Of a DNA stretch of 64,000 nucleotides, positions 1 through 64,000 are shown piece by piece; the stretch's first letter is position 1, and each line of letters opens with the position of its first letter. Position numbers and translations under genes: made by a program. A model generated the notes under the pieces. It did no database searches. It saw only the letters and a program-made list of their open reading frames with translations, and had not been told where the DNA came from. Origin of the DNA: Hufsiella ginkgonis (GTDB lineage: Bacteria; Bacteroidota; Bacteroidia; Sphingobacteriales; Sphingobacteriaceae); contig NZ_WVHS01000004.1 of the NCBI RefSeq assembly GCF_009834915.1, positions 434,001-498,000 on the forward strand, read 5' to 3'.

Positions 1-1264
1 AAAGCAGATCATAGAGGTTACGTGATTTTAAGATCTGTTTGCCCTTGTTACTGCCATACCCGCCGATGATGTAAGCCCCGTTTTCCGTGGTTCCTAAACC
101 GGCGAGGTACCTTGGGGTAAAAAAGTCGCCGCTATATTTTACCATGCTTTTTTTACCGGTAGCCATGTCAAGCCGCTGGAGGGTATTCTTATACATAAAG
201 TGTCCGTATCCGCCGAACAGGTAAAAGGCGTCTTCTCCCGGGGAATAAAACTTATTATAATGCCAGTAATTGGTAAGCGGATCGGGCAGCGAAAAGTTCC
301 TGCTCCATCGCCGCTCCGCGGGATCATATACCGACACCATGTCCTGGTCGATATAGATCGTGTACAGCTTACCATTCCGGGCATTCACATACGACTGGCT
401 TCCAAGCAATACGTTCTGATGCCCGGAGCGATAAGAAACTCCCGACAGCGAATCATGCCTTACCGAATACCGGTACATAGAATCCGTTCCCACGATGTAG
501 ACACGGTCGTTCCCTTCATCGAACGCCACGCTCACCGGTCCGCGCACGGTAAAATCGGCCAGCATTTTCCATTTCGTGTGTTTTTGCCTGATCCATTGCG
601 GGTTACTGATCATGGCCATAGAACCGCTTACAAGGTCTTTGATCCCGGTGCCGGTTGCGTCATCCAGCGGCCAATGGTATTTCAGCTTGTTGTTTTTCCT
701 GATCCCGATATCCCTGAGGCGCATCGGCGGAACATCGGTTGTCTGGAAGTCGGCAAAAGTATTGGCTCCAAAGAAGATATTTACACAGTCATCCAGTGGC
801 TGCCCGAGCTTAATGGTGTATTTTCCCCCCCCCGCGGTAAACGTAAGCAGGTTATTTTTCCCCGAATAGCGGAAGCTGATCTTCAGCCATCCGTTAAAAT
901 AATCGCTTTTGTCTATGTTATAAGGGAAAGAAACAGATACCTCGCCCATTACCAGCCGCAGGTGTCTTTTTATAGAGGCGTCCTTGTCGTAAATAAGATC
1001 GATGTTTTGCTTCCGCGAGTCGATGATCCTCACAATGTACCCGAAGTAGTCTACCTGGTCGGGAACAAACCCCAGGTCGAAGGATAGTTCAAAATCCTGT
1101 CCCAGGCAAAGGCTGCCGCCCGGGCTCAGGTCTATACCCGTTCGTTCGTCCTGCACCACTTCGCTTCCTGCCACCTGCAAACCATACGACTGTGGGTATG
1201 CACTACGGCCAAAACAACAAAGTATAGCGGCCAAAGCGCCGAGATATTTCAGAAACGTTCGCAT
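1..1264 (-). CDS. Secreted kelch-repeat protein, 3' part missing (off left edge)
   Basis: Reading on the minus strand from the ATG at 1264, an open frame runs off the left edge without a stop. It starts with a signal peptide (MRTFLKYLGALAAILCCFG, cleavage near AYPQS). Residues about 25-190 are beta-rich and look like a LamG or concanavalin-type sandwich. From about residue 215 on there are kelch-like blades, with motifs such as YLFGGYG and YIIGGYG, so a beta-propeller is likely. Function is unknown; exported proteins of this build in Bacteroidota usually bind glycans or sit at the cell surface. The frame crosses a run of nine G residues (825-833) without breaking. Start choice rests on the signal peptide directly after this ATG. 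The gene points the same way as the esterase operon, about 280 bp downstream of it. Confidence 0.75.
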   Translation of the reverse strand, partial: MRTFLKYLGALAAILCCFGRSAYPQSYGLQVAGSEVVQDERTGIDLSPGGSLCLGQDFELSFDLGFVPDQVDYFGYIVRIIDSRKQNIDLIYDKDASIKRHLRLVMGEVSVSFPYNIDKSDYFNGWLKISFRYSGKNNLLTFTAGGGKYTIKLGQPLDDCVNIFFGANTFADFQTTDVPPMRLRDIGIRKNNKLKYHWPLDDATGTGIKDLVSGSMAMISNPQWIRQKHTKWKMLADFTVRGPVSVAFDEGNDRVYIVGTDSMYRYSVRHDSLSGVSYRSGHQNVLLGSQSYVNARNGKLYTIYIDQDMVSVYDPAERRWSRNFSLPDPLTNYWHYNKFYSPGEDAFYLFGGYGHFMYKNTLQRLDMATGKKSMVKYSGDFFTPRYLAGLGTTENGAYIIGGYGSNKGKQILKSRNLYDLL

Positions 1265-1542
1265 CCCGTGTTTTCGAAGCCGTTTAAGGCCAATGAAATT
1301 GATTAGCTAGCTGGTAATTGTATAACAAGATTACAAATGTTTTTCCAAAACTCGGGCTACACCCTGACAAATTGTAACAAAACCTAACATATCCGGTCCG
1401 GCGTTCCCCTCATAGGAAGAGCGGGATTCGAAAAGCGCCGGGCAACAGCCTGTAACCAGGAGTAAATGCGATCGCCCGCGACCGGATGCCGGGGCAAGGA
1501 TGTAATAAAGAGGCGCAGTATGAACTGCGCCCCTGGTATGAC
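1265..1542. other. Intergenic gap with weak promoter-like repeats
   Basis: No gene is supported here. Read on the minus strand, the segment has GTTAGGT (1388-1382), GTTACAA (1378-1372) and GTCAGGG (1368-1362) at 10-bp steps, followed by GAGTTTTG (1353-1346), a near match to the TAnnTTTG -7 element. This resembles, less exactly, the phased arrays before the GH71/99-like, GH63-like and SusC genes, and may be the promoter of the kelch gene. Confidence 0.35.
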
Positions 1543-3276
1543 TCAGGGTGTTTGAAACGCCCATTGCTGGCTGTTGCTGCCGGTGCTGGTCCAGATCTGT
1601 ATAAGCGCCCCGGCAACTGTCGAGTGACCGGGGACTTCCATCATTTTATTACTCTGAACCCCTTTCACGGAATAGTAGCCGCCGGAGGTACGGGTAATGA
1701 TCCATTTCTGGTTATCGCCGGCGGAGGAGTCGAAAATCTGGAGTTTGGCCCCGTCAGCCACCGATTGGCCGGTAACCTCCAGCGACCGGTTACTTTGGAT
1801 ACCCACAATACGGTATTGACCATTGCCCAGGCTGGTTACGTTCCAGCGCTGGTTATTGCCGCCGCTATAGGTCCATTGCTGCACGGGCGTTCCGTTTGCC
1901 GTTAGTGCCCCCTTGGCATCGAGCGCCAGGCCGCTGGTACGGTTAACGATCTTATAAATACCATCGGGCAACACTACGGGATCGGCAGTACGCTGCATCG
2001 TGCTTGAAACCACCACACCCCTCGAATCCTGGCAGTAGGCATAAAAATCGGAGCCTTTTGCCGCCGACGACGATGGGACAACGGCACTGTAGGTGGTGCC
2101 CGACACCAGCGATGCGTTTACCGCTACCCACGCCCGGTTCTGCCAGGTAGTAGTAGGCTCGCTATAATAAAGCTGTGCGGAAGATACGCTCACGCCCGCC
2201 GGCATGGTTGCGTTCATGGTAACTAAACGGCTTCCGTCGGCCTGGGTGGTAACGCCGGTAATTTTTATCGAACCGAAGGGCACCCCCGCCGCTTTAAGGT
2301 AATGATCAAAATAAATGTTCCGCATGGTGGCCGCATTAGCGGTAGCTGCATGATTGAGATTTGGCGTAAAAACCTGGTTCTTAGTTACCGTAATGGCGTT
2401 TAGCGTAGCCGTTACCGCAGGCGGCCAGAAATAGGTGTCGTTGGTGGGCGCTTCGATAAAATAAGCGGCCCTGAGGTTACCGGCGCGCCTTCCCGCATCG
2501 AAATAGGTTAGCCAGGTATTGCGGTCGGCAGGGCTCAGGCCGTTGATGATCCCGGTCCAGAACGATCCCCTATCATAAAACCCGCAACCGTACTGGGCGT
2601 AGGACGCGGTTACCCGCGAGCCCAGCAGCCCCGAGAGCATCGTGGTAGAATAACCGCCCCACGAAATTCCGTAGATCCCCATCCTGGCCGAGTTCACGGT
2701 CGTTTGGGCGGCCAGCAGGTTAAATCCTTCCAGCCCGGCAATCTCCGCATCGGCGAGCGTACTCTCGTCTGGCGTAGGGGTAACCACAAACCGCGGCCCT
2801 TCACCCGCCGGTTTCGATTTCCACGGCCCCGAAGAATTGGGCGTATTACCCGTTCCGCAGATCCCCGGCAGGTCTACCGCCAGCGTAACATAGCCCCGGG
2901 CCGCAAATGTTTGGGCATACCCGGCCATGGTTTCGGCATTACCGCCGCCGCCGTGCAGCAATAAGATCCCCGGGTAGGTTCCCGCCTGCTGCGGATAAGC
3001 CATAATACCGAACACGGTATTCACGCCGCCGCGGGATTTAAACGTAAAGCGCTTCACCGTGATAGCAGACGCACCGGAACCTGAATTGGTGGTACTAATG
3101 GTGCTGAATATCGCCGGCGTGCTCGTCAGGTATGCGGCAAACGGGTCCGTTGCAAGCGTGGTAAGTTTGTTTTTATTGCCTGGCAGCAGGACTTCCGGAT
3201 CAGTTACCAATGGCTTCTCAGAGCAACCGGTAACGATCATGGTGACAAAGCACAGGAAAAGAATGGCCTTCTTCAT
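1543..3276 (-). CDS. Lipoprotein alpha/beta-hydrolase (acetyl esterase type) with C-terminal ricin-type lectin module
   Basis: A 577-residue exported esterase. The N-terminus is a lipoprotein signal with lipobox VTGC (Cys18). Residues about 70-340 are an alpha/beta-hydrolase of the dienelactone-hydrolase/acetyl-xylan-esterase type: an oxyanion motif HGGGG near 108-112 and nucleophile elbow GISWGG with Ser205. A linker sandwich follows (about 345-435). Residues 439-577 are a beta-trefoil of the ricin B type (CBM13-like) with QxW signatures ending each repeat (NNQRW, DNQKW, NSQQW). The likely role is removing acetyl or other ester groups from a polysaccharide while bound to it. It is the last gene of a three-gene minus-strand run headed by the GH71/99-like gene. 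The lectin module is closely similar to that of the next gene upstream. Exact substrate is not visible. Confidence 0.87.
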   Translation of the reverse strand: MKKAILFLCFVTMIVTGCSEKPLVTDPEVLLPGNKNKLTTLATDPFAAYLTSTPAIFSTISTTNSGSGASAITVKRFTFKSRGGVNTVFGIMAYPQQAGTYPGILLLHGGGGNAETMAGYAQTFAARGYVTLAVDLPGICGTGNTPNSSGPWKSKPAGEGPRFVVTPTPDESTLADAEIAGLEGFNLLAAQTTVNSARMGIYGISWGGYSTTMLSGLLGSRVTASYAQYGCGFYDRGSFWTGIINGLSPADRNTWLTYFDAGRRAGNLRAAYFIEAPTNDTYFWPPAVTATLNAITVTKNQVFTPNLNHAATANAATMRNIYFDHYLKAAGVPFGSIKITGVTTQADGSRLVTMNATMPAGVSVSSAQLYYSEPTTTWQNRAWVAVNASLVSGTTYSAVVPSSSAAKGSDFYAYCQDSRGVVVSSTMQRTADPVVLPDGIYKIVNRTSGLALDAKGALTANGTPVQQWTYSGGNNQRWNVTSLGNGQYRIVGIQSNRSLEVTGQSVADGAKLQIFDSSAGDNQKWIITRTSGGYYSVKGVQSNKMMEVPGHSTVAGALIQIWTSTGSNSQQWAFQTP

Positions 3277-3312
3277 TTGATTCGTTGTTTTTTTGTTTAC
3301 ATGATTGGTTAA

Positions 3313-4815
3313 TTATGGCGCCTGGAAAGCCCATTGCTGGCTGTTGCTGCCGGTATTGGTCCAAACCTGGATAAGTGCCCCCGGAGCGGTGGAATGCCCC
3401 GGTACCTCCATCATTTTATTGGCCGAAACACTTTTCACGAAGTAATAGCCCACTGTGCCCGGCGTGATCACCCACCGCTGGTTATTGGCATTGGTGGATG
3501 TGTAGAGTTGTATCCTGGTACCGTCGGCAGTAGCATTCCCGGCCACATCCAACGACTTGCCGCTCTGAACGCTCAGGATGCGGTATTGGCCGTTGCCGAT
3601 ATTGGTAACCGTCCACCGCTGATTGTTCCCGCCGGTATAGCCCCATTGCTGTATAGGCGTTTGGTCGGCAGTCAGGTTCCCTTTAACGTCCAATGCCAGG
3701 CCGCTGGTCCGGTTCACGAGCTTATAGGTGCCGTTCGCTAAGGCGGGGGAGGCAACGTACGGCGCAAGAATCGGCTTCAGCAGGTTCGCCACTTTAATGT
3801 GGCCGCTTACGCTGGGATGAGCGCCGTCATTGTAGTCAGCAGTTCCCTGGGTGATCCAGCCGGTCGTATTAACATAATGTACCCTGGCATCGCCCGCAGC
3901 GATGCGTGCGTTTACCGCGGCTTGCGTGGGTGTAGCTTTTACTCCGGTAAACGGGCGCAGCGCAAAGATCTCCGCGACCGGGAATTTGCTCCTGATAGTG
4001 GCCAGGAAGTTGGTATATGTGCTTTGGAACAGGTCATCGGGCACACCGGTACCATTGTCATTCTGGCCAAGATTCACGACAATTACTTTAGGTGTGTATT
4101 TTGAAAAATCCCAGTTCGGCGATGCCGGGAAAGACAAGTTCTGGAGCTTAAGGTACTGCGTCTCCATACCCGTTTTATTGGTGTTAAGCCCATAATTATT
4201 TACCAGGGCGATCCCGGGAAATGCGATCTGGGTATGTTCCGTGCCCAATAACTCCGAACACACCCAGGCATAATCAGAAACATTGGCCTGTGCACAGGTA
4301 TAGCCCGAAGTAATGGAATCCCCGATATATTCGATCAGGCTTGGAAACACGTCCGGCGCTGCGGTGCTTGCTCCCGCATCAAGCGTCAAGCCCTGGAAAC
4401 TAAACACGTAGGCGTAGTCTTTGCCTTGCGCGATGCTGAGCGAATGCGTGCCGCTTGCCAACGGCGAAGGCGTTAAATTAACGGTCCCGGTTACGTTAGT
4501 GTAACTTACCCAGGGACCGTTATCGATCCTGGCATAGTAATTACTGGTATTACCAAACTTTACCTTAACGGTGGTACCGGTGAATTTTACTTTGAGGTAC
4601 GCTCCCCCCCAGTGACTGAAGTACTGCGCGGGATCGGCGAGATCCCAGCGCCCGAAATACTTAATGTTGGGATCTCCAAGGGCGCCTATGCCCTTTGTTG
4701 TGGCGGTGTATTTGCCCGGAGTGGTTACGGCGGGCGTTTCTTTAAGTGCTTCCGTTTTCGTACAACCGGTTAAGGCCAGAAGGAAACACAGAATCGCTGT
4801 TTTGAGCTGTTTCAT
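3313..4815 (-). CDS. CE2-like SGNH esterase lipoprotein with C-terminal ricin-type lectin module
   Basis: A 500-residue lipoprotein (lipobox LTGC, Cys18). A jelly-roll region (about 40-150) precedes an SGNH hydrolase domain with GDSIT (Ser167), the GxND block (250-253) and the catalytic Asp330/His333 pair in NDGAHPSVSGH. This order, jelly-roll then SGNH, is that of carbohydrate esterase family 2, which deacetylates sugars at O-6 in plant polysaccharides. Residues about 364-500 form a ricin-type beta-trefoil with three QxW-type repeats. The start at 4815 is chosen over a longer frame start at 4875 because it begins directly with the lipoprotein signal and removes an overlap with the upstream gene, which stops at 4848. 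It is 36 bp from the downstream esterase, so co-transcription is likely. Confidence 0.88.
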   Translation of the reverse strand: MKQLKTAILCFLLALTGCTKTEALKETPAVTTPGKYTATTKGIGALGDPNIKYFGRWDLADPAQYFSHWGGAYLKVKFTGTTVKVKFGNTSNYYARIDNGPWVSYTNVTGTVNLTPSPLASGTHSLSIAQGKDYAYVFSFQGLTLDAGASTAAPDVFPSLIEYIGDSITSGYTCAQANVSDYAWVCSELLGTEHTQIAFPGIALVNNYGLNTNKTGMETQYLKLQNLSFPASPNWDFSKYTPKVIVVNLGQNDNGTGVPDDLFQSTYTNFLATIRSKFPVAEIFALRPFTGVKATPTQAAVNARIAAGDARVHYVNTTGWITQGTADYNDGAHPSVSGHIKVANLLKPILAPYVASPALANGTYKLVNRTSGLALDVKGNLTADQTPIQQWGYTGGNNQRWTVTNIGNGQYRILSVQSGKSLDVAGNATADGTRIQLYTSTNANNQRWVITPGTVGYYFVKSVSANKMMEVPGHSTAPGALIQVWTNTGSNSQQWAFQAP

Positions 4816-4847
4816 GGTATAAAAATCAGGAGTGAATGGTTTCGGTG

Positions 4848-6143
4848 TTATTGATGTGAAGTAGGATGCGCCCAAACCAGGGCGGTCTGGCTCTTTACCA
4901 TCCTGGCGCCGTCGCCGGTAAGCCTCAGGTAAAAGTCCGACGAACAGTTCACGCCATCTGCGTTGAGCGTAAGGAAGTATTGGTTGGTGGGGATCATCGA
5001 ACTGTTTTCGGCAGCCTTGGCAATAGCGGTTGCCTCGTCGTATTCATCGAACATGGCCACGTACACGTTAGGAATCCCCTGGTTGCGGATGTTGGCAAAC
5101 TGCCGCCACATAAAATCTCCGTGGAGGCGGGGGACCTCGTTCTTAGGCGTTCCCGGCTTCCAGTTAGACCAGGCGAACCCGGGGAATACCACGGGTTGGT
5201 AATCGATATTCCGGCCGTTGCAAATGGCGAGGTCGTTCTGCATGATACTGGCATAATTATCGGCAGCGGCCAGGCTGTTAAACGTACCTACAGACCATGG
5301 CGAGATCATATTTGACGCATAATACGCGGAAAGATTCGTAGCATCGCCGCGCCAATCGCGCTTCACGCCAATAATTACATAACAACCCTGCGCCTTAAAC
5401 CAGTTGATCACCTCGAGCCACGAAGCTGCGTTGCCGGGGCGGTTGGGCACGCCTATACCCCAGATGCATACGACGGGCTTACCGTTCTGTTTCGCGTATG
5501 CGCCGGAAGTAGTATGGGTTTTCATGGCGTTGGTCCAGTCGGTTTTAATCTCCGCCTGGAAATTCGTCCACCCCGAAATATCGTACATCACGTAAAACTT
5601 CCTGCCGTAGTTCTCCGCCTGGTTACGTGCTTTGGCCATGATGCTGTTCTTAAAATCGCGGTCCCGGTTATCGGCGAACATATGTGCACCGAACCGCTGC
5701 ACGGCAGCACAGTCTATACCGTATTGCTGCATCCATTGAAAATGCCGCTGAACCGTTTGCGACGTCCACGACGAGAATAGTTTTGCCGGCTGACCATTAC
5801 CCAGGCTAGCATAATTGGTGGCATACGTAGTGGTGTATTCCCGTACGTCGGGATAAAGCTCGAACGTTTGATTGCCCGGCCCGGGTGTACCCCCGGCAAC
5901 CCAATGCCTCCAGGAGTTAAAAGGAGAGCCATCGCCGGGTCCGCCAAACCACCCCTGGTAGCCTACCACCAGCTTGCCCACAACATCGCCTACAGGTGAC
6001 GCCGATACCTCGTTTTGTTCTTTTCGGGAAGCCGCAGGGGCATCGGCCTGCCCGGGATTCTCATTTTTCGTACAGGCGCTTAAAGCCGCCGACAGGAAGA
6101 AGACGTGCGCAAAGCGCCGCAAATGACCGTGCTGGTTTTTCAT
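4848..6143 (-). CDS. GH71/99-like lipoprotein, putative glycoside hydrolase
   Basis: A 431-residue exported protein with a lipoprotein signal (lipobox LSAC, Cys24) and a low-complexity linker, then a single TIM-barrel-like domain that opens with VVGYQGWFGGPGDGS. This opening and the later FDEYDEA segment match proteins annotated as glycoside hydrolase family 71/99-like in Bacteroidota; true GH99 members are endo-acting alpha-mannosidases. The catalytic residues cannot be assigned with confidence from sequence alone. It is the first gene of the minus-strand run 6143 to 1543, reading away from the GH63-like gene, with a phased repeat array in its promoter. The neighbouring esterases suggest an acetylated, alpha-linked glycan as target; this is inference. 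Confidence 0.8.
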   Translation of the reverse strand: MKNQHGHLRRFAHVFFLSAALSACTKNENPGQADAPAASRKEQNEVSASPVGDVVGKLVVGYQGWFGGPGDGSPFNSWRHWVAGGTPGPGNQTFELYPDVREYTTTYATNYASLGNGQPAKLFSSWTSQTVQRHFQWMQQYGIDCAAVQRFGAHMFADNRDRDFKNSIMAKARNQAENYGRKFYVMYDISGWTNFQAEIKTDWTNAMKTHTTSGAYAKQNGKPVVCIWGIGVPNRPGNAASWLEVINWFKAQGCYVIIGVKRDWRGDATNLSAYYASNMISPWSVGTFNSLAAADNYASIMQNDLAICNGRNIDYQPVVFPGFAWSNWKPGTPKNEVPRLHGDFMWRQFANIRNQGIPNVYVAMFDEYDEATAIAKAAENSSMIPTNQYFLTLNADGVNCSSDFYLRLTGDGARMVKSQTALVWAHPTSHQ

Positions 6144-6199
6144 GTTAGATTTCGTTTAATAATAAATAATGATGATTAGCAGCCAATTATGGCAATGCA

Positions 6200-6260
6200 C
6201 AAATAAAAAGACGGCGGCTTAACAGCACCCTAACAAAACCTTAACCGGCAAAACCTTACG
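6200..6260 (-). promoter_or_regulatory. Phased GTTA repeat array and promoter of the GH71/99-like operon
   Basis: On the minus strand three repeats GTTAAGG (6245-6239), GTTAGGG (6234-6228) and GTTAAGC (6223-6217) lie exactly 11 bp apart. A looser fourth copy is at 6260-6254. The -7 candidate TTTATTTG (6207-6200, one mismatch to TAnnTTTG) begins 16 nt after the G of the nearest repeat. The same repeat and the same 16-nt distance recur before the GH63-like and SusC genes. Confidence 0.6.
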
Positions 6261-6323
6261 CTTTTTTCTTTTTCCCTGCTTAAAATGATGTGATTTTCAA
6301 CATCGGCACGGGCCATTATTAAT

Positions 6324-6382
6324 CTGTTAATGGGCTGTTAGCCCGTTATTATCCCGCTGTTAACCTGCGGGGTTTACTTTGT
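6324..6382 (+). promoter_or_regulatory. Phased CTGTTA repeat array and promoter of the GH63-like gene
   Basis: CTGTTA occurs at 6324-6329, 6335-6340 and 6357-6362, spacings 11 and 22 bp. TACTTTGT (6375-6382), a -7 candidate, begins 16 nt after the G of the last GTTA. Two of the copies also sit in short hairpins (GGGCT/AGCCC at 6332-6344 and CCCGC/GCGGG at 6353-6371). Confidence 0.55.
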
Positions 6383-6412
6383 GCCGCATAGATCGCCTAC
6401 TAATCAAACTAC

Positions 6413-8320
6413 ATGAAATTTCCTTTCTCTCTTAACGGCTGCGGTTTACCGCTACGCTTATCCTGTCTGCTCCTGGTGGGCATCATATGGCCCGGAGCGG
6501 TTTCGGCCCAACCCGTGGCCCGGCAAATAAAGACGCCGGAATACCGGGCACTGCAAAAGGAACTGTCATCCGGCTGGAACACGTGGTACAACAACAGCGT
6601 GATCACCCAGGCGTTGCTGCCCGAGTCATTTGCCATTAACCTCTGTATTGCCCATAAAAACAGTTCCGACTTTCTTAAAGAAGTGCTGCCGTCAACAGAG
6701 ATATTGAAGCGGCCCGAGAAAGTCACGCTCGGCTTAAGGGCCGATGACGGCAGCTATACCAGCCTCCGGCTCAGCTATAAAGGCGACGAGCTTGATATCC
6801 AGACAGCCACCCGGGATGGCGAAGAATATATCCTGGTTACATCAGCCAAACCCTCGGCGGCGTATTTGATCGCAGAGGCTGGGATACTCTGGAATGCCCC
6901 GGGCGCGGTTGGCGCCTCCGCAGATCGCCTCTTCGGCGAATTTGGCGCCAGGCGGATCCAGGTGTTCTTTACGGAGAAACCCGTTCAGCAGGCTTATGTG
7001 GGCAGCACCGGGCCGCACCTTACTTTCCCGCTAACAACGGAGCTGGGAATCTCTACCGGCCGCCGGTGCACGCTTGCCGAAATCCGGTCGGTTATTGCGC
7101 AACGGCGCGCAGCACAGGAAAAAAGAGTGAGCGCTTACGGCGACCTCTCGGAACCGTTCAGGGCCATGCAATCCGTTCTCGCATGGAACACGATCTACGA
7201 TGCCGCCAATCAACGCGTAATTACCCCCGTAAGCCGTTTATGGAACTACCGCTGGGGCGCGGGATATGTGCTTTTTAACTGGGATACCTATTTCGCAAGC
7301 TACATGCTCGCACTATTTAACAAAAAGCTGGCCTATGCCAACGCGGTCGAAATGACGAAAGCGATTACACGGGAAGGTTTCGTACCTAATTTCCAATCCA
7401 TTGGCAGGGGTGTTTCTACCGACCGCTCACAACCGCCGGTCGGCAGTACCATCATCCTGAATATTTACCGCCAGCACCGCGATAAATGGTTCCTGGAAGA
7501 AGTGTACGATGAACTGCTTACCTGGAACCGGTGGTGGCCGAAACACCGGAATATCGACGGATACTTAGCGTGGGGATCTTTTGACGGCGCTACCGGCCGC
7601 GTATCGCAAACATTCTCGAAATATGAATCGGGCCTGGACAATTCGCCGATGTATGACGGTGTGCCGCTGGATTCAGTAACTCATACCCTCGCCCTTGCCG
7701 ACGTTGGCCTGCTGAGCCTGTATATCTCAGACTGCCGGGCATTATCGGCCATCGCCTCCGAACTTGGAATGACCAATGACGCCCGTGAGCTCAACCAACG
7801 GGCAGAGCTGTATAAAAAGAAACTGGTGACGCTATGGGACGAAAAATCGGGCATTTACCGCAACAAAAGGCTTGACAACGGAGCGTTCAGCCCGCGGCTC
7901 TCACCCACCAACTTCTACCCGCTATTAGCCGGCGTACCCACCGCCGAACAGGCGGAACGGATGCTCAAAGAACACTTTTACAATGCCGGCGAATTTTACG
8001 GCCGGTTCATGATCCCCTCTGCGCCCAGGAACGACCCGGCTTTTAAAGACAACGACTACTGGCGCGGAAGGATCTGGGGGCCGCTCAACTTCCTGACCTA
8101 CCTGTCATTAAAAAACTACGAAACCGCTCCGGCAAGGGCTGAGCTCATTCAAAAATCCAGGGAATTGTTTTTCAAAAACTGGCGTCTGAATAACGGCGTG
8201 TACGAAAACTACAACGCCGTAACAGGCCAGGGAGGCGATGTGATTAATGCTGACGGCAGCTACCACTGGGGCGCTCTGCTGGTTTTTATGGAATTTATTG
8301 AAAAGGGGCTGATCAGGTAA
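6413..8320 (+). CDS. GH63-like glycosidase (MGH/trehalase-fold), exported
   Basis: A 635-residue protein with an N-terminal signal peptide (cleavage near VSAQ). A beta-sandwich N-terminal region (about 35-225) is followed by an (alpha/alpha)6 barrel. Marks of GH63 are WDTYFASYM (290-298), ESGLDNSP with the probable general acid Asp409, YWRGRIWGP, and YENY with the probable general base at about Glu598. Family members cleave alpha-glucosidic or mannosylglycerate linkages; bacterial GH63 specificity varies. The gene stands alone between the divergent GH71/99-like operon and the SusC operon and shares their promoter architecture. Length is usual for the bacterial branch of the family. Confidence 0.85.
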   Translation: MKFPFSLNGCGLPLRLSCLLLVGIIWPGAVSAQPVARQIKTPEYRALQKELSSGWNTWYNNSVITQALLPESFAINLCIAHKNSSDFLKEVLPSTEILKRPEKVTLGLRADDGSYTSLRLSYKGDELDIQTATRDGEEYILVTSAKPSAAYLIAEAGILWNAPGAVGASADRLFGEFGARRIQVFFTEKPVQQAYVGSTGPHLTFPLTTELGISTGRRCTLAEIRSVIAQRRAAQEKRVSAYGDLSEPFRAMQSVLAWNTIYDAANQRVITPVSRLWNYRWGAGYVLFNWDTYFASYMLALFNKKLAYANAVEMTKAITREGFVPNFQSIGRGVSTDRSQPPVGSTIILNIYRQHRDKWFLEEVYDELLTWNRWWPKHRNIDGYLAWGSFDGATGRVSQTFSKYESGLDNSPMYDGVPLDSVTHTLALADVGLLSLYISDCRALSAIASELGMTNDARELNQRAELYKKKLVTLWDEKSGIYRNKRLDNGAFSPRLSPTNFYPLLAGVPTAEQAERMLKEHFYNAGEFYGRFMIPSAPRNDPAFKDNDYWRGRIWGPLNFLTYLSLKNYETAPARAELIQKSRELFFKNWRLNNGVYENYNAVTGQGGDVINADGSYHWGALLVFMEFIEKGLIR

Positions 8321-8347
8321 TCCCGGCTACCCCGCGAATTATCTCTC

Positions 8348-8427
8348 GTTAAGGTTTTTTTAAGGTCTTGTTAGGGCTGCATTCATGTATTATTTGAGTG
8401 CTTGTTAAGGCTGTCTCTTTACTTAGC
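8348..8427 (+). promoter_or_regulatory. Phased GTTA repeat array and promoter of the SusC operon
   Basis: Repeats GTTAAGG (8348-8354), TTTAAGG (8359-8365), GTTAGGG (8370-8376) and GTTAAGG (8404-8410) are spaced 11, 11 and 34 bp. The last two lie in a 14-bp near-repeat, TCTTGTTAGGGCTG and GCTTGTTAAGGCTG. A promoter fits just downstream: TTTG (8393-8396), 23 nt, then TACTTAGC (8420-8427), which again begins 16 nt after the G of the last repeat. The GTTA(A/G)G core fits the GTTN(A/G)(T/G) part of published LytTR binding sites; that the local LytTR protein binds here is inference. Confidence 0.6.
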
Positions 8428-8551
8428 CGGGGAAAGGAGCACGCCATGCAATAACGCTTACCCTAACCAAAGATGAAATCAGTAGTCCGGCAACCGAAGC
8501 GGCAGCCGAACTATTGATACGTACCAATTAGAAATCTAAATAACCAATCAA

Positions 8552-11500
8552 ATGAACTTTTATTTTACCAGTAGCAGCATGTATTCAAAATGCATGCAAA
8601 AGATGCTGCCAGCTACCCGGCTCACTTCGGTGTTGCTGATGGTCTCGATAGCAGCTTTCCCCGGGCGTACCTCAGGCGCGGAACCGGGCATAACAACTCA
8701 TCGGCTTGTGCCCGTTAACGCACCCGTTACGGTTACCGGAAAAGTTACCGACAACAAAGGGGAAGCGCTTCCAGGCGTCACCGTACTGGAGAAAGGAACC
8801 ACGAACACTACCGCAACCACCGGTAACGGCAGTTTCAAAATAACGGTAGCGGGCGAAGATGCCGTACTGGTGTTCTCGTTCGTTGGCTTCGATACCAAAG
8901 AAGTTAGCGTAAAGCGGCAAACCACCGTGGATGTGCGGCTCACCTCATCGAGCACCGACCTTACCGAGGTAGTAGTGGTGGGTTACGGCCAGCAAAAGAA
9001 GGTTACCGTAACCGGATCCGTGGCTTCCGTTACCGGGGCGGAGATCGTTACCACCAAAACCCAGAACCTCCAGAACACACTCACCGGGAAAGTACCCGGG
9101 CTGCGGGTGATCCAGCGAACCTCCGAGCCGGGCACTTTCGATAACAGGTTCGATATCCGCGGATTCGGTAACGCCCTGATCGTGGTAGACGGAGTGCCGC
9201 GCGGCAATATCGAGCGGATCGACCCCAATGATGTGGAGAGCATCTCCGTACTCAAGGATGCGGCGGCTGCCGTATATGGCGTACGGGCGGCAAACGGGGT
9301 GGTGCTTATCACCACTAAGAAGGGTACGCAGGGAAAGGCGCGGATCGAGTATTCCTACCTCGCGGGATTCCAGAATCCCAGCGGCTTACCCCGACCACTT
9401 AACGCGGTTGACAGGGCAGTGATCTTTAATGAACAATCCATGCACAGCCTTACCAACCCGGTGATTACCGTCCCCGACGACCTCATTAAACCCTACATCG
9501 ACGGCACACGCGACGATATCGATTGGTATGACCGGGTGATGCGCGATAACGCGCCGCAGTCGCAGCAAAACCTGGGTGTAAGCGGGGGCTCAGACAAGGT
9601 AGACTACTTTGTTAACCTCGGCTATGCCTACCAGGGCGGCTTTTGGCGAACAAACGACCTCAACTATAAAAAATATAACTTCAGGACGAACCTGAATGCT
9701 GCCATCTCCGACCGGCTGAAAGCCTCGCTGAGGATCAGCGGCGTAGTCGACCAGCAGGACCGCCCTTTCCGGGATTCGTGGGAGATCTTTAAAAACCTCT
9801 GGCGGTCGCGTCCCGATGATTATTATTACGCCAATGACAATCCGCAGTATATTTACCGCAACCAGGCGGATTATCACCCGGGAGCGATCTCCAGCTCCGA
9901 CTATTCCGGCTACCACATCATTAACAACAAGATCTTCCAGAGCTCGTTCTCGCTCGATTACATGGTGCCCCGCGTAGAGGGATTAACCGCACGGGGAGTG
10001 TTCAGCTACGATGTGTCTATCGCCGACAGGACGGACTACCAGAAAACGTTCGCCGAATACGAGTACAATGCCATTACCAACGCCTATACACCGGTTAACT
10101 ACCAGGTACCCAACCAGGTGACCAGGAACTTCGGCAACAATCCAAGCCAGCTGGTACAGTTATCATTGAACTATAAGCATGCTTTTGCAAAGCACTCCGT
10201 TGATGCCCTGGCACTGGTTGAACAGAGCAGCAGCAGCGGCGACGGGTTCTTCGCGCAGCGCCAGCTTAGTATCTCGCTGCCTTACTTGTTTGCCGGTAAT
10301 GCCGCCAACCAGGTTGGAAATGCGAGCACCGGGAGCGTTTACCAGTTCGTAAATAAAGGGTTGGTAGGCCGCATCGATTATAACTACGCCTCGAAATACC
10401 TTCTCAATCTCAGCTTCAGGTATGATGGCTCTTCGAAATTCCCATCTTCCAAACAATGGGGATTCTTCCCCTCCGTCCAGGGCGGATGGCGGATCTCGGA
10501 AGAAGGCTTCTTCAAAAGAACAGAAGCGCTGTCATTCGTTTCGAACCTGAAGGCACGGGCATCTTATGGTGTGCTGGGTGACGACGGCGCGTCTTCCTTC
10601 CAGTTTATCACGGGTTACGACTACCCGTTCAGCGGCGGCAACAGCCAGGCGCTCGGCTCGGGTTACCTGTTCGACGGATGGACGACGGCCCTCGGCTTTA
10701 GAAGCGTAGCCAACCCGAACATTACCTGGTATACCGCCAAAATGACCAACCTGGGTCTCGACGCCGATCTATGGCGCGGCAAATTGGGTATTACATTTGA
10801 TGCTTTTCGCCGCGACCGCAGCGGTTTACTGGGAAACCGCCTGTTGTCACTTCCCCTCTCCTTCGGCTCGAGCCTGCCGCAGGAAAACCTGAACTCAGAC
10901 CGTACGGAAGGCTTTGAACTGGCGCTTACCCATAAAAACACCATCGGCGCCGATCTTGGCATCGACATCGGCGGCAATATTTCGCTTACCCGCACCCTGA
11001 ACCGCTACGTGGAGCGTGCGGCAGACGGCAGCTCGTATGCCAGGTGGCGCAACAGCCCCACAGACCGCTATAACGACGTATGGTTCGGGCTCGGTTACGT
11101 AGGGCAGTACCAATCTTACGAACAGATCCGCAATGCGCCGGTCTATACCGGCAGGGGCACCTTACCCGGCGACTACATTTACGAAGACTGGAACAACGAC
11201 GGTACCATCGACGACATGGACCGCTACCCGATCGCTACATCAACCAACCCCACAGCCGATTTCAACGGGAAAAGAAACTACCCGCTGCTCAATTTCGGCC
11301 TTACACTTGGCGCCCATTTCAAAAGCTTCGACATGAATGCGCTGTTCCAGGGTGCGGCACGCGCTTATGCATCGTACGGCGAAATGTACCAGGTACTTAC
11401 CTCCAATGCACTCGACTTTTTTATGGACCGGTGGCATCCGCAGGATCCAAAGAAAGACCCGTACGATCCTTCAAACATATGGGTTCCCGGGAAACAGGCC

Positions 11501-11770
11501 TATACGGGTACCTCCTTCGATATCAACTCTGCCAGGGGAATCCAGAACACGTCCTACGTAAGGCTGAAGACCATTGAGCTGGGATACACGCTGCCTTCAA
11601 AGCTCACGAAGAAGGCGGGCATAAGCAGCCTGAGGGTATATGCCAACGGGTACAACCTGTTCACTTTTTCGGGTGTATTGGGCATCGATCCCGAACACCC
11701 TTCTGATATCTACGGCTATATGTACCCGATGAACAAAACGGTAAATTTTGGAGCCAGTCTCCGGTTATAA
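8552..11770 (+). CDS. SusC/RagA-family TonB-dependent outer membrane transporter
   Basis: A 1072-residue outer membrane receptor that imports oligosaccharides together with the SusD lipoprotein. Order: N-terminal extension and signal (about 1-43), carboxypeptidase-D regulatory-like domain (about 60-130, VTGKVTDNKGEALPGVTV), the SusC signature VVVVGYGQQKK (TonB box region), plug domain with DGVPRGNIERIDPNDVESISVLKDAAAAVYG, then a 22-stranded barrel to the C-terminal beta strand. The MNFY start is common in Chitinophaga-type SusC proteins; the alternative ATG codons at 8579 and 8594 would still leave a signal peptide. It is followed by SusD after 20 bp, so the two are co-transcribed. Its promoter carries the phased GTTA repeats described at 8348-8427. 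Confidence 0.96.
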   Translation: MNFYFTSSSMYSKCMQKMLPATRLTSVLLMVSIAAFPGRTSGAEPGITTHRLVPVNAPVTVTGKVTDNKGEALPGVTVLEKGTTNTTATTGNGSFKITVAGEDAVLVFSFVGFDTKEVSVKRQTTVDVRLTSSSTDLTEVVVVGYGQQKKVTVTGSVASVTGAEIVTTKTQNLQNTLTGKVPGLRVIQRTSEPGTFDNRFDIRGFGNALIVVDGVPRGNIERIDPNDVESISVLKDAAAAVYGVRAANGVVLITTKKGTQGKARIEYSYLAGFQNPSGLPRPLNAVDRAVIFNEQSMHSLTNPVITVPDDLIKPYIDGTRDDIDWYDRVMRDNAPQSQQNLGVSGGSDKVDYFVNLGYAYQGGFWRTNDLNYKKYNFRTNLNAAISDRLKASLRISGVVDQQDRPFRDSWEIFKNLWRSRPDDYYYANDNPQYIYRNQADYHPGAISSSDYSGYHIINNKIFQSSFSLDYMVPRVEGLTARGVFSYDVSIADRTDYQKTFAEYEYNAITNAYTPVNYQVPNQVTRNFGNNPSQLVQLSLNYKHAFAKHSVDALALVEQSSSSGDGFFAQRQLSISLPYLFAGNAANQVGNASTGSVYQFVNKGLVGRIDYNYASKYLLNLSFRYDGSSKFPSSKQWGFFPSVQGGWRISEEGFFKRTEALSFVSNLKARASYGVLGDDGASSFQFITGYDYPFSGGNSQALGSGYLFDGWTTALGFRSVANPNITWYTAKMTNLGLDADLWRGKLGITFDAFRRDRSGLLGNRLLSLPLSFGSSLPQENLNSDRTEGFELALTHKNTIGADLGIDIGGNISLTRTLNRYVERAADGSSYARWRNSPTDRYNDVWFGLGYVGQYQSYEQIRNAPVYTGRGTLPGDYIYEDWNNDGTIDDMDRYPIATSTNPTADFNGKRNYPLLNFGLTLGAHFKSFDMNALFQGAARAYASYGEMYQVLTSNALDFFMDRWHPQDPKKDPYDPSNIWVPGKQAYTGTSFDINSARGIQNTSYVRLKTIELGYTLPSKLTKKAGISSLRVYANGYNLFTFSGVLGIDPEHPSDIYGYMYPMNKTVNFGASLRL

Positions 11771-11790
11771 CATTGATAAAACCCGAAATC

Positions 11791-13833
11791 ATGAAACATT
11801 CTATCATAAAACTGGCATCGGTCGCTTTCCTGGTCATGGGAGCTTACGCATGCAAAAAGCTGGACGTCGCGCCTCCTAACATCCTTACGGATGAAGTGGT
11901 GCTAAGCACCCCGGAAGGCATCAAAGCTTACATGGCTTCCCTGTATGGCAGGCTGCCCATCGAAGATTTTAAATACAGCGCCACGGATAACACCTTCGGC
12001 TACCGTGGTTTTAACACCTGGAACACCATCAACAGCTTATCGGTGAACACGGGCGAAAACGCAAATCGCAATTCCGGGGGCTTTCAAAACCCGGCGCAGG
12101 GCTGGTGGTCTGACGGGTACTCGGTGATCCGGTACGCCAATAACCTCATCGAGCAATTGCCGAAACAGCCGGCCCTCACCCCGGCCAACGTAAAACGGTG
12201 GGTAGGCGAAGCTTATTTCATGCGGGCTTACACCTATTTCGCGCTGGCTAAAAGGTATGGCGGCGTGCCGCTGGTAAAAAACATGCAGCAATATACGGGC
12301 AGCAACGGCGACCAGCTGTTTGTGCAAAGAAGCAGCGAAGACGAAAGCTTCGACCTGATCCGGGCCGACCTCGATTCGGCGATCAACCGGCTTGGCGAAA
12401 CCAGTGAAAACCCGGGGCGGGCCAATAAATATGTAGCTGCGGCTTTTAAGTCGAGGGCCATGCTCTACGCAGGATCGGTGGCACGATACGGAATACCCGT
12501 TTCGGTGAACGGCGTAATGGTGAACGGGATCCCCGCCGCCAAGGCAAACGACTACTTTAAAGAAGCTTATACCGCCGCCAAAATGCTCGAAGGTAAGTAC
12601 AGCCTGTATATGAAAAGCTGGTCGGCCACAGACAAGACAGCTGCAGCCAACAACTTCGCCAACCTGTTTTTAGATGCCGGCAGCCCCGAAAACATCTTCA
12701 CCAAAGGCTATTCCTTCCCGGATGCCGTACATAGCTGGGACCACCTCTACAACCCCACACATATGACACAGAGCGGCGGCGACCGCTACTGCCCCACCCT
12801 GGATTTCGTGGAAATGTTCGATGGGCTTAACAAGAATGCAAAAGGTCAGCTGGTCACTACCAATGCCAGCGGGGCCTATCTCGTTTATAATTCAGCAGCC
12901 GAAGCGTTCAGCAATGCCGAGCCAAGGCTGAGGGGATCGGTGCTGTTTTCGGGCAGCAAACACAAGGGCGCCACAGTCGACATCCGCCGCGGCATCTTCG
13001 TGGAAACCATCGATCCTGCTACGCCGGTTCAAAAATTCTTTCCCGATGAGTCAAAGCTGGCGTACTCGACCCTCGCTTTTTACAAGGATAACGTAAAGGA
13101 ATCTGCACAGGCGAACGCATCAGGGCAAACCGTTTACAAGTTATCGAACGGCGTGCAGCTTTACCCTTCCGGCCTCGACGGCGTGAGCTCGGCAAAAGGA
13201 TATGCCTCAGTTACGGGTTTCCAGGGCAGGAAATACCTGCTGCCCGACCTGGCGATCTCAAACACCAACATCCACCAGTCAACCCAGCCGTGGATCGAGC
13301 TCCGGTACGCCGAAGTGTTGCTCAACCGCGCGGAAGCCGCACTGGAGCTCTTCCAGAACAATGGTACCGTACCCGGTGCGGCCGACCTTCAGCAGGATGC
13401 TTTTGAATGTATGAACCTGGTACGTAACCGCGCCGGCGCCCAGTTACTGGCAAGTAAGGCCGATCTTTCTTCGGGTGCCGCGCTCACCCTCGCCGCCGGC
13501 GGATACGCGGTCGCCCCTAATCGCGCGCAGCAGCTGATCCGCGTGGAGCGCAAAAAGGAACTCGCCATGGAAAACAAGACTTATTGGGACCTGAAACGGT
13601 GGAGGACCTTCGACCAGGAAGTAAATGCCCGTATCTGGCGGGTATGCATGCCTTTCTTGTTTGCCAAAGGGGCGACTGCCGTGGCGGCCGACGACGTGCA
13701 GGGGAAATGGGCGCTGGACTGCCGCTACGATGAGCGGGGCTCTGCTTTCACTTTCCCGGTAAGGAACTACTACGAGCCGATCCCGGGAACGGAGATCACC
13801 AAGGGTTTATATGGCAACCCGGGACTTAATTAA
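11791..13833 (+). CDS. SusD/RagB-family glycan-binding lipoprotein
   Basis: A 680-residue surface lipoprotein (lipobox GAYAC, Cys about 21) that caps the SusC barrel and binds the glycan. The N-terminal segment DVAPPNILTDEVVLSTPEG and the TPR-like helices with WVGEAYFMRAYTYFALAKRYGGVPLV are typical of SusD. The C-terminal half has RYAEVLLNRAEAALE and RVERKKELAMENKTYWDLKRWR (given here as two separate motifs in the RagB domain). ATG 11791 is chosen over a TTG six codons earlier because the signal peptide begins there. It sits between SusC and the DUF3823 gene with 20- and 23-bp gaps. Confidence 0.95.
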   Translation: MKHSIIKLASVAFLVMGAYACKKLDVAPPNILTDEVVLSTPEGIKAYMASLYGRLPIEDFKYSATDNTFGYRGFNTWNTINSLSVNTGENANRNSGGFQNPAQGWWSDGYSVIRYANNLIEQLPKQPALTPANVKRWVGEAYFMRAYTYFALAKRYGGVPLVKNMQQYTGSNGDQLFVQRSSEDESFDLIRADLDSAINRLGETSENPGRANKYVAAAFKSRAMLYAGSVARYGIPVSVNGVMVNGIPAAKANDYFKEAYTAAKMLEGKYSLYMKSWSATDKTAAANNFANLFLDAGSPENIFTKGYSFPDAVHSWDHLYNPTHMTQSGGDRYCPTLDFVEMFDGLNKNAKGQLVTTNASGAYLVYNSAAEAFSNAEPRLRGSVLFSGSKHKGATVDIRRGIFVETIDPATPVQKFFPDESKLAYSTLAFYKDNVKESAQANASGQTVYKLSNGVQLYPSGLDGVSSAKGYASVTGFQGRKYLLPDLAISNTNIHQSTQPWIELRYAEVLLNRAEAALELFQNNGTVPGAADLQQDAFECMNLVRNRAGAQLLASKADLSSGAALTLAAGGYAVAPNRAQQLIRVERKKELAMENKTYWDLKRWRTFDQEVNARIWRVCMPFLFAKGATAVAADDVQGKWALDCRYDERGSAFTFPVRNYYEPIPGTEITKGLYGNPGLN

Positions 13834-13856
13834 GATACCGACATAATTCACATAAC

Positions 13857-14579
13857 ATGAAGATGAAAAAAATAGGCTACGCAATAGCAGCCGCCATCCT
13901 GTGTGCAGGTTTGCATGCCTGCGAAACGGATAACTACGAAGCGCCCGGCGAGACGCTGCAAGGCCGGGTAAGCGATGCGGCCGGAAATGGCCTCCAGTTG
14001 GAACAGGGCGCCAGCAGTGCACGAATAAAAATGGAAGAACTAAGCTTTAAAAACCCGGTACCGGTTTACCTGAACGTTAAACAGGACGGAAGCTTTATTA
14101 ACACCAAAGTATTTGGCGGCAGGTACCGTGTTTTCCCGGTTGAGGGGCCTTTCTTCCCGCTCGATAGCACGCAGATGCAGCTTGTAGACATCAGCGGCCC
14201 GGCCACGGCGAACTTTAAGGTGATCCCTTACCTGAACGTTGAATGGGTAGGCGATCCCGTAGTAGCGGCAGATAAAAAGATCACCGTATCTTTTAAGTTT
14301 ACCCGTAACGCCGCTCCTGCCGGTTTTACCCAACCTGCACCGGCAGATTACCAATTATTTATCTCCACCACGCAGTATGTTGGCAATAACAATTATGACA
14401 ACACCCGCGTAGGATCTGTAGTTACCGCTACCGCGGCGATGGAGAACCAGGTGCTCACCATCACTTCATCTCAGCCGATGAAATACGCCACCACTTTTTA
14501 TCTCCGCGTAGGTGTGCGCGTGAATGATAGTTTCAAGAAGTATAATTACACGCCTGTAAAATCAATCGTAATTCCCTAA
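13857..14579 (+). CDS. DUF3823 lipoprotein, third gene of the Sus operon
   Basis: A 240-residue lipoprotein with lipobox LHAC. The sequence ETDNYEAPGETLQGRVSD and the later YRVFPVEGPFFPLDS are marks of the DUF3823 family, a two-domain beta-sandwich found directly after SusD genes and thought to act as an extra surface glycan-binding or scaffold protein (SusE-like position). It ends the operon and is followed by a strong terminator. No catalytic residues are expected. Confidence 0.87.
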   Translation: MKMKKIGYAIAAAILCAGLHACETDNYEAPGETLQGRVSDAAGNGLQLEQGASSARIKMEELSFKNPVPVYLNVKQDGSFINTKVFGGRYRVFPVEGPFFPLDSTQMQLVDISGPATANFKVIPYLNVEWVGDPVVAADKKITVSFKFTRNAAPAGFTQPAPADYQLFISTTQYVGNNNYDNTRVGSVVTATAAMENQVLTITSSQPMKYATTFYLRVGVRVNDSFKKYNYTPVKSIVIP

Positions 14580-14591
14580 ACCTGTTACCTG

Positions 14592-14626
14592 ACCCGTCCC
14601 GTAATAAATCACGGGGCGGGTTTTTT
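14592..14626 (+). terminator. Intrinsic terminator of the SusC/SusD operon
   Basis: ACCCGTCCCGT (14592-14602) pairs with ACGGGGCGGGT (14611-14621) with one G-T wobble, followed by a run of T. There is no matching A-run on its left side, so it should work only for plus-strand transcripts. Confidence 0.9.
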
Positions 14627-14656
14627 GATCGCCTTCGAAGGTAAATCGGTGTCTGC

Positions 14657-15370
14657 TTACCGCTTAAGCATGCGTTCTTCAATGCGTTTGATCACTTCCA
14701 TGCGATAATTCCGGCTAATGGGAAGCTGGCGTTCGCCGATGCGGATCATGTTCCCTTCTAACGCGTCTATCCGCGCGATGGCCACCAGGAAGGACTGGTG
14801 GATCTTTAAGAACTGCACCTGCGGCAACTGCACTTCAAGTCCCTTCATGGTAAGATACGCAATGATCCTTTTACCCGTGGTGCAGATCATCACATAGTTC
14901 CCCAGGGCTTCGAAATATAAAATATCCTTTAGTTCTATTTTTTCGATCCGTTTATCGGAGCGGACGAAAAGATAACCGGCAGAGAAATCGTGCGTCGGCC
15001 CGAAACTAAGCTCATGGTAATCTTTTGCTTTATGAACCGCCTTCAGGAACCTGCCGAGCGCGATGGGCTTAAGCAGGTAATCGACTACATCCAGCTCGTA
15101 GCCGTCCAACGCATAGTTGGGAAAGGCCGTGGTAAGGATAACCAGCGGCTTGCCGGCCGCGGAGCGAAGGTAATCGAGCCCCGACCGTCGCGGCATCTCG
15201 ATATCGAGAAAAACGAGGTCGATCGGGTCTTCCTGCAATGCCGTTTCCAGTTTTGCGATGTTTTCGCACTGCCCGCGCACATCAAGAAAAGGCACCTGGC
15301 CCGCAAATTCGCGGATCACTTTGCGCGCCACCGGTTCATCGTCTACGATCAGGCAAGTCAGGCGTTTCAT
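14657..15370 (-). CDS. LytTR-family response regulator
   Basis: A 237-residue two-component regulator. Receiver domain residues 1-120: acidic pair Asp10/Asp11, phospho-acceptor Asp56 in FLDIEMP, conserved Thr in LTTAF and Lys in LLKPI. LytTR DNA-binding domain residues about 135-235, with FEALGNYVMI and FLKIHQSFLV. LytTR proteins bind direct repeats about two helical turns apart. The gene overlaps the kinase stop by 4 bp (ATGA), so both come from one transcript. It lies convergent to the SusC operon, and the GTTA repeats at that operon's promoter and at two others nearby make it the best local candidate for their regulator. Confidence 0.93.
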   Translation of the reverse strand: MKRLTCLIVDDEPVARKVIREFAGQVPFLDVRGQCENIAKLETALQEDPIDLVFLDIEMPRRSGLDYLRSAAGKPLVILTTAFPNYALDGYELDVVDYLLKPIALGRFLKAVHKAKDYHELSFGPTHDFSAGYLFVRSDKRIEKIELKDILYFEALGNYVMICTTGKRIIAYLTMKGLEVQLPQVQFLKIHQSFLVAIARIDALEGNMIRIGERQLPISRNYRMEVIKRIEERMLKR

Positions 15371-16380
15371 AGGTTTAAATTCAGTATTACAGTGAACAGG
15401 CCATTTTCCGCGGTAATGGTTAAGGTGTGGCGTTTCGGGTAAAGCAGTTCCAGCCTGCGTTTTACATTTGCCAGGCCGATGCCGCCGGTACGGGCTTCGG
15501 GCGTTTCGTAAGAATTTACACAGCGGAAAACCACTTCGCTACCATGTTGTACCAGGCTAACGGTTACGCGGTTTTCCCGCCCGTCGTCACGCGTGCTGTA
15601 TTTAAAAGCATTTTCTACGAAAGCCACGAATAACAAAGGAGCGATCTTTAACCCTGGGTTTTCTACACGGGTATCCAGCGAGATTGCCAGGCTCGTATCG
15701 CTCCGTGCACGCTGCAATGCGATGTAATTTTCGAGGTAGGCAGCCTCTTTGCCCAGTTCTACGAAATCCGTGTCAGCCTCGTATAAATTATACCGCAGCA
15801 GGTCTGAAAACTGCACCACCATTTCGCGGGCCCTGGTATTTTCCATCTCAATGGTACCGTAAATCGTGTTCAGCCCGTTGAACAGGAAATGCGGGTTCAC
15901 CTGCGCACGCAGGTATTTTAGCTCGGTTTCCAGCTGCGAGATCTGGATATTTTTCATCAGCTGGCGCTGCTCCGACCACTTCTGCGCGTAGAATAACAAG
16001 GTGGAGATCACCAGGAACCATACCGCATTCACGGAATTCCAGTAAAAATACGAGTCGATCGTCATTACGTCTTTCGGCCATACTTTCGCATCCCAAAACT
16101 GCTGGTTCAGGCTCCGGAGATACGTATAAGCGAGAACGATGGCCAGCAGGCCTGCCACATACCCTGCATATCGCCGGTTATCCAGTAATACAGGTATCAG
16201 GAACCGCACATTGGTATACAGTAGCAGCGCAATCATGCCATAGAAAAGCAGCAGCGGCTGCAGCGACCATAAGAAGCCCCGCTGCATGATCCAGCCGCGG
16301 GAGTCCATGATACCATACACGACGTACAGCAACCAGAAAAGCCAGAAGAATAAATTGTTTTTGTTGATGATGAAACGCAT
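15367..16380 (-). CDS. LytS-type sensor histidine kinase (four membrane segments)
   Basis: A 337-residue membrane kinase partner of the LytTR regulator. Four hydrophobic segments lie at about 9-25, 40-58, 70-88 and 115-132 with short loops and no large periplasmic domain. The His_kinase domain has QVNPHFLFNGLN with phospho-acceptor His163, and a C-terminal HATPase region with N-box FVENAFKYS and GGIGLANVKRRL. Start 16380 was chosen because the first membrane helix follows at once; the longer open frame back to 16629 would overlap the divergent gene and has low-quality sequence. With so little outside the membrane the signal is unknown, though the PUL context suggests a sugar or cell-surface cue. 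Confidence 0.92.
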   Translation of the reverse strand: MRFIINKNNLFFWLFWLLYVVYGIMDSRGWIMQRGFLWSLQPLLLFYGMIALLLYTNVRFLIPVLLDNRRYAGYVAGLLAIVLAYTYLRSLNQQFWDAKVWPKDVMTIDSYFYWNSVNAVWFLVISTLLFYAQKWSEQRQLMKNIQISQLETELKYLRAQVNPHFLFNGLNTIYGTIEMENTRAREMVVQFSDLLRYNLYEADTDFVELGKEAAYLENYIALQRARSDTSLAISLDTRVENPGLKIAPLLFVAFVENAFKYSTRDDGRENRVTVSLVQHGSEVVFRCVNSYETPEARTGGIGLANVKRRLELLYPKRHTLTITAENGLFTVILNLNL

Positions 16381-16558
16381 AGCGATACGCTCTGTACACT
16401 CAAAGCTACAGGAAAAACAGAAATTCCGGCAGCTTTGGCTGGTCGTCGTTCCTGATTTCAGGTAAAATATACCGCTTGTGTAGGTTTCCTTCCAGGATAT
16501 CCAAAAATTTTTCTGGAACGGTGCAAATACATGATCTTCAGCGTCACACCCATTTCGT

Positions 16559-17707
16559 ATGACATTACCCGTTCCCTCATCGCGCCTGCGTTCTATAGAT
16601 CTGCTGCGCGGCATTATTATGGTGATCATGGTGATCGATCATGTACGCGTATATTCCGGTCAGCCACCCGGCGGACCGGAGCCGGGAATCTTCTTTACCC
16701 GCTGGGTCACGCATTTCTGCGCGCCGGTATTCGCCTTCCTGGCGGGCTCGGCGGCTTATTTTCACGGGCTCAAAACCAATCTCCGGCAGTTGTCCGTGTT
16801 TCTGCTCACCCGCGGCAGTATGCTGGTAGTACTCGAGCTTACGGTGGTGCGACTGGGCTGGACCTTCAACCTGCGCCTCGACCAGTTCATGCTGGCAGGA
16901 ATTATCTGGATGCTGGGTTGGAGCATGATCATCATGGCTGCCCTGGTGCGGCTTAAGCCGGCCGCGGTCGGGATCACCGGGCTGGCAGTGATCATTTTCC
17001 AGGATGTATTCAAACTCGTGCCCCGCATGGCGCCGGATTCCATTCGCGGAGCGTTTGCAAGGTACTGGGAGATCATTTACCCCTCGGGATCCAACGGCCC
17101 GGACTGGATCTGGGTGCTGTTTTCCGTCGTCCCATGGGTGGGCGTCATGGCGGCGGGTTACGGTTTTGGCATCGTCTTCAGGATGGAGCCGGCCAAACGC
17201 CGCCAGGTCTGCCTGGTGATCGGGATCACAGCGATCACTATTTTCCTGGCCGCGGGCAGCGTGATGACCATTTTACAACCCGGCAGCGCCAATACATGGC
17301 CATTCCTTTTCAAATTGCTCAACCAACGCAAATATCCCGCCTCACAGCTATACCTGTGCATGACGCTCGGCCCGGCAATCGCGCTGATCCCCCTGGCGGA
17401 AAAGGCGAAAGGGCGATTAGCCGAAGCGCTCATCACCATCGGCAGCGTACCGCTTTTCTACTATATCCTCCACATCCCGCTTCACCACGTAAGTGCTTTC
17501 GTAGTGAACCTCCTCCGTAGCGGCCGTACCGGGCAGGAATGGTACCACGTCGCACCCTTTACCGATGTTCCGCCAGCGTTTAAATGGCCGCTCTGGTGCA
17601 TTTATGCTGTTTTCGCGGTGAACGTGGTAATGCTATATTTTGCCTGCCGCTGGTACGCGAACTACAAGCGCATGCATCCGAAGCAGAAATGGATGAGGTA
17701 CATATAG
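16559..17707 (+). CDS. HGSNAT/DUF1624-like membrane protein, putative acyltransferase
   Basis: A 382-residue polytopic membrane protein with about nine or ten hydrophobic segments. The opening RSIDLLRGIIMVIMVIDHVRVY (shown in pieces: RGIIMVIMVIDH) with its conserved Asp-His pair is the hallmark of the heparan-alpha-glucosaminide N-acetyltransferase catalytic family (DUF1624). Related proteins move acetyl groups from cytoplasmic acetyl-CoA to sugars outside. The bacterial substrate is unknown. It is divergent from the kinase gene, with a 178-bp gap. Confidence 0.85.
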   Translation: MTLPVPSSRLRSIDLLRGIIMVIMVIDHVRVYSGQPPGGPEPGIFFTRWVTHFCAPVFAFLAGSAAYFHGLKTNLRQLSVFLLTRGSMLVVLELTVVRLGWTFNLRLDQFMLAGIIWMLGWSMIIMAALVRLKPAAVGITGLAVIIFQDVFKLVPRMAPDSIRGAFARYWEIIYPSGSNGPDWIWVLFSVVPWVGVMAAGYGFGIVFRMEPAKRRQVCLVIGITAITIFLAAGSVMTILQPGSANTWPFLFKLLNQRKYPASQLYLCMTLGPAIALIPLAEKAKGRLAEALITIGSVPLFYYILHIPLHHVSAFVVNLLRSGRTGQEWYHVAPFTDVPPAFKWPLWCIYAVFAVNVVMLYFACRWYANYKRMHPKQKWMRYI

Positions 17708-17916
17708 GAGGCAAGCACCGCCACTTCTAACACCGAAACGAGCAAATAAATCGCTAGAGGCGGCAAGCAGCTCACGGTCACAAAACGGGACGTATTTCCG
17801 GCGCCCGTTCTTATTGCAGAGCCGGCCAATCAATCCTTTAACATCCCGTGCCATAATGCCGCTGTATACGGCTCTTTTATACAGGGTGATCCTAATGGTC
17901 GATGTCCGTGTAATTT
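17708..17916. other. Gap without a supported gene
   Basis: No convincing coding frame. A minus-strand open frame covering 17633-18097 overlaps the end of the acyltransferase gene and has no family features. Confidence 0.5.
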
Positions 17917-17956
17917 TATTACGATAAATTCGTAATACTACGAATTTATCGTAATA
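17917..17956. promoter_or_regulatory. Perfect 18-bp inverted repeat, tandem TACGA-N5-TCGTA operator candidate
   Basis: Arms 17917-17934 (TATTACGATAAATTCGTA) and 17939-17956 are exact reverse complements around ATAC. Each arm is itself a smaller palindrome, TACGA-N5-TCGTA (17920-17934 and 17939-17953). The AT-rich, doubly palindromic form looks like two adjacent binding sites of a dimeric repressor rather than a terminator. It sits 46 bp before the small frame at 18003. The regulator is not identifiable from the window. Confidence 0.6.
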
Positions 17957-18002
17957 TTGTTTTAAGTATTCCCGATTACTCTTAATCATAAAATGAACGA
18001 TC

Positions 18003-18218
18003 ATGAGAGACAAGACCTCATCGGCGGGCCACCCGGCCAAACAACTGTTATTGCTCTCGGTAATTGGCATCCAGGTATTACTATTTACCGCCTCCACGCG
18101 ATTCGGTCAGCCGGGCCGCCGGATAAAAAGTACCGGTTTGCCAGGCCGGCAGTCTACGGCTCCCGTAAAAGCGGATACGGCTAAACGAATTATATATTCG
18201 TCCTTTCCTTCACGGTAG
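18003..18218 (+). CDS. Possible small membrane peptide, 71 residues
   Basis: An open frame starting ATG just after the inverted repeat at 17917-17956, with one hydrophobic stretch (LLLLSVIGIQVLLFTAS, about residues 15-31) and a basic, proline- and serine-rich tail. I do not recognise a family. Its placement behind an operator-like palindrome favours a real, regulated gene; the tail composition and the decayed surroundings favour a remnant. Confidence 0.3.
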   Translation: MRDKTSSAGHPAKQLLLLSVIGIQVLLFTASTRFGQPGRRIKSTGLPGRQSTAPVKADTAKRIIYSSFPSR

Positions 18219-18548
18219 CATGCCAGGCTTTAGTGCCCGGATATAATCAAATCGGGTATTTCGCAAAACCGCCTCATAATTGACTATATACCTGTTTATC
18301 CCTGTGCATTAAGCCGTGGGAATCATCCAGGTTTGCGCCATGTATTTAACCCGCCGCACCAGGTGAAAGCGGGTAATGTCCCGCACGCCCGCTTCGCGTG
18401 TGCGGTTTTGCCCGACATTGGCCTGCATAACGACTGTTGTACCGGTAGCCTGTAACCACCTTTCTTACCTCCTGACCACTAACTGGTGCCTATTGCCAAT
18501 TCTAAAATCCTGCTTATATTACAGCGACTTAACAGATACCCGCAATAA
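18219..18548. other. Gap with no supported feature
   Basis: About 330 bp without a coding frame that has family features, clear hairpins or promoter elements. Together with the next entry it looks like decayed sequence. Confidence 0.5.
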
Positions 18549-18645
18549 ATGCGCAGATCGTTTTATCTCCTCCTGCTGGTATTTTTTTAATACAGGCGCG
18601 CGGGCCCAGGTTAGCGTCCCCGGTGCCAGGAGACCCGATAAATAA
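18549..18645 (+). pseudogene. Frameshifted signal-peptide remnant
   Basis: From ATG 18549 the frame reads [13 protein letters not shown] and stops at TAA 18588-18590 directly in a run of seven T (18582-18588). Removing one T restores [20 protein letters not shown], a typical Bacteroidota signal peptide with a cleavage-like ARAQ, which then ends at 18645. This points to the start of an exported protein broken by a slip in the T-run, with most of the body lost. A sequencing error at the homopolymer could repair only the first break. Confidence 0.4.
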
Positions 18646-18730
18646 AGAACGGGCGGGCAAAGCGATCTATTTGCGGGTAAGGCTTATCGTACAATGTAAA
18701 ATCGGAGACTTGAAAGATCTCTACAAAGAA

Positions 18731-19246
18731 ATGAATAAGGCGATGCAAGGAACGCCGGTTATGGCAATGAGCTTTTTAAAGGACTTTTTTCTCAGGACAC
18801 GGCATATTACCTTGTACGCCTGTTGCATGGCGGTACTGGTGTTCCTGCTAAAATGGTTGCAGTGGAAGCTCCTGATCGTTGACAATTCACTGGATATTTA
18901 CATCGGCCTTATCGCTCTTTTTTTTACGATGCTTGGTATTTGGGTGGCTACCCAGCTGGTTAAGCCGAAGATAAAAACGGTAGTGGTAGAAAAAGAGGTT
19001 TATATAACGCCGCAGGATTCGCCTGTTATTAATGAAGCCGAGCTGAAAAAGCTCCACCTGAGTACCCGCGAGCTCGAAGTGCTGCGGTTGCTGGCGAAGG
19101 GACACAGCAATGCGGAGATCGCGGAACAGCTGTTCCTGTCGCTGAGCACGGTAAAAACACATGCATCCAATCTCTTTGTAAAAATGGACGTAAAAAGCAG
19201 GACACAGGCCATCGAAAAAGCCAAACGATTGAAGATCACCGCTTAA
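18731..19246 (+). CDS. Membrane-tethered LuxR-type HTH regulator
   Basis: A 171-residue protein with two hydrophobic segments (about 23-42 and 52-72 from ATG 18731), a short coiled or charged linker ([15 protein letters not shown]) and a C-terminal LuxR/Ger[32 protein letters not shown] then [14 protein letters not shown]. There is no receiver domain. Several ATG codons are possible (18731, 18743, 18761, 18767); an open frame continues back to 18623 but looks non-coding. It lies about 110 bp before a DUF4199 gene, and I recall this pair as common in Bacteroidota. A membrane-bound transcription factor sensing a membrane state is inferred. Confidence 0.8.
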
Positions 19247-19355
19247 AACAACATATACTTTCGTATGAATTCATCGCTTAAGCGAATTTGGTACTAAAGT
19301 ATGAGTACCTTTTTGTTTGCCGTTTTTAGTTTTGAGACCTCCTAAAAACACAAAA

Positions 19356-19883
19356 ATGAAACGAAATGTATTGATCTTCGGATTGGTTCTCGGAACGATC
19401 CTGTGTGTACACATGATTTACATGGTAAACCTGTGCTACAATAATCCAGATTTTAAAACTAACGATGTAGTTGGCTATACGGCCATGATCGTTGTATTGT
19501 CCCTGATTTTTTTTGGTACCAGGAACTACCGCAACAAGGAGCTGAACGGGGTGATCTCCTTCGGAAACGCGTTTAAAACGGGCGCCCTGATCGCCCTGGC
19601 GGGCGCCACTATGTATGTGGCGGTGTGGTTCTTTTACTACTACCTGTTTGTGCCTGACTACCTCGATAAATATATTCCGCACGTGTTAAAAAGCGCCGCC
19701 GAAAAAAGCCCCGCAGAGCTGGCCGCCAAAACCAGAGAGATGCAAAGCTTTAAGGAAATGTACCAGAACCCGCTTTTTGTAGTGCTTATCACGTATGTGG
19801 AAGTATTGCCGCTGGGGCTGATCGTGGCGTTGATCAGTGCGCTGGTCCTTCAAAGGAGGAATAAGGCAGAATTAGCAAAGTGA
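19356..19883 (+). CDS. DUF4199 membrane protein
   Basis: A 175-residue integral membrane protein with four hydrophobic segments (about 4-24, 35-52, 73-97 and 142-165) and a conserved G-rich FGTRNYRNKELNGVISFGNAFKTG stretch between the second and third (motif NGVISFGNAFKTG). This layout is that of DUF4199. Function is unknown. ATG 19356 is chosen since a longer frame would have to start at a non-ATG codon with a polar leader. It follows the membrane LuxR gene in the same direction, so the regulator may control or sense it. Confidence 0.8.
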   Translation: MKRNVLIFGLVLGTILCVHMIYMVNLCYNNPDFKTNDVVGYTAMIVVLSLIFFGTRNYRNKELNGVISFGNAFKTGALIALAGATMYVAVWFFYYYLFVPDYLDKYIPHVLKSAAEKSPAELAAKTREMQSFKEMYQNPLFVVLITYVEVLPLGLIVALISALVLQRRNKAELAK

Positions 19884-19930
19884 AAACGGTCTGTCGCGCG
19901 GGCAGGAATAAAAGCTGAAACAGTTTATTA

Positions 19931-22900
19931 TTACCCCAGAAGCGTGAGTACCAGGCCAATCTCTTCGCGGATCTTTCCGGCCAGTGCCACCAGATCCTCC
20001 TGGTAGCCCGTCTCTTCCAGGTGCTCCAGCTGTTCCGCAAGCACCGATAGCGCCGGCAGGCCGGTAGACACCGCCGTTCCGTACAACTTATGTCCCATGC
20101 TTCTCAATTCCTTCACCGGCTGTGTTAATATGCCGTTATTTAACGCCGACAGTGTAAGCCTGAGCTCTGTCCTGGTGAGGGAGAGCACTTCATCCATTAC
20201 GACAGGGTCATTACCGATGTAATTTTCAAGCTGCGTAATGTCAAAATGTGCGGCCTTGTCTGCCGCAGCGATCTTCTTATCGGGCAGCCATTTCTTCAAC
20301 AGGAGTGTGATCGTTTCTTCTACTATGGGTTTCACCAGGAAATCATCCATCCCTGCCTCAATGCATTTCTCCTTCTCACTTTTCACGTTGCCGGCAGTGA
20401 GCGCAACGATAGGGACATGCGTTCCCTGCTCCAGCGTTCTGATCCTGCCGGTCGCTTCATAGCCGTTCATTTCGGGCATTTGTACATCCATCAGCACCAG
20501 GTCGGGAAGCCGGTTCCTGCAGTAATTCACGGCTTCGGCTCCATTTTTACACTCGATCACCGTTGCATGGGGCGCCACCCGCTGGATGAGGGTACGGGCC
20601 AGCAGCATATTTACGTTATTATCCTCGGCCACCAGGATACTGATCGGGCCGACTAATTGTTCGTGCCCTGGAACCTGTTCATTCCCGGTATTTGCCGGGC
20701 TCTCCTTCCTGTGCAGACGTGAAAGTGCGGTATAAAGGTCCTGCATCTTGATGGGTTTCACCAGGCGGTGACTCACTTTAAGCTCTTCACAGGCCCGGAT
20801 CACCTTCTCATCATCAGAAGAACTATACAGCAGGAGGATGGGGAGCTCTTCCGGCGTGCCGTAAAAATTCTCCCGGATCTTCCGGATGGTTTCCAGCCCG
20901 TCCATATAAGGCATGTGGTAATCCATCATTACCACGTCGAACTGCTCACCTTTTTCCAGGTAATGGAGCGCTTCGAGCCCGTTTTTGGCGGCCGTGCTCC
21001 GGATGTCTTTCAGCAGCAGCATCTGCTCCACGATCATCCTGTTGTTCTCATTGTCGTCTACGATCAGTACGTGCCTGATCGGCTCCAGGTTTTCCCAGTG
21101 CTCCGGTTCTCCCTGCTCGGCTTTCAGCACAATATCGAAGTAGAAGGTGCTGCCTTTGCCCGGTGTACTTTCCAGCTGCAGGTAACTGCCCATCAGGTGC
21201 AGCAGCTTGTTAGAAATGGTGAGGCCGAGGCCGGTTCCGCCATACTTTTTGGTGGTCGACCCGTCCTCCTGCGAAAAAGCTTCGAATATCTTCCGCTGTT
21301 TTTCGGGCTTAATGCCGATCCCGGTATCGCGCACGGCGAAACGGAGCGTGATCTGGTCGCCGGTATTGGCCAGCGCTTCTATTTTCATCTCAATCTCTCC
21401 CCTTTCGGTGAATTTAGAGGCGTTGCTCAGCAGGTTGATCAGCACCTGTTTCAGGCGCACCGTATCTGTCCAGATAAACCGGGGCAGTTCCGGGGGAATG
21501 TTCAGGAGCATTTCCAGTCCCTTGGTCTGGATCTGGTAGGTAATGATATCCGTTGCCTGCGATCCCAGCTCGTACAGGTCGCATTTTTCGATCTCCAGCT
21601 CGAGCTTGCCTGCTTCTATCTTCGAAAAGTCGAGGATGTCGTTAATAATACTCAGCAACGCGCCTGCCGATTGGTTAACGATGGTGAGGTATTGCTGCTG
21701 GATCTCGTTGAGCCCGGTTTTCAATACCAGGTCGGTAAAGCCGATCACCCCGTTCAGTGGTGTACGGATCTCGTGGCTCATATTTGCCAGGAACTCTGAT
21801 TTGGCCACGCTAGCCTGCTCGGCCTGTAGTTTGGCAGCCTCCAGCTCGCCCCGCTGGCGTACGCGTTCTGTAACGTCCTGGGTAAAGATCATGATGCCGC
21901 CAATCACGCCGTCTGACCGGTACCAGGGCCTCATTTCCCAATTGGTGTACTTTTCTGACCCGGTGTTGCCGGCAATGTGCTTAAACTCGTCCTGTTTCTC
22001 TATGGCGCCATGCAGGATACGTTGATGCCTCGCTTTGCTTTCCTCGGGCAGCCCCGGGAAAACGTCATAATAGGAAACGCCCGCCAGCTCGCGGTCATGC
22101 AGGTTATAATCTTCGATCCAGCAGTTACTTACCGCGGCGAACCGCATATTTTTATCCAGCATCGCCACTGCGGCGGGGGCATGCTGCACAAATGCGGCCA
22201 GGCGAGCCTTTTCGGTTACCAGCGCGTTCTGTATCTGCTGCCGTTCCGTGATATCTACTGCATTACCGATCACGTAGCGTTCGCCATCCTGCGTGGTCTG
22301 CAGGATATTGCTGAACATCCATACCAGCAGTGAGCCATTCTTGTGGCGGGTCACCATCTGACCTTTCAGGCTGCCCGCTTTTTGTATCTCTGCAAGGTAG
22401 GCCGATAAAAGCGGGTGTCTTTCTTGGGGGACAATATCAAAAAGGCTCCGCGCCGTGATCTCCCCGGGGGTATAACCCAGCATGGCGGCGCCGGCCGTGT
22501 TTACCGAGAGAAAATTTCCTGCAAGGTCATGCGTGCACATTAGTCCCTGCGAGTTTTCGAAGAACGCCCTGAAACGCGCCTCACTGGCAGCCAGCTGCGA
22601 TTCTTTGGTTTGCTCGACGGTAATGTCGCGACCAATAGCAAAGATAAGCTTCGTGGGTGCCTCGGGCGCCGCTACCCAGTGTACGGGCTTGTATTCGCCG
22701 GCGGCGGTTTTAAAACGAAGGGTAAAGCTAACCGCTTCCTGTGTATCCGACAACTTTTGCAGCGCGGTCACCGTATGGGCGTGATCATCCGGATGAAGAA
22801 TATCGAACAGCGTGTTTTTTAACAGGAACGCATCGTCGTACCCCAGCATTTTCTTAAAAGCGGGGTTCACTTTCCTGAAAACGCCGCCGGTTTCCACTAT

Positions 22901-23446
22901 GCAGATCAGTTCGTCGGAAAACGTAAATACCTTTTCGAAGATCTTTAGCTCTTCTTTTTGCCGCCGTTCTACGATGAGCGACATCACTTCCTGCGCCAGC
23001 AGCTGCATAGACCGGCGTTGTTTTTCGGTGAGCTTATTGGGCTTGGTGTCTATTACGCACAGGGAACCAAGTGCATAGCCGTTCGGATCGATGAGGGGAT
23101 ACCCGGCGTAAAAACGGATATCCGGAGCGCCCGTTACCAGCTTATTTTCTTTGAAGCGGTCGTCTTTGGTGGCATCGTTCACCTCCAGGGGGACATCCGT
23201 CATGATCACATGTCCGCAGAAAGCGAGGTCGCGCGGAGTTTCATCTGTCGTAATCCCTACTTTCGACTTAAACCATTGCCGGTCTTTATCGATAAAGGAT
23301 ACCAATGAAATAGGCATATCACAAATAAGTGATGCAAGTTCGGTAATACGGTCAAACTCCTCTTCGGCCAGGGTATTTAAGATCTGGTATTCCGCAAGGG
23401 CTTTTAACCGTTCCGTTTCATTTGCCGGTATTGGGTAGGTGCTCAA
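19931..23446 (-). CDS. Soluble hybrid sensor histidine kinase: GAF, three PAS, kinase, two receivers, HPt
   Basis: A 1171-residue multi-domain phosphorelay protein. Order: GAF (about 25-160, with FCGHVI and LGSLCVID), PAS (167-280), PAS (288-405), PAS (412-530), HisKA (548-615) with phospho-acceptor His558 in MSHEIRTPLNG, HATPase (about 660-775; NLLSNASKFT, DTGIGI, GTGLGL), receiver 1 (about 795-910, MMDYHMPYMDG), receiver 2 (about 935-1055, LMDVQMPEMNG) and a C-terminal HPt domain with the His in MGHKLYGTA. There is no membrane segment or signal peptide, so it senses a cytoplasmic cue. No output DNA-binding domain is fused and no partner regulator lies next to it, so the final target is unknown. 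It stands as a single gene. Confidence 0.95.
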   Translation of the reverse strand: MSTYPIPANETERLKALAEYQILNTLAEEEFDRITELASLICDMPISLVSFIDKDRQWFKSKVGITTDETPRDLAFCGHVIMTDVPLEVNDATKDDRFKENKLVTGAPDIRFYAGYPLIDPNGYALGSLCVIDTKPNKLTEKQRRSMQLLAQEVMSLIVERRQKEELKIFEKVFTFSDELICIVETGGVFRKVNPAFKKMLGYDDAFLLKNTLFDILHPDDHAHTVTALQKLSDTQEAVSFTLRFKTAAGEYKPVHWVAAPEAPTKLIFAIGRDITVEQTKESQLAASEARFRAFFENSQGLMCTHDLAGNFLSVNTAGAAMLGYTPGEITARSLFDIVPQERHPLLSAYLAEIQKAGSLKGQMVTRHKNGSLLVWMFSNILQTTQDGERYVIGNAVDITERQQIQNALVTEKARLAAFVQHAPAAVAMLDKNMRFAAVSNCWIEDYNLHDRELAGVSYYDVFPGLPEESKARHQRILHGAIEKQDEFKHIAGNTGSEKYTNWEMRPWYRSDGVIGGIMIFTQDVTERVRQRGELEAAKLQAEQASVAKSEFLANMSHEIRTPLNGVIGFTDLVLKTGLNEIQQQYLTIVNQSAGALLSIINDILDFSKIEAGKLELEIEKCDLYELGSQATDIITYQIQTKGLEMLLNIPPELPRFIWTDTVRLKQVLINLLSNASKFTERGEIEMKIEALANTGDQITLRFAVRDTGIGIKPEKQRKIFEAFSQEDGSTTKKYGGTGLGLTISNKLLHLMGSYLQLESTPGKGSTFYFDIVLKAEQGEPEHWENLEPIRHVLIVDDNENNRMIVEQMLLLKDIRSTAAKNGLEALHYLEKGEQFDVVMMDYHMPYMDGLETIRKIRENFYGTPEELPILLLYSSSDDEKVIRACEELKVSHRLVKPIKMQDLYTALSRLHRKESPANTGNEQVPGHEQLVGPISILVAEDNNVNMLLARTLIQRVAPHATVIECKNGAEAVNYCRNRLPDLVLMDVQMPEMNGYEATGRIRTLEQGTHVPIVALTAGNVKSEKEKCIEAGMDDFLVKPIVEETITLLLKKWLPDKKIAAADKAAHFDITQLENYIGNDPVVMDEVLSLTRTELRLTLSALNNGILTQPVKELRSMGHKLYGTAVSTGLPALSVLAEQLEHLEETGYQEDLVALAGKIREEIGLVLTLLG

Positions 23447-23531
23447 TGCCTTTTATCTTATATACGCTTTAAAGCTGATAAAGATTTAAATGAACTCACC
23501 ATTTTTGTTCAGTCCACCGGCAAAGGGTGGC

Positions 23532-24851
23532 TTAAAACTTCCAGCTTAACACGTAAACAGGCTGCGGCGCAAGCTCTTTTACCGTTTCGCCATCACCCTG
23601 CTCCACGTTTTCTACAAAGATGTCGAGCCGGTTCTTTTGTTTCCAAAGCTCCGTATCGTAGCTGGGTTCCCAGGAGCCTACGCCAAAGCTGGTGAGATCC
23701 GAGGTCGTCCAGGCTCCCTTTTCCAGGTCGGAAGAGAAAGCGATCGACACCTTAGCGCCACGTTCTTCATCGCGGTAGATCATAGCCGCGCGTTTTACGC
23801 CATTCTTTTCGCTAACCACTAACTGCGGGCGCGCTATCGGGATGCGTTTTGTTCCCCCGCCGGAAAGGCTGAAGGGCGTTTTTCGTTCAGAGATCTGCTT
23901 AACCGTCCACTGCGTTCCATCGTGGTATACCAGCCGGTATTGCGGGACATTGGCGTCAGGAGATCTCCAATAAGTGGCAATGTAGGGCCGGCCCAGGTTA
24001 TCCGCGGCCATGGAGGTGCTGTTAATCAGCTCGCTGTTTTGCGGGATGCGGGCGGCATATTCGGCGGTAGCGGCGGTAATGGGCAGCTTGTATCGTTCGC
24101 CGGTGCTTTTTTCCCACGTTTTTCCTCCGTCTTTCGAGCGGGCATAGCAAAGATCGTGGTTGGTGGCCACATCGCCGGTCTCACGCCAAACCCACGACAG
24201 GTGTATGGTACCAAGATTATCCGTTGTCATTTGCCAGTACGCGTTGCGCCGGCCCTCACCATTTATCCAGCCATCCTGCACCTGCGTCCATTTCTTTTCT
24301 TTTACGTTGTAGCGGTTCAGCATCAGGTCGCCGTTGCCCGACTGCCCGTCACGGTAGAGGAACATCAGGCCGCCGTCGGGCAGGCTGTAGAACTCCGGGT
24401 AGGTGGCGTTCTTTTCCTTGATCCCGGTCATCGGCATTTTCGCGGTAAGCTGCAGCGAGCCGGGACGGACGCTTCTGGCATAGTTGAGCGGGTTATTGTG
24501 GTGGTCCCAGGATACGTGAATAAACCCGTCGCCGTCCAACATAATACTGATCGAACGATGTGCATCCATCGCGTTACCCTTGAATTGCGTGATGTGGCTC
24601 TCCCATTTCCCGGCGCCGCTTTTTCGTTTGGCGAGCACCAGCCGCTGGTCACCATCGTAGAACGCCGTGTATTGGGTACCTTTAAACGTGACCAGTGAGT
24701 TATGACGAAAAACCACAGTGTTTACCGAGTTCCTGGCCCAGGCATCGGCGACCTTCACCAGTTTAACGTGTTTGTCCTGTGCAGATGCCGACAGGGCGGC
24801 CATCCAAAACAGGATGAACAGTTTTCCGAAAATTCCGCGTAAAGGCGCCAT
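23532..24851 (-). CDS. Exported BNR-repeat (BNR_4) seven-bladed propeller protein
   Basis: A 439-residue protein with a signal peptide (cleavage near SASAQ) and a single beta-propeller of the BNR_4 type. Typical motifs are ISIMLDGDGFIHVSWDHHNNPLNYARS (in short: SWDHHNNPLNYARS), MTTDNLGTIHLSWVWRE and ARSKDGGKTW, an Asp-box. Members of this fold include ulvan and other polysaccharide lyases of PL24/PL25 type and uncharacterised glycan-binding proteins. The HH pair and Arg in the first motif could be catalytic, but assignment as a lyase is a guess. It is a lone gene between the hybrid kinase and the efflux operon. Confidence 0.8.
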   Translation of the reverse strand: MAPLRGIFGKLFILFWMAALSASAQDKHVKLVKVADAWARNSVNTVVFRHNSLVTFKGTQYTAFYDGDQRLVLAKRKSGAGKWESHITQFKGNAMDAHRSISIMLDGDGFIHVSWDHHNNPLNYARSVRPGSLQLTAKMPMTGIKEKNATYPEFYSLPDGGLMFLYRDGQSGNGDLMLNRYNVKEKKWTQVQDGWINGEGRRNAYWQMTTDNLGTIHLSWVWRETGDVATNHDLCYARSKDGGKTWEKSTGERYKLPITAATAEYAARIPQNSELINSTSMAADNLGRPYIATYWRSPDANVPQYRLVYHDGTQWTVKQISERKTPFSLSGGGTKRIPIARPQLVVSEKNGVKRAAMIYRDEERGAKVSIAFSSDLEKGAWTTSDLTSFGVGSWEPSYDTELWKQKNRLDIFVENVEQGDGETVKELAPQPVYVLSWKF

Positions 24852-24945
24852 AATAAAAGGTTGAGTTTGGGCAAAGCTAGTGAATTAGTGATAGCAAGTT
24901 TATTTAACAGGTTAATATCCTGACAAGCTTGTTTGATATCTTCAG

Positions 24946-26382
24946 CTATTTCCACCCTCCTCCAAGGTCCCTGTACACATTTACGATGGCATTCAGCTGC
25001 CCCTTTTTGGTCTCGATCAGCTCCAGCCTCGACTCGAGGGCATCGCGCTGGGTCATCAGCACTTCCAGGTAGTCGGCGCGGGCCGATTTAAACAGGTCGT
25101 TCGATATGTCGATCGATTTCGTAAGCGCATCCACTTGTTTCGATTTCAGGTCATAGCTTTTCTCCAGGTTATCGATCCTGGAAAGCTGCGTCGATACCTC
25201 CAGGTAGGCGTTCAGGATGGTCCGCTGGTAGTCATACATCGCCTGCAGCTGCCGGGCATTGGCGTTGTAGAACTCCGCTTTTATCGCGTTGCGGTTCACC
25301 AGCGGTCCCGCCAGGTCGCCGGCCAGGGAATACAGCATCGACTCCGGAAATTTTACCAGGTACGAAGGTTTAAACGCCTGGAACCCCAGTGCGGCCGAAA
25401 TGCCGAACGACGGGTAAAACTCCGCGCGGGCCACCTTTACGTCCAGCCTCGCCGCCATGAGTTCCAACTCGGCCCGTTTAAGGTCCGGTCTGTTGGCCAG
25501 CAACTGCGATGGCACGCCGGCGTGGATCGCCGCAGGCATTAATCCAAAGAAATCGCTTTTGTCTCTCGGGATCTCCTGCGGGTACCGCGCCAGCAGGAAG
25601 TTGATCTTGTTTTCGGTCTCTTTGATATTCTGAAGAATCTCGAACTCCAGGCTCTGTGAGTTGAGCACCTCCGCCTGGAACTTTTGCACCGCGAGCTCCG
25701 TTACGCGGCTGGCTTCTTTTTGCACCTTTACGATCTCGAGGGCATTCTCCTGGAGACCGATGTTCTGCTTCACCATCTCCAGTTGGTTGTCGAGGGCCAG
25801 CAGCTCGTAGTACGAATTGGCCACTTCGGCAACGAGGTTGGTGAGCACGAAGTTCTTGCCCTCAACCGTCGCCAGGTACCGGGTTACCGCGGCTTTCTTC
25901 GCGGTACGCAGCTTTTTCCAGATATCGACCTCCCAGTTCGCGTAGACGGCGGCGGTATAATCCATCAGCGGGTCGGGCGTTTCTTTACCGGGCGCGATCT
26001 CCGTAGATGCGTCGCCTGCGCCCTGGCTGGTGTAACGGCCCACTTTTTCGACGCCTATACCCACTTTCGCGCCCACTGTGGGCAGGATCTGTCCTTTACG
26101 AAAGCGGATGTCGTTCTTCGCCATCTCTATTTCCTGGAGCGTGACGTTCAGCTCCTGGTTATTTTTAAGCGCCGTGTCGATCAGGGCTGCCAGGTGCGGA
26201 TCCGTAAAGAAACTCCGCCAGGGCAGGCTCGCGGTGTTGGTGGTATCGCGGCTGATGTTATACGCGCCGGGAACCTGTTTATTTTCAGTCGTCTGCACGA
26301 TCGCGGGGACCTTGCAGCTGGCAACGGCCAGGGATAAGCCCAGCAAGCCGATGCACGTATGTATCTTATTGATCTTATACAT
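24946..26382 (-). CDS. TolC-family outer membrane efflux lipoprotein (OMF)
   Basis: A 478-residue NodT-type outer membrane channel. The lipobox VASC near residue 21 anchors it; two OEP repeats (about 60-260 and 280-470) carry the long helical hairpins, with LDNQLEMVKQNIGLQENALEI and LLANRPDLKRAELEL as recognisable segments. It forms the exit duct of the tripartite pump encoded just upstream. ATG 26382 overlaps the pump stop codon by 8 bp; a TTG three codons earlier is possible. Third gene of the adaptor-pump-channel operon. Confidence 0.93.
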   Translation of the reverse strand: MYKINKIHTCIGLLGLSLAVASCKVPAIVQTTENKQVPGAYNISRDTTNTASLPWRSFFTDPHLAALIDTALKNNQELNVTLQEIEMAKNDIRFRKGQILPTVGAKVGIGVEKVGRYTSQGAGDASTEIAPGKETPDPLMDYTAAVYANWEVDIWKKLRTAKKAAVTRYLATVEGKNFVLTNLVAEVANSYYELLALDNQLEMVKQNIGLQENALEIVKVQKEASRVTELAVQKFQAEVLNSQSLEFEILQNIKETENKINFLLARYPQEIPRDKSDFFGLMPAAIHAGVPSQLLANRPDLKRAELELMAARLDVKVARAEFYPSFGISAALGFQAFKPSYLVKFPESMLYSLAGDLAGPLVNRNAIKAEFYNANARQLQAMYDYQRTILNAYLEVSTQLSRIDNLEKSYDLKSKQVDALTKSIDISNDLFKSARADYLEVLMTQRDALESRLELIETKKGQLNAIVNVYRDLGGGWK

Positions 26383-29300
26383 TATGGTCAATTTCTTCGG
26401 TTAACGGATTTTCTTCTTCCTCTTTTACAAGCACATGTCGCTCTGAGATCTTGCCGAATATGTAATACAACCCGGGGATAATGATTACGCCGAAAACAGT
26501 CCCGATAAGCATGCCGCCTGCTGCAGCCGAGCCGATGGTGCGGTTACCTGTAGCGCCGGGACCCGAAGCGAATACCAGCGGGATAAGCCCGGCGATAAAG
26601 GCGAACGACGTCATCAGGATCGGGCGGAACCTCACCGCCGAACCCTCAATGGCGGCTTTTAATACCGAATCCCCCGCACGGTGCCGCTGCACGGCGAACT
26701 CCACGATAAGCACCGCATTTTTGCCCAGCAGGCCGATCAGCATCACCATGGCCACCTGGGCATAGATGTTATTCTCCAGCCCGAAGATCTTAAGCAGCAG
26801 GAAGGCACCGAAGATCCCGGCCGGGAGCGACAGGATTACAGGGAACGGCAGCACAAAGCTCTCGTATTGCGCGGCGAGGATCAGGTACACAAACCCGAGA
26901 CAGATCAGGAAAATATAAACCGCCTGGTTACCGCGGGCCACCTCATCCGCCGAGATCCCCGCCCAGTCGATGCCAAAGCCGCGGGGGAGCTTCGCCTTTG
27001 CCACTTCGTTAACCGCCTGGATGGCAGAACCGCTGCTGTAACCCGGCGCCGCAGCACCGCTGATCTCCGAAGCGTTGTACATATTATGGCGGGTGATCTC
27101 CGACAAACCGTATACCTTTTCTATCTTCATGAAGGCAGAAAAAGGCACCATCTCCTCCTTGTCGTTTTTAACATACAATTTCAGGATGTCTTCCGGCAGC
27201 GCCCGGTATTGCGGCAGCGCCTGTACCATTACCTTGTACTGGCGATCGTATTTAATAAAGTTGGTTTCATAATTACTTCCCACCAGGGTGGAGAGCGTAT
27301 TCATGGCATTTTCTATAGTTATCCCTTTCTGCTGGGCGATGTCGTTATCGATGCGCAGCATATATTGCGGGAAACTGGCGCTGTAAAAGGTGAACACCGA
27401 CGATAATTCGGGCCGCTTTTCCAGTTCGCGCACGAAATCGCGGCTTACGGTTTCCATCTTTTTATAGTCGCCCGACCCGGCTTTGTCCAGCAAACGCAGC
27501 TCGAAACCGCCCGCAGCCCCATATCCCGGCACGGCCGGCGGCTGGAAAAATTCGATGGTGGCACCCGTAATGTCCTTCGACTTCTCTTCCAGCTCCTTAA
27601 TTACCTCCTGTACGGAGTGCTTGCGCTCATCCCAGCTTTTGAGGTTGATCAGGCAGGTTCCCGAGTTGGCGCCCGTGCCTTCCGTAAGGATCTCATACCC
27701 GGCCAGGGAGGACACGGATTGCACGCCTTCAACGTCTTCTGCGATCTTCTGCAGCTTCTCGGCGACCTGGTTGGTGCGCTCCAGCGATGATCCCGGCGGT
27801 GTCTGGATCACGGCGTAGAACATCCCCTGGTCTTCGTTCGGGATGAACCCGGAAGGCAGGCTGTTGTTGAGCAGCCACGTACCGGCGCAAAACGCGATCA
27901 GCATCACGAAAGTGACTACCCGGCGGTTAACGATCGCGCCCAGCAGCCGCCGGTACCTGCCGGTAAGGTTATTAAACCAGCGGTTAAAGCCGTCGACGCC
28001 TTTGTTAAGGACCGTTTTCTTTTTAGGTTTTCCGTGTGTATTCTTAAGCATCATGGCGCAAAGGGCCGGCGTTAGCGTTAACGCAACTACTCCCGAAAGG
28101 ATAATGGAGGTCGCCATGGTGATGGAGAACTGCCGGTAAAAGATCCCTACCGGCCCCGACATAAAGGCGACCGGGATAAATACCGCTGCCATTACGAACG
28201 TGATGGCGATAATGGCTCCGCTGATCTCGTGCATCGCTTCTTCCGTGGCCTTAAGCGGCGAAAGATGTTTCATTTCCATTTTTGCGTGCACCGCCTCGAT
28301 CACCACGATGGCGTTATCGACCACGATCCCGATAGCCAGCACCAGCGCGAACAAGGTGATGAGGTTCAGCGTGATCCCGAAATAGCTCATGAACACGAAG
28401 GTACCGATAAGCGATACCGGCACCGCAATGGCGGGGATCAGCGTAGAGCGCCAGTCGCCCAGGAACAGGAACACCACCAGGCCCACCAGGATGAACGCTT
28501 CTACCAGCGTGTGCACCACTTTTTCGATAGAGGCATCGAGGAACTTGGAAACATCATAACTGATCTCGTAATCCAATCCCTTGGGGAAGGAGCTGGCTTT
28601 GATCTCCGCCATTTTTACCTTGATGTTCCTGATCACCTGGCTCGCATTACTACCGTAAGACTGCTTTACGGTGATGGCGGCAGACGACCGCCCGTTCAGG
28701 TTGGAATAAAGGTCATACATAGAACTGCCGAACTCGATCTGCGCCACGTCTTTCAACCGCAGGATCTCCCCTTTGGAAGTAGACCGGAGGATGATGTTCT
28801 CATACCCTTCTTTGGTATTAAACCGCCCGGGATACTTAAGCACATATTCAAAGGCCTGTGAGCGTTTACCCGAGCTCTCCCCGGTTTTACCGGGCGACGC
28901 TTCGAGGCTCTGCTCGTCCAGCGCTTTCATTACCTCTTCGGCCGAAATCTTATACGCCAGCATCCGGTCGGGTTTTAGCCAGATGCGCATAGCATACTCG
29001 CGGTTACCCAGGATATCGGCAACACCTACGCCATCTACCCTTTTCAGCTCGGAAAGGATGTTGATATCGGCGAAATTGAAGAGGAACTTTTCGTCCATAT
29101 GCGGATCCTTACTGTACAGGTTAATGTACATCAGCATGTTGGATTCCTCGCGGGTGATCTTCACCCCTTCGCGTACCACCAGCGGCGGCAGCTTGTTTAC
29201 CACCGAAGCTACGCGGTTCTGGATATTTACCGAGGCCTGGTTAGGGTCGGTTCCCAGGTTAAATACCACCTGGATGGTAGCTTCGCCGTCGTTACCCGCA

Positions 29301-29542
29301 TCGGAAGCCATGTACTTCATGCCGGGCACGCCGTTAATAGCCCGTTCAAGCGGGATAAGTACCGCCTTGGTCATGAGCTCCCCGTTGGCGCCAGGGTATT
29401 CTGCCGTAATATTCACCTTCGGCGGGGAAATAGACGGGAATTGCGTAACCGGCATCTGTGTGATCGCAAGCACCCCTAAGAAGGTGATAATGAGCGATAT
29501 CACGATAGACAGAACCGGTCTGTGAATGAATTTATTGAACAT
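26375..29542 (-). CDS. RND (HAE1 type) multidrug efflux pump, inner membrane
   Basis: A 1055-residue proton-driven transporter of the AcrB/MexB type. It has the N-terminal MFNKFIHRPVLSIVISLII helix, the MPVTQFPSISPPKVNITAEYPGA porter-domain entry, the paired Asp residues of helix 4 in LALVLAIGIVVDNAIVVIEAV, and GFIPNEDQGMF at the start of the second half. HAE1-type rather than heavy-metal (CusA-type) features make drugs, dyes or detergents the likely substrates. Translation may be affected by the heptamer-repeat hairpin in the 180-bp space separating it from the adaptor gene. Confidence 0.95.
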   Translation of the reverse strand: MFNKFIHRPVLSIVISLIITFLGVLAITQMPVTQFPSISPPKVNITAEYPGANGELMTKAVLIPLERAINGVPGMKYMASDAGNDGEATIQVVFNLGTDPNQASVNIQNRVASVVNKLPPLVVREGVKITREESNMLMYINLYSKDPHMDEKFLFNFADINILSELKRVDGVGVADILGNREYAMRIWLKPDRMLAYKISAEEVMKALDEQSLEASPGKTGESSGKRSQAFEYVLKYPGRFNTKEGYENIILRSTSKGEILRLKDVAQIEFGSSMYDLYSNLNGRSSAAITVKQSYGSNASQVIRNIKVKMAEIKASSFPKGLDYEISYDVSKFLDASIEKVVHTLVEAFILVGLVVFLFLGDWRSTLIPAIAVPVSLIGTFVFMSYFGITLNLITLFALVLAIGIVVDNAIVVIEAVHAKMEMKHLSPLKATEEAMHEISGAIIAITFVMAAVFIPVAFMSGPVGIFYRQFSITMATSIILSGVVALTLTPALCAMMLKNTHGKPKKKTVLNKGVDGFNRWFNNLTGRYRRLLGAIVNRRVVTFVMLIAFCAGTWLLNNSLPSGFIPNEDQGMFYAVIQTPPGSSLERTNQVAEKLQKIAEDVEGVQSVSSLAGYEILTEGTGANSGTCLINLKSWDERKHSVQEVIKELEEKSKDITGATIEFFQPPAVPGYGAAGGFELRLLDKAGSGDYKKMETVSRDFVRELEKRPELSSVFTFYSASFPQYMLRIDNDIAQQKGITIENAMNTLSTLVGSNYETNFIKYDRQYKVMVQALPQYRALPEDILKLYVKNDKEEMVPFSAFMKIEKVYGLSEITRHNMYNASEISGAAAPGYSSGSAIQAVNEVAKAKLPRGFGIDWAGISADEVARGNQAVYIFLICLGFVYLILAAQYESFVLPFPVILSLPAGIFGAFLLLKIFGLENNIYAQVAMVMLIGLLGKNAVLIVEFAVQRHRAGDSVLKAAIEGSAVRFRPILMTSFAFIAGLIPLVFASGPGATGNRTIGSAAAGGMLIGTVFGVIIIPGLYYIFGKISERHVLVKEEEENPLTEEIDHNV

Positions 29543-29592
29543 GTGAGTGAGTTGTGTAAATGATGATGGAATGGTTGCCGGTGATGAGTGAT

Positions 29593-29727
29593 CAGTTGTC
29601 AGTTATCAGTTGCCAGTTGCCAGTTATCAGTTGCCAGTTACCAGTTCAATCGCCTGTAGCTATGGGATAGGAACTGATCACTGACAACTGACAACTGATA
29701 ACTAGTTACCGGCAACTGATAACTACT
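29593..29727. repeat. Heptamer tandem repeats forming a long inverted repeat inside the efflux operon
   Basis: Eight tandem 7-mers CAGTTnn run from 29593 to 29648. After a 23-nt spacer the complementary form runs from 29672 to 29727 as (A)ACTGnn-type 7-mers, five close to consensus and three more degenerate. The two halves can pair into a long imperfect hairpin. The right half covers the stop codon of the adaptor gene (29723-29725), so the repeat lies wholly between adaptor and pump genes. Confidence 0.85.
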
Positions 29728-30805
29728 CCGCTTTTAACCTCAAATGCGCCACTACTTCCCTGGGCGCCAGGTATTCGAACTCGATCCTGTCGTCCTCTTT
29801 TACCTTCTGTACGCCGTCGAGGAGGATCTTATCCGTTCCGGAGATACCGCTTTCGACCACGTAGAGATCGGGCATTTTACTGGTAATGGTGATCTCGCGC
29901 GACTTGGCCTTTTTATCGGCACCGACCACGAAGACATAGATTTTGTCCTGGATCTCGTAGGTAGCCTTTTGCGGGATGATCAGCGCATTGCGCAGCGGCA
30001 CGGTCATCTGTACTTTGCCGGTTTCGCCATGTTTTAGCAGTTTGTCGGGGTTGGGGAATTTAGCCCGGAAGGCAATGTTGCCGGTTTCGCTGTCGAACTC
30101 GCTTTCAATGGTTTCAACATCGCCTTTATAGGGCAGCGGCTGGTTATTGGCCAGCAGCAACCCTACCTTGTTGTTGGCGCGGTTCTTAACGTTGGTTTGG
30201 TAGTCGAGGTACTCAGGCTCAGATACATTGAAGTACGCAAATACCTGGCTGTTATCTGATAAGCTCGTTAACAGCTCGCCTTCGTCAACGAGACTTCCGA
30301 GCTTCAGCGGAATACGGTCTATCGTTCCGGCGAACGGCGCCCTGATCTCGGTAAACGAAAGGTGCAGTTTCGCCAGCGCCACTTCGGCCTTTGCCTGTTC
30401 TACCTTGACCTGTGCCAGTGCGAACTCATTTTTCGAAACCACGTTTTTATCGGCAAGCGTTTTAGTGTTCTGCAACTCGATCTCCGCGGCCTTTTGCTCG
30501 GCTTCGGCCTTTAACAGCTCAGCCTCATAAAGTTTTGGCATGATCCTGAATAACAGCTGACCGGCCTTCACGAACTGCCCCTCATCTACGTAGATGTTTT
30601 GGAGGTAGCCTTTTTCCTGTGCGCGCAGCTCGATGTTTCGTACAGACCGGATCTGCGAAACGTATTCTTTGGTAAACGACGTGTCGATCTTCAAAGCGCT
30701 GGTGACCGTATACTTACCGGTTTCTTCTTTTATTTCTTTTTTAGACGTGCAGCTTGCGTAGCACAGTATGGCAAGCGCGCCTGAGAGGATTACAATTCTC
30801 TTCAT
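29723..30805 (-). CDS. RND efflux periplasmic adaptor (membrane fusion protein), lipoprotein
   Basis: A 360-residue adaptor. Lipobox YASC (Cys19) tethers it to the membrane. Order: lipoyl half-motif (about 55-90, RAQEKGYLQNIYVDEGQFVKAG in part), alpha-helical hairpin (about 95-150) rich in Ala, Glu and Lys, second lipoyl half with FTEIRAPFAGTIDRI, beta-barrel (about 185-260) and membrane-proximal domain. It links the RND pump to the outer membrane channel. First of the three pump genes; the small membrane protein at 30912-31316 lies 106 bp before it in the same direction. Confidence 0.94.
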   Translation of the reverse strand: MKRIVILSGALAILCYASCTSKKEIKEETGKYTVTSALKIDTSFTKEYVSQIRSVRNIELRAQEKGYLQNIYVDEGQFVKAGQLLFRIMPKLYEAELLKAEAEQKAAEIELQNTKTLADKNVVSKNEFALAQVKVEQAKAEVALAKLHLSFTEIRAPFAGTIDRIPLKLGSLVDEGELLTSLSDNSQVFAYFNVSEPEYLDYQTNVKNRANNKVGLLLANNQPLPYKGDVETIESEFDSETGNIAFRAKFPNPDKLLKHGETGKVQMTVPLRNALIIPQKATYEIQDKIYVFVVGADKKAKSREITITSKMPDLYVVESGISGTDKILLDGVQKVKEDDRIEFEYLAPREVVAHLRLKAE

Positions 30806-30911
30806 GGTGTTAATGGGAGTGATTAAAGTGAGTGGAAAGCGTAAGGCTTCCTGGCAGTGAATCGATAGATTACTGGTATTCTGCGTAAGGGGAGGGAGAA
30901 AGCGGATCTTA

Positions 30912-31316
30912 TCAGATCCTTAAAACGCGTTGAAGGATGTATTTACCGGCAGGTGTTCCCGATAAAAGCCAGCAGGAAGGCAGGCGATTTTTGAAATAGC
31001 TAAAAAAATAACTTAAAATAAACAGGTACGAAAGCGTAAAAAGATACTTGGCCAGCAGCACATATTTCCGGCCGAGCAGCAGCTCTTCTTCCTCCTCTTC
31101 TACATTAACGAGGTACGCGTTATCCTTTGTTAAGCTGCTGGTTTTGGAGATGATAATTCCCTGGCTTACCTCGTTAAAGCCGGTTTGCCGGTTATAGCCG
31201 GCAGAAACGACCGGGAAGCGCGGAACAGGCTTGTGATGAGCACCCGCATGTAGCTGGCCTGACCCAATTAACAGCAAAATAAACAGGGATCGGAAAAATA
31301 TAATTGCAACTTTCAT
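30912..31316 (-). CDS. Small acidic exported membrane protein of unknown function
   Basis: A 134-residue protein. Signal peptide at about 1-24, then a polar outside segment with a His cluster (HAGAHHKP) and a six-Glu run (VNVEEEEEELLLGRK, about residues 70-84), a single strong membrane helix (LLAKYLFTLSYLFILSYFFSYF, about 87-108 in pieces), and a basic C-terminal tail ending YILQRVLRI. I recall similar Bacteroidota proteins with the same acidic run and C-terminus, but know no function. It heads the efflux operon and faces the divergent copper operon across about 390 bp. Confidence 0.7.
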   Translation of the reverse strand: MKVAIIFFRSLFILLLIGSGQLHAGAHHKPVPRFPVVSAGYNRQTGFNEVSQGIIISKTSSLTKDNAYLVNVEEEEEELLLGRKYVLLAKYLFTLSYLFILSYFFSYFKNRLPSCWLLSGTPAGKYILQRVLRI

Positions 31317-31418
31317 CTACGGCCCCAAAAATAGCAAAAGTTTGAGAGCAGAATCAATTCTGATGCCCTCTTCTTAAAAAGTTCATACAATATTCATCTG
31401 GTTTGGGCGCCTAACCAC

Positions 31419-31448
31419 AAAAAAGGCGGATCCGGGAGGGGATTCCGC
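31419..31448 (-). terminator. Minus-strand intrinsic terminator upstream of the small membrane protein gene
   Basis: On the minus strand GCGGAATCC (31448-31440) pairs with GGATCCGC (31433-31426), with one bulged A, and is followed by six T (31424-31419). It lies about 100 nt before the ATG at 31316, a place suited to ending a small RNA or to attenuating the efflux operon. Confidence 0.6.
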
Positions 31449-31515
31449 TCCAACCGGCCGCCAAAAGCGATGGCCGGCCCATATATGCGCTCTTTTTCCG
31501 GGTTATTTTTCAAAA

Positions 31516-31611
31516 ACGGATGGCAGCAGGTCTCATCCAGGCATACCTGTTCCGCTTAGGGTGACAAACAGGCCTCTCGGCAAAACCTACCCTGCGGTAC
31601 CAGGTGGCCAT
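31516..31611 (-). ncRNA. Candidate structured small RNA or leader element
   Basis: Read on the minus strand, nested complementary arms occur in order: ATGGC (31611-31607) with GCCAT (31524-31520); GCAGG (31595-31591) with CCTGC (31530-31526); AGG (31575-31573) with CCT (31541-31539); CCTGTT (31572-31567) with AACAGG (31551-31546). The outer helix is soon followed by TTTTT (31516-31512). The plus strand can fold too but lacks a T-run. It could be an independent RNA of about 100 nt (an SRP-like RNA was considered but the conserved tetraloop was not found) or the sensor part of a leader that ends at the 31419 terminator. Confidence 0.35.
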
Positions 31612-31694
31612 ATACGAAAAAGAATAAAGCACGCGCATCATAATTCTGCATCATTTCCTCAGAATGATATATCGATTATCGTTTCCATTGGGCG

Positions 31695-31702
31695 TACTTT
31701 TG
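31695..31702 (+). promoter_or_regulatory. -7 promoter element of the copper operon
   Basis: TACTTTTG matches the Bacteroidota -7 consensus TAnnTTTG exactly and lies only 8 bp before the ATG at 31711, so the mRNA would be nearly leaderless. Confidence 0.55.
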
Positions 31703-31710
31703 TACCAGCA

Positions 31711-33954
31711 ATGAAAACTACCTCCGCGAACGAATCAAAGACGGCCACTTTCCCGGTTACCGGCATGTCATGCGCTTCCTGCGCAGGCAGCGTACAATCC
31801 ATGCTGGGCGCGCAAAAAGGCGTAGCACAGGCAGCGGTGAATTATGCCACGCAGTCTGCCAGGGTAAGCTACTATCCGTCGGTGATCAGCCCGGAGGAAT
31901 TTAAAAGAGTGGTCCAGGGCATTGGTTACGACCTGATCATAGATGAATCCGGGAACGGCAGGGCGCAACAGGAAGAAGACCAGGCGCGGCGTTACCAATT
32001 GCTGAAGCGCAGAACCATCGCGGCGTCGCTGCTCACCATACCGGTAGTGATCCTTGGAATGTTCCTGATGGACCTCCCGTACGCCAATTATTACATGCTC
32101 GTGCTCACTACGCCCGTGGTGTTTGTTTTCGGGCGGAGCTTCTTCCTCAATGCCTGGAAACAAGCCGCCCACAACCGGGCGAACATGGATACCCTGGTGG
32201 CGCTAAGCACCGGTATCGCCTATATTTTCAGCGTATTTAACACTTTTAATACCGGGTTCTGGCATCGGCGGGGATTTCATCCGCATGTTTATTACGAGGC
32301 CGCGGCGGTGGTGATCGTGTTCATCCTGCTGGGCAAGCTACTGGAAGAACATGCCAGGTCCAACACCTCTTCGGCCATCAGGAAACTGATCGGGCTGCAG
32401 CCGAAAACCGTAAGACTGGTTACCCCTGCCGGCGAAACGGAAGTACCCGTAACGGAGGTGCGCGTAGGCGATAAGGTCCTGGTCCGCCCCGGCGAAAAGA
32501 TCCCGGTAGACGGCATCGTGTACGAAGGGGAATCTTACGTCGACGAAAGCATGATCACCGGTGAACCGGTAGCCGTTGCCAAGAGGAATGGCGGGCGAGT
32601 GTTCGCCGGCACCATCAACCAGAAAGGAAGCTTCCGGTTCGAAGCGGGTAAAGTCGGCAGTGAAACGATGCTGGCACAGATCATTCGTTTGGTGCAGGAG
32701 GCCCAGGGCTCCAGGGCGCCGGTACAAAAACTGGTGGATAAGATTGCCGGGATCTTCGTGCCGGTGGTATTGATCATCGCGATGCTCACACTTGCCGGCT
32801 GGCTCCTGCTGGGCGGCGAACAAGCGCTTACACAGGGGCTGCTCGCTATGGTCACCGTGCTGGTAATTGCCTGTCCCTGCGCATTGGGCCTTGCCACGCC
32901 AACAGCCATTATGGTGGGTATCGGGAAGGGCGCCGGCCATGGCATCCTGGTTAAAGATGCCCAGGCACTGGAGCTTGGTTACAAGGTAAATGCCATTGTA
33001 CTGGATAAAACCGGGACCATTACCGCGGGGAAACCCGAAGTGACCGAGCTGTTATGGTTGGAGGAGGCCAATAATGATGCAGATCACCTGGCGGGAATCC
33101 TGCTCGCGCTTGAACAACGCTCAGAACACCCGCTGGCAGAAGCCATCGTCCATTCGCTGGAAGCGGAAAACAGGACACCGGCACCCATCACGGCCTTCGA
33201 AAGCCTCACCGGCAAGGGTGTAACGGCTTGGGCAGACGGCCGCGTTTATTTTGCAGGCAGCCGTCAATTATTGTCGGCGCAGAACGTCCCCGTGCCCGCA
33301 GATATTACTGCCAGGATAAGCCAGCTGCGCCAGCAGGCGAAAACGGTGATCTATTTCTTTTCAGAGCAGCAGCTTCTTGCGGTAGCGGCCATCGCCGACG
33401 TGATCAGGCCTGCCTCCCGCGAGGCGGTGAACCAGCTGCAACGCCTTGGAATCGAGGTATACATGCTTACCGGCGACGGTGAACAAACAGCCGCGGCGGT
33501 AGCGCAGCAAACCGGCATCGCCCATTACCAGGCAGAAGTACTGCCGTCGGAGAAAGCAGCATTCGTGAAAAAACTGCAGCTCGAAGGCAAAACCGTAGCC
33601 ATGATCGGCGATGGAATTAACGATAGCCAGGCGCTGGCACAAGCCGACGTGTCTATCGCGATGGGCCGCGGGTCGGATATCGCGATGGATGTGGCGAAGA
33701 TCACCCTGGTGGCCTCAGACCTGGCGCAGGTACCACGGGCCTTAAAGCTATCGAAAGCCACCGTCCGCACCATCCGGCAGAACCTGTTCTGGGCATTCAT
33801 TTACAACCTGGTGGGCATCCCCATCGCAGCGGGGATACTTTACCCGGTAAACGGCTTCCTGCTAAACCCCATGATCGCCGGGGCGGCTATGGCGCTCAGC
33901 TCGGTATCTGTAGTAGCCAATAGCCTGCGATTAAAAATTACAAACCTTAACTAA
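31711..33954 (+). CDS. copA: Copper-translocating P1B-type ATPase
   Basis: A 747-residue Cu(I) exporter. Residues about 13-80 form one HMA metal-binding domain with GMSCASC (Cys21, Cys24). Eight membrane helices follow, with the transport motif CPC in [17 protein letters not shown], the phosphorylation site DKTGTIT, the SEHPLAEAI histidine motif of the nucleotide domain, TGDGEQ and [15 protein letters not shown]. These mark the P1B-1 (Cu+/Ag+) class. ATG 31711 was chosen over a longer frame from 31561 because it begins just before the HMA domain and after a promoter. The chaperone and regulator genes follow at 10-bp gaps, so the three form an operon. Confidence 0.96.
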
Positions 33955-33964
33955 CACCTGTACC

Positions 33965-34180
33965 ATGGAAACGCTGAAATTTAAAACCAATATTAAATGT
34001 TCCGGCTGTGTGGCAGCCGTTACTCCCGGGCTAAACAGTCTCCCTGAAGTGGAAAGCTGGACGGTTGACCTCGAAAGCGCAAACAAAATACTGTCCGTGT
34101 CCGCATGGGAAGGCCTCGCTGCCGGATCCGTAAAGGAAGCGCTCCAAAAAGCGGGCTATAGTGCAGAACAGGTCGATTAA
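33965..34180 (+). CDS. HMA-domain copper chaperone
   Basis: A 71-residue single HMA domain with the metal site CSGC (Cys13, Cys16), beta-alpha-beta-beta-alpha-beta in length. It likely shuttles Cu(I) to the ATPase encoded directly before it. The usual Met before the CxxC motif is replaced (IKCSGC), a common variant in Bacteroidota. Confidence 0.9.
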   Translation: METLKFKTNIKCSGCVAAVTPGLNSLPEVESWTVDLESANKILSVSAWEGLAAGSVKEALQKAGYSAEQVD

Positions 34181-34190
34181 TTGATACAAG

Positions 34191-34754
34191 ATGGTCCTGA
34201 CAATTAAAAACATGGTTTGCGACCGGTGCATCATGGTCGTCCGCCAGCAGCTGGAGCACCTGGATCTTACCGTACACAAGATCTCGCTGGGCGTAGTTGA
34301 AATCGCGCCGGAGCCCGACGATGCGCAGGTGGCAGAAATTGCGTCGTCCTTAAAGATCCTGGGTTTCGAACTGATCGATACCGGGAAAGACAAAATTATA
34401 GCGCGCATCAAAAACATCGTGATCGGGCTGATCCACCATAGTGAAGCGGAAGAGCTGAACATAAACTTCTCACAAGTGCTCAGCGATCAGCTAAACCGCG
34501 ATTACACCTGGCTGAGCCGGCTGTTCTCCGAAAACCAGGAGATCACCCTGGAGAAATTCATCATCCAGCAAAAAATAGAGAAAGTAAAAGAACTGCTGCA
34601 ATACGGCGAGCTTACGCTGACGGAGATCGCCTACCGCCTCGGCTACAGCAGCACTTCCCACCTCTCAAGCCAGTTTAAGGCAGTTACGGGCAATTCAGTG
34701 ACCGCCTACAAAACGTCCGTGGAGAAGGACCGGAAACCTATTGATAAAATTTGA
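34191..34754 (+). CDS. AraC-type regulator with HMA-like N-terminus, probable copper sensor
   Basis: A 187-residue protein. The N-terminal 65 residues look like an HMA fold with a CxxC motif in KNMVCDRCIMVV (Cys10, Cys13), followed by a linker and a C-terminal AraC/XylS HTH pair (about 90-175; LTLTEIAYRLGYSSTSHLSSQFKAVTG in part). The metal-binding and DNA-binding parts joined in one chain suggest direct copper sensing and control of its own operon, and perhaps of the divergent genes. Known families: HMA and AraC HTH; the sensing role is inferred. Confidence 0.87.
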   Translation: MVLTIKNMVCDRCIMVVRQQLEHLDLTVHKISLGVVEIAPEPDDAQVAEIASSLKILGFELIDTGKDKIIARIKNIVIGLIHHSEAEELNINFSQVLSDQLNRDYTWLSRLFSENQEITLEKFIIQQKIEKVKELLQYGELTLTEIAYRLGYSSTSHLSSQFKAVTGNSVTAYKTSVEKDRKPIDKI

Positions 34755-34784
34755 GGCTAAAAGTCTTCCGCGATCAGTTCGCGT

Positions 34785-36050
34785 TCATGGCAGCTGTGGT
34801 TTCCTGCCGGACCACGCGACGAGGTCGAGCAGCGGCGCGGTCATAAAGGTGGTGGTAAGCGCCATCAGCACCAGCATGGCAAATAATACCGGCGACAGGA
34901 TGCCCATGCTGTAGCCGATATTCAGCACGATGAGCTCCATCAGCCCGCGGGTATTCATTAAGGCGCCAATGGTCAGCGAATCATGCCATGACTGGCCGGT
35001 GAGTTTCGCCGCAAGCGTGCTTCCCCCGAATTTACCGATGATGGCCACCAGCACCAGCGCCGCGCAAATTAGCCAGTGGGAGGCATCGTTCAGCAACCCG
35101 ATCTGTGTTTTCAATCCCGTTAAAGCGAAGAAAAGCGGTAGCAGCAACAATTGGCTCACATCGGCAATCTTGCCGGGCAGCTGTTCGCGGATACCCGATT
35201 TCCGGGGCATGATCACCCCGGCGAGAAATGCGCCGAATAATGCGTGGACCCCTATCGCTTCGGTGGCAAACGCGGATACCAGCAGCACGAAAAAGGCACT
35301 CATTACCACTACCTGCTTCAGGATGCCGGACGATGTGGCATGCTTATCGGCAAATCTCCTGATCCCCGGGCCGACCACATAAAACATCACCAGGACGAAC
35401 GATGCCGAAAGTACCAGTGTAACCAATACGCCCGTTGCTGATGTGACTTTGGCCACGGCCACTACTACGGCGAGGATACACCACGCGGTTACATCGTCGA
35501 ACGCCGCACACGCGAGCACCAGGGTGCCCACGCTCGTTTTTGTTAACCCGCGGGCCTGAAGGATCCGCGCAAGTACCGGGAAAGCGGTAATGCTTAACGC
35601 GATCCCCATAAACAACGCGAACGCCAGGAACCCGACACCCGCAGGCGCTAAGCCGCGGTAGATAAAATACGCCGCCCCTACTCCCAGCAAATAGGGAAAA
35701 ATGATACTGGTATAACTAATAACGATTGCGTGGCGGGCTTTATCTTTCAGCTTGCCTAAATCGAGCTCCATACCTGTAATAAACATAAACAGGATCAGGC
35801 CGATCTCACTCAGGAATTGGAGATTCCCCAATGAGCCGGCGGGAAAAAGCAGGCCGGAAAGCCCCGGCAACAGGCGTCCCAGCAGCGAGGGCCCTAAAAC
35901 GATCCCGGCGATCATCTCGCCGATCACCGGCGGCTGCCCTATCCGGGCGATGAGGGCGCCGAAGATCCTGGCCACTACGAGAATGGCGATGATCTGCAGC
36001 AGGAGCAGGCCGAGGGGACTCAATACCGGGTGTAACAGGGCCATCTTCAT
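34785..36050 (-). CDS. CPA2-family cation:proton antiporter
   Basis: A 421-residue membrane protein with about twelve helices. The region GQPPVIGEMIAGIVLGPSLLG and the ACAAFDDVTAW motif with the paired Asp in helix 5 are those of Na+(K+)/H+ exchangers of the CPA2 (KefB/NapA-like) type. It lacks a C-terminal RCK/TrkA regulatory domain, unlike KefB. It probably helps control pH or cation levels. A lone gene, convergent with the copper operon. Confidence 0.9.
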   Translation of the reverse strand: MKMALLHPVLSPLGLLLLQIIAILVVARIFGALIARIGQPPVIGEMIAGIVLGPSLLGRLLPGLSGLLFPAGSLGNLQFLSEIGLILFMFITGMELDLGKLKDKARHAIVISYTSIIFPYLLGVGAAYFIYRGLAPAGVGFLAFALFMGIALSITAFPVLARILQARGLTKTSVGTLVLACAAFDDVTAWCILAVVVAVAKVTSATGVLVTLVLSASFVLVMFYVVGPGIRRFADKHATSSGILKQVVVMSAFFVLLVSAFATEAIGVHALFGAFLAGVIMPRKSGIREQLPGKIADVSQLLLLPLFFALTGLKTQIGLLNDASHWLICAALVLVAIIGKFGGSTLAAKLTGQSWHDSLTIGALMNTRGLMELIVLNIGYSMGILSPVLFAMLVLMALTTTFMTAPLLDLVAWSGRKPQLP

Positions 36051-36151
36051 AAGGCAATATTAGGCAAAATATATGGTGAGGCGCCTCAGCGTCCGCCTGG
36101 CGGATGCACCATGCCAGGAATTTTAAATATGGATCGGACGCCTGCCCCGGC

Positions 36152-36511
36152 TCACTCCAGGATCTTCTTCCGGTGATTCGCGCCCCACTCCGCCATTTCG
36201 TTAATTACCCGCTGTAAAGTGCGGCCATAGTCCGTCAGCGAATACTCCACGGTCACCGGCTTGGTATCAAATACCTGCCGGTTAATCAATTGGTTCTCTT
36301 CCAGTTCCTTCAGCACCTGCGAAAGCATCTTTGCACCTACGCCATCCACTTCCCGCTGCAGCTCCATAAACCTGCACTTACCAAGGAAACTGAGCGAGGC
36401 GATCACCGAGATCTTCCATTTCCCGTTAATAAGTTCGAGGGTATCGTGGATGGCGCGGAGCTGGCTTCGGCAGGCGATAGATTTTTCGTGCTTAATGGCT
36501 TTTGCGGTCAT
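36152..36511 (-). CDS. HxlR-family redox-type regulator (QorR-like)
   Basis: A 119-residue winged-helix regulator: ELINGKWKISVIASLSFLGKCRFMELQREVDGVGAKMLSQVLKELEENQLI (in short, GKWKI and MLSQVLKELEENQLI) is the HxlR fold. It keeps Cys14 in the N-terminal region (IACRSQL), the position used for quinone or electrophile sensing in several family members. Start 36511 gives the usual family length; the longer frame from 36586 would cover the operator. It is divergent to a QorB-like gene, the same arrangement as E. coli qorR/qorB (ytfH/ytfG). Confidence 0.88.
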   Translation of the reverse strand: MTAKAIKHEKSIACRSQLRAIHDTLELINGKWKISVIASLSFLGKCRFMELQREVDGVGAKMLSQVLKELEENQLINRQVFDTKPVTVEYSLTDYGRTLQRVINEMAEWGANHRKKILE

Positions 36512-36546
36512 GGTTTCTGCGGGGAAATCGGTTTCATTTTGGAAAC

Positions 36547-36560
36547 TACTTTCAAAAGTA
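36547..36560. promoter_or_regulatory. Palindromic operator between HxlR regulator and QorB-like gene
   Basis: TACTTTCAAAAGTA is a 14-bp palindrome (TACTTT, CA, AAAGTA). TACT...AGTA half-sites are typical of HxlR-family proteins. Its place in the divergent promoter suggests it controls both genes. Confidence 0.6.
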
Positions 36561-36615
36561 AAGCGGATGACTGAGATTTGCATCATCGATTTTTACTTAT
36601 TTAATTCTTAACAAT

Positions 36616-37476
36616 ATGATACTCGTTACAGGAGCTTCCGGACATTTGGGAAGCGCAGTCATTGATTTCCTTTTACAAAAAGTTCCGGCTTCGCAGCTGG
36701 CCGTATTGGTACGCTCAGAAGAAAAAGGCACCGCCTTTAAAGAAAAAGGGATTACCGTACGCACAGGCGATTACCTCGACAAAGACTCGCTCGTAACTGC
36801 TTTTAACGGCGTAGAGAAGCTGTTATTTATTTCTTCCAGCGCCCTCAACGGACGAAAAGCCCAACACCTCAACGTGGTAAGCGCGGCGCAGCAAGCAGGT
36901 GTAAAATTTATTGCTTACACAGGCGTGGCTACCACTAAAACCAGCGGTTCTGCTTTCCAATGGTTCCTTGATGACCACTTTGATACAGACCAGGCCATCC
37001 GCGAGTCGGGAATCACCTACGCCCTGCTGCATCACACCCTGTATGCCGATTTCCTGCCGGTATTTACCGGGCCAAAGGCGGCCGATACGGGCATCCGCCT
37101 CCCGGCAGGAAATGGCGCGGTACCCTTCGCAGCAAGGACCGACATGGCCGAAGCCGCCGCGAACGTAATAACCGGTGCAGCACACGAAAACAAGGAGTAC
37201 AACATCGGCCTTCCGGTAAGTTATTCATTCGCGGAGGTGGCGAAACTCCTTTCCGAAGTATCAGGCAAAGAAGTAAGTTATACCGATATTCCCGCCGATG
37301 CCTTCAAAGCCTTCCTGGAAAGCATCCACCTCCCAGAGGAAGCCATCGCAGTAAGCGTCGGGTTTATCGCCGCCATCAAAGCCAACGAGCTCGACACACC
37401 CTCCGGCGACCTGCGGCAACTACTGGGTCGCGAACCGAAATCGCTTAAAGAAGTGATCGCAGCGGTGTATAAATAA
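36616..37476 (+). CDS. qorB: NAD(P)H:quinone oxidoreductase of the QorB/NmrA-like type
   Basis: A 286-residue atypical short-chain dehydrogenase. The Rossmann motif GASGHLG (residues 6-12) opens the protein; VEKLLFISSS and HHTLYADFLP belong to the NmrA-like substrate region. Family members reduce quinones with NADPH in two-electron steps. The divergent HxlR regulator and the palindrome between them support a quinone or electrophile response. A good terminator follows. Confidence 0.88.
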   Translation: MILVTGASGHLGSAVIDFLLQKVPASQLAVLVRSEEKGTAFKEKGITVRTGDYLDKDSLVTAFNGVEKLLFISSSALNGRKAQHLNVVSAAQQAGVKFIAYTGVATTKTSGSAFQWFLDDHFDTDQAIRESGITYALLHHTLYADFLPVFTGPKAADTGIRLPAGNGAVPFAARTDMAEAAANVITGAAHENKEYNIGLPVSYSFAEVAKLLSEVSGKEVSYTDIPADAFKAFLESIHLPEEAIAVSVGFIAAIKANELDTPSGDLRQLLGREPKSLKEVIAAVYK

Positions 37477-37494
37477 CTTATGCCATAGAAATAT

Positions 37495-37532
37495 CATACC
37501 GGGTTATTACCCCGGTATGGATTTTCTTTTTT
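37495..37532 (+). terminator. Terminator after the QorB-like gene
   Basis: CATACCGGG (37495-37503) pairs with CCCGGTATG (37511-37519), followed by a T-rich tract. The promoter of the next gene starts right behind it. Confidence 0.8.
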
Positions 37533-37536
37533 CTGC

Positions 37537-37544
37537 TACCTTTG
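37537..37544 (+). promoter_or_regulatory. -7 promoter element of the DUF6660/TonB receptor genes
   Basis: TACCTTTG, an exact TAnnTTTG match, 7 bp before ATG 37552. Confidence 0.5.
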
Positions 37545-37551
37545 CCTCCCA

Positions 37552-37857
37552 ATGAGGATCGTAGCAACCCTTCTCGCCTTTTTTATGTTCGCGCTTAATT
37601 TCGCGGATGTATGTAATGACGGGCCAGGAACTGCCGCCACCACCCGGATAGAACAGGCGCATACGGATGATAACGCGCAACCCGGGAGCTGTACGCCTTT
37701 CTGCTATTGCACGTGCTGTACTTTTTCGGCCGTGCTGCCGCAAAGCGCGCCTGTTCTCCACATTCCCCATGCCCTTCCCTTCCAGCGACGTATTGTACCC
37801 GGGGGATCTCCGTTGCAGGTAACGATCCCTGTATGGCAGCCGCCGAAAGTTTCTTAA
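37552..37857 (+). CDS. DUF6660-type small Cys-rich exported protein
   Basis: A 101-residue protein with a short signal-like N-terminus (FFMFALNFADVC), a polar middle with His and Asp, and the Cys cluster CTPFCYCTCC (about residues 47-56). Length, order and Cys cluster match DUF6660, a Bacteroidota family usually found beside metal or TonB transport genes. Metal binding by the Cys cluster is plausible but unproven. It precedes the TonB receptor gene by 161 bp in the same direction. Confidence 0.72.
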   Translation: MRIVATLLAFFMFALNFADVCNDGPGTAATTRIEQAHTDDNAQPGSCTPFCYCTCCTFSAVLPQSAPVLHIPHALPFQRRIVPGGSPLQVTIPVWQPPKVS

Positions 37858-38018
37858 ACATTTTCTCCTTCGCCCTGGGCACGTCCTCCAAAGGAGGAAA
37901 GATCGCAGTTAATTAACTGATATCAATACCTTTTTAATTAAATGACCTTTTCTCCCCCGGGAGGAAGGATACGGCGATTCCCTGCAACTGAACACTGATC
38001 ACCTTCTATTAATATAAA

Positions 38019-40187
38019 ATGAAACGACTTTTTTTACTGGCCGCAGCTTGCCTGGTCTGCCTTGCAGCAAGCGCACAAACCGGTCTCTCGATACTTGTTA
38101 AAGACTCAAAAACACAAGAGCCGCTCGCCGGCGCTACGGTTTCGCTACCCGCTTCAGGCAGATCGGTATCGTCGGGAAGCGACGGCAAAGCGGTTTTATC
38201 CGGCATAGCCGATGGAAAACACCTTATCCGGGTACTTTATCTCGGTTATGAGACCAAAACAGATTCGGTTTACCTTCCCTTCACCGGGGTGCTCGATGTG
38301 CTGCTTACCGCCTCGGCAGGAGAGAACCTCGATGAAGTGGTGATTTCTACCACCCGCAGCTCGCGCACCATTTCTGCCATCCCCACCCGGGTGGAAGTAA
38401 TTGCCGGTGAAGAGCTCGACGAAAAAGGCAACATGAAGCCCGGCGATATCCGCATGGTGCTGAGCGAAAGCACGGGGATCCAGACACAACAAACTTCCGC
38501 CACCAGCGCAAACGCCTCGATCCGCATACAGGGTCTCGACGGGCGCTACACGCAGATCCTGAAAGATGGCTTCCCCGTTTATTCCGGCGCGGCCAGCGGA
38601 CTGGGCTTGCTGCAAACACCGCCGCTCGACCTTAAACAGGTGGAGGTGATCAAAGGATCGGCGTCTACGCTCTACGGCGGCGGCGCCATTGCCGGACTGG
38701 TGAACCTGGTGAGCAAAACCCCGCGCCAGGAACCCGAACTGAACGTGCTGGGCAATGTGACCTCGGCCGGCGGTCTCGACCTTAGCGGGTATTATGGTAA
38801 ACAGTCCGGACCAACCGGGATCACTGTTTTCGCCGCCCGAAACAGCCAGGCGCCATACGCTCCGGGGCCTGTCGACCTAACGGCCATCCCCAAATTCACG
38901 CGCTACACCTTTAACCCGCGGCTGTATTACAAAGCAGGCGATCGCACCACTATCACCGCCGGCATTAATACCAATTTCGAAAACCGCACGGGCGGCGACC
39001 TCCACTTCATAAAAAAGAATGGCGATGCCACCCACAGCTATTTCGAGAAGAATAACACTAAACGGCTGTCATCACAGTTCTCGCTTAGCAACGCGTTATC
39101 CGCACACCGCCAGCTCACCTTCAGGAATAGTACCAGCTATTTCAATCGCAAGATCGCTACGCCGGGCTATAACTTCAATGGCTCGCAATACGGTACATTC
39201 ACCGAGATCAGCTATGCGGTGCGACAGGAAAAAGCGGAATGGGTAACAGGTATCAACCTGGTTACCGACCGGTTTAACGAAAACCTGCAAACCTCCGTCG
39301 CCCTCCGTAATTACCGGCAGACCACCCTTGGCGGATTTATCCAGAACAGTCTCCAGGTAGCCTCCTTTTTTGAACTGGAAACCGGCTTGCGCAGCGACTA
39401 TGTAGCCGACTACGGCTTCGTCCTTCTTCCGCGGTTTTCCGCGCTGTTTAAGCTCACACCAAAGCTGAGCTCCCGTTTCGGCGCCGGGCTGGGCTATAAA
39501 ACACCCACCATCTTTACCGAAGAAAGTGAACGGATCCAGTACCGGCAAGTGCTTGGCATCTCGCCATCCGCAAATAAGCTGGAACGGAGTGCCGGCGTGA
39601 ACTGGGACGTGAACTTCCGTACGGCCATCACGGACGATCTTGGGGTCAGTATCAACCAGCTGTTCTTTTATACCCGGTTAAACAACCCGCTCATTATGCA
39701 GACCGCGGCAGGGAGTACATTCCGGTTCGAGAACGTGAACGGTCATTTTGATAGCCGGGGAACTGAAACGAACATAAAGATCACCTACCAGGACCTGAAG
39801 CTATTTATCGGTTACACCTTCACCGATGCCCGGCTGCACACCGCGGAGGCCGATGCGCCAAATCCGCTTACGGCGAAACACCGCCTCAATAACGTATTGA
39901 TGTACGAGGCCGCCGAAAAATGGAAACTGGGCCTCGAAGCTTATTACTATAGCCGCCAGCTGCTGAACGATGGCACTACCGGCCGTCCTTACTGGATCAC
40001 CGGTTTTATGGCGGAGCGGTTGTGGAACAAGTTTTCTTTATTTATCAACTTCGAGAATTTGACCGATACGCGCCAGACCCGGTTCGACAGCATCTTCACA
40101 GGAAGCCTCGCTACCCCGGTTTTCCGGGATATCTATGCCCCGCTCGACGGGTTTGTAGTAAATGGAGGTATCAAAATAAAATTGTAA
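38019..40187 (+). CDS. TonB-dependent outer membrane receptor (FepA/CirA-like)
   Basis: A 722-residue receptor with signal peptide (cleavage near AASAQ), a carboxypeptidase-D-like domain (about 22-105), TonB box region (NLDEVVIST), plug domain with IRIQGLDGRYTQILKDG and VEVIKGSASTLYGGGAIAGLVNLVSK (in short, STLYGGGAIAGLVN), and a 22-strand barrel ending in a typical aromatic-poor strand. It is the non-SusC kind, used for siderophores, vitamins or metals. The Cys-rich DUF6660 gene before it favours a metal or metal complex. No riboswitch was seen in its leader. Confidence 0.92.
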   Translation: MKRLFLLAAACLVCLAASAQTGLSILVKDSKTQEPLAGATVSLPASGRSVSSGSDGKAVLSGIADGKHLIRVLYLGYETKTDSVYLPFTGVLDVLLTASAGENLDEVVISTTRSSRTISAIPTRVEVIAGEELDEKGNMKPGDIRMVLSESTGIQTQQTSATSANASIRIQGLDGRYTQILKDGFPVYSGAASGLGLLQTPPLDLKQVEVIKGSASTLYGGGAIAGLVNLVSKTPRQEPELNVLGNVTSAGGLDLSGYYGKQSGPTGITVFAARNSQAPYAPGPVDLTAIPKFTRYTFNPRLYYKAGDRTTITAGINTNFENRTGGDLHFIKKNGDATHSYFEKNNTKRLSSQFSLSNALSAHRQLTFRNSTSYFNRKIATPGYNFNGSQYGTFTEISYAVRQEKAEWVTGINLVTDRFNENLQTSVALRNYRQTTLGGFIQNSLQVASFFELETGLRSDYVADYGFVLLPRFSALFKLTPKLSSRFGAGLGYKTPTIFTEESERIQYRQVLGISPSANKLERSAGVNWDVNFRTAITDDLGVSINQLFFYTRLNNPLIMQTAAGSTFRFENVNGHFDSRGTETNIKITYQDLKLFIGYTFTDARLHTAEADAPNPLTAKHRLNNVLMYEAAEKWKLGLEAYYYSRQLLNDGTTGRPYWITGFMAERLWNKFSLFINFENLTDTRQTRFDSIFTGSLATPVFRDIYAPLDGFVVNGGIKIKL

Positions 40188-40246
40188 GCATAACCTGCAA
40201 TCGCTGTGATTTCCCTTCCTTTGTGCGGCAAACATCCATATTTCGC

Positions 40247-41266
40247 ATGAACGGACATTCTTCTCAGCAGCACCCCCTCCAGCCGATCTTCAGCGCGGCA
40301 GCTACCGCCGCAGAAGTTATCGGGCACATAAACCTTACCGGGAAAACCGCCATCGTTACCGGCGGTTATTCCGGTATCGGTCTCGAAACCGTCCGCGCCC
40401 TGCATTCCGCGGGTGCGGCAGTGATCGTGCCCGCGCGCGATACCGCAAAGGCCGAAAAATCCCTTGCCGGGCTTAACGGTGTAGCCATCGAGCCGCTCGA
40501 CCTTATAGATGCCGCTTCGATCGATGCCTTTACAGAACGGTTCCTGGCAACGGGCAGTCCGCTGCATATCCTGGTAAACAGTGCCGGCATTATGGCCAAC
40601 CCGCTCACGCGGGACGCGGACGGTAACGAATCGCAATTCGCGACCAACCATCTCGGACATTTCCGCCTGGTGAACAAGCTATGGCCGGCGCTGCAGCAGG
40701 CCAACGGCGCACGCGTGGTTTCCGTTGCCTCCCGCGGCCATCGGTTCTCGCCGATGGTATTCGACGACGTGAATTTTATACACCGGGAATACGACCGCTG
40801 GAAAGCGTACGGGCAATCGAAAACGGCCAATGTCCTTTTCGCGGTAGCATTAGACCGACGCGGAAAAGCGGAAAATATCCGTGCTTTTGCCGTACATCCC
40901 GGCACGATCGCTGACACCGGTCTCGCCAAACACGTAGCACAGGAAGATCTTCAGCGCATGGGCGCGATCGACGCCAAGGGCAACGCCATCCTCGATGCAT
41001 CGAGGCAAATGAAAAATGCGGCGCAGGGTGCCGCCACGGGTGTATGGTGTGCAACGAGTCCGCAGTTAGCGGGTATCGGTGGGGTATATTGTGAAAATTG
41101 TAATGTATCGCCGGTGGTTACGGAAGAAGAATTTGAGAGCTGGGTAAGTGGGGCCATGGGAAGATTGGAGGGGGTGGCGTGGTACGCGGTGGATGAGGGG
41201 AATGCGGAGAGGTTGTGGGAGCTTAGCGGGAGAATCCCTAACTTTGATAAAACAAATAACCGCTAA
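40247..41266 (+). CDS. SDR-family oxidoreductase (retinol-dehydrogenase-like)
   Basis: A 339-residue classical-type short-chain dehydrogenase. Cofactor motif TGGYSGIG (about 38-45), NSAGIM, the catalytic Ser in SVASRGHR and the YxxxK motif in YGQSKTANVL. Proteins of this branch act on varied alcohols and ketones and are often named light-dependent protochlorophyllide reductase-like or retinol dehydrogenase-like. ATG 40247 is chosen over an open frame that would reach back into the receptor gene. A near-consensus -7 element TTCCTTTG lies at 40216-40223. Followed after 12 bp by a DinB-fold gene. Confidence 0.88.
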   Translation: MNGHSSQQHPLQPIFSAAATAAEVIGHINLTGKTAIVTGGYSGIGLETVRALHSAGAAVIVPARDTAKAEKSLAGLNGVAIEPLDLIDAASIDAFTERFLATGSPLHILVNSAGIMANPLTRDADGNESQFATNHLGHFRLVNKLWPALQQANGARVVSVASRGHRFSPMVFDDVNFIHREYDRWKAYGQSKTANVLFAVALDRRGKAENIRAFAVHPGTIADTGLAKHVAQEDLQRMGAIDAKGNAILDASRQMKNAAQGAATGVWCATSPQLAGIGGVYCENCNVSPVVTEEEFESWVSGAMGRLEGVAWYAVDEGNAERLWELSGRIPNFDKTNNR

Positions 41267-41278
41267 CCTTAAATTACC

Positions 41279-41773
41279 ATGACAACGAAAACAGCAACCA
41301 CCCGCATGCAGGGGTTCTTGTCACTGTTCGACATGCACACCACCTTTTTTGCAAGAGCGCTCGAAGGGGTGGCTGAAAAAGATATGTACAACCGGCTCGA
41401 CACCCAGGCCAACCACATGGGCTGGCTAACCGGTTCGCTGGTGCAGCAACGGATCATGATGGCGTCGGAAACGCACCCCGGGCTCCACCAGGCTGGTGAG
41501 GAACTGTTTAAAGATCACCGCGGCATACAGGATAGCGCCACTTACCCCACCATTGCCGAATACCAGGCAGATTGGGACCGCATCTCCCCTATGGCCCGCG
41601 AGGCACTGGCGACTATCAGCGACGAAAAGCTCGACAGCGACTTCGATATGGGCGGCATGAAGATAACTTATTACGAACTGATCTCGTTCACCATCTACCG
41701 CGAAGCCAGCATTATCGGTCAGCTTGCCCTTTGGCGAAGGCTGCTGGGTTATGCCGCTTTAAAATACGATTAA
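41279..41773 (+). CDS. DinB-fold protein
   Basis: A 164-residue four-helix-bundle protein of the DinB/YfiT-like type. Potential metal ligands include His46 (NHMGWLTG), as in related thiol-transferase enzymes that need a divalent metal, though the C-terminal HxxxH is replaced (ASIIGQL), so activity is unsure. Likely co-transcribed with the SDR gene. Confidence 0.78.
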   Translation: MTTKTATTRMQGFLSLFDMHTTFFARALEGVAEKDMYNRLDTQANHMGWLTGSLVQQRIMMASETHPGLHQAGEELFKDHRGIQDSATYPTIAEYQADWDRISPMAREALATISDEKLDSDFDMGGMKITYYELISFTIYREASIIGQLALWRRLLGYAALKYD

Positions 41774-42126
41774 CTTAAACCGTCATGCGGTAACCGGCCA
41801 ATGGCAACCGGGTAAGCTTACGCCAGTACGAATAGGTTAACCTTTACGGGGATCCGGGTAAGTGCCGTGTATGGTTGGTAATTTCATGGTTCGCTATTTT
41901 GCGTTGTCTGTCAAATATCGGTAATACCAGCGGACCAAGGGGGAATGTGCGTAAATAACCCGGTCTCTCAGCTACAGCACTCAGCCTGTGAAGTATACCT
42001 GATAAGATAAATAATTGATATTTCCTGAGTAGTATTCCGGGTTTGACAGTGCAATCAAAGTTGATTGCTGAAAGCTAATAGCTCCCAAACTTTTACGCTT
42101 GATCGTCCTCCCGCTTAACCAGGCAA
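41774..42126. other. Gap with a short palindrome only
   Basis: No gene. The one clear element is GCAATCAA (42051-42058) facing TTGATTGC (42061-42068), an 8-bp inverted repeat around AG that could be an operator of the adhesin gene. Confidence 0.5.
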
Positions 42127-42176
42127 TTAGTTTCGGTATTTTTGTTGTTGCCCAACAATAAAAATACCGAAACTAA
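42127..42176. promoter_or_regulatory. 24-bp inverted repeat overlapping the promoter of the surface protein gene
   Basis: The left arm 42127-42150 and right arm 42153-42176 match with one mismatch around CC. The left arm contains TATTTTTG (42137-42144), an exact -7 element, and the right arm ends 17 bp before ATG 42194. If transcription starts near 42150, the right arm alone is in the mRNA, so binding at DNA level is likelier than an RNA hairpin. Confidence 0.65.
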
Positions 42177-42193
42177 GTTTATACAGGATCGAT

Positions 42194-45100
42194 ATGAGGA
42201 GATTTTGGAGGAGACTGATTTGTGGGCCGCTCGTATTAACAGCCATTAATTCATTTGGGCAATGTCAAATACCGGCCCCTGCTACCAGGGGGGCCAGCAT
42301 TTGCCAGGGAAACAGCGCAACCATTGCGGTAACCAGCACTGGCGATGCGTTCGCATGGTATGATTCGCCGGCCGGGGGTAATGTGCTGGCGCGTACCAAA
42401 AACTACAACACCGCACCGTTAACCGAAACTACCACGTTTTATGTAGAAGCAGTAAGCGACAGCTGTACCAGCCAGCGCGTGCCTGTTACGGTTACCGTTA
42501 ATACGCCGCCGGCGCTTCCCGACGTAAACGACGTAACTATTTGCAGCGGTTCGAGCGTGAGCCTGAGCGCCAAAGGTCCGGGCGGAACTTACGAATGGTT
42601 TACCACCCCGACCGGCGGGTCGCCGTTTATCCGTAGTCCCGATTTTACTACGCCTGCGCTTACTGCCACAACCATTTATTATGTGCAAACTACGCTTGGC
42701 AGTTGCACGAGCGCCCGCAAAACGGTAACGGTAACTGTAAACCCGGTGCCACCGCTTCCGCAAGCAGCGGGAGTAACCATCTGCGAGGGTGCTGCCGCTA
42801 CTTTAACGGCCACCGCATCGTCTGGAACGATCCATTGGCTGAATGCGCTCGGCGACCTGGCTGGCACCGGGGAAAGCATTACCACCTCTTTATTAACAAA
42901 AAGTACTACTTATTATGTGCAAACGCTGTTAAACGGATGCGCAAGCGAATTGGTACCGGTAACAGTAACGGTTAATGCCACACCATCGCCGCCAACCGTG
43001 GCGGGAGCTATTATCTGCACAGGCACCAGCGCCACGCTCAGGGCTGTCGCGCCGGGAGGGACCTGCCAATGGTTTACCACGCTTTCAGGCGGCACGCCAA
43101 TCGCCACAGGCCAGGCATTTTCTACCGGCGTACTCACCGAAACTACCACCTATTATGTACAAACCGCCGTTAATGGCTGTATCAGCTCGCGCGAGCCGGT
43201 GACAGTTACCGTGACAGGGACAGTTCCTTTGCCGCAGGCGGCTCCTGTATCGGTCTGTACCGGAAGCGCAGCCACCTTCACTGCTGCCGGATCTACGGGG
43301 AACTACCTGTGGTACAACTCCGCTTCGGGAGGCACACCGCTGGGCCGTGGCGCCAGCTTTACCACGCCGCCGTTGTCGGCTGCCATAACCTATTATGTGT
43401 CGGCCGTAACCGGCGACTGCCAAAGCGACAGAGTTCCGGTTACCGTATCGCTGCTATCGCCGCCCGCGGCGCCCCAGGCAAGCAATATTTCTGTTTGCGC
43501 CAACACGGCCGCTACCTTAACCGCCACCGGCAGCGGCGGTACCATCGAGTGGTTTGAAACAGCCGCGGGCGGCTCCCCCATCGCAACGGGGGCGGTATTT
43601 AACGTGCCGCCGCTCGAAAGCAACAAAACGTATTACGCACAGGTTTCCGGGATCTCCTGCAGCAGCCCGAGAACCCCCGCAACGGTAACCATAAAGACCG
43701 CGCCGGGAGGTCCGTTGTTCCTTTACTCGCCACGGTATTATTTTACAGGGGGCGCAAACCCCGTACCGGTGATCAATATACCGGGTGGAACGTTTTCTAC
43801 CACTTCGCCCGGCCTGGTGATCGATCCTGCTACCGGCAGAATTAACATAGGCGCTTCCGCCACCGGCGACCACGCGGTTACTTATACCGTTACCTACGAT
43901 GGGTGCACGTTTACGCGTGAGCAGATGATCGCCATCAACCTGCCGCCCGGCAAGCTCACCTATGCGAGCCCGCTTTGCCAGTATGGCGGCAAGGCCGAAG
44001 CCGCCCTGGAAGACGGCATTCGCGGGGCGATATCAGCTGCTCCGGCCGGGCTGGTGATAGACCCGTTCAGCGGGGAGATCGACCTTAACAGAAGCGCCCC
44101 CGGAACGTATACCATTACCAATAACATACCCCATGCCTTTACGGTAACCACCGTAACTATACTTCCGCGTGTAGCGGTAAATGCGGGGGTCGACGTTACC
44201 GTCATTCCAGGAGCCGCCGTTACGCTTCATGGGACCGTAAGTGTAACCGGAACGCCGGTACAATGGTCCGGCGGACAGGGTGCTTTTTCGGGTATATCAT
44301 CGCTTAACCCCGTATATACCCCCTCAGCTACGGAAAAGATCGCCATACTTTATCTTACCACCACCAGCGCCCGCGGCGTATGCGGTCCGCTAACCGACAC
44401 GGTGATAATAAACATCAGCCTTCCACCGGCAGTACCTGACGTTATCACCTGCTACGGCAACCGGGCGGCGCTCCACGCAGATTCACAACGCGGAACGATA
44501 CGATGGTTTACCGCTCCCACGGGAGGTACGGCATTTTATACCGGTACGGATTTCGTTACGCCGGAACTCACAGCCGACCAGGATTACTTCGTAGAATCGG
44601 TGCTTTTTGGCGTAACCAGCCCGCGAACGAAAGTAACGGTAAAAGTGCAATCGCAGGCCGCAACCCCATCTGTATCACCCGTTTCTGTTTGCTATGGCCA
44701 AACCGCAACGCTTAGGGCCACCGGCGCCGGCACATATAAGTGGTACGATGCGGCTGCAGGCGGCAACCTTATTTCTACCAGCGATGTCTACGTTACCCCC
44801 AAGCTAAGTACCACCATAACTTATTACGTAGAAGGAGCCACAGATGGCTGTCAAAGCCCGCGGGTCCCTGTTGCCGTTACGGTGTTTCCGCGATCGGTCA
44901 TTACCAGCGGCGAAACCGCTGTGACCTGCAGCGGACAGCCGCTAAACTATAAGCTTACGGCCAATGTGGCTGACGCCGGCTTTATGTGGAGCCGTGCGGC
45001 GGTGACAGGCATCAGCAACGAAGCGGTAACCGATCAAACAGGCGCGCTGATCGACGAGGCGCTGATCAACACCACTAACCAGAATGTACGCGTGGTGTAC

Positions 45101-46996
45101 CGTGTAACCCCGGTGGTGAACGGATGTCCCGGGCTGCCTTCGGAAGTTTTTGTTACGGTAGGGCCGATGCCCGCACTTACCTCGGATGTGGCAGCCACCT
45201 TATGCAATGACGTGGCCCCTAACTACGCGATCAGGCTTAACGTGGGGGAAGTAGATTTTAGCTGGAGCCGCGCCGCGGTGCCCGGTATTGCCAACCCTTC
45301 ACTCAACGATCAAAAAGCGCGGGTGATCCGGGAACAGTTGTTAAACATTTCGAATGCACCGGTGGCCGTAAAATACCTGGTCCGTGTAAATACGGCCGCC
45401 TGCGGAAGCACGTTGCTGCCCTATATCGTGACCGTAAACCCTTCGCACCAGATACTCAGCGCCTTAACAGGAACGATCTGCAGCGGCGAGCCGCAAAGTT
45501 ACTTCGCGAAATCTAATGTCGATTCTGCCATTTTTACCTGGAGCCGCGAACGTGTTGCCGGCATCAGCAACCCGGCAGTAAACAACCAGCGGTCTGCGCA
45601 CCTTACCGAGGCGCTGGTTAACACCACCGATGAACCGGTCATCGTCGACTACCGCTTTACAGCAACCGCCTACGGGTGCGTGGTGCGCGAATTCCACTAC
45701 CGGGTGACCGTTAAACCACAGCCGCGTATACCCGTAATCGTAAGCAACTCCCCGGTTTGCCATGGCAACCAAGCGGTATTTACAGTCCCGGAAGTGGCCG
45801 ATGCCGCCTATTCGTGGACCGGCCCCGGTGGATTTACCGCTACTTCCCGGCAGATCACGATTAATAACACAACTTCCGCCAATGCGGGAAAATATACGCT
45901 GACCGTTACCGTAAATGGCTGCAGTAACACTGCCAGCACCGTGCTTGCCGTAACGGAACCCCCGGTATCAAACGCAGGCGCGGACCAGCAGGTTTGCGCC
46001 TCCGTGAAAGAGGTACAGCTTACCGGAACGGTGAAAGACGGCTCCGGCGAAGGCCTTTGGACCACTGGCGGAAGCGGCACCTTCTGGCCGTCGGCAACTA
46101 CCCTGAACGCTGTTTACCGGCCCTCGCAGGCGGATACCGCGGCGCGCTCGGTGGTGCTCACGCTTACATCGATCAATAACCTGGGGTGCCAATCGTCGCC
46201 CTCCTCGATCACAATTACGTTCCAGCCTGCGCCTGTAGTACGCGCCGGTGGAGACCAGGAAGTATGCTCACAAAACACATCTGTTCCGCTTACCGGCGTC
46301 ATAGCGAATTCGCCGGGTGGCGTGTGGACGTCAACCGGCAGCGGCAGGTTCCAGCCGTCTAATACCGCTTTGAATGCGGCATACATTCCCAGCCAGGCAG
46401 ATATCAGGAAGGGAAGTGTGATACTGCGGCTTACCTCTACGGTTAACGGTTTCTGTTCCGCGTCATACGATGAGGCAAAGATCAGATTTATGCCCCCGCC
46501 TGCGCTAGATGCCGGCGAAAACAGGTTGCTGGCGCTCCATAAAACGCTGACGCTTCAGCCAAAAGTAAGCGATGAAAAGGTTACCTATCTTTGGTCGCCG
46601 AACGTGAACCTGAGCAGCAATACGGTAAAAAACCCTGTCGTAACCGGGGTGGCCGACCAATTGTACACCCTCACGGTAACCGATGTGCGCGGCTGCACCA
46701 GCACAGATACCGTTTTTGTGCGCGTACTCGATCCGCTTACCCTCCACAATACCTTTACGCCCAACGGCGACGGCATTAACGATACCTGGAATATCCCTGA
46801 GCTGGCGAAATACCCGGTAACCAAAATCAGCATCTTTAACCGGAGCGGGGAGATCGTATACGCCTCGGCAAATGCAACCCTGAAATGGGACGGCCAATAC
46901 AACGGGCAGCCGCTGCCTGTCGGCGTATATTATTACGTGATCGATACCCGGTTTGAGAGCAAGGTATTTTCCGGCTACATCACGCTGATCAGGTAG
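42194..46996 (+). CDS. Giant modular Ig-like surface protein with T9SS/gliding C-terminal domain
   Basis: A 1600-residue secreted protein. After a signal peptide (near NSFGQC) come six Ig-like modules of about 78 residues (Ig_7 type, each with C-x-G, a W-[FY] pair, GG and TYYV), then a different beta region (about 500-735), two more Ig_7 modules, three modules with MWSRAAV/FSWSRAAV-type cores, a PKD-like stretch and two related modules. The last 85 residues (NTFTPNGDGINDTW, KWDGQYNGQPLPVGVYYYVI) are the gliding-motility-associated C-terminal domain that directs type IX secretion. A role in adhesion or gliding is likely. No PorP/SprF partner gene lies next to it. Confidence 0.93.
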   Translation: MRRFWRRLICGPLVLTAINSFGQCQIPAPATRGASICQGNSATIAVTSTGDAFAWYDSPAGGNVLARTKNYNTAPLTETTTFYVEAVSDSCTSQRVPVTVTVNTPPALPDVNDVTICSGSSVSLSAKGPGGTYEWFTTPTGGSPFIRSPDFTTPALTATTIYYVQTTLGSCTSARKTVTVTVNPVPPLPQAAGVTICEGAAATLTATASSGTIHWLNALGDLAGTGESITTSLLTKSTTYYVQTLLNGCASELVPVTVTVNATPSPPTVAGAIICTGTSATLRAVAPGGTCQWFTTLSGGTPIATGQAFSTGVLTETTTYYVQTAVNGCISSREPVTVTVTGTVPLPQAAPVSVCTGSAATFTAAGSTGNYLWYNSASGGTPLGRGASFTTPPLSAAITYYVSAVTGDCQSDRVPVTVSLLSPPAAPQASNISVCANTAATLTATGSGGTIEWFETAAGGSPIATGAVFNVPPLESNKTYYAQVSGISCSSPRTPATVTIKTAPGGPLFLYSPRYYFTGGANPVPVINIPGGTFSTTSPGLVIDPATGRINIGASATGDHAVTYTVTYDGCTFTREQMIAINLPPGKLTYASPLCQYGGKAEAALEDGIRGAISAAPAGLVIDPFSGEIDLNRSAPGTYTITNNIPHAFTVTTVTILPRVAVNAGVDVTVIPGAAVTLHGTVSVTGTPVQWSGGQGAFSGISSLNPVYTPSATEKIAILYLTTTSARGVCGPLTDTVIINISLPPAVPDVITCYGNRAALHADSQRGTIRWFTAPTGGTAFYTGTDFVTPELTADQDYFVESVLFGVTSPRTKVTVKVQSQAATPSVSPVSVCYGQTATLRATGAGTYKWYDAAAGGNLISTSDVYVTPKLSTTITYYVEGATDGCQSPRVPVAVTVFPRSVITSGETAVTCSGQPLNYKLTANVADAGFMWSRAAVTGISNEAVTDQTGALIDEALINTTNQNVRVVYRVTPVVNGCPGLPSEVFVTVGPMPALTSDVAATLCNDVAPNYAIRLNVGEVDFSWSRAAVPGIANPSLNDQKARVIREQLLNISNAPVAVKYLVRVNTAACGSTLLPYIVTVNPSHQILSALTGTICSGEPQSYFAKSNVDSAIFTWSRERVAGISNPAVNNQRSAHLTEALVNTTDEPVIVDYRFTATAYGCVVREFHYRVTVKPQPRIPVIVSNSPVCHGNQAVFTVPEVADAAYSWTGPGGFTATSRQITINNTTSANAGKYTLTVTVNGCSNTASTVLAVTEPPVSNAGADQQVCASVKEVQLTGTVKDGSGEGLWTTGGSGTFWPSATTLNAVYRPSQADTAARSVVLTLTSINNLGCQSSPSSITITFQPAPVVRAGGDQEVCSQNTSVPLTGVIANSPGGVWTSTGSGRFQPSNTALNAAYIPSQADIRKGSVILRLTSTVNGFCSASYDEAKIRFMPPPALDAGENRLLALHKTLTLQPKVSDEKVTYLWSPNVNLSSNTVKNPVVTGVADQLYTLTVTDVRGCTSTDTVFVRVLDPLTLHNTFTPNGDGINDTWNIPELAKYPVTKISIFNRSGEIVYASANATLKWDGQYNGQPLPVGVYYYVIDTRFESKVFSGYITLIR

Positions 46997-47040
46997 TATA
47001 AATATTTAATAATATATACTCTATAGAATTAATAGATTAT

Positions 47041-47048
47041 TATATTTG
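47041..47048 (+). promoter_or_regulatory. -7 promoter element upstream of the tRNA-Cys pair
   Basis: TATATTTG matches TAnnTTTG exactly, 67 bp before the first tRNA, in an AT-rich stretch. Confidence 0.45.
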
Positions 47049-47083
47049 CAACGGTTAGTATTAATATATCAGCGTATGAGCGC

Positions 47084-47109
47084 ATCCCCCCGGTAGCTGC
47101 CGGGGGGAT
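47084..47109. terminator. Strong hairpin just before tRNA-Cys 1, possible terminator of the surface protein gene
   Basis: ATCCCCCCGG (47084-47093) pairs perfectly with CCGGGGGGAT (47100-47109). There is no T-run. It may end the adhesin transcript or mark the 5' leader removed during tRNA processing. Confidence 0.45.
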
Positions 47110-47114
47110 AACCC

Positions 47115-47185
47115 GGCCACATGACCGAGCGGTGAGGTGGAGGTCTGCAAAACCTTTTACGGCGGTTCAAATCCGCCTGTGGCCT
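47115..47185 (+). tRNA. tRNA-Cys (GCA)
   Basis: A full cloverleaf: acceptor GGCCACA with TGTGGCC (7 bp), anticodon stem GAGGT/ACCTT with loop CTGCAAA (anticodon GCA at 47147-47149), T-arm GGCGG-TTCAAAT-CCGCC and discriminator T at 47185. CCA is not encoded. Confidence 0.93.
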
Positions 47186-47198
47186 CAAAATATTACCA

Positions 47199-47270
47199 GG
47201 TGGAGTGGCCGAGCGGTGAGGCGAGGGTCTGCAAAACCCTCTACGGCGGTTCGAATCCGTCCTCACACCT
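47199..47270 (+). tRNA. Second tRNA-Cys (GCA), acceptor stem imperfect
   Basis: D-arm, anticodon loop CTGCAAA (GCA at 47231-47233) and T-arm (GGCGG-TTCGAAT-CCGTC, one wobble) are intact and very similar to tRNA-Cys 1, 13 bp upstream. The acceptor is not: 5' GGTGGAG pairs with 3' CTCACACC only if one A is bulged, otherwise there are three mismatches. It may be a weak, edited or dead copy. Confidence 0.65.
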
Positions 47271-47479
47271 CCTTGTATTAACCGATTGGCCGGAGGGATT
47301 CAGCATTTCCGGGATACGATGAAAAAGTTTCGTGCTTCCCCAACTAGTTTACCCGGTCCGTGATGCTCCCATCACCGGTTTCTTTTGTCGCGATATACCC
47401 CGAATTTGTCTTTTCCGCCCCTGTCGCCGTATGGCGGATAGGGTTACTTTTGAATCATCAATCACATAAACAAACGATC

Positions 47480-47917
47480 ATGGCATCAGTAAGCACGTAC
47501 CTCAATTTCCAGGAAACCACGGAAGAGGCATTCAATTTCTACAAATCAATTTTTGGCGGGGAGTTTTTCGGCCAGGGGATCATGCGCATGGGCGATACCC
47601 CTGCCTGTGAGGGCGCCCCGGAGATTTCGGAGAAGGATAAGAACCTGGTGATGCATGTGGAATTGCGCATCCTGGGTGTTCATTCCCTGATGGGCACCGA
47701 TTGTGTAGGCTCCTGGGGAATGCAGGCACAGCCAGGCAATAACATGCACATCAACCTGAGTCCCGACACGCGCGCAGAAACCAAACAGTTCTTCGACGCA
47801 CTTGCTGAGGACGGCAAAATAACCATGGAGCTCCAGGAAATGTTTTGGGGCGACTACTTTGGCAGCTGCACCGATAAATACGGCATTAACTGGATGTTTA
47901 ACTGCAGAGAGAAATAA
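47480..47917 (+). CDS. PhnB-like VOC-superfamily protein
   Basis: A 145-residue protein of the glyoxalase/bleomycin-resistance (VOC) superfamily, PhnB-like branch: YLNFQETTEEAFNFYKSIFGG at the start, MGTDC in the middle and WGDYFGSCTDKYGINWMFNC at the end. Such proteins bind small molecules or metals; function is uncertain. ATG 47480 was chosen over a longer frame because the domain starts there. TACTTTTG at 47445-47452 is a probable -7 element. Confidence 0.87.
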   Translation: MASVSTYLNFQETTEEAFNFYKSIFGGEFFGQGIMRMGDTPACEGAPEISEKDKNLVMHVELRILGVHSLMGTDCVGSWGMQAQPGNNMHINLSPDTRAETKQFFDALAEDGKITMELQEMFWGDYFGSCTDKYGINWMFNCREK

Positions 47918-48016
47918 GGCAGGCTAACAAGCGTCGGTTTACCGCGGAAGTACAGAGAGTTTGCTTAATTAAGCGCTCTTTGTGCCGCTTTTACTTTGTG
48001 TCGCTCCCTTCTCTCT

Positions 48017-48024
48017 TATCTTTG
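48017..48024 (+). promoter_or_regulatory. -7 promoter element of the SDR gene at 48043
   Basis: TATCTTTG, an exact TAnnTTTG match, 18 bp before ATG 48043. Confidence 0.5.
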
Positions 48025-48042
48025 GTGATCAACCTCACGCAA

Positions 48043-48807
48043 ATGACATTCGATTTCAGCGGTAAAACCGTACTTATTACCGGCGGCTCGCGCGGTATCG
48101 GCGCAGCAACGGCCCGGTTATTTGCCCGATGGGGCGCCACGGTGGTATTTACCTACCGGTCCGGCGAGGAGGCGGCCAAAGCGACCCTTGCCAGTCTCGG
48201 CGCCGCCAACCATGCTATGTACCGGTTAAATGTGGCCGATCCGGCAGGTGTGCAGCAGTTTTTTGCCGTCTTTGCGGCGCGTTATCAGAAAGCGGATATC
48301 CTGGTAAATAACGCAGGCATCTTTACTGAACATAAAATACTCGATACCGGCTATAACGACTGGCTGCAAAACTGGAACAATACCCTGCAGACCAACCTTA
48401 CCGGCGCCGCCAACATGTGTTATTTTGCGTCGCGGCTGATGGTTGAGCACGGTGGCGGCAAGATCATTAACATCTCGTCGCGCGGTGCATTCCGCGGCGA
48501 ACCCGACCACCCGGCATATGGCGCCAGCAAAGCGGGGTTGAACGCCATGAGCCAGTCGCTGGCCATCGCGTTGGCGCCGCACAACATCAGTGTGCACGTG
48601 ATCGCACCGGGTTTTGTGGAAACGGAGATGGCGGCAGAAACGCTGGAAGGTCCTTCGGGCGATCTCATTAAGAACCAGAGCCCTTTCGGCCGCGTGGCCA
48701 GGCCGGAAGAAGTGGCCGGATTGGTGGCGGTTTATGCCAGCAACGGGTTGGAGTTTACGAGCGGGGGGATTGCGGACCTGAATGGGGCATCCTATTTAAG
48801 GAGTTAA
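48043..48807 (+). CDS. SDR-family oxidoreductase (FabG-like)
   Basis: A 254-residue classical SDR: TGGSRGIG (about 12-19), NNAGIF, catalytic Ser in INISSRGAF, YGASK with catalytic Tyr and Lys, and a C-terminal GGIADLNGASY. It resembles 3-oxoacyl-ACP reductases and sugar or alcohol dehydrogenases; the real substrate is not visible. It stands alone, and the promoter at 48017 supports the start. Confidence 0.9.
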   Translation: MTFDFSGKTVLITGGSRGIGAATARLFARWGATVVFTYRSGEEAAKATLASLGAANHAMYRLNVADPAGVQQFFAVFAARYQKADILVNNAGIFTEHKILDTGYNDWLQNWNNTLQTNLTGAANMCYFASRLMVEHGGGKIINISSRGAFRGEPDHPAYGASKAGLNAMSQSLAIALAPHNISVHVIAPGFVETEMAAETLEGPSGDLIKNQSPFGRVARPEEVAGLVAVYASNGLEFTSGGIADLNGASYLRS

Positions 48808-48960
48808 TAAATGGAATATACCGCAACCCATTAACCGGCAAGCCTGGAATAAGACCGGCTGCACATCAAACAATCCTGCTATGCACCAGCGCATGGCCAC
48901 GATGATTCGTACTTTTTTTTACACGAACGTCATTTTTGCCTAGTTTTACGAAAAACCTTC

Positions 48961-49752
48961 ATGAAGATCGCGTTAGCCTCCCCACCGGTTCCTTCCTCTG
49001 TTAACGACGGGCTTTTGTGGCTCGAACGGCTCTCGAAAGAAGCCGCTGCACAACAGGCGAAGATCGTTTGTTTCCCGGAGTCGTACATACCCGGTTATCC
49101 GTTGGCAGAATATGCGGTAGAAGAAGCATCTGCCGAAAAACTGCAGTCCGCATTAAACCAGGCCTGTACCATTGCCTCGGAAAATAAGATCGCGATCATT
49201 TTGCCAATGGACTGGTACACGCCCAAAGGTTTGTTAAACATCGCCCATGTAATTTCCGGCACGGGCGAGCTGCTGGGTTACCAGTCGAAAAACCAGCTCG
49301 ACCCAACGGAAGACGCACGCTGGATCCCGGGAACTACACGCAATATTTTCGAAGCAGATGGCCTTAAATTCGGTATTACCATTTGCCACGAGGGATTTCG
49401 TTATCCCGAATCGGTAAGATGGGCGGCCCGCCGCGGGGCGAAGGTGGTATTTCACCCGCATTTCGCGGGAAGCGACCGCACCGGTATACTGCCCACGCAA
49501 TGGGGAAGCATGGACAACCCCTATTACGAAAAAGCGATGATGATGCGGGCGCTGGAAAATACGATCTATTTTGCGAGTGCCAATTATGCCTTCAGGTACC
49601 CCGAATCGGCCTCTTCCGTGCTGGGCCCGGATGGCGGCTGTATTGGATACCAGCCTTATGGGAAGCCGGGTGTGCTGGTAACAGAAATCGATCCGTTGCT
49701 GGCAACAGGATTACTGGCAGAAAGATTTAAACCGCTGCTGGTTAAGGATTAA
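48961..49752 (+). CDS. Carbon-nitrogen hydrolase (nitrilase superfamily)
   Basis: A 263-residue amidase/nitrilase-fold enzyme with the catalytic triad Glu40 (CFPESY), Lys110 (YQSKNQL) and Cys142 (TICHEGFRYPE). The family hydrolyses amides or nitriles. The length is usual. CATTTTTG (48931-48938) is a near-consensus -7 element. It is convergent with the AraC gene, 28 bp away, and could be unrelated to the hydroxyproline cluster. Confidence 0.9.
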   Translation: MKIALASPPVPSSVNDGLLWLERLSKEAAAQQAKIVCFPESYIPGYPLAEYAVEEASAEKLQSALNQACTIASENKIAIILPMDWYTPKGLLNIAHVISGTGELLGYQSKNQLDPTEDARWIPGTTRNIFEADGLKFGITICHEGFRYPESVRWAARRGAKVVFHPHFAGSDRTGILPTQWGSMDNPYYEKAMMMRALENTIYFASANYAFRYPESASSVLGPDGGCIGYQPYGKPGVLVTEIDPLLATGLLAERFKPLLVKD

Positions 49753-49780
49753 CCGGGCCGGGCGAAGAAACCAACCGTTA

Positions 49781-50662
49781 TCAGTTAACTTTTTGCGCAT
49801 AACTCTCCATAAACACCGAGGGCGAGTTACCGGTCACACTTTTAAAAACACGGTTAAAGTTGGTAATGCTATTAAATCCGCAGCTGTAAGCTACGGTAGA
49901 GATGCTTCCAAACCCGCCGTTGGTGAGCTTATTACAGGCCTCGTTGATGCGGATATTGTTCAGGAAGCTGATAAAGGTATGCCCGGTATGCTTCTTAAAG
50001 TAGCGGCAAAATGCCTGGGGCGTCATGTGCGCGGTGGCCGCCACATCCTCCAGCATCAGCGGCTTATTATAGTTTTTAAGAATATAGTTGTAAATGGTGC
50101 TGATCCGGATCCCCTCGCTTTCGCTGACGTGGTTCCCGGAGCGCTCAAAAGCGAGGGTGATCAGGTGCTCGCTCGCGGCCTGCAGCGTTTCCAGGAGCCG
50201 GATAAAGCTGATCACCTGTGAGGGCCCCTTCTGAAGCGCCACCTCGCTGATCATTGCCGATAACCTGGCTGTTAACCGTGATGGCGCCTTAAAGCCATGC
50301 TGCTGCTGGTTTACAAACGCGTGAAGTTTTTTCATCTCCGGGAGGTCCAGCAGGGATTGCAGGCGACCATCGGGGTCGAAAAACACCGTCAGCGCTTTGA
50401 TCGTTTTGTTGCTGCCCGGGACGAAATATTCGGGGTCACTTTTAAACAGGTGAGGCTGATTGGCGGCGAGCAGGTAAATTTCATTGGCCGCGAAGGTGTG
50501 CATGCTGGTACCGGCCACCAGCGTACCGGTCCCCTCAATAATCCACGTAAGCTGGGCTTCGCGGTGCCGGTGCAGGTACGGGTAAAAATGCGGAAGCACT
50601 TCCTCCTGGATGATGATCGTTCTGTCGTGCGCAACAGGCAGGGTGAATTGGAGGATCTTCAT
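49781..50662 (-). CDS. AraC-family regulator with cupin sensor, probable hydroxyproline regulator
   Basis: A 293-residue regulator. The N-terminal cupin (about 20-110) has HRHREAQL and EIYLLAANQPHLF; the C-terminal AraC HTH pair (about 190-290) shows MTPQAFCRYFKKHTGHTFISFL and STVAYSCGFNSITNFNRVFKSVTG (both given in part). It lies at the end of the minus-strand hydroxyproline gene set, 88 bp after it, with a long hairpin between. Control of that set is inferred from position. Confidence 0.9.
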   Translation of the reverse strand: MKILQFTLPVAHDRTIIIQEEVLPHFYPYLHRHREAQLTWIIEGTGTLVAGTSMHTFAANEIYLLAANQPHLFKSDPEYFVPGSNKTIKALTVFFDPDGRLQSLLDLPEMKKLHAFVNQQQHGFKAPSRLTARLSAMISEVALQKGPSQVISFIRLLETLQAASEHLITLAFERSGNHVSESEGIRISTIYNYILKNYNKPLMLEDVAATAHMTPQAFCRYFKKHTGHTFISFLNNIRINEACNKLTNGGFGSISTVAYSCGFNSITNFNRVFKSVTGNSPSVFMESYAQKVN

Positions 50663-50666
50663 GGTT

Positions 50667-50743
50667 CTCGCAAAGAACGCAAAGTTTCGCGGTTATTGTA
50701 TGGCGACAAATAAGAACCTGCGAAATTTTGCGTTCTGCGCGAG
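50667..50743. repeat. Long imperfect inverted repeat between dehydrogenase and AraC genes
   Basis: Left arm 50667-50690 and right arm 50720-50743 are 24 nt each with three mismatches, built on the word AACGCAAA and its complement. It resembles extragenic palindromes dispersed in some Bacteroidota genomes, and could end or attenuate the upstream transcript. Confidence 0.65.
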
Positions 50744-50750
50744 ACTCGTT

Positions 50751-51992
50751 TTACCTTTCCGGCGAGAACGCCCCAATATCCATCCCTGTTATTTCGCCTG
50801 CAATTACCTCACTCACCAGCTTTCCTGTTGCGGGACCAAGGCTTAGCCCCATCATTCCATGCCCGGTTGCGATAACCAGGTTACTTAGCCTGGCACTTCT
50901 CCCGATATAGGGCAGTCCGTCCGGGGAAGCCGGTCTGAATCCGTACCAGATATCTTTTTCCGCCGGCATTAACGGGCGTAATCCCGGGAAGTACTTCGGC
51001 ACTGCCTCTGCAATACCGCGAACCCGGTTCAGGTTCACCTGCCTGTTCAGTTTACCCAGTTCCATCGTCCCGCCGTACCTGATACTCCCATCCATAGGCG
51101 TAACGGCTACACGTGCCTCACACAAAAGTGCGGGGATCTGCAGCCGTCGCTTTGCGTCTTTCTCCATAAATGAGTATCCTTTCCCCGGCATCAGCGGGAT
51201 GTTCAGCCCAAACATGCGGCCAACTTCCGGCGACCACGAGCCGGCGGCTATTACGTATTCATCGGCTTCGAACTCCCTGCCCCCGGCTATTATTTTCCGG
51301 ATCCTGCCACCGGAAGAGATTACTTCCGACACGCCATGTTCTTCAACAACCACAACATCGTTTGCCACCAGGTTTTCCTGCAACAGGGCCATTAGCCGGT
51401 TGGGGGAAATATGTGCGTCGCAACGGTAATGTGCCGCACCCAACACATCGAGTTCCAGCCCCGGCTGCAGCGCGCGGCATCGGGCGGCGGAAAGGATCTC
51501 CATGTCTAACCCCAATGCCCTGCCGTTTGCCACCAGGTGAGCCTCTTCTTCGGCCGCCTGCTCCGTTTTGTAAAATGCGAGGATCCCCCGGTGTTTCAGC
51601 CCGAAATCGAAGCCGGGTTCCATGGCCAGTTCATCATACAGCCGTTTGCTGAGCAGTGAAAGATCGCGTAAGGGAACGGCCGATTGCTCCACGTGCCTGC
51701 TATTGGCATGTGCCAGGAATTTTAAGCCCCACGAAATCAACCGGAAATTTAACGACGGCTTTACATAAAAAGGGCTCTTCCGGTTAAACATCCAGCGGAT
51801 GCCCTGCTGTACCATGCCCGGGGCGGCCAGGGGCACAAAATGGCTCGGTACGATCATCCCGGCATTTCCGTACGAACAATTACCTTCTATCTTCCCTTTA
51901 TCGAGCACCGTAACCTCGTGCCCGGCGCGCCGCAGGTAATAAGACGAGCTGAGGCCTATGATCCCTCCGCCAATGATGATTACTTTTGCCAT
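50751..51992 (-). CDS. DadA-like FAD-dependent D-amino-acid (D-hydroxyproline) dehydrogenase
   Basis: A 413-residue flavoenzyme. The dinucleotide motif GGGIIGLSSSYYL opens it; KPSLNFRLISWGLKF and the C-terminal GFRPASPDGLPYIG and GHGMMGLSLGPATG belong to the DAO/DadA family. Placed 3 bp after a hydroxyproline epimerase gene, it most likely oxidises cis-4-hydroxy-D-proline to the pyrroline carboxylate used by the next enzyme. Confidence 0.9.
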   Translation of the reverse strand: MAKVIIIGGGIIGLSSSYYLRRAGHEVTVLDKGKIEGNCSYGNAGMIVPSHFVPLAAPGMVQQGIRWMFNRKSPFYVKPSLNFRLISWGLKFLAHANSRHVEQSAVPLRDLSLLSKRLYDELAMEPGFDFGLKHRGILAFYKTEQAAEEEAHLVANGRALGLDMEILSAARCRALQPGLELDVLGAAHYRCDAHISPNRLMALLQENLVANDVVVVEEHGVSEVISSGGRIRKIIAGGREFEADEYVIAAGSWSPEVGRMFGLNIPLMPGKGYSFMEKDAKRRLQIPALLCEARVAVTPMDGSIRYGGTMELGKLNRQVNLNRVRGIAEAVPKYFPGLRPLMPAEKDIWYGFRPASPDGLPYIGRSARLSNLVIATGHGMMGLSLGPATGKLVSEVIAGEITGMDIGAFSPER

Positions 51993-51995
51993 CCG

Positions 51996-52997
51996 TTAAA
52001 TTACCTGGAAACCGTAAGCATACGGATCCTCCGTATCAATGCTGATCTTATTGTAACCGTATACACGCGCCCAACCCGCCACACTCGGGATGATCGCGTC
52101 ACGTTCGCCGAGTTTTACCACATCTTCCACCACGCCGGTGAATTTGCTCCCGATAATGCTTTCGTGAATAAAGGCGTCGCCCTTCTTTAACCTTCCTTTA
52201 GCGAACCATTGAGCCATCCGTGCGGAAGTACCGGTGCCGCAGGGCGAGCGGTCGATCGCCTTATCGCCATAAAACACGGCGTTACGGGCGGTCGCATCCG
52301 CGGAAAGCGTGGCCCCGGCCCATAGGATATGCGAACAACCGTTGATCGTAGGATCATTGGGGTGCACGAATGAATACAGGCCGTTAATGCGTTTGCGCAA
52401 CTCGCGGCTCCACGATACCAGTTGCCCGGCCGTATAATGTTCCAGGCCGGGGAAGTTTTCCTGCGGATCGACAATTGCGTAGAAGTTACCGCCATACGAA
52501 ACGTCGACGGTTAATTTTCCCAGGTCAGGGCATTCCACTTCCAGGTTTTCGGCAGCGAGGTACGAAGGAACATTCGCCAGCTTTACGGAAGTAACTTTAC
52601 GGCCCTCCTGCTGGTATTCGATCAGCACCAGGCCGGCCGGCGCTTCCATACGTACCAGTCCCGGCTTTTTGGGAATGATCAATCCTTCCTCTATGGCGAT
52701 GGTGATGGTACCGATCGTGCCATGGCCGCACATAGGTAAGCAACCGCTGGTTTCGATAAACAATACAGCTATGTCATTTTCCGGGTTATGCGGAGGGTAT
52801 AATATGCTGCCCGACATCATGTCGTGTCCCCGGGGCTCGAACATCAAACCGGTCCTTATCCAGTCAAATTCCTTTAAAAAATGCTGCCGCTTTTCGCTCA
52901 TGTTGGCGCCATGCAGCTGCGGTCCTCCTTCCGCCACCAGGCGAACGGGGTTACCGCACGTATGCGCATCGATGCAGTTAAACAGGTGAATGGCCAT
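51996..52997 (-). CDS. 4-hydroxyproline epimerase (proline racemase family)
   Basis: A 333-residue racemase with both catalytic cysteines, Cys90 (MCGHGTIG) and Cys253 (SPCGTGTSA), as needed for epimerisation rather than dehydration. It converts trans-4-hydroxy-L-proline to cis-4-hydroxy-D-proline. The order with DadA-like and deaminase genes fixes the pathway. Confidence 0.92.
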   Translation of the reverse strand: MAIHLFNCIDAHTCGNPVRLVAEGGPQLHGANMSEKRQHFLKEFDWIRTGLMFEPRGHDMMSGSILYPPHNPENDIAVLFIETSGCLPMCGHGTIGTITIAIEEGLIIPKKPGLVRMEAPAGLVLIEYQQEGRKVTSVKLANVPSYLAAENLEVECPDLGKLTVDVSYGGNFYAIVDPQENFPGLEHYTAGQLVSWSRELRKRINGLYSFVHPNDPTINGCSHILWAGATLSADATARNAVFYGDKAIDRSPCGTGTSARMAQWFAKGRLKKGDAFIHESIIGSKFTGVVEDVVKLGERDAIIPSVAGWARVYGYNKISIDTEDPYAYGFQVI

Positions 52998-53006
52998 TAA
53001 TCGTTC

Positions 53007-53942
53007 TTAAACTTCAAGCACTTTGCTCATTCCCCAGCTTCCTTCCGGCAATCCCGGGTACGATGCCAGCGCTTCACCTACTACCCGGAGCACCTTTTCA
53101 CGTTCTTCGCCTTTAATGGCCAGCCGTGGTGCCCGTACGTTCTCGGTCCCAAGGCCGGTAACCACTTCAGCCAGCTTAATGTACTGTACCAGTTTGGGAT
53201 GGATATCCAGCTCAAGGACCGGCAAAAACCAGCGGTAAATGGCGAGTGCTTCTTCCAGCCTGCCCGCTTTCGCGAGACGATAAACAGCTACGGTTTCTTT
53301 CGGGAACGCATTTACGAGCCCGGCGACCCAGCCGCAGGCGCCCATCAGGAGGCATTCCAGGGCAAGCGGGTCAACACCGGTGAGGATCTTGTAACGGTCG
53401 CCGAAACGGCTGATCATCCGGGTAATGTTGCTCACGTCCCGGGAGGAATCCTTAACCGCCTGGATATTTTCATAAGGCAGCATCTTTTCGAACATATCCG
53501 GCGTTACCTCGATCTTGTAATCAACCGGGTTATTATAGATCATGATCGGCAGCGAAGTACCTTTAGCCACGCTGATAAAAAACGCTAGCGTTTCTTCGTC
53601 ATCGGCCTTATACCGCATCGGCGGAAGGAGCATCAGCCCGTCGGCACCCAGCTTTTCCGCTTTTTGGGCGAAGGAAACAGCCACGCTGGTGGCCTGCTCG
53701 GTCACATTCATTAATACGGGCACGGCGCCGTCCACCAGTTTGAGCGTGTGTGAGAGCAGGTCGAGCTTCTCCTGTTCGGTAAGGGTGCTTGCTTCGCCGA
53801 GGGAACCACCCAGGATAATTCCGTCGATACCTGCGTCGAGCTGCGCCTTAATGTTGTAGTCGAAAGCGGCATAATCAATTTCGTCGTTAACCGTAAATTT
53901 GGTCGTTACAGCGGGAAAGATCCCGGTCCAGTCTATTTTCAT
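53007..53942 (-). CDS. DHDPS-family enzyme, probable pyrroline-4-hydroxy-2-carboxylate deaminase
   Basis: A 311-residue class-I-aldolase-type lyase. Schiff-base Lys164 (AVKDSS), Tyr136 (YNNP) and the GGSLGEASTLT motif mark the dihydrodipicolinate synthase family. In hydroxyproline catabolism a member of this family deaminates the pyrroline product of the dehydrogenase to 2-oxoglutarate semialdehyde. The dehydrogenase for the last step is not in the window. It lies 9 bp upstream of the epimerase gene. Confidence 0.87.
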   Translation of the reverse strand: MKIDWTGIFPAVTTKFTVNDEIDYAAFDYNIKAQLDAGIDGIILGGSLGEASTLTEQEKLDLLSHTLKLVDGAVPVLMNVTEQATSVAVSFAQKAEKLGADGLMLLPPMRYKADDEETLAFFISVAKGTSLPIMIYNNPVDYKIEVTPDMFEKMLPYENIQAVKDSSRDVSNITRMISRFGDRYKILTGVDPLALECLLMGACGWVAGLVNAFPKETVAVYRLAKAGRLEEALAIYRWFLPVLELDIHPKLVQYIKLAEVVTGLGTENVRAPRLAIKGEEREKVLRVVGEALASYPGLPEGSWGMSKVLEV

Positions 53943-53976
53943 TTTATTTAGTTTTCCTGTCGATTTTTGTTACGCA

Positions 53977-56151
53977 TCATCTTCCGCCGGGCGGACAGTA
54001 CTGTTTCAAGAAATTAGCCATCAGCGTAGTTTTATGTAAAGCGGTGCCTTCGCCCTCAGAAATGCCGTGCGTGCGGTTAGGGTACGGCATAAACATGAAC
54101 TGTTTATTGTACCTGATCAGCTCGTTCAGCAGCACTTCTTCGCCCTGGTAGTGTACGTTATGGTCGCCGGTGCCATGCATGATCAGCAGGTGCCCGCGCA
54201 GGTTTTTGGCATACGTAACGGGCGATACCCGGGTATAGTCCGCTTTATTTTCCGGCAAAAGCCCCATGTAACGTTCCTCGTAAACGTTGTTATAGAGGAA
54301 TTGCGAAGGAACGCCGGAACTGGCAAGCCCGGTTTGATAGATCTCCGGGTACCGGAACAATAGCTGCATGGTGGTAGATGCGCCGCCACTGCCACCATAA
54401 ACCGCAATGCGGGTAGAGTCGACAAACGGCCACCTGATGATTTTTTTAGCGGCACCGGCCTGGTCATTGGCGTTTATCCATCCCAGGTTCCGGTAAATCG
54501 CTTTGCGCCATGCGCGGCCTTTCGGCGCTGGTGCGCCGCGTCCTTCAACGGCCATAAAGAGGTACCCGCTGTCTACATTAAAGAAACCGCCTCTTCTGCC
54601 GCCGATACCGGCTCCGTCATTCACCGTGGTGGAAAAGGGCTCGGAATACGTGGTAAATATCACCGGGTATTTTTTCTTTGGGTCGAAGTTGGCAGGCTTC
54701 ACCATAAAACCGTCCATTTCGATGCCCTCGTCTGTGGTGACTTTAAAAAAGCTGGTGGTTTTAGCCGCGGGATTGGGGGCTAATTTCTTCCCGATGCTTT
54801 CTGCTTCTGTTAACGGTGTATTTCCCGGCAGGGAGAGCCATTCGCTTGCCGGCAGGTACTGGTAGCTCGAAAAGCTGTGCTGGGCCCATTTGCCGTTAGG
54901 CGACATCGTGTAACTATGCGTTCCCGGCAACGACGCCGGGCTTACCCGCGAAATTCCCGTAGCTCCATTCAGGCTTGCCCGGTACAGGTAACGCTGCGTG
55001 GCATTATCGGGCGATGCCATAAAGTACAACCACCCGGCGGCTTCATCAACACCGGTGATGCCGGTAATATCATAGCTGCCGGGTGTGAGTAATGTCTCTT
55101 TACCGTCGAGCCCGATACGGTATAAATGCCGCCATCCGTCTTTCTCGCTTGCCCAGATAAACGCTTTCCCGTTCTCTATCCAGTCCCAGCCTGCCGTGCC
55201 GCGGTTCCAAAAAGATTTGACGTCGATCCAGGCGTCATCATTTTCCTTATAAATTACTTTTGACAACCCGGTAAACGGGTTACAAAGCACAAGCCTGCTT
55301 TCGTTCTGCATGCGGTTCAGTTGCTGCACGATGAGCTGTGAGCCATCGGGAAGCCAGTCCATGCGTGTCAGGTAGTTAGCGGACGGAAGCCCGGCGATCT
55401 TCATCCACACCGTTTTCTTTGTGGCAACATTTACCACGCCCATCTTTGCCGCCGCCATTTCTTCGCCAGGTTTAGCGAAAGGCAGCGGGATCAGCTTTGC
55501 ATAATTGCTGTCGGTGTTATTGATCATGTACAGCGTTTTCACTTTGGAGATATCGATCTGCCAATAGGCGACCTGTTTGCTGTCGGGGCTCCAGCTGATG
55601 CCGTCCGTACAAAACAGCTCTTCGCTGTAGGTGTAATCAAACCAGCCATTTAGCTTCTTATCCGTACCATCGGCGGTTAACCTGGCGATCGCACCGGTTT
55701 TTACATCCTGCGTGTAAATATTATTATCGTAAACGAAGGCGACTTTTGTGCCGTTCGGCGAAAGTTCCGGGTTAAGCAGGTAACCGTCCTTCAATCCCTT
55801 ACCGATGGCGGTTACTTTCCCGGTCGTGCGGTCGAGTACCTGCGCGGTGTAAAAAGTATTGTGATATTCGCGATGGTGCGTGTTCATGAGCAGCACGATC
55901 TGCTGATCGGCCGAAAAAGCGTAACGCGCTCCGCCAAAGCGCCCTCCTCCCGTTGTGGCCGGCATTTTCAGCTGGTCGGCGGAAACAACCGGTGTTTTCG
56001 CCATGGTTGGCAAGGAAACCTGTACGATGGCGCCGTTTTCCATCATGGTATAGCTGTTGCCGTCTTTATTCCAGTTCAACTGGGCAGACGCGGCAAGCGA
56101 CAATAAACTGATGCCCGTGATTCCCGCCAGGCCTTTTACGATTCGATTCAT
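53977..56151 (-). CDS. S9-family dipeptidyl peptidase (DPP IV-like), exported
   Basis: A 724-residue serine peptidase with signal peptide (cleavage near AASAQ), an eight-bladed propeller (DPPIV_N, about 90-450; WSPDSKQVAYWQID) and a C-terminal alpha/beta-hydrolase domain with Ser in YGGSGGAS, Asp in HGTGDHNVHYQ and His in NRTHGISEG. Members release X-Pro or X-Ala dipeptides from peptide N-termini. ATG 56151 overlaps the M1 gene stop by 4 bp, so the two are co-transcribed. With hydroxyproline genes next to it, proline- and hydroxyproline-rich peptides are likely substrates. Confidence 0.92.
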   Translation of the reverse strand: MNRIVKGLAGITGISLLSLAASAQLNWNKDGNSYTMMENGAIVQVSLPTMAKTPVVSADQLKMPATTGGGRFGGARYAFSADQQIVLLMNTHHREYHNTFYTAQVLDRTTGKVTAIGKGLKDGYLLNPELSPNGTKVAFVYDNNIYTQDVKTGAIARLTADGTDKKLNGWFDYTYSEELFCTDGISWSPDSKQVAYWQIDISKVKTLYMINNTDSNYAKLIPLPFAKPGEEMAAAKMGVVNVATKKTVWMKIAGLPSANYLTRMDWLPDGSQLIVQQLNRMQNESRLVLCNPFTGLSKVIYKENDDAWIDVKSFWNRGTAGWDWIENGKAFIWASEKDGWRHLYRIGLDGKETLLTPGSYDITGITGVDEAAGWLYFMASPDNATQRYLYRASLNGATGISRVSPASLPGTHSYTMSPNGKWAQHSFSSYQYLPASEWLSLPGNTPLTEAESIGKKLAPNPAAKTTSFFKVTTDEGIEMDGFMVKPANFDPKKKYPVIFTTYSEPFSTTVNDGAGIGGRRGGFFNVDSGYLFMAVEGRGAPAPKGRAWRKAIYRNLGWINANDQAGAAKKIIRWPFVDSTRIAVYGGSGGASTTMQLLFRYPEIYQTGLASSGVPSQFLYNNVYEERYMGLLPENKADYTRVSPVTYAKNLRGHLLIMHGTGDHNVHYQGEEVLLNELIRYNKQFMFMPYPNRTHGISEGEGTALHKTTLMANFLKQYCPPGGR

Positions 56152-57845
56152 GGCTGAGTGACCTCCAATGTTTTTACATAATACATATCTTCTACAGCCG
56201 CGGCGGTGAACATTTCTTTTTGCCCGGCTTTCAAGTCGAGGGTTTTCCATTCATCGCCGGGAATGATCCGGAGAACGGGCGCTCCCGCTTTCTTCAGGAG
56301 AATAGGGAGGTTAAAGCCTTTTACGCAACCTGTATACCGGTAAGCGAGTTGCCTGCCATTTTCTTTAAAGTAATATTCCAGCCTGGGGATTTGAACGGTA
56401 CGGAGATACTGGTCAAAAACTTTCGAGAAATCATACTTCGTTTGTGCGGAAATATAGCGTTCCACCTGTGCGCTGGTAATCGTCCGGTGATAAAACGTTT
56501 TATTCAGTCCCCTCAAAATAGCACGGAACTGTTCGTCGTTATCCAGTCCGTGCCTGATGGCGTGCAGCATATTTGAAGGCTTGGGGTACATGTCGCCGCT
56601 GCCCTGGGCGTTCACGCCGTATGCGGGGATCACGGTGATATCATTCCTGATGCCGCGCCTGATCCCTTTATTGTACTGGTTGGCAGCTTCCTTTCCAAAA
56701 ATATAATCGACGAACAGGGTCTCGCTGTAATTGGTGAATCCCTCGTGCACCCACATATCCGCCAGGTCGTTGGTAGTCAGGTTATTACCAAACCATTCGT
56801 GCCCGCTTTCGTGGATGATGATAAAGTCCCATTTCATTCCCCAGCCGGTACCTGAACCATCCCTCCCGCGGTACCCGAATTTATATTGATTGCCGTACGA
56901 AACCGCGCTTTGATGTTCCATGCCTGTATGTGCGGCGTCTATCAGCTGGTAACCATCCTCGTAGAAAGGATAGGGCCCGAACCAATATTCGAAACTCTTC
57001 AGCATCTGGCGGACCTGCGGAGGCATATAAGGTCTGGCCCTGGCAAGATTGTAATCGAGCACCCAATAGTTTAGCGTAAGAGGTCCCTTCTCTCCCGCAT
57101 ATATTTCTTTAAAGTTCACATATTTCCCGATGTAAGGAATAATACAATAGTTACTGATGGGGTTTACCACCCCGTATTTGTAGGTTACGGTTCCATCACC
57201 GTTGTCCTTTTTGAACTCCATCCGGCCGTTTGCCACAGCTACCAGCGTATCAGGCACGGTCATAGTGAGTGAAGCGCCTTTATCAGGCTCATCGCTTTGG
57301 TGATCTTTATTGGGGTACCAGACCGATGCGCCTAACCCCTGGCAGGCCACGCTCATGTACGGGCGACCGATAGAGTCTTTCGCAAAAATGAACCCGCCAT
57401 CCCACGGCGGCCGGATCGCCTCGTGTACTTTTCCGTGGTAATAAATAATAACGTTATTGATCGCCGCGGGCTTTTGTGCGGGCGATGCCACGTGCCACAC
57501 CGCGCCTTCCTTGCTGAATTTAAGCGGTAAGCTGTTATTGTAAACGATGCTGTCGATCACCAGCGGGTCCATCAGGTCGATCTGCATTTTCAACCCGGCA
57601 CTGGCTTTTACCACCTTATAAGTGATCTTGTTCGATCCGGTAATACGCTTATTGTTAAAATCGGGCTTAAAAGAAAGGTCGTAACGCATTACGTCCCACC
57701 AGGTGCGCTCGGGATTAAGACTTCCACGCAGCGTGTCGGCATGCGTATACGTTTTAGGTTTTGTTTGCGCCCGGGCGCCGCCGTGAACAAAACAAACCAG
57801 CGCCAGGAGAGCGCCGGTAAAAAGTGACTTTAACAGGTTGGCCAT
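56148..57845 (-). CDS. M1-family metallopeptidase (aminopeptidase), exported
   Basis: A 565-residue zinc peptidase with signal peptide (cleavage near GARAQ). The zinc site HESGH (His345, Glu346, His349) and Glu368 lie in the usual order; the upstream substrate-binding motif is GMEHQ rather than the classical GAMEN. The C-terminal ERAP1-like region is missing, as in other short M1 proteins of Bacteroidota. Start 57845 is supported by the signal peptide. It heads the operon-like run that continues into the S9 and hydroxyproline genes. Confidence 0.92.
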   Translation of the reverse strand: MANLLKSLFTGALLALVCFVHGGARAQTKPKTYTHADTLRGSLNPERTWWDVMRYDLSFKPDFNNKRITGSNKITYKVVKASAGLKMQIDLMDPLVIDSIVYNNSLPLKFSKEGAVWHVASPAQKPAAINNVIIYYHGKVHEAIRPPWDGGFIFAKDSIGRPYMSVACQGLGASVWYPNKDHQSDEPDKGASLTMTVPDTLVAVANGRMEFKKDNGDGTVTYKYGVVNPISNYCIIPYIGKYVNFKEIYAGEKGPLTLNYWVLDYNLARARPYMPPQVRQMLKSFEYWFGPYPFYEDGYQLIDAAHTGMEHQSAVSYGNQYKFGYRGRDGSGTGWGMKWDFIIIHESGHEWFGNNLTTNDLADMWVHEGFTNYSETLFVDYIFGKEAANQYNKGIRRGIRNDITVIPAYGVNAQGSGDMYPKPSNMLHAIRHGLDNDEQFRAILRGLNKTFYHRTITSAQVERYISAQTKYDFSKVFDQYLRTVQIPRLEYYFKENGRQLAYRYTGCVKGFNLPILLKKAGAPVLRIIPGDEWKTLDLKAGQKEMFTAAAVEDMYYVKTLEVTQP

Positions 57846-57945
57846 AGTCACAAATATAGCGGGCAACTCTTGCCGCGGTTCACCGTTAATTAACAGGAGT
57901 TGCCCATATATTAACCTCAACAGGGATTTTATATGCCCTTATAGG

Positions 57946-58767
57946 TTACAATCCTCTTATCCAGATATTGCGAAAACTAACCGGCTCACTCTTATCTCCA
58001 TGTGCCTGGAGCTTTATCGGTGCCGTATCATATTTCTTATAGACAGGCTTGCCGATATACAGGGTTTCACCCAACAGTTCGACATTATTTTGCACAAGCA
58101 CCCCGTTAAAAAATACCGTAACATGGGCGGCGGTTTTCAGCGTGCCATCTTCATTAAAAGTCGGGGCTGTCCAGGCTACGTCGTACACGTTCCACTCGCC
58201 GTTTTTACGCGCCGGGTTGGCAAGGGGAATGAATTGCTTATACACCGCCCCGGCCATGCCGTTCACATAGGTTTTGTTTTCGTTGTTGTACGAATCCATG
58301 ATCTGCACCTCATAACCCGCATCGCCGCCACCGGTCGACGCCAGGAAAAGCCCGCTGTTTCCACGGCCCTGGCCTTCTCCCGTTACATTTGCGGGGACTT
58401 TCCATTCTAAGTGCAGCTGGTAATTCTTAAAGGCTTGTTTCGTTTCGATGTTGCCGCCCCCGGTCGCCTTGTTTACGGTGAGCACGCCTTTGGCGATATC
58501 CCATTTTACCGCAGATTTGTCCTTCGTGGTTACCCATTGATCCATATTCTTACCGTCGAACAGGATCAGTGCATCCGAAGGCGCATCGCTAAACGTTTTG
58601 CCGGGGAGCACTACTTTCGGGACCGGTTCCCATTCTTCGGTATCCGCCGGGTTACCGCGCCTGGGCGGTGTTTGAGAGGCTGCCGGTGTTTGCTGTGCAT
58701 TTGCCGTGACGGCGAGTAACAGGCCAGCGGCTACGGCCGACAGGCATTTAAGGTGGTGTGAGTTCAT
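57946..58767 (-). CDS. DUF1080 (3-keto-disaccharide hydrolase-like) exported protein
   Basis: A 273-residue protein with signal peptide (cleavage near TANAQ) and one concanavalin-type sandwich: ILFDGKNMDQWVTTKDKS at the start and NSGLFLASTGGGDAGYEVQIMDSY in the middle are standard DUF1080 motifs. Some members hydrolyse 3-keto-sugars; most are untested. It lies downstream of the GtaA-like gene in the same direction, 154 bp away. Confidence 0.9.
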   Translation of the reverse strand: MNSHHLKCLSAVAAGLLLAVTANAQQTPAASQTPPRRGNPADTEEWEPVPKVVLPGKTFSDAPSDALILFDGKNMDQWVTTKDKSAVKWDIAKGVLTVNKATGGGNIETKQAFKNYQLHLEWKVPANVTGEGQGRGNSGLFLASTGGGDAGYEVQIMDSYNNENKTYVNGMAGAVYKQFIPLANPARKNGEWNVYDVAWTAPTFNEDGTLKTAAHVTVFFNGVLVQNNVELLGETLYIGKPVYKKYDTAPIKLQAHGDKSEPVSFRNIWIRGL

Positions 58768-58921
58768 TTAAGAGTAGTTAGCTGAAAGCAAATAAAGCGT
58801 TTTTTTGGCAGAAAACAGCCTGCTAAAACGATATCAATTACCAACATACCGAAATCCGGCAAAACGCCCACGAATGTCAATAACTTATTAACCGCATCTT
58901 GGTGCCATGAAACATCGGGCA

Positions 58922-61381
58922 TTAGTGCGTTCCTGTCATTTTATCCTTTAGCACCTTCATAAAATAGCCTCCTACCACGCTCCTGGCCTGGAAACCCACC
59001 TGCCTGCCATTGGTAGTTTCGTGCCAATCGGTTAGCGGTACACGGGAGGTCGTTTTGGTCGCGAATTCGTACACGGGATCAATAAATTTTTGGAAGTCGG
59101 CCGGTGTTCCCGACATCGCCGCGGTCCACAGGATCCAGTCGGATTTCGTATAAGTTTTACGGCTGTCAAGCGGCAGCCCGAACGCATTTTGTTTACCCAG
59201 GTAGTAGCTGATCTCGGTATTATAGATCTTTTGCGGGAAGATCCCGAGATCTAGCACCTTATCCCAAACCATGTTGTACTTTTGGCTCCAGGTGTTCTTG
59301 TTGTCGAAAACAAGCGCATAGTGGTCGCCTGCCTGGCTCATTTCCTCCCACCTGGCGGCCATCCCGAGCGCCATCTTCCGGTATTTTTCGGCGATGTCTT
59401 TTTTGCCTGACAGCTCGGCCAATCGGGCGTATCCTCCTATGGCAACGATCGCTTTCACAGAAAGGTTGGCATTATGTGCCAGGTGACCGGCGAAATCATC
59501 GGTACAAAGCTGGTTAACTGGATCCATACCTGCCCCGGCGAGGTAGTTGGCCCAGGTAGTAAGCGTTTGCCAGTGTTTTTGTGCGTAAGCGGGATCTTTA
59601 TCGGCCATCACAATAGCGGTGGTAAGGATGATCATATTTCCGCATTCTTCCACCGGCATATCTTCACCGTAGGTCTGGCCATTGGCGATGGGGTACGTAC
59701 CCAGGTCATGCGCAGCAAAAGGCTTGGTCCACTTACCGCTCTCGCTGTAATAAAAGATCCCGTTTAACATGCCCTTCAGGAGGGAGGGATTATACAGCAG
59801 GAACAAGGGGGCCGAAGGATAGGTTATGTCGACCGTATTGATAGAGCCGTTACTAAAGTTCTCTTTAGAGAGGAACAGGATGTCGCCCTGCGGGCTTTTT
59901 ACCAGCTGGTGAGCGGCGATGCTTTGCCGGTACCCCAACACGCACAGCTGCGCATATTTATCGCCGCCCGCCTTCAGGGCATCGTTGTAGATCTTCGTAT
60001 CGGTTTGCCTGCAGCGCATCAGCACTTCCCGGTAGGATTTAGCTGACGTATTCAACACCTTCTCCATCGTCGCCCCCGGCGAATTACGCCACCATGGCTT
60101 AAGGTTGGTGCCAAAATACTGAACCGATTCCAGCTCATCATATCCCAGCATGGTGTATTTGGATAATTCGGCCGACCCGACACTTCCAAATGAAAGTACC
60201 GTATTCAGCATCAGCTGTGTACCCGCGGATTTTGCGGAACCTTTATCACCATTGATGAACGACCCGGCAGCCGCGTTATTGGTGGTGATAAATTGTCTCG
60301 TTCCCGCCCCCAGCGGCGCCGCTACATACAAATAGCCCCAATCAATCCGCACGTTGTCGCCTTTGCGCTGCAATACCGGCTGATCGGTGGTGCCTGCCTT
60401 TACCAGCGTGATCCCGGAATTGGCGGCAGCCATCGCCTGCGTTTCCTGCTGCGGCTGGTTTACGGCCAGGTGCGACGAAACTCCCTGGAAAAGGCTTACC
60501 CGGTGCCGTTTTCCGTCCGTCGATTTTACCGCATACGTAATATACGATACCGGGGTGCTCAGCAATTTAAGGTCAGATAGGATTAGGGGTGAAGTGAATG
60601 TTACTTTTAATGCCACCGGCCCGCAGGTAAAAGCGTAGTTCGTTTGTGTGGCCGTTATGTTCACCGCAGTTTGCGCGGCGGGTTTGATGGACGCCGTACT
60701 TCGGTCAACGATCTCTTCCACCAGGCCGGCATCAAGGAATGCGCCGCCGCCGGTGTTCCTGCAATGAATAGCGAACACGTTATCCCCGGTTTTTAACATG
60801 TTCCTGGCTTCTTCGGGGAGAAAAACCACCTCGTAATCGCCGTTAGCGCCGCCCTTATGTAAGAGCAGTTTCCCGTTGAGGTAAACATCTACGCCATCAT
60901 CGTGGTAAACTTTCAACGCCAGCCTTCCCTTTGGAATTTCGTTCAACGTTACTTTCCTGCGGATCCAGAGATCTTTCCCTGTCCAGGAAGTACCGTTAGT
61001 GATACGGTCGTCACCAAAAGGAGCGGTACCTGATTTCCAACCGGCATCGTTAAAAGCGGCATCCTGCCAGCCGTCCCCGGCCTGCGACATTTCGTACCGC
61101 GCAGTGTACGCCTCTTCGTCTCCCGCGGGAATGATGGTCTTAAACTGCGGGATCCCGGTCCCCATAAAGCGGTATACTACGTTATCGACCTTTACCAGGC
61201 CCAGCAATGAGTTCTCTTTCCCGGTCCAGTGGGTGGTGATCGATTCGTTCAGCTGATCGGTAGACGACCAGATACTGAAATAAGGCGTATGCGTGATCAG
61301 CGGGTACGAAGGCGCCCTGGAAACCTGGGCATAACCGGTTAACGACAGGGACAACAGCAGGCAGGAAAAAAATCTTTTCAT
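58922..61381 (-). CDS. GtaA-like protein (DUF4965/DUF5127/DUF1793) with inserted beta-sandwich
   Basis: An 819-residue exported protein with signal peptide (near GYAQV). The halves DUF4964/5127 (start, SYPLITHTPYFSIWSST) and DUF4965/DUF1793 (C-terminal (alpha/alpha) region, GGDKYAQLCVLGYRQSIAAH and TDDFAGHLAHNANLSVKAI in part) match the glutaminase A group, whose Bacteroidota members are more likely glycan enzymes. Between residues about 95 and 225 is an extra galactose-binding-type sandwich (WQDAAFNDAGW, WIRRKVTL, VYLNGKLL). Activity cannot be fixed from sequence. Confidence 0.88.
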   Translation of the reverse strand: MKRFFSCLLLSLSLTGYAQVSRAPSYPLITHTPYFSIWSSTDQLNESITTHWTGKENSLLGLVKVDNVVYRFMGTGIPQFKTIIPAGDEEAYTARYEMSQAGDGWQDAAFNDAGWKSGTAPFGDDRITNGTSWTGKDLWIRRKVTLNEIPKGRLALKVYHDDGVDVYLNGKLLLHKGGANGDYEVVFLPEEARNMLKTGDNVFAIHCRNTGGGAFLDAGLVEEIVDRSTASIKPAAQTAVNITATQTNYAFTCGPVALKVTFTSPLILSDLKLLSTPVSYITYAVKSTDGKRHRVSLFQGVSSHLAVNQPQQETQAMAAANSGITLVKAGTTDQPVLQRKGDNVRIDWGYLYVAAPLGAGTRQFITTNNAAAGSFINGDKGSAKSAGTQLMLNTVLSFGSVGSAELSKYTMLGYDELESVQYFGTNLKPWWRNSPGATMEKVLNTSAKSYREVLMRCRQTDTKIYNDALKAGGDKYAQLCVLGYRQSIAAHQLVKSPQGDILFLSKENFSNGSINTVDITYPSAPLFLLYNPSLLKGMLNGIFYYSESGKWTKPFAAHDLGTYPIANGQTYGEDMPVEECGNMIILTTAIVMADKDPAYAQKHWQTLTTWANYLAGAGMDPVNQLCTDDFAGHLAHNANLSVKAIVAIGGYARLAELSGKKDIAEKYRKMALGMAARWEEMSQAGDHYALVFDNKNTWSQKYNMVWDKVLDLGIFPQKIYNTEISYYLGKQNAFGLPLDSRKTYTKSDWILWTAAMSGTPADFQKFIDPVYEFATKTTSRVPLTDWHETTNGRQVGFQARSVVGGYFMKVLKDKMTGTH

Positions 61382-61450
61382 AGGTCAAAATCATTCAGTT
61401 GTAATTATCGGGGGCGGTACCTTACGGCAATTCAATAAATCCAAAATGCC

Positions 61451-63169
61451 TCATCTTCTCCCCGGTTTCGGAAACACCCCGTTCGCGTTCGCCCATTTCT
61501 TCCATAAGCTATCCAGCTCCTTCACCCTGGCGGGATTCGCTGACGCGACGTCGGTCAATTCCGTTCTGTCGTTGGCAATATCATACAGGTGCCAGGCGGT
61601 ATCTCTTGCCAGGGAAACCATTTTCCAATTTCCCGACCGTACATAACGGGCGCCGAAATGTTCGTTAAACAGCTCCCGGTGACCCGCAAACGCCTTCCCT
61701 TTAAAGGAGGGCACCAGGCTGATCCCGGGCGTAGGTGTGATGGCTTTACCTTTAAATACCTCCGGGTATTTCGCGCCGGAGATGTCGGTAAAAGTTCTCA
61801 TAAAATCCATCACGTGCCCTACCTGTGCGCTATAGCTGCCTTTTTTGGCGGTGATGCCTTTTGGCCAGAACGCGATCAGCGGCGTATGCAAACCACCTTC
61901 ATATGATTCCGTTTTCCAATACTGGTAAGGCGTATTGGCCACATTGGCCCAGCGCGGGCCGATGGCCGTATAGGAGGTTTGCGGCCCAGGCATTACTTCT
62001 TTCTTAGTGGCGAAAATCACTTTACGACCGTCGCGTGTTTCGCCGGCACGGTCGAATCCCGGACCATAATTGGCAGCTACCTCAGCGCTTGCCCCGTTAT
62101 CCGAAAGAAAAAGAACAAGGGTATTATCCAGTTTCCCCGTCTTGCGCAAGGCCTCTATAATGCGCCCTATTCCCTGGTCCATCCGGTCGATCATAGCGGC
62201 GTGTACCGCCATGGCCCGCGCATCCCACTCTTTATCGGGATTATTCTCCCAGGTTACATCACGTTTAACCGGTGCGGAAAACCTGGTTTTAACCGGATCG
62301 ATCAGCCCGAGGCTCACCATTTTTTTGTACCGCGCTTCGCGGATGGCATCCCAGCCTGCTTTATACGTGTCCTTATACTTCTCTATATCTTCCGGCTTCG
62401 CCTGCAAAGGCCAATGCGGCGCGTTTTCGGCCACGTACAGGAAGAACGGCCTGCCGGAGTCGCGGTACGAATTAATGTAGGCCACGGCCGTATCGTTAAT
62501 TGCGTCGGTATGGTAATAATCCTTCGGTACTGATTTGATGGGTGTAGTGCCGCTTACCAGGCTAAATGGGTCGAAAAAATCGATCACTCCCCATATCGTA
62601 CCAAAAAACCGCTCAAACCCGCGGCTGGTTGGGTATTGCTCCAACGGAGAAAAGTTCCCGAAATCTTTTTTATGACTCAGCCAGTCAAGCTGGTCCCTGG
62701 GATCTTTCTGCCCGAGGGTATTGGATACATGCCACTTCCCGGTCATCGCCGTGTGGTAACCTGCGGCCTTTAATACCTCCGCCAGCGTAACCGTGTTGTC
62801 TCCCAGGCGGCCGAGGTAGCCAGGCGTATCTTCCGGATCGCTCATTTTCCCGATCCCGGCCTGGTGATTATACAAGCCCGTTAGCAAGGATGCACGCGTG
62901 GGGCAGCACCGCGAAGTATTGTAAAAATTGGTGAACCGGATGCCGTTCTTCGCCAGGTAATCGAGGTTTGGCGTCCGGATCTCTCCACCGTAACAACCGG
63001 CATCAGAAAAACCCATATCGTCGGCCATAATGACCACGATGTTCGGACGGGAACCCGGTGCCGGCACATTTGCGCCCACAGGAATATGCTTAAAAGCGGT
63101 GAATACCACCACACCGGTGAATAACGATACCCCGGTGACCAAAAGCCGGGAGCTGCGTGTGTTCTTCAT
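61451..63169 (-). CDS. Exported arylsulfatase, Cys-type
   Basis: A 572-residue sulfatase. A membrane or signal segment (about 8-27) leads into the alkaline-phosphatase-fold domain with metal-binding Asp50/Asp51 in MADDMG, and the activation site CCPTRASLLTG, where Cys88 (C-x-P-x-R) would be turned into formylglycine. No maturase gene lies in the window. It would remove sulfate from a glycan. Neighbours are glycan enzymes. Confidence 0.92.
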   Translation of the reverse strand: MKNTRSSRLLVTGVSLFTGVVVFTAFKHIPVGANVPAPGSRPNIVVIMADDMGFSDAGCYGGEIRTPNLDYLAKNGIRFTNFYNTSRCCPTRASLLTGLYNHQAGIGKMSDPEDTPGYLGRLGDNTVTLAEVLKAAGYHTAMTGKWHVSNTLGQKDPRDQLDWLSHKKDFGNFSPLEQYPTSRGFERFFGTIWGVIDFFDPFSLVSGTTPIKSVPKDYYHTDAINDTAVAYINSYRDSGRPFFLYVAENAPHWPLQAKPEDIEKYKDTYKAGWDAIREARYKKMVSLGLIDPVKTRFSAPVKRDVTWENNPDKEWDARAMAVHAAMIDRMDQGIGRIIEALRKTGKLDNTLVLFLSDNGASAEVAANYGPGFDRAGETRDGRKVIFATKKEVMPGPQTSYTAIGPRWANVANTPYQYWKTESYEGGLHTPLIAFWPKGITAKKGSYSAQVGHVMDFMRTFTDISGAKYPEVFKGKAITPTPGISLVPSFKGKAFAGHRELFNEHFGARYVRSGNWKMVSLARDTAWHLYDIANDRTELTDVASANPARVKELDSLWKKWANANGVFPKPGRR

Positions 63170-63266
63170 AATTTGCCAGTTTCTGTGCGGGTTGAACAGT
63201 GCATAAAGCTAAAATGATTTAGCTTTATGCACAACGGATCACGCAAAAAACATGATTGTTAACCGG

Positions 63267-64000
63267 TTATTTCTTCCCGGTAAGTGATTTAATCGCCTTA
63301 ATCTCGTTCCCGCTAAAAACCGAACCGTCTTTCCTGAAGATGTCATGGAACCACAATTCCGGCTCTTTGCCATCAGGCCGCGGGGTATCCCATGCATAGA
63401 TCGTGTTGGTTTTGCCGGATACGAAACCCCAGTTTATGGCGCCAACGTTTTCCTGTTTCAGCATCGGCATCACCGTCTGGAAAAGGCTGCCGTTCCTGCG
63501 TGCCATGTATTCGGTACAAACGATCGGGCGGTTATATTTACGAAGCTCACGGATCTTTTCCTGGTGGAAATCTACATACCCGTAATGGTGATAAGTGATG
63601 ATATCCGAGTTTTCCAACTGGTATTTGTTCAGGTTATCAAACGCGGGACTATAATTCCATACGCCTGAGGTAAGCGGCTGCGAAGGGTTCACCTCGCGTG
63701 CCCAACTGAAAATGGATTTTAGCAAGGCGAGGCTCTTATCTACGTACTGGCTGTTACCGGGCTCGTTGTACAAGTCCCACATTACAATACGTTTGTCGTT
63801 TTTAAAGGTAGTGAGAATGTCTTTTACATAGCTTTCCAGCATTTTCAGGCTATCGGCATTGTTGCGGATAACCGTTCCCGGGTCGCGCACCCAGCCGCTG
63901 TTATGCACCCCTGTTTTTGGAGCGGGTTGTTTCCCGGCGTGGTACTCGTCGTTCCAGCAATCGTCGAAAAACACGAACATGGTTTTAATTCCATGCCGGG
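63267..64000 (-). CDS. GH5-like exported glycoside hydrolase, 5' part missing (off right edge)
   Basis: The frame runs off the right edge; the visible part (about 244 residues) reads GIKTMFVFFDDCWND at its start. Acid/base Glu is in WDLYNEPGN and the nucleophile Glu in VCTEYMAR, the GH-A clan pattern of cellulase-family glycosyl hydrolases (GH5 or GH2-like). An internal ATG at 63980 exists but the conserved sequence before it shows it is not the start. Same direction as the sulfatase, 97 bp upstream of it. Confidence 0.87.
   Translation of the reverse strand, partial: RHGIKTMFVFFDDCWNDEYHAGKQPAPKTGVHNSGWVRDPGTVIRNNADSLKMLESYVKDILTTFKNDKRIVMWDLYNEPGNSQYVDKSLALLKSIFSWAREVNPSQPLTSGVWNYSPAFDNLNKYQLENSDIITYHHYGYVDFHQEKIRELRKYNRPIVCTEYMARRNGSLFQTVMPMLKQENVGAINWGFVSGKTNTIYAWDTPRPDGKEPELWFHDIFRKDGSVFSGNEIKAIKSLTGKK

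Follow-up and report, generated by a model that had tools for sequence, protein, structure and literature searches.

Phased 11-bp repeat arrays at the promoters of a Hufsiella ginkgonis PUL are putative operators for an OmpR/PhoB-type regulator acting in trans

The window analysed here is a stretch of 64,000 nucleotides from Hufsiella ginkgonis (contig NZ_WVHS01000004.1), and it holds a PUL that is transcribed in two directions. The minus strand of the PUL encodes a kelch protein, two ricin-lectin esterases and a GH99-like protein, while the plus strand encodes an MGH1-like glycoside hydrolase, SusC, SusD and a DUF3823 protein, followed by a convergent LytTR/LytS pair. The common view of PULs in Bacteroidota is that HTCS, SusR or ECF/anti-sigma pairs switch them locally. 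Neither an HTCS nor a SusR was seen in the window's PUL, the sole hybrid kinase nearby (19931-23446) is without an AraC domain, and the window holds no OmpR-type regulator gene. Farther along the window, 42194-46996 encodes a protein of 1600 aa, in which eight Ig_7 domains are combined with PKD-like domains and a CHU_C signal for type IX secretion. The genes of the locus and the repeats and -7-like elements at its promoters are as follows.

1363-1388, minus strand: degenerate array with 10-bp spacing, GTTAGG/GTTACA/GTCAGG, half-sites at 1388/1378/1368, upstream of the kelch gene
4848-6143, minus strand: GH99-like protein, whose gene heads the minus-strand transcript (Glyco_hydro_99, E 1.1e-5, below the Pfam cut-off)
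6200-6207, minus strand (read 6207-6200): -7-like element TTTATTTG, starting 16 nt past the first base of the final repeat
6218-6245, minus strand: triple array GTTAAG-N5-GTTAGG-N5-GTTAAG, half-sites at 6245/6234/6223, upstream of the GH99-like gene
6326-6364, plus strand: array GTTAAT/GTTAGC/ATTATC (degenerate)/GTTAAC at 6326/6337/6348/6359 in 11-bp steps, upstream of the MGH1-like glycoside hydrolase gene
6374-6381, plus strand: -7-like element TTACTTTG, starting 15 nt past the first base of the final repeat
6413-8320, plus strand: MGH1-like glycoside hydrolase
8348-8375, plus strand: triple array GTTAAG-N5-TTTAAG-N5-GTTAGG, half-sites at 8348/8359/8370, upstream of SusC
8404-8409, plus strand: isolated fourth half-site GTTAAG, the anchor used for the third promoter in the first-pass annotation
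8419-8426, plus strand: weak -7-like element TTACTTAG, starting 15 nt past the 8404 half-site
8552-11770, plus strand: SusC
11773-13833, plus strand: SusD
13857-14579, plus strand: DUF3823 protein
14657-15370, minus strand: LytTR response regulator, the candidate regulator of the first-pass annotation
15367-16381, minus strand: LytS-type histidine kinase, probable start 16381
16559-17707, divergent from LytS: HGSNAT-like acyltransferase

Re-reading the letters bore out all the repeat coordinates that the first-pass annotation had listed for three promoters (6245/6234/6223, 6326/6337/6359 and 8348/8359/8370/8404). Its description of these repeats as GTTA(A/G)-type is correct in general but not for the copy at 8359, which is TTTAAG, and the exact 11-bp phasing that it had claimed applies to the arrays at 6245-6218, 6326-6364 (with its degenerate copy at 6348) and 8348-8375 but not to the copy at 8404, which lies off-phase, 34 bp from 8370. 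Similarly, the -7 element had been placed 16 nt from the last repeat in all three cases; counted in a single register from the first base of the last repeat to the 8-mer TAnnTTTG, the distances are 16, 15 and 15 nt, i.e. fixed within +/-1 nt, and none of TTTATTTG, TTACTTTG and TTACTTAG is a perfect TAnnTTTG. The looser 10-bp version before the kelch gene is present as described, and GAGTTTTG at 1353-1346 lies 15-22 nt past its final repeat, which is the -7 register of the other promoters. In 1000 Markov shuffles of each of two intergenic regions, no triple equalled the observed scores of 18/18 and 17/18, and at spacings other than 11 bp the best triple in these two regions scored at most 15.

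In the 5.21-Mb genome, the triple GTTARG pattern at 11 bp occurs once without mismatch (window 6245-6218, minus strand) and once with one mismatch (window 8348-8375, plus strand), and both sites are in the window's PUL, 2.1 kb apart; at two to three mismatches, genome counts equal background. Looser TTAR triples at 11 bp are found at 23 distinct sites compared to 5 for a reversed-pattern control, each site being counted once because TTAA is palindromic and many TTAR sites are therefore listed on both strands. At least ten of them are at promoters of other PULs of the same genome. These include a paralogous PUL with GH99 genes (C1:489-502 kb), which has arrays 192 bp upstream of SusC and at two other transcripts, a PUL cluster with six arrays (C21:337-380 kb) and a SusCD operon at C1:999 kb (L339). 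Toward the gene, the PUL arrays share the consensus RTTAATSNTTT-RTTAATSTTTT-RTTAA, of which the window arrays are a GTTARG version.

The arrays are also conserved beyond this genome. The homologous SusC/SusD/DUF3823 loci of four other genera carry an array upstream of SusC, with exact triples in the homologous PULs L223, L260 and L263 and a near-match in L268; by genome, the match in G027 is a near one. The homologous PUL of G363 (GH99-like, SusC, SusD, DUF3823) has GTTAAGGTTTTGTTAAGGTTTTGTTAGT 162 bp upstream of SusC; this PUL was located via its array. Among 60 SusC upstream regions unselected for arrays, four contain exact TTAR triples at 11 bp, and none contains such triples at other spacings from 8 to 17 bp; the array-positive regions include close homologues of the PUL in G019 and G001 and the own-genome paralogue L271. 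Across the family, the strict GTTARG triple is present in 114 of 400 genomes, with about 180 sites compared to about 48 for the control (totals added up by hand), while in other families of the class there is no excess over control. In other genera, two to four arrays were seen clustered over a short span (G025:C5:36408-46816, G111:C22:2450-35589 and G107:C118/C265/C314), and these clusters are probably multi-PUL regions. Telomere-like GTTAGGGTTTAGTTAGGG repeats, which occur several per genome (L259, G254, G164, G305 and other g17 genomes), match the triple pattern too and look like a separate repeat element.

The position of the array relative to the -7 element recurs at sites outside those of the first-pass annotation. 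For 18 arrays, each oriented by the gene that follows it, the mean match to TAnnTTTG is 3.44 of 6 at offsets 15/16 from the final repeat and at most 2.22 of 6 at any other pair of offsets. None of 20,000 permutations, which preserve each row's base composition only, reached this value (p about 5e-5), and the preference holds with the 14 non-window sites alone or with the 10 non-window sites of the own genome alone; at L331, the array promoter has a perfect TAGTTTTG. With the -7 element at 15/16 nt from the last repeat, the spacing is that of activators making contact with RNA polymerase from the -35 region. Upheld by independent sites in the own genome and in four other genera, the earlier claim of a common operator architecture at the PUL promoters stands, and the phased repeats with their -7 spacing are a real promoter architecture, probably that of an activator.

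Which type of protein might read these arrays? Operators of OmpR/PhoB-type regulators are tandem direct repeats with an 11-bp period (6-7-bp half-sites and 4-5-bp gaps), located near or over the -35 region at a fixed distance to the -10/-7 element, and the window arrays have both properties. For instance, the CiaR operator is NTTAAG-N5-TTTAAG (PMC3091779), the SphR operator consists of three copies of 8-bp repeats with a 3-bp linker (PMC1906773), and the PHO box of 11-nt direct repeats (PMC4415409). Because 6-bp half-sites with 5-bp gaps in tandem near the core promoter represent the OmpR/PhoB layout, an OmpR/PhoB-type reader is favored over a LytTR reader. The arrays are probably operators read in trans by a regulator of the OmpR/PhoB type, an assignment that we make at the level of the family only.

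The genes close to arrays fit this reading at part of the loci, though not in the window. An OmpR/PhoB regulator gene lies within 2.5 kb of the array at 12 of 40 array loci family-wide and at none of 20 control SusC loci, the 12 loci representing only two locus types and not 12 independent events. In the first type (nine loci), the array separates a divergent HK/RR pair from the operon opposite, which belongs to a fucosidase/Sus or similar locus; the regulator of L221 was checked by Pfam and has Trans_reg_C. In the second type (three loci), the array is in the promoter of the OmpR-type regulator itself, and the own-genome orthologue L293, which is 87% identical to these regulators, likewise carries an array. 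At L221:7794-11582 and in its relatives L220, L224-L226, L230, L238, L254 and L255, a GTTAAG/GTTAGG array lies between the divergent OmpR-type HK/RR pair and an alpha-L-fucosidase/Sus locus, so that a PUL-type locus here comes with an OmpR-type system of its own. The own genome encodes 11 OmpR/PhoB-type response regulators. Among candidates, the OmpR HK/RR pair L300, 5 kb from the array of the paralogous PUL, is no longer preferred because only 1 of 20 loci of its relatives has an array. The regulator of the first locus type was also set aside as the in-genome reader, as it has no close orthologue in the own genome (best 36%, L301); the arrays of that type (GTTAAG/GTTAGG) and the own PUL arrays (RTTAAT) differ in sequence.

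The first-pass annotation had instead proposed that the PUL is switched by the adjacent LytTR system, with the LytS/LytTR pair at 14657-16381 reading the arrays and repeats 22 bp apart serving as a LytTR direct-repeat pair. The pair does adjoin the PUL, repeats 1 and 3 of the triple are 22 bp apart, GTTARG matches part of the core of the LytTR consensus, and the own array L339 has a different LytS/LytTR pair at a distance of about 3.5 kb, although that LytTR is only 29% identical. Nevertheless, operator geometry, orthologue loci and family-wide neighbours go against this proposal, which we consider unlikely. A LytTR operator is a pair of repeats with 11-13 bp between their edges, placed about 10 bp upstream of -35 (PMC6193735). 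In the window arrays, we find not two 9-11-bp direct repeats at this distance but a continuous 11-bp array, with the middle half-site conserved no less than those on either side, and the arrays are neither linked to nor co-inherited with a LytTR gene. The loci of the LytTR orthologues L110/L111 (59-60% identity) are without PUL and without arrays, beside an acyltransferase or unrelated genes; G138, the genome of L110, has no triple-GTTARG match, and the array-PUL genomes G001, G019 and G027 have no LytTR more than 43% identical to the window's among the matches listed. A LytTR gene lies within 2.5 kb at 0 of 40 array loci family-wide and at 0 of 20 SusC control loci, and the LytS/acyltransferase intergenic region has no array. 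Thus, the window LytTR regulator is probably not the reader of the arrays. Its closest relative is from a Mucilaginibacter MAG. In two genomes, the LytS/LytTR pair adjoins a membrane acyltransferase gene (window 15367-17707; L110:8994-12022), and the acyltransferase families differ; this arrangement suggests that LytS/LytTR and the acyltransferase are functionally linked and, because the window pair is divergent from the acyltransferase gene and the orthologue is beside one, LytS/LytTR may belong to that gene.

If a regulator of the OmpR/PhoB family does read the arrays, they could be PHO boxes bound by the PhoB-like L293, which would place the PUL in a phosphate-starvation regulon. The recognition helix of L293 is nearly that of E. 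coli PhoB, and 11-bp TTAA arrays are present directly upstream of the L293 gene (C12:130 kb; L293:9386-9413) and upstream of a SusCD operon with a phosphatase-like gene (C12:367 kb; L335); in other genera, arrays lie between the ECF sigma gene and the FecR gene in TonB/Sus loci, of which some also hold phosphatase or GDPD-like genes. However, while the 11-nt period is that of a PHO box, the orientation is opposite: the PHO-type loci read TTAAC toward the gene, as SphR boxes do, whereas toward the gene the window arrays have GTTARG, with GTTAGG among their half-sites. Moreover, no phosphate genes are present in the window's PUL, and a search of the own genome for phoU found none. We therefore regard PHO boxes in this PUL as very unlikely; the arrays that L293 seems to read have the orientation opposite to that of the window arrays. 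The arrangement of an array upstream of a PhoB-like regulator gene recurs in three other genomes. An ECF sigma gene lies within 2.5 kb at 12 of 40 array loci, most being of the sigma/FecR type, in which the array separates the two genes and has the opposite orientation. A conserved 11-bp TTAAC array between the ECF sigma and FecR genes of TonB/Sus operons is seen at L227, L228, L231-L235 and L246 (near 9990-10025), L231 and L232 also having phosphatase-like or GDPD-like genes as judged by N-terminal sequence; this array looks like a PHO box feeding the FecR/SusC operon. It is rather unlikely that the arrays serve another DNA-binding family (AraC-type, one-component or an unknown factor) or that, with no dedicated regulator, they act as phased A/T-rich upstream elements of the promoters. 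None of four 20-kb pieces from the C21 array cluster contains a regulator gene of any modelled family, and AraC-type HTCS likewise use direct repeats (PMC3878776); but HTCS motifs are two 12-16-bp sites with spacers, unlike 6-bp half-sites at 11 bp (PMC3878776), neither such sites nor an HTCS gene are found in the PUL, an AraC gene lies within 2.5 kb at 0 of 40 array loci, and conservation extends to the specific sequences of the half-sites, which phased bending by itself would not require. Finally, GTTA is a common word and, genome-wide, the pair pattern shows no more than about a twofold excess (56 vs 30), but the genome-unique triples, the excess of TTAR triples, the conservation and the -7 register make chance repeats of a common short motif scarcely credible.

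For the favored OmpR/PhoB-type reader, we suggest the following model. The half-sites, 6 bp each with 5-bp gaps and at least three in tandem on one helix face, would form an activator operator along which the phosphorylated regulator would bind head-to-tail. With the last half-site 15-16 nt upstream of the Bacteroidota -7 element, the bound regulator would touch RNA polymerase directly, and binding would activate the GH99-like transcript and the divergent MGH1-GH/SusCD transcript at the same time. The regulator would be encoded outside the PUL, most likely as one of the genome's 11 OmpR/PhoB-type proteins, and would probably serve several PULs in trans, including the C1:489-502 kb paralogue, the C21:337-380 kb cluster and C1:999 kb; the GTTARG and RTTAAT versions would then have the same or related readers. 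By extension, we tentatively speculate that Sphingobacteriaceae possess a PUL regulon in which one remote OmpR/PhoB-type two-component regulator coordinates several PULs via 11-bp arrays 15-16 nt upstream of -7, replacing HTCS, SusR or ECF regulators dedicated to each PUL. If so, an operator common to several PULs would hint at a global trans-acting layer of glycan control in environmental Bacteroidota. In the literature searched, no direct precedent turned up for such a Sphingobacteriaceae motif or for OmpR-controlled PULs. The arrays supply a motif with a promoter register that is directly searchable and testable.

The design of the arrays is in several respects similar to that of known systems. 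As in PUL control by HTCS, SusR or ECF sigma/FecR in Bacteroides, direct repeats lie upstream of SusC/SusD operons, which they would control; however, in Bacteroides, HTCS use two 12-16-bp sites with spacers of 5-9 bp and SusR sites are 67-77 bp apart (PMC3878776), and neither regulator was seen in the window's PUL. LytTR operators (AgrA, HdrR/BrsR, YpdB) share the GTT core and direct repeats upstream of promoters, but form a pair about 21-22 bp centre to centre that is set back from -35, whereas the window has a continuous 11-bp array by the -7 element. The PHO boxes of PhoB and SphR are likewise tandem 11-bp repeats near the core promoter (11-nt direct repeats; for SphR, three copies of CTTAACCT-N3) with a TTAA core and, in cyanobacteria, three copies; they differ in half-site sequence, in orientation to the gene and in that the window's PUL is without phosphate genes. 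Streptococcal CiaR operators, which belong to the OmpR/PhoB family, similarly have 6-bp TTAAG half-sites with a 5-bp gap and an 11-bp period in promoters, while the window arrays have three or more half-sites, a Bacteroidota -7 element and PUL targets, and their putative regulator is assigned here at the family level only.
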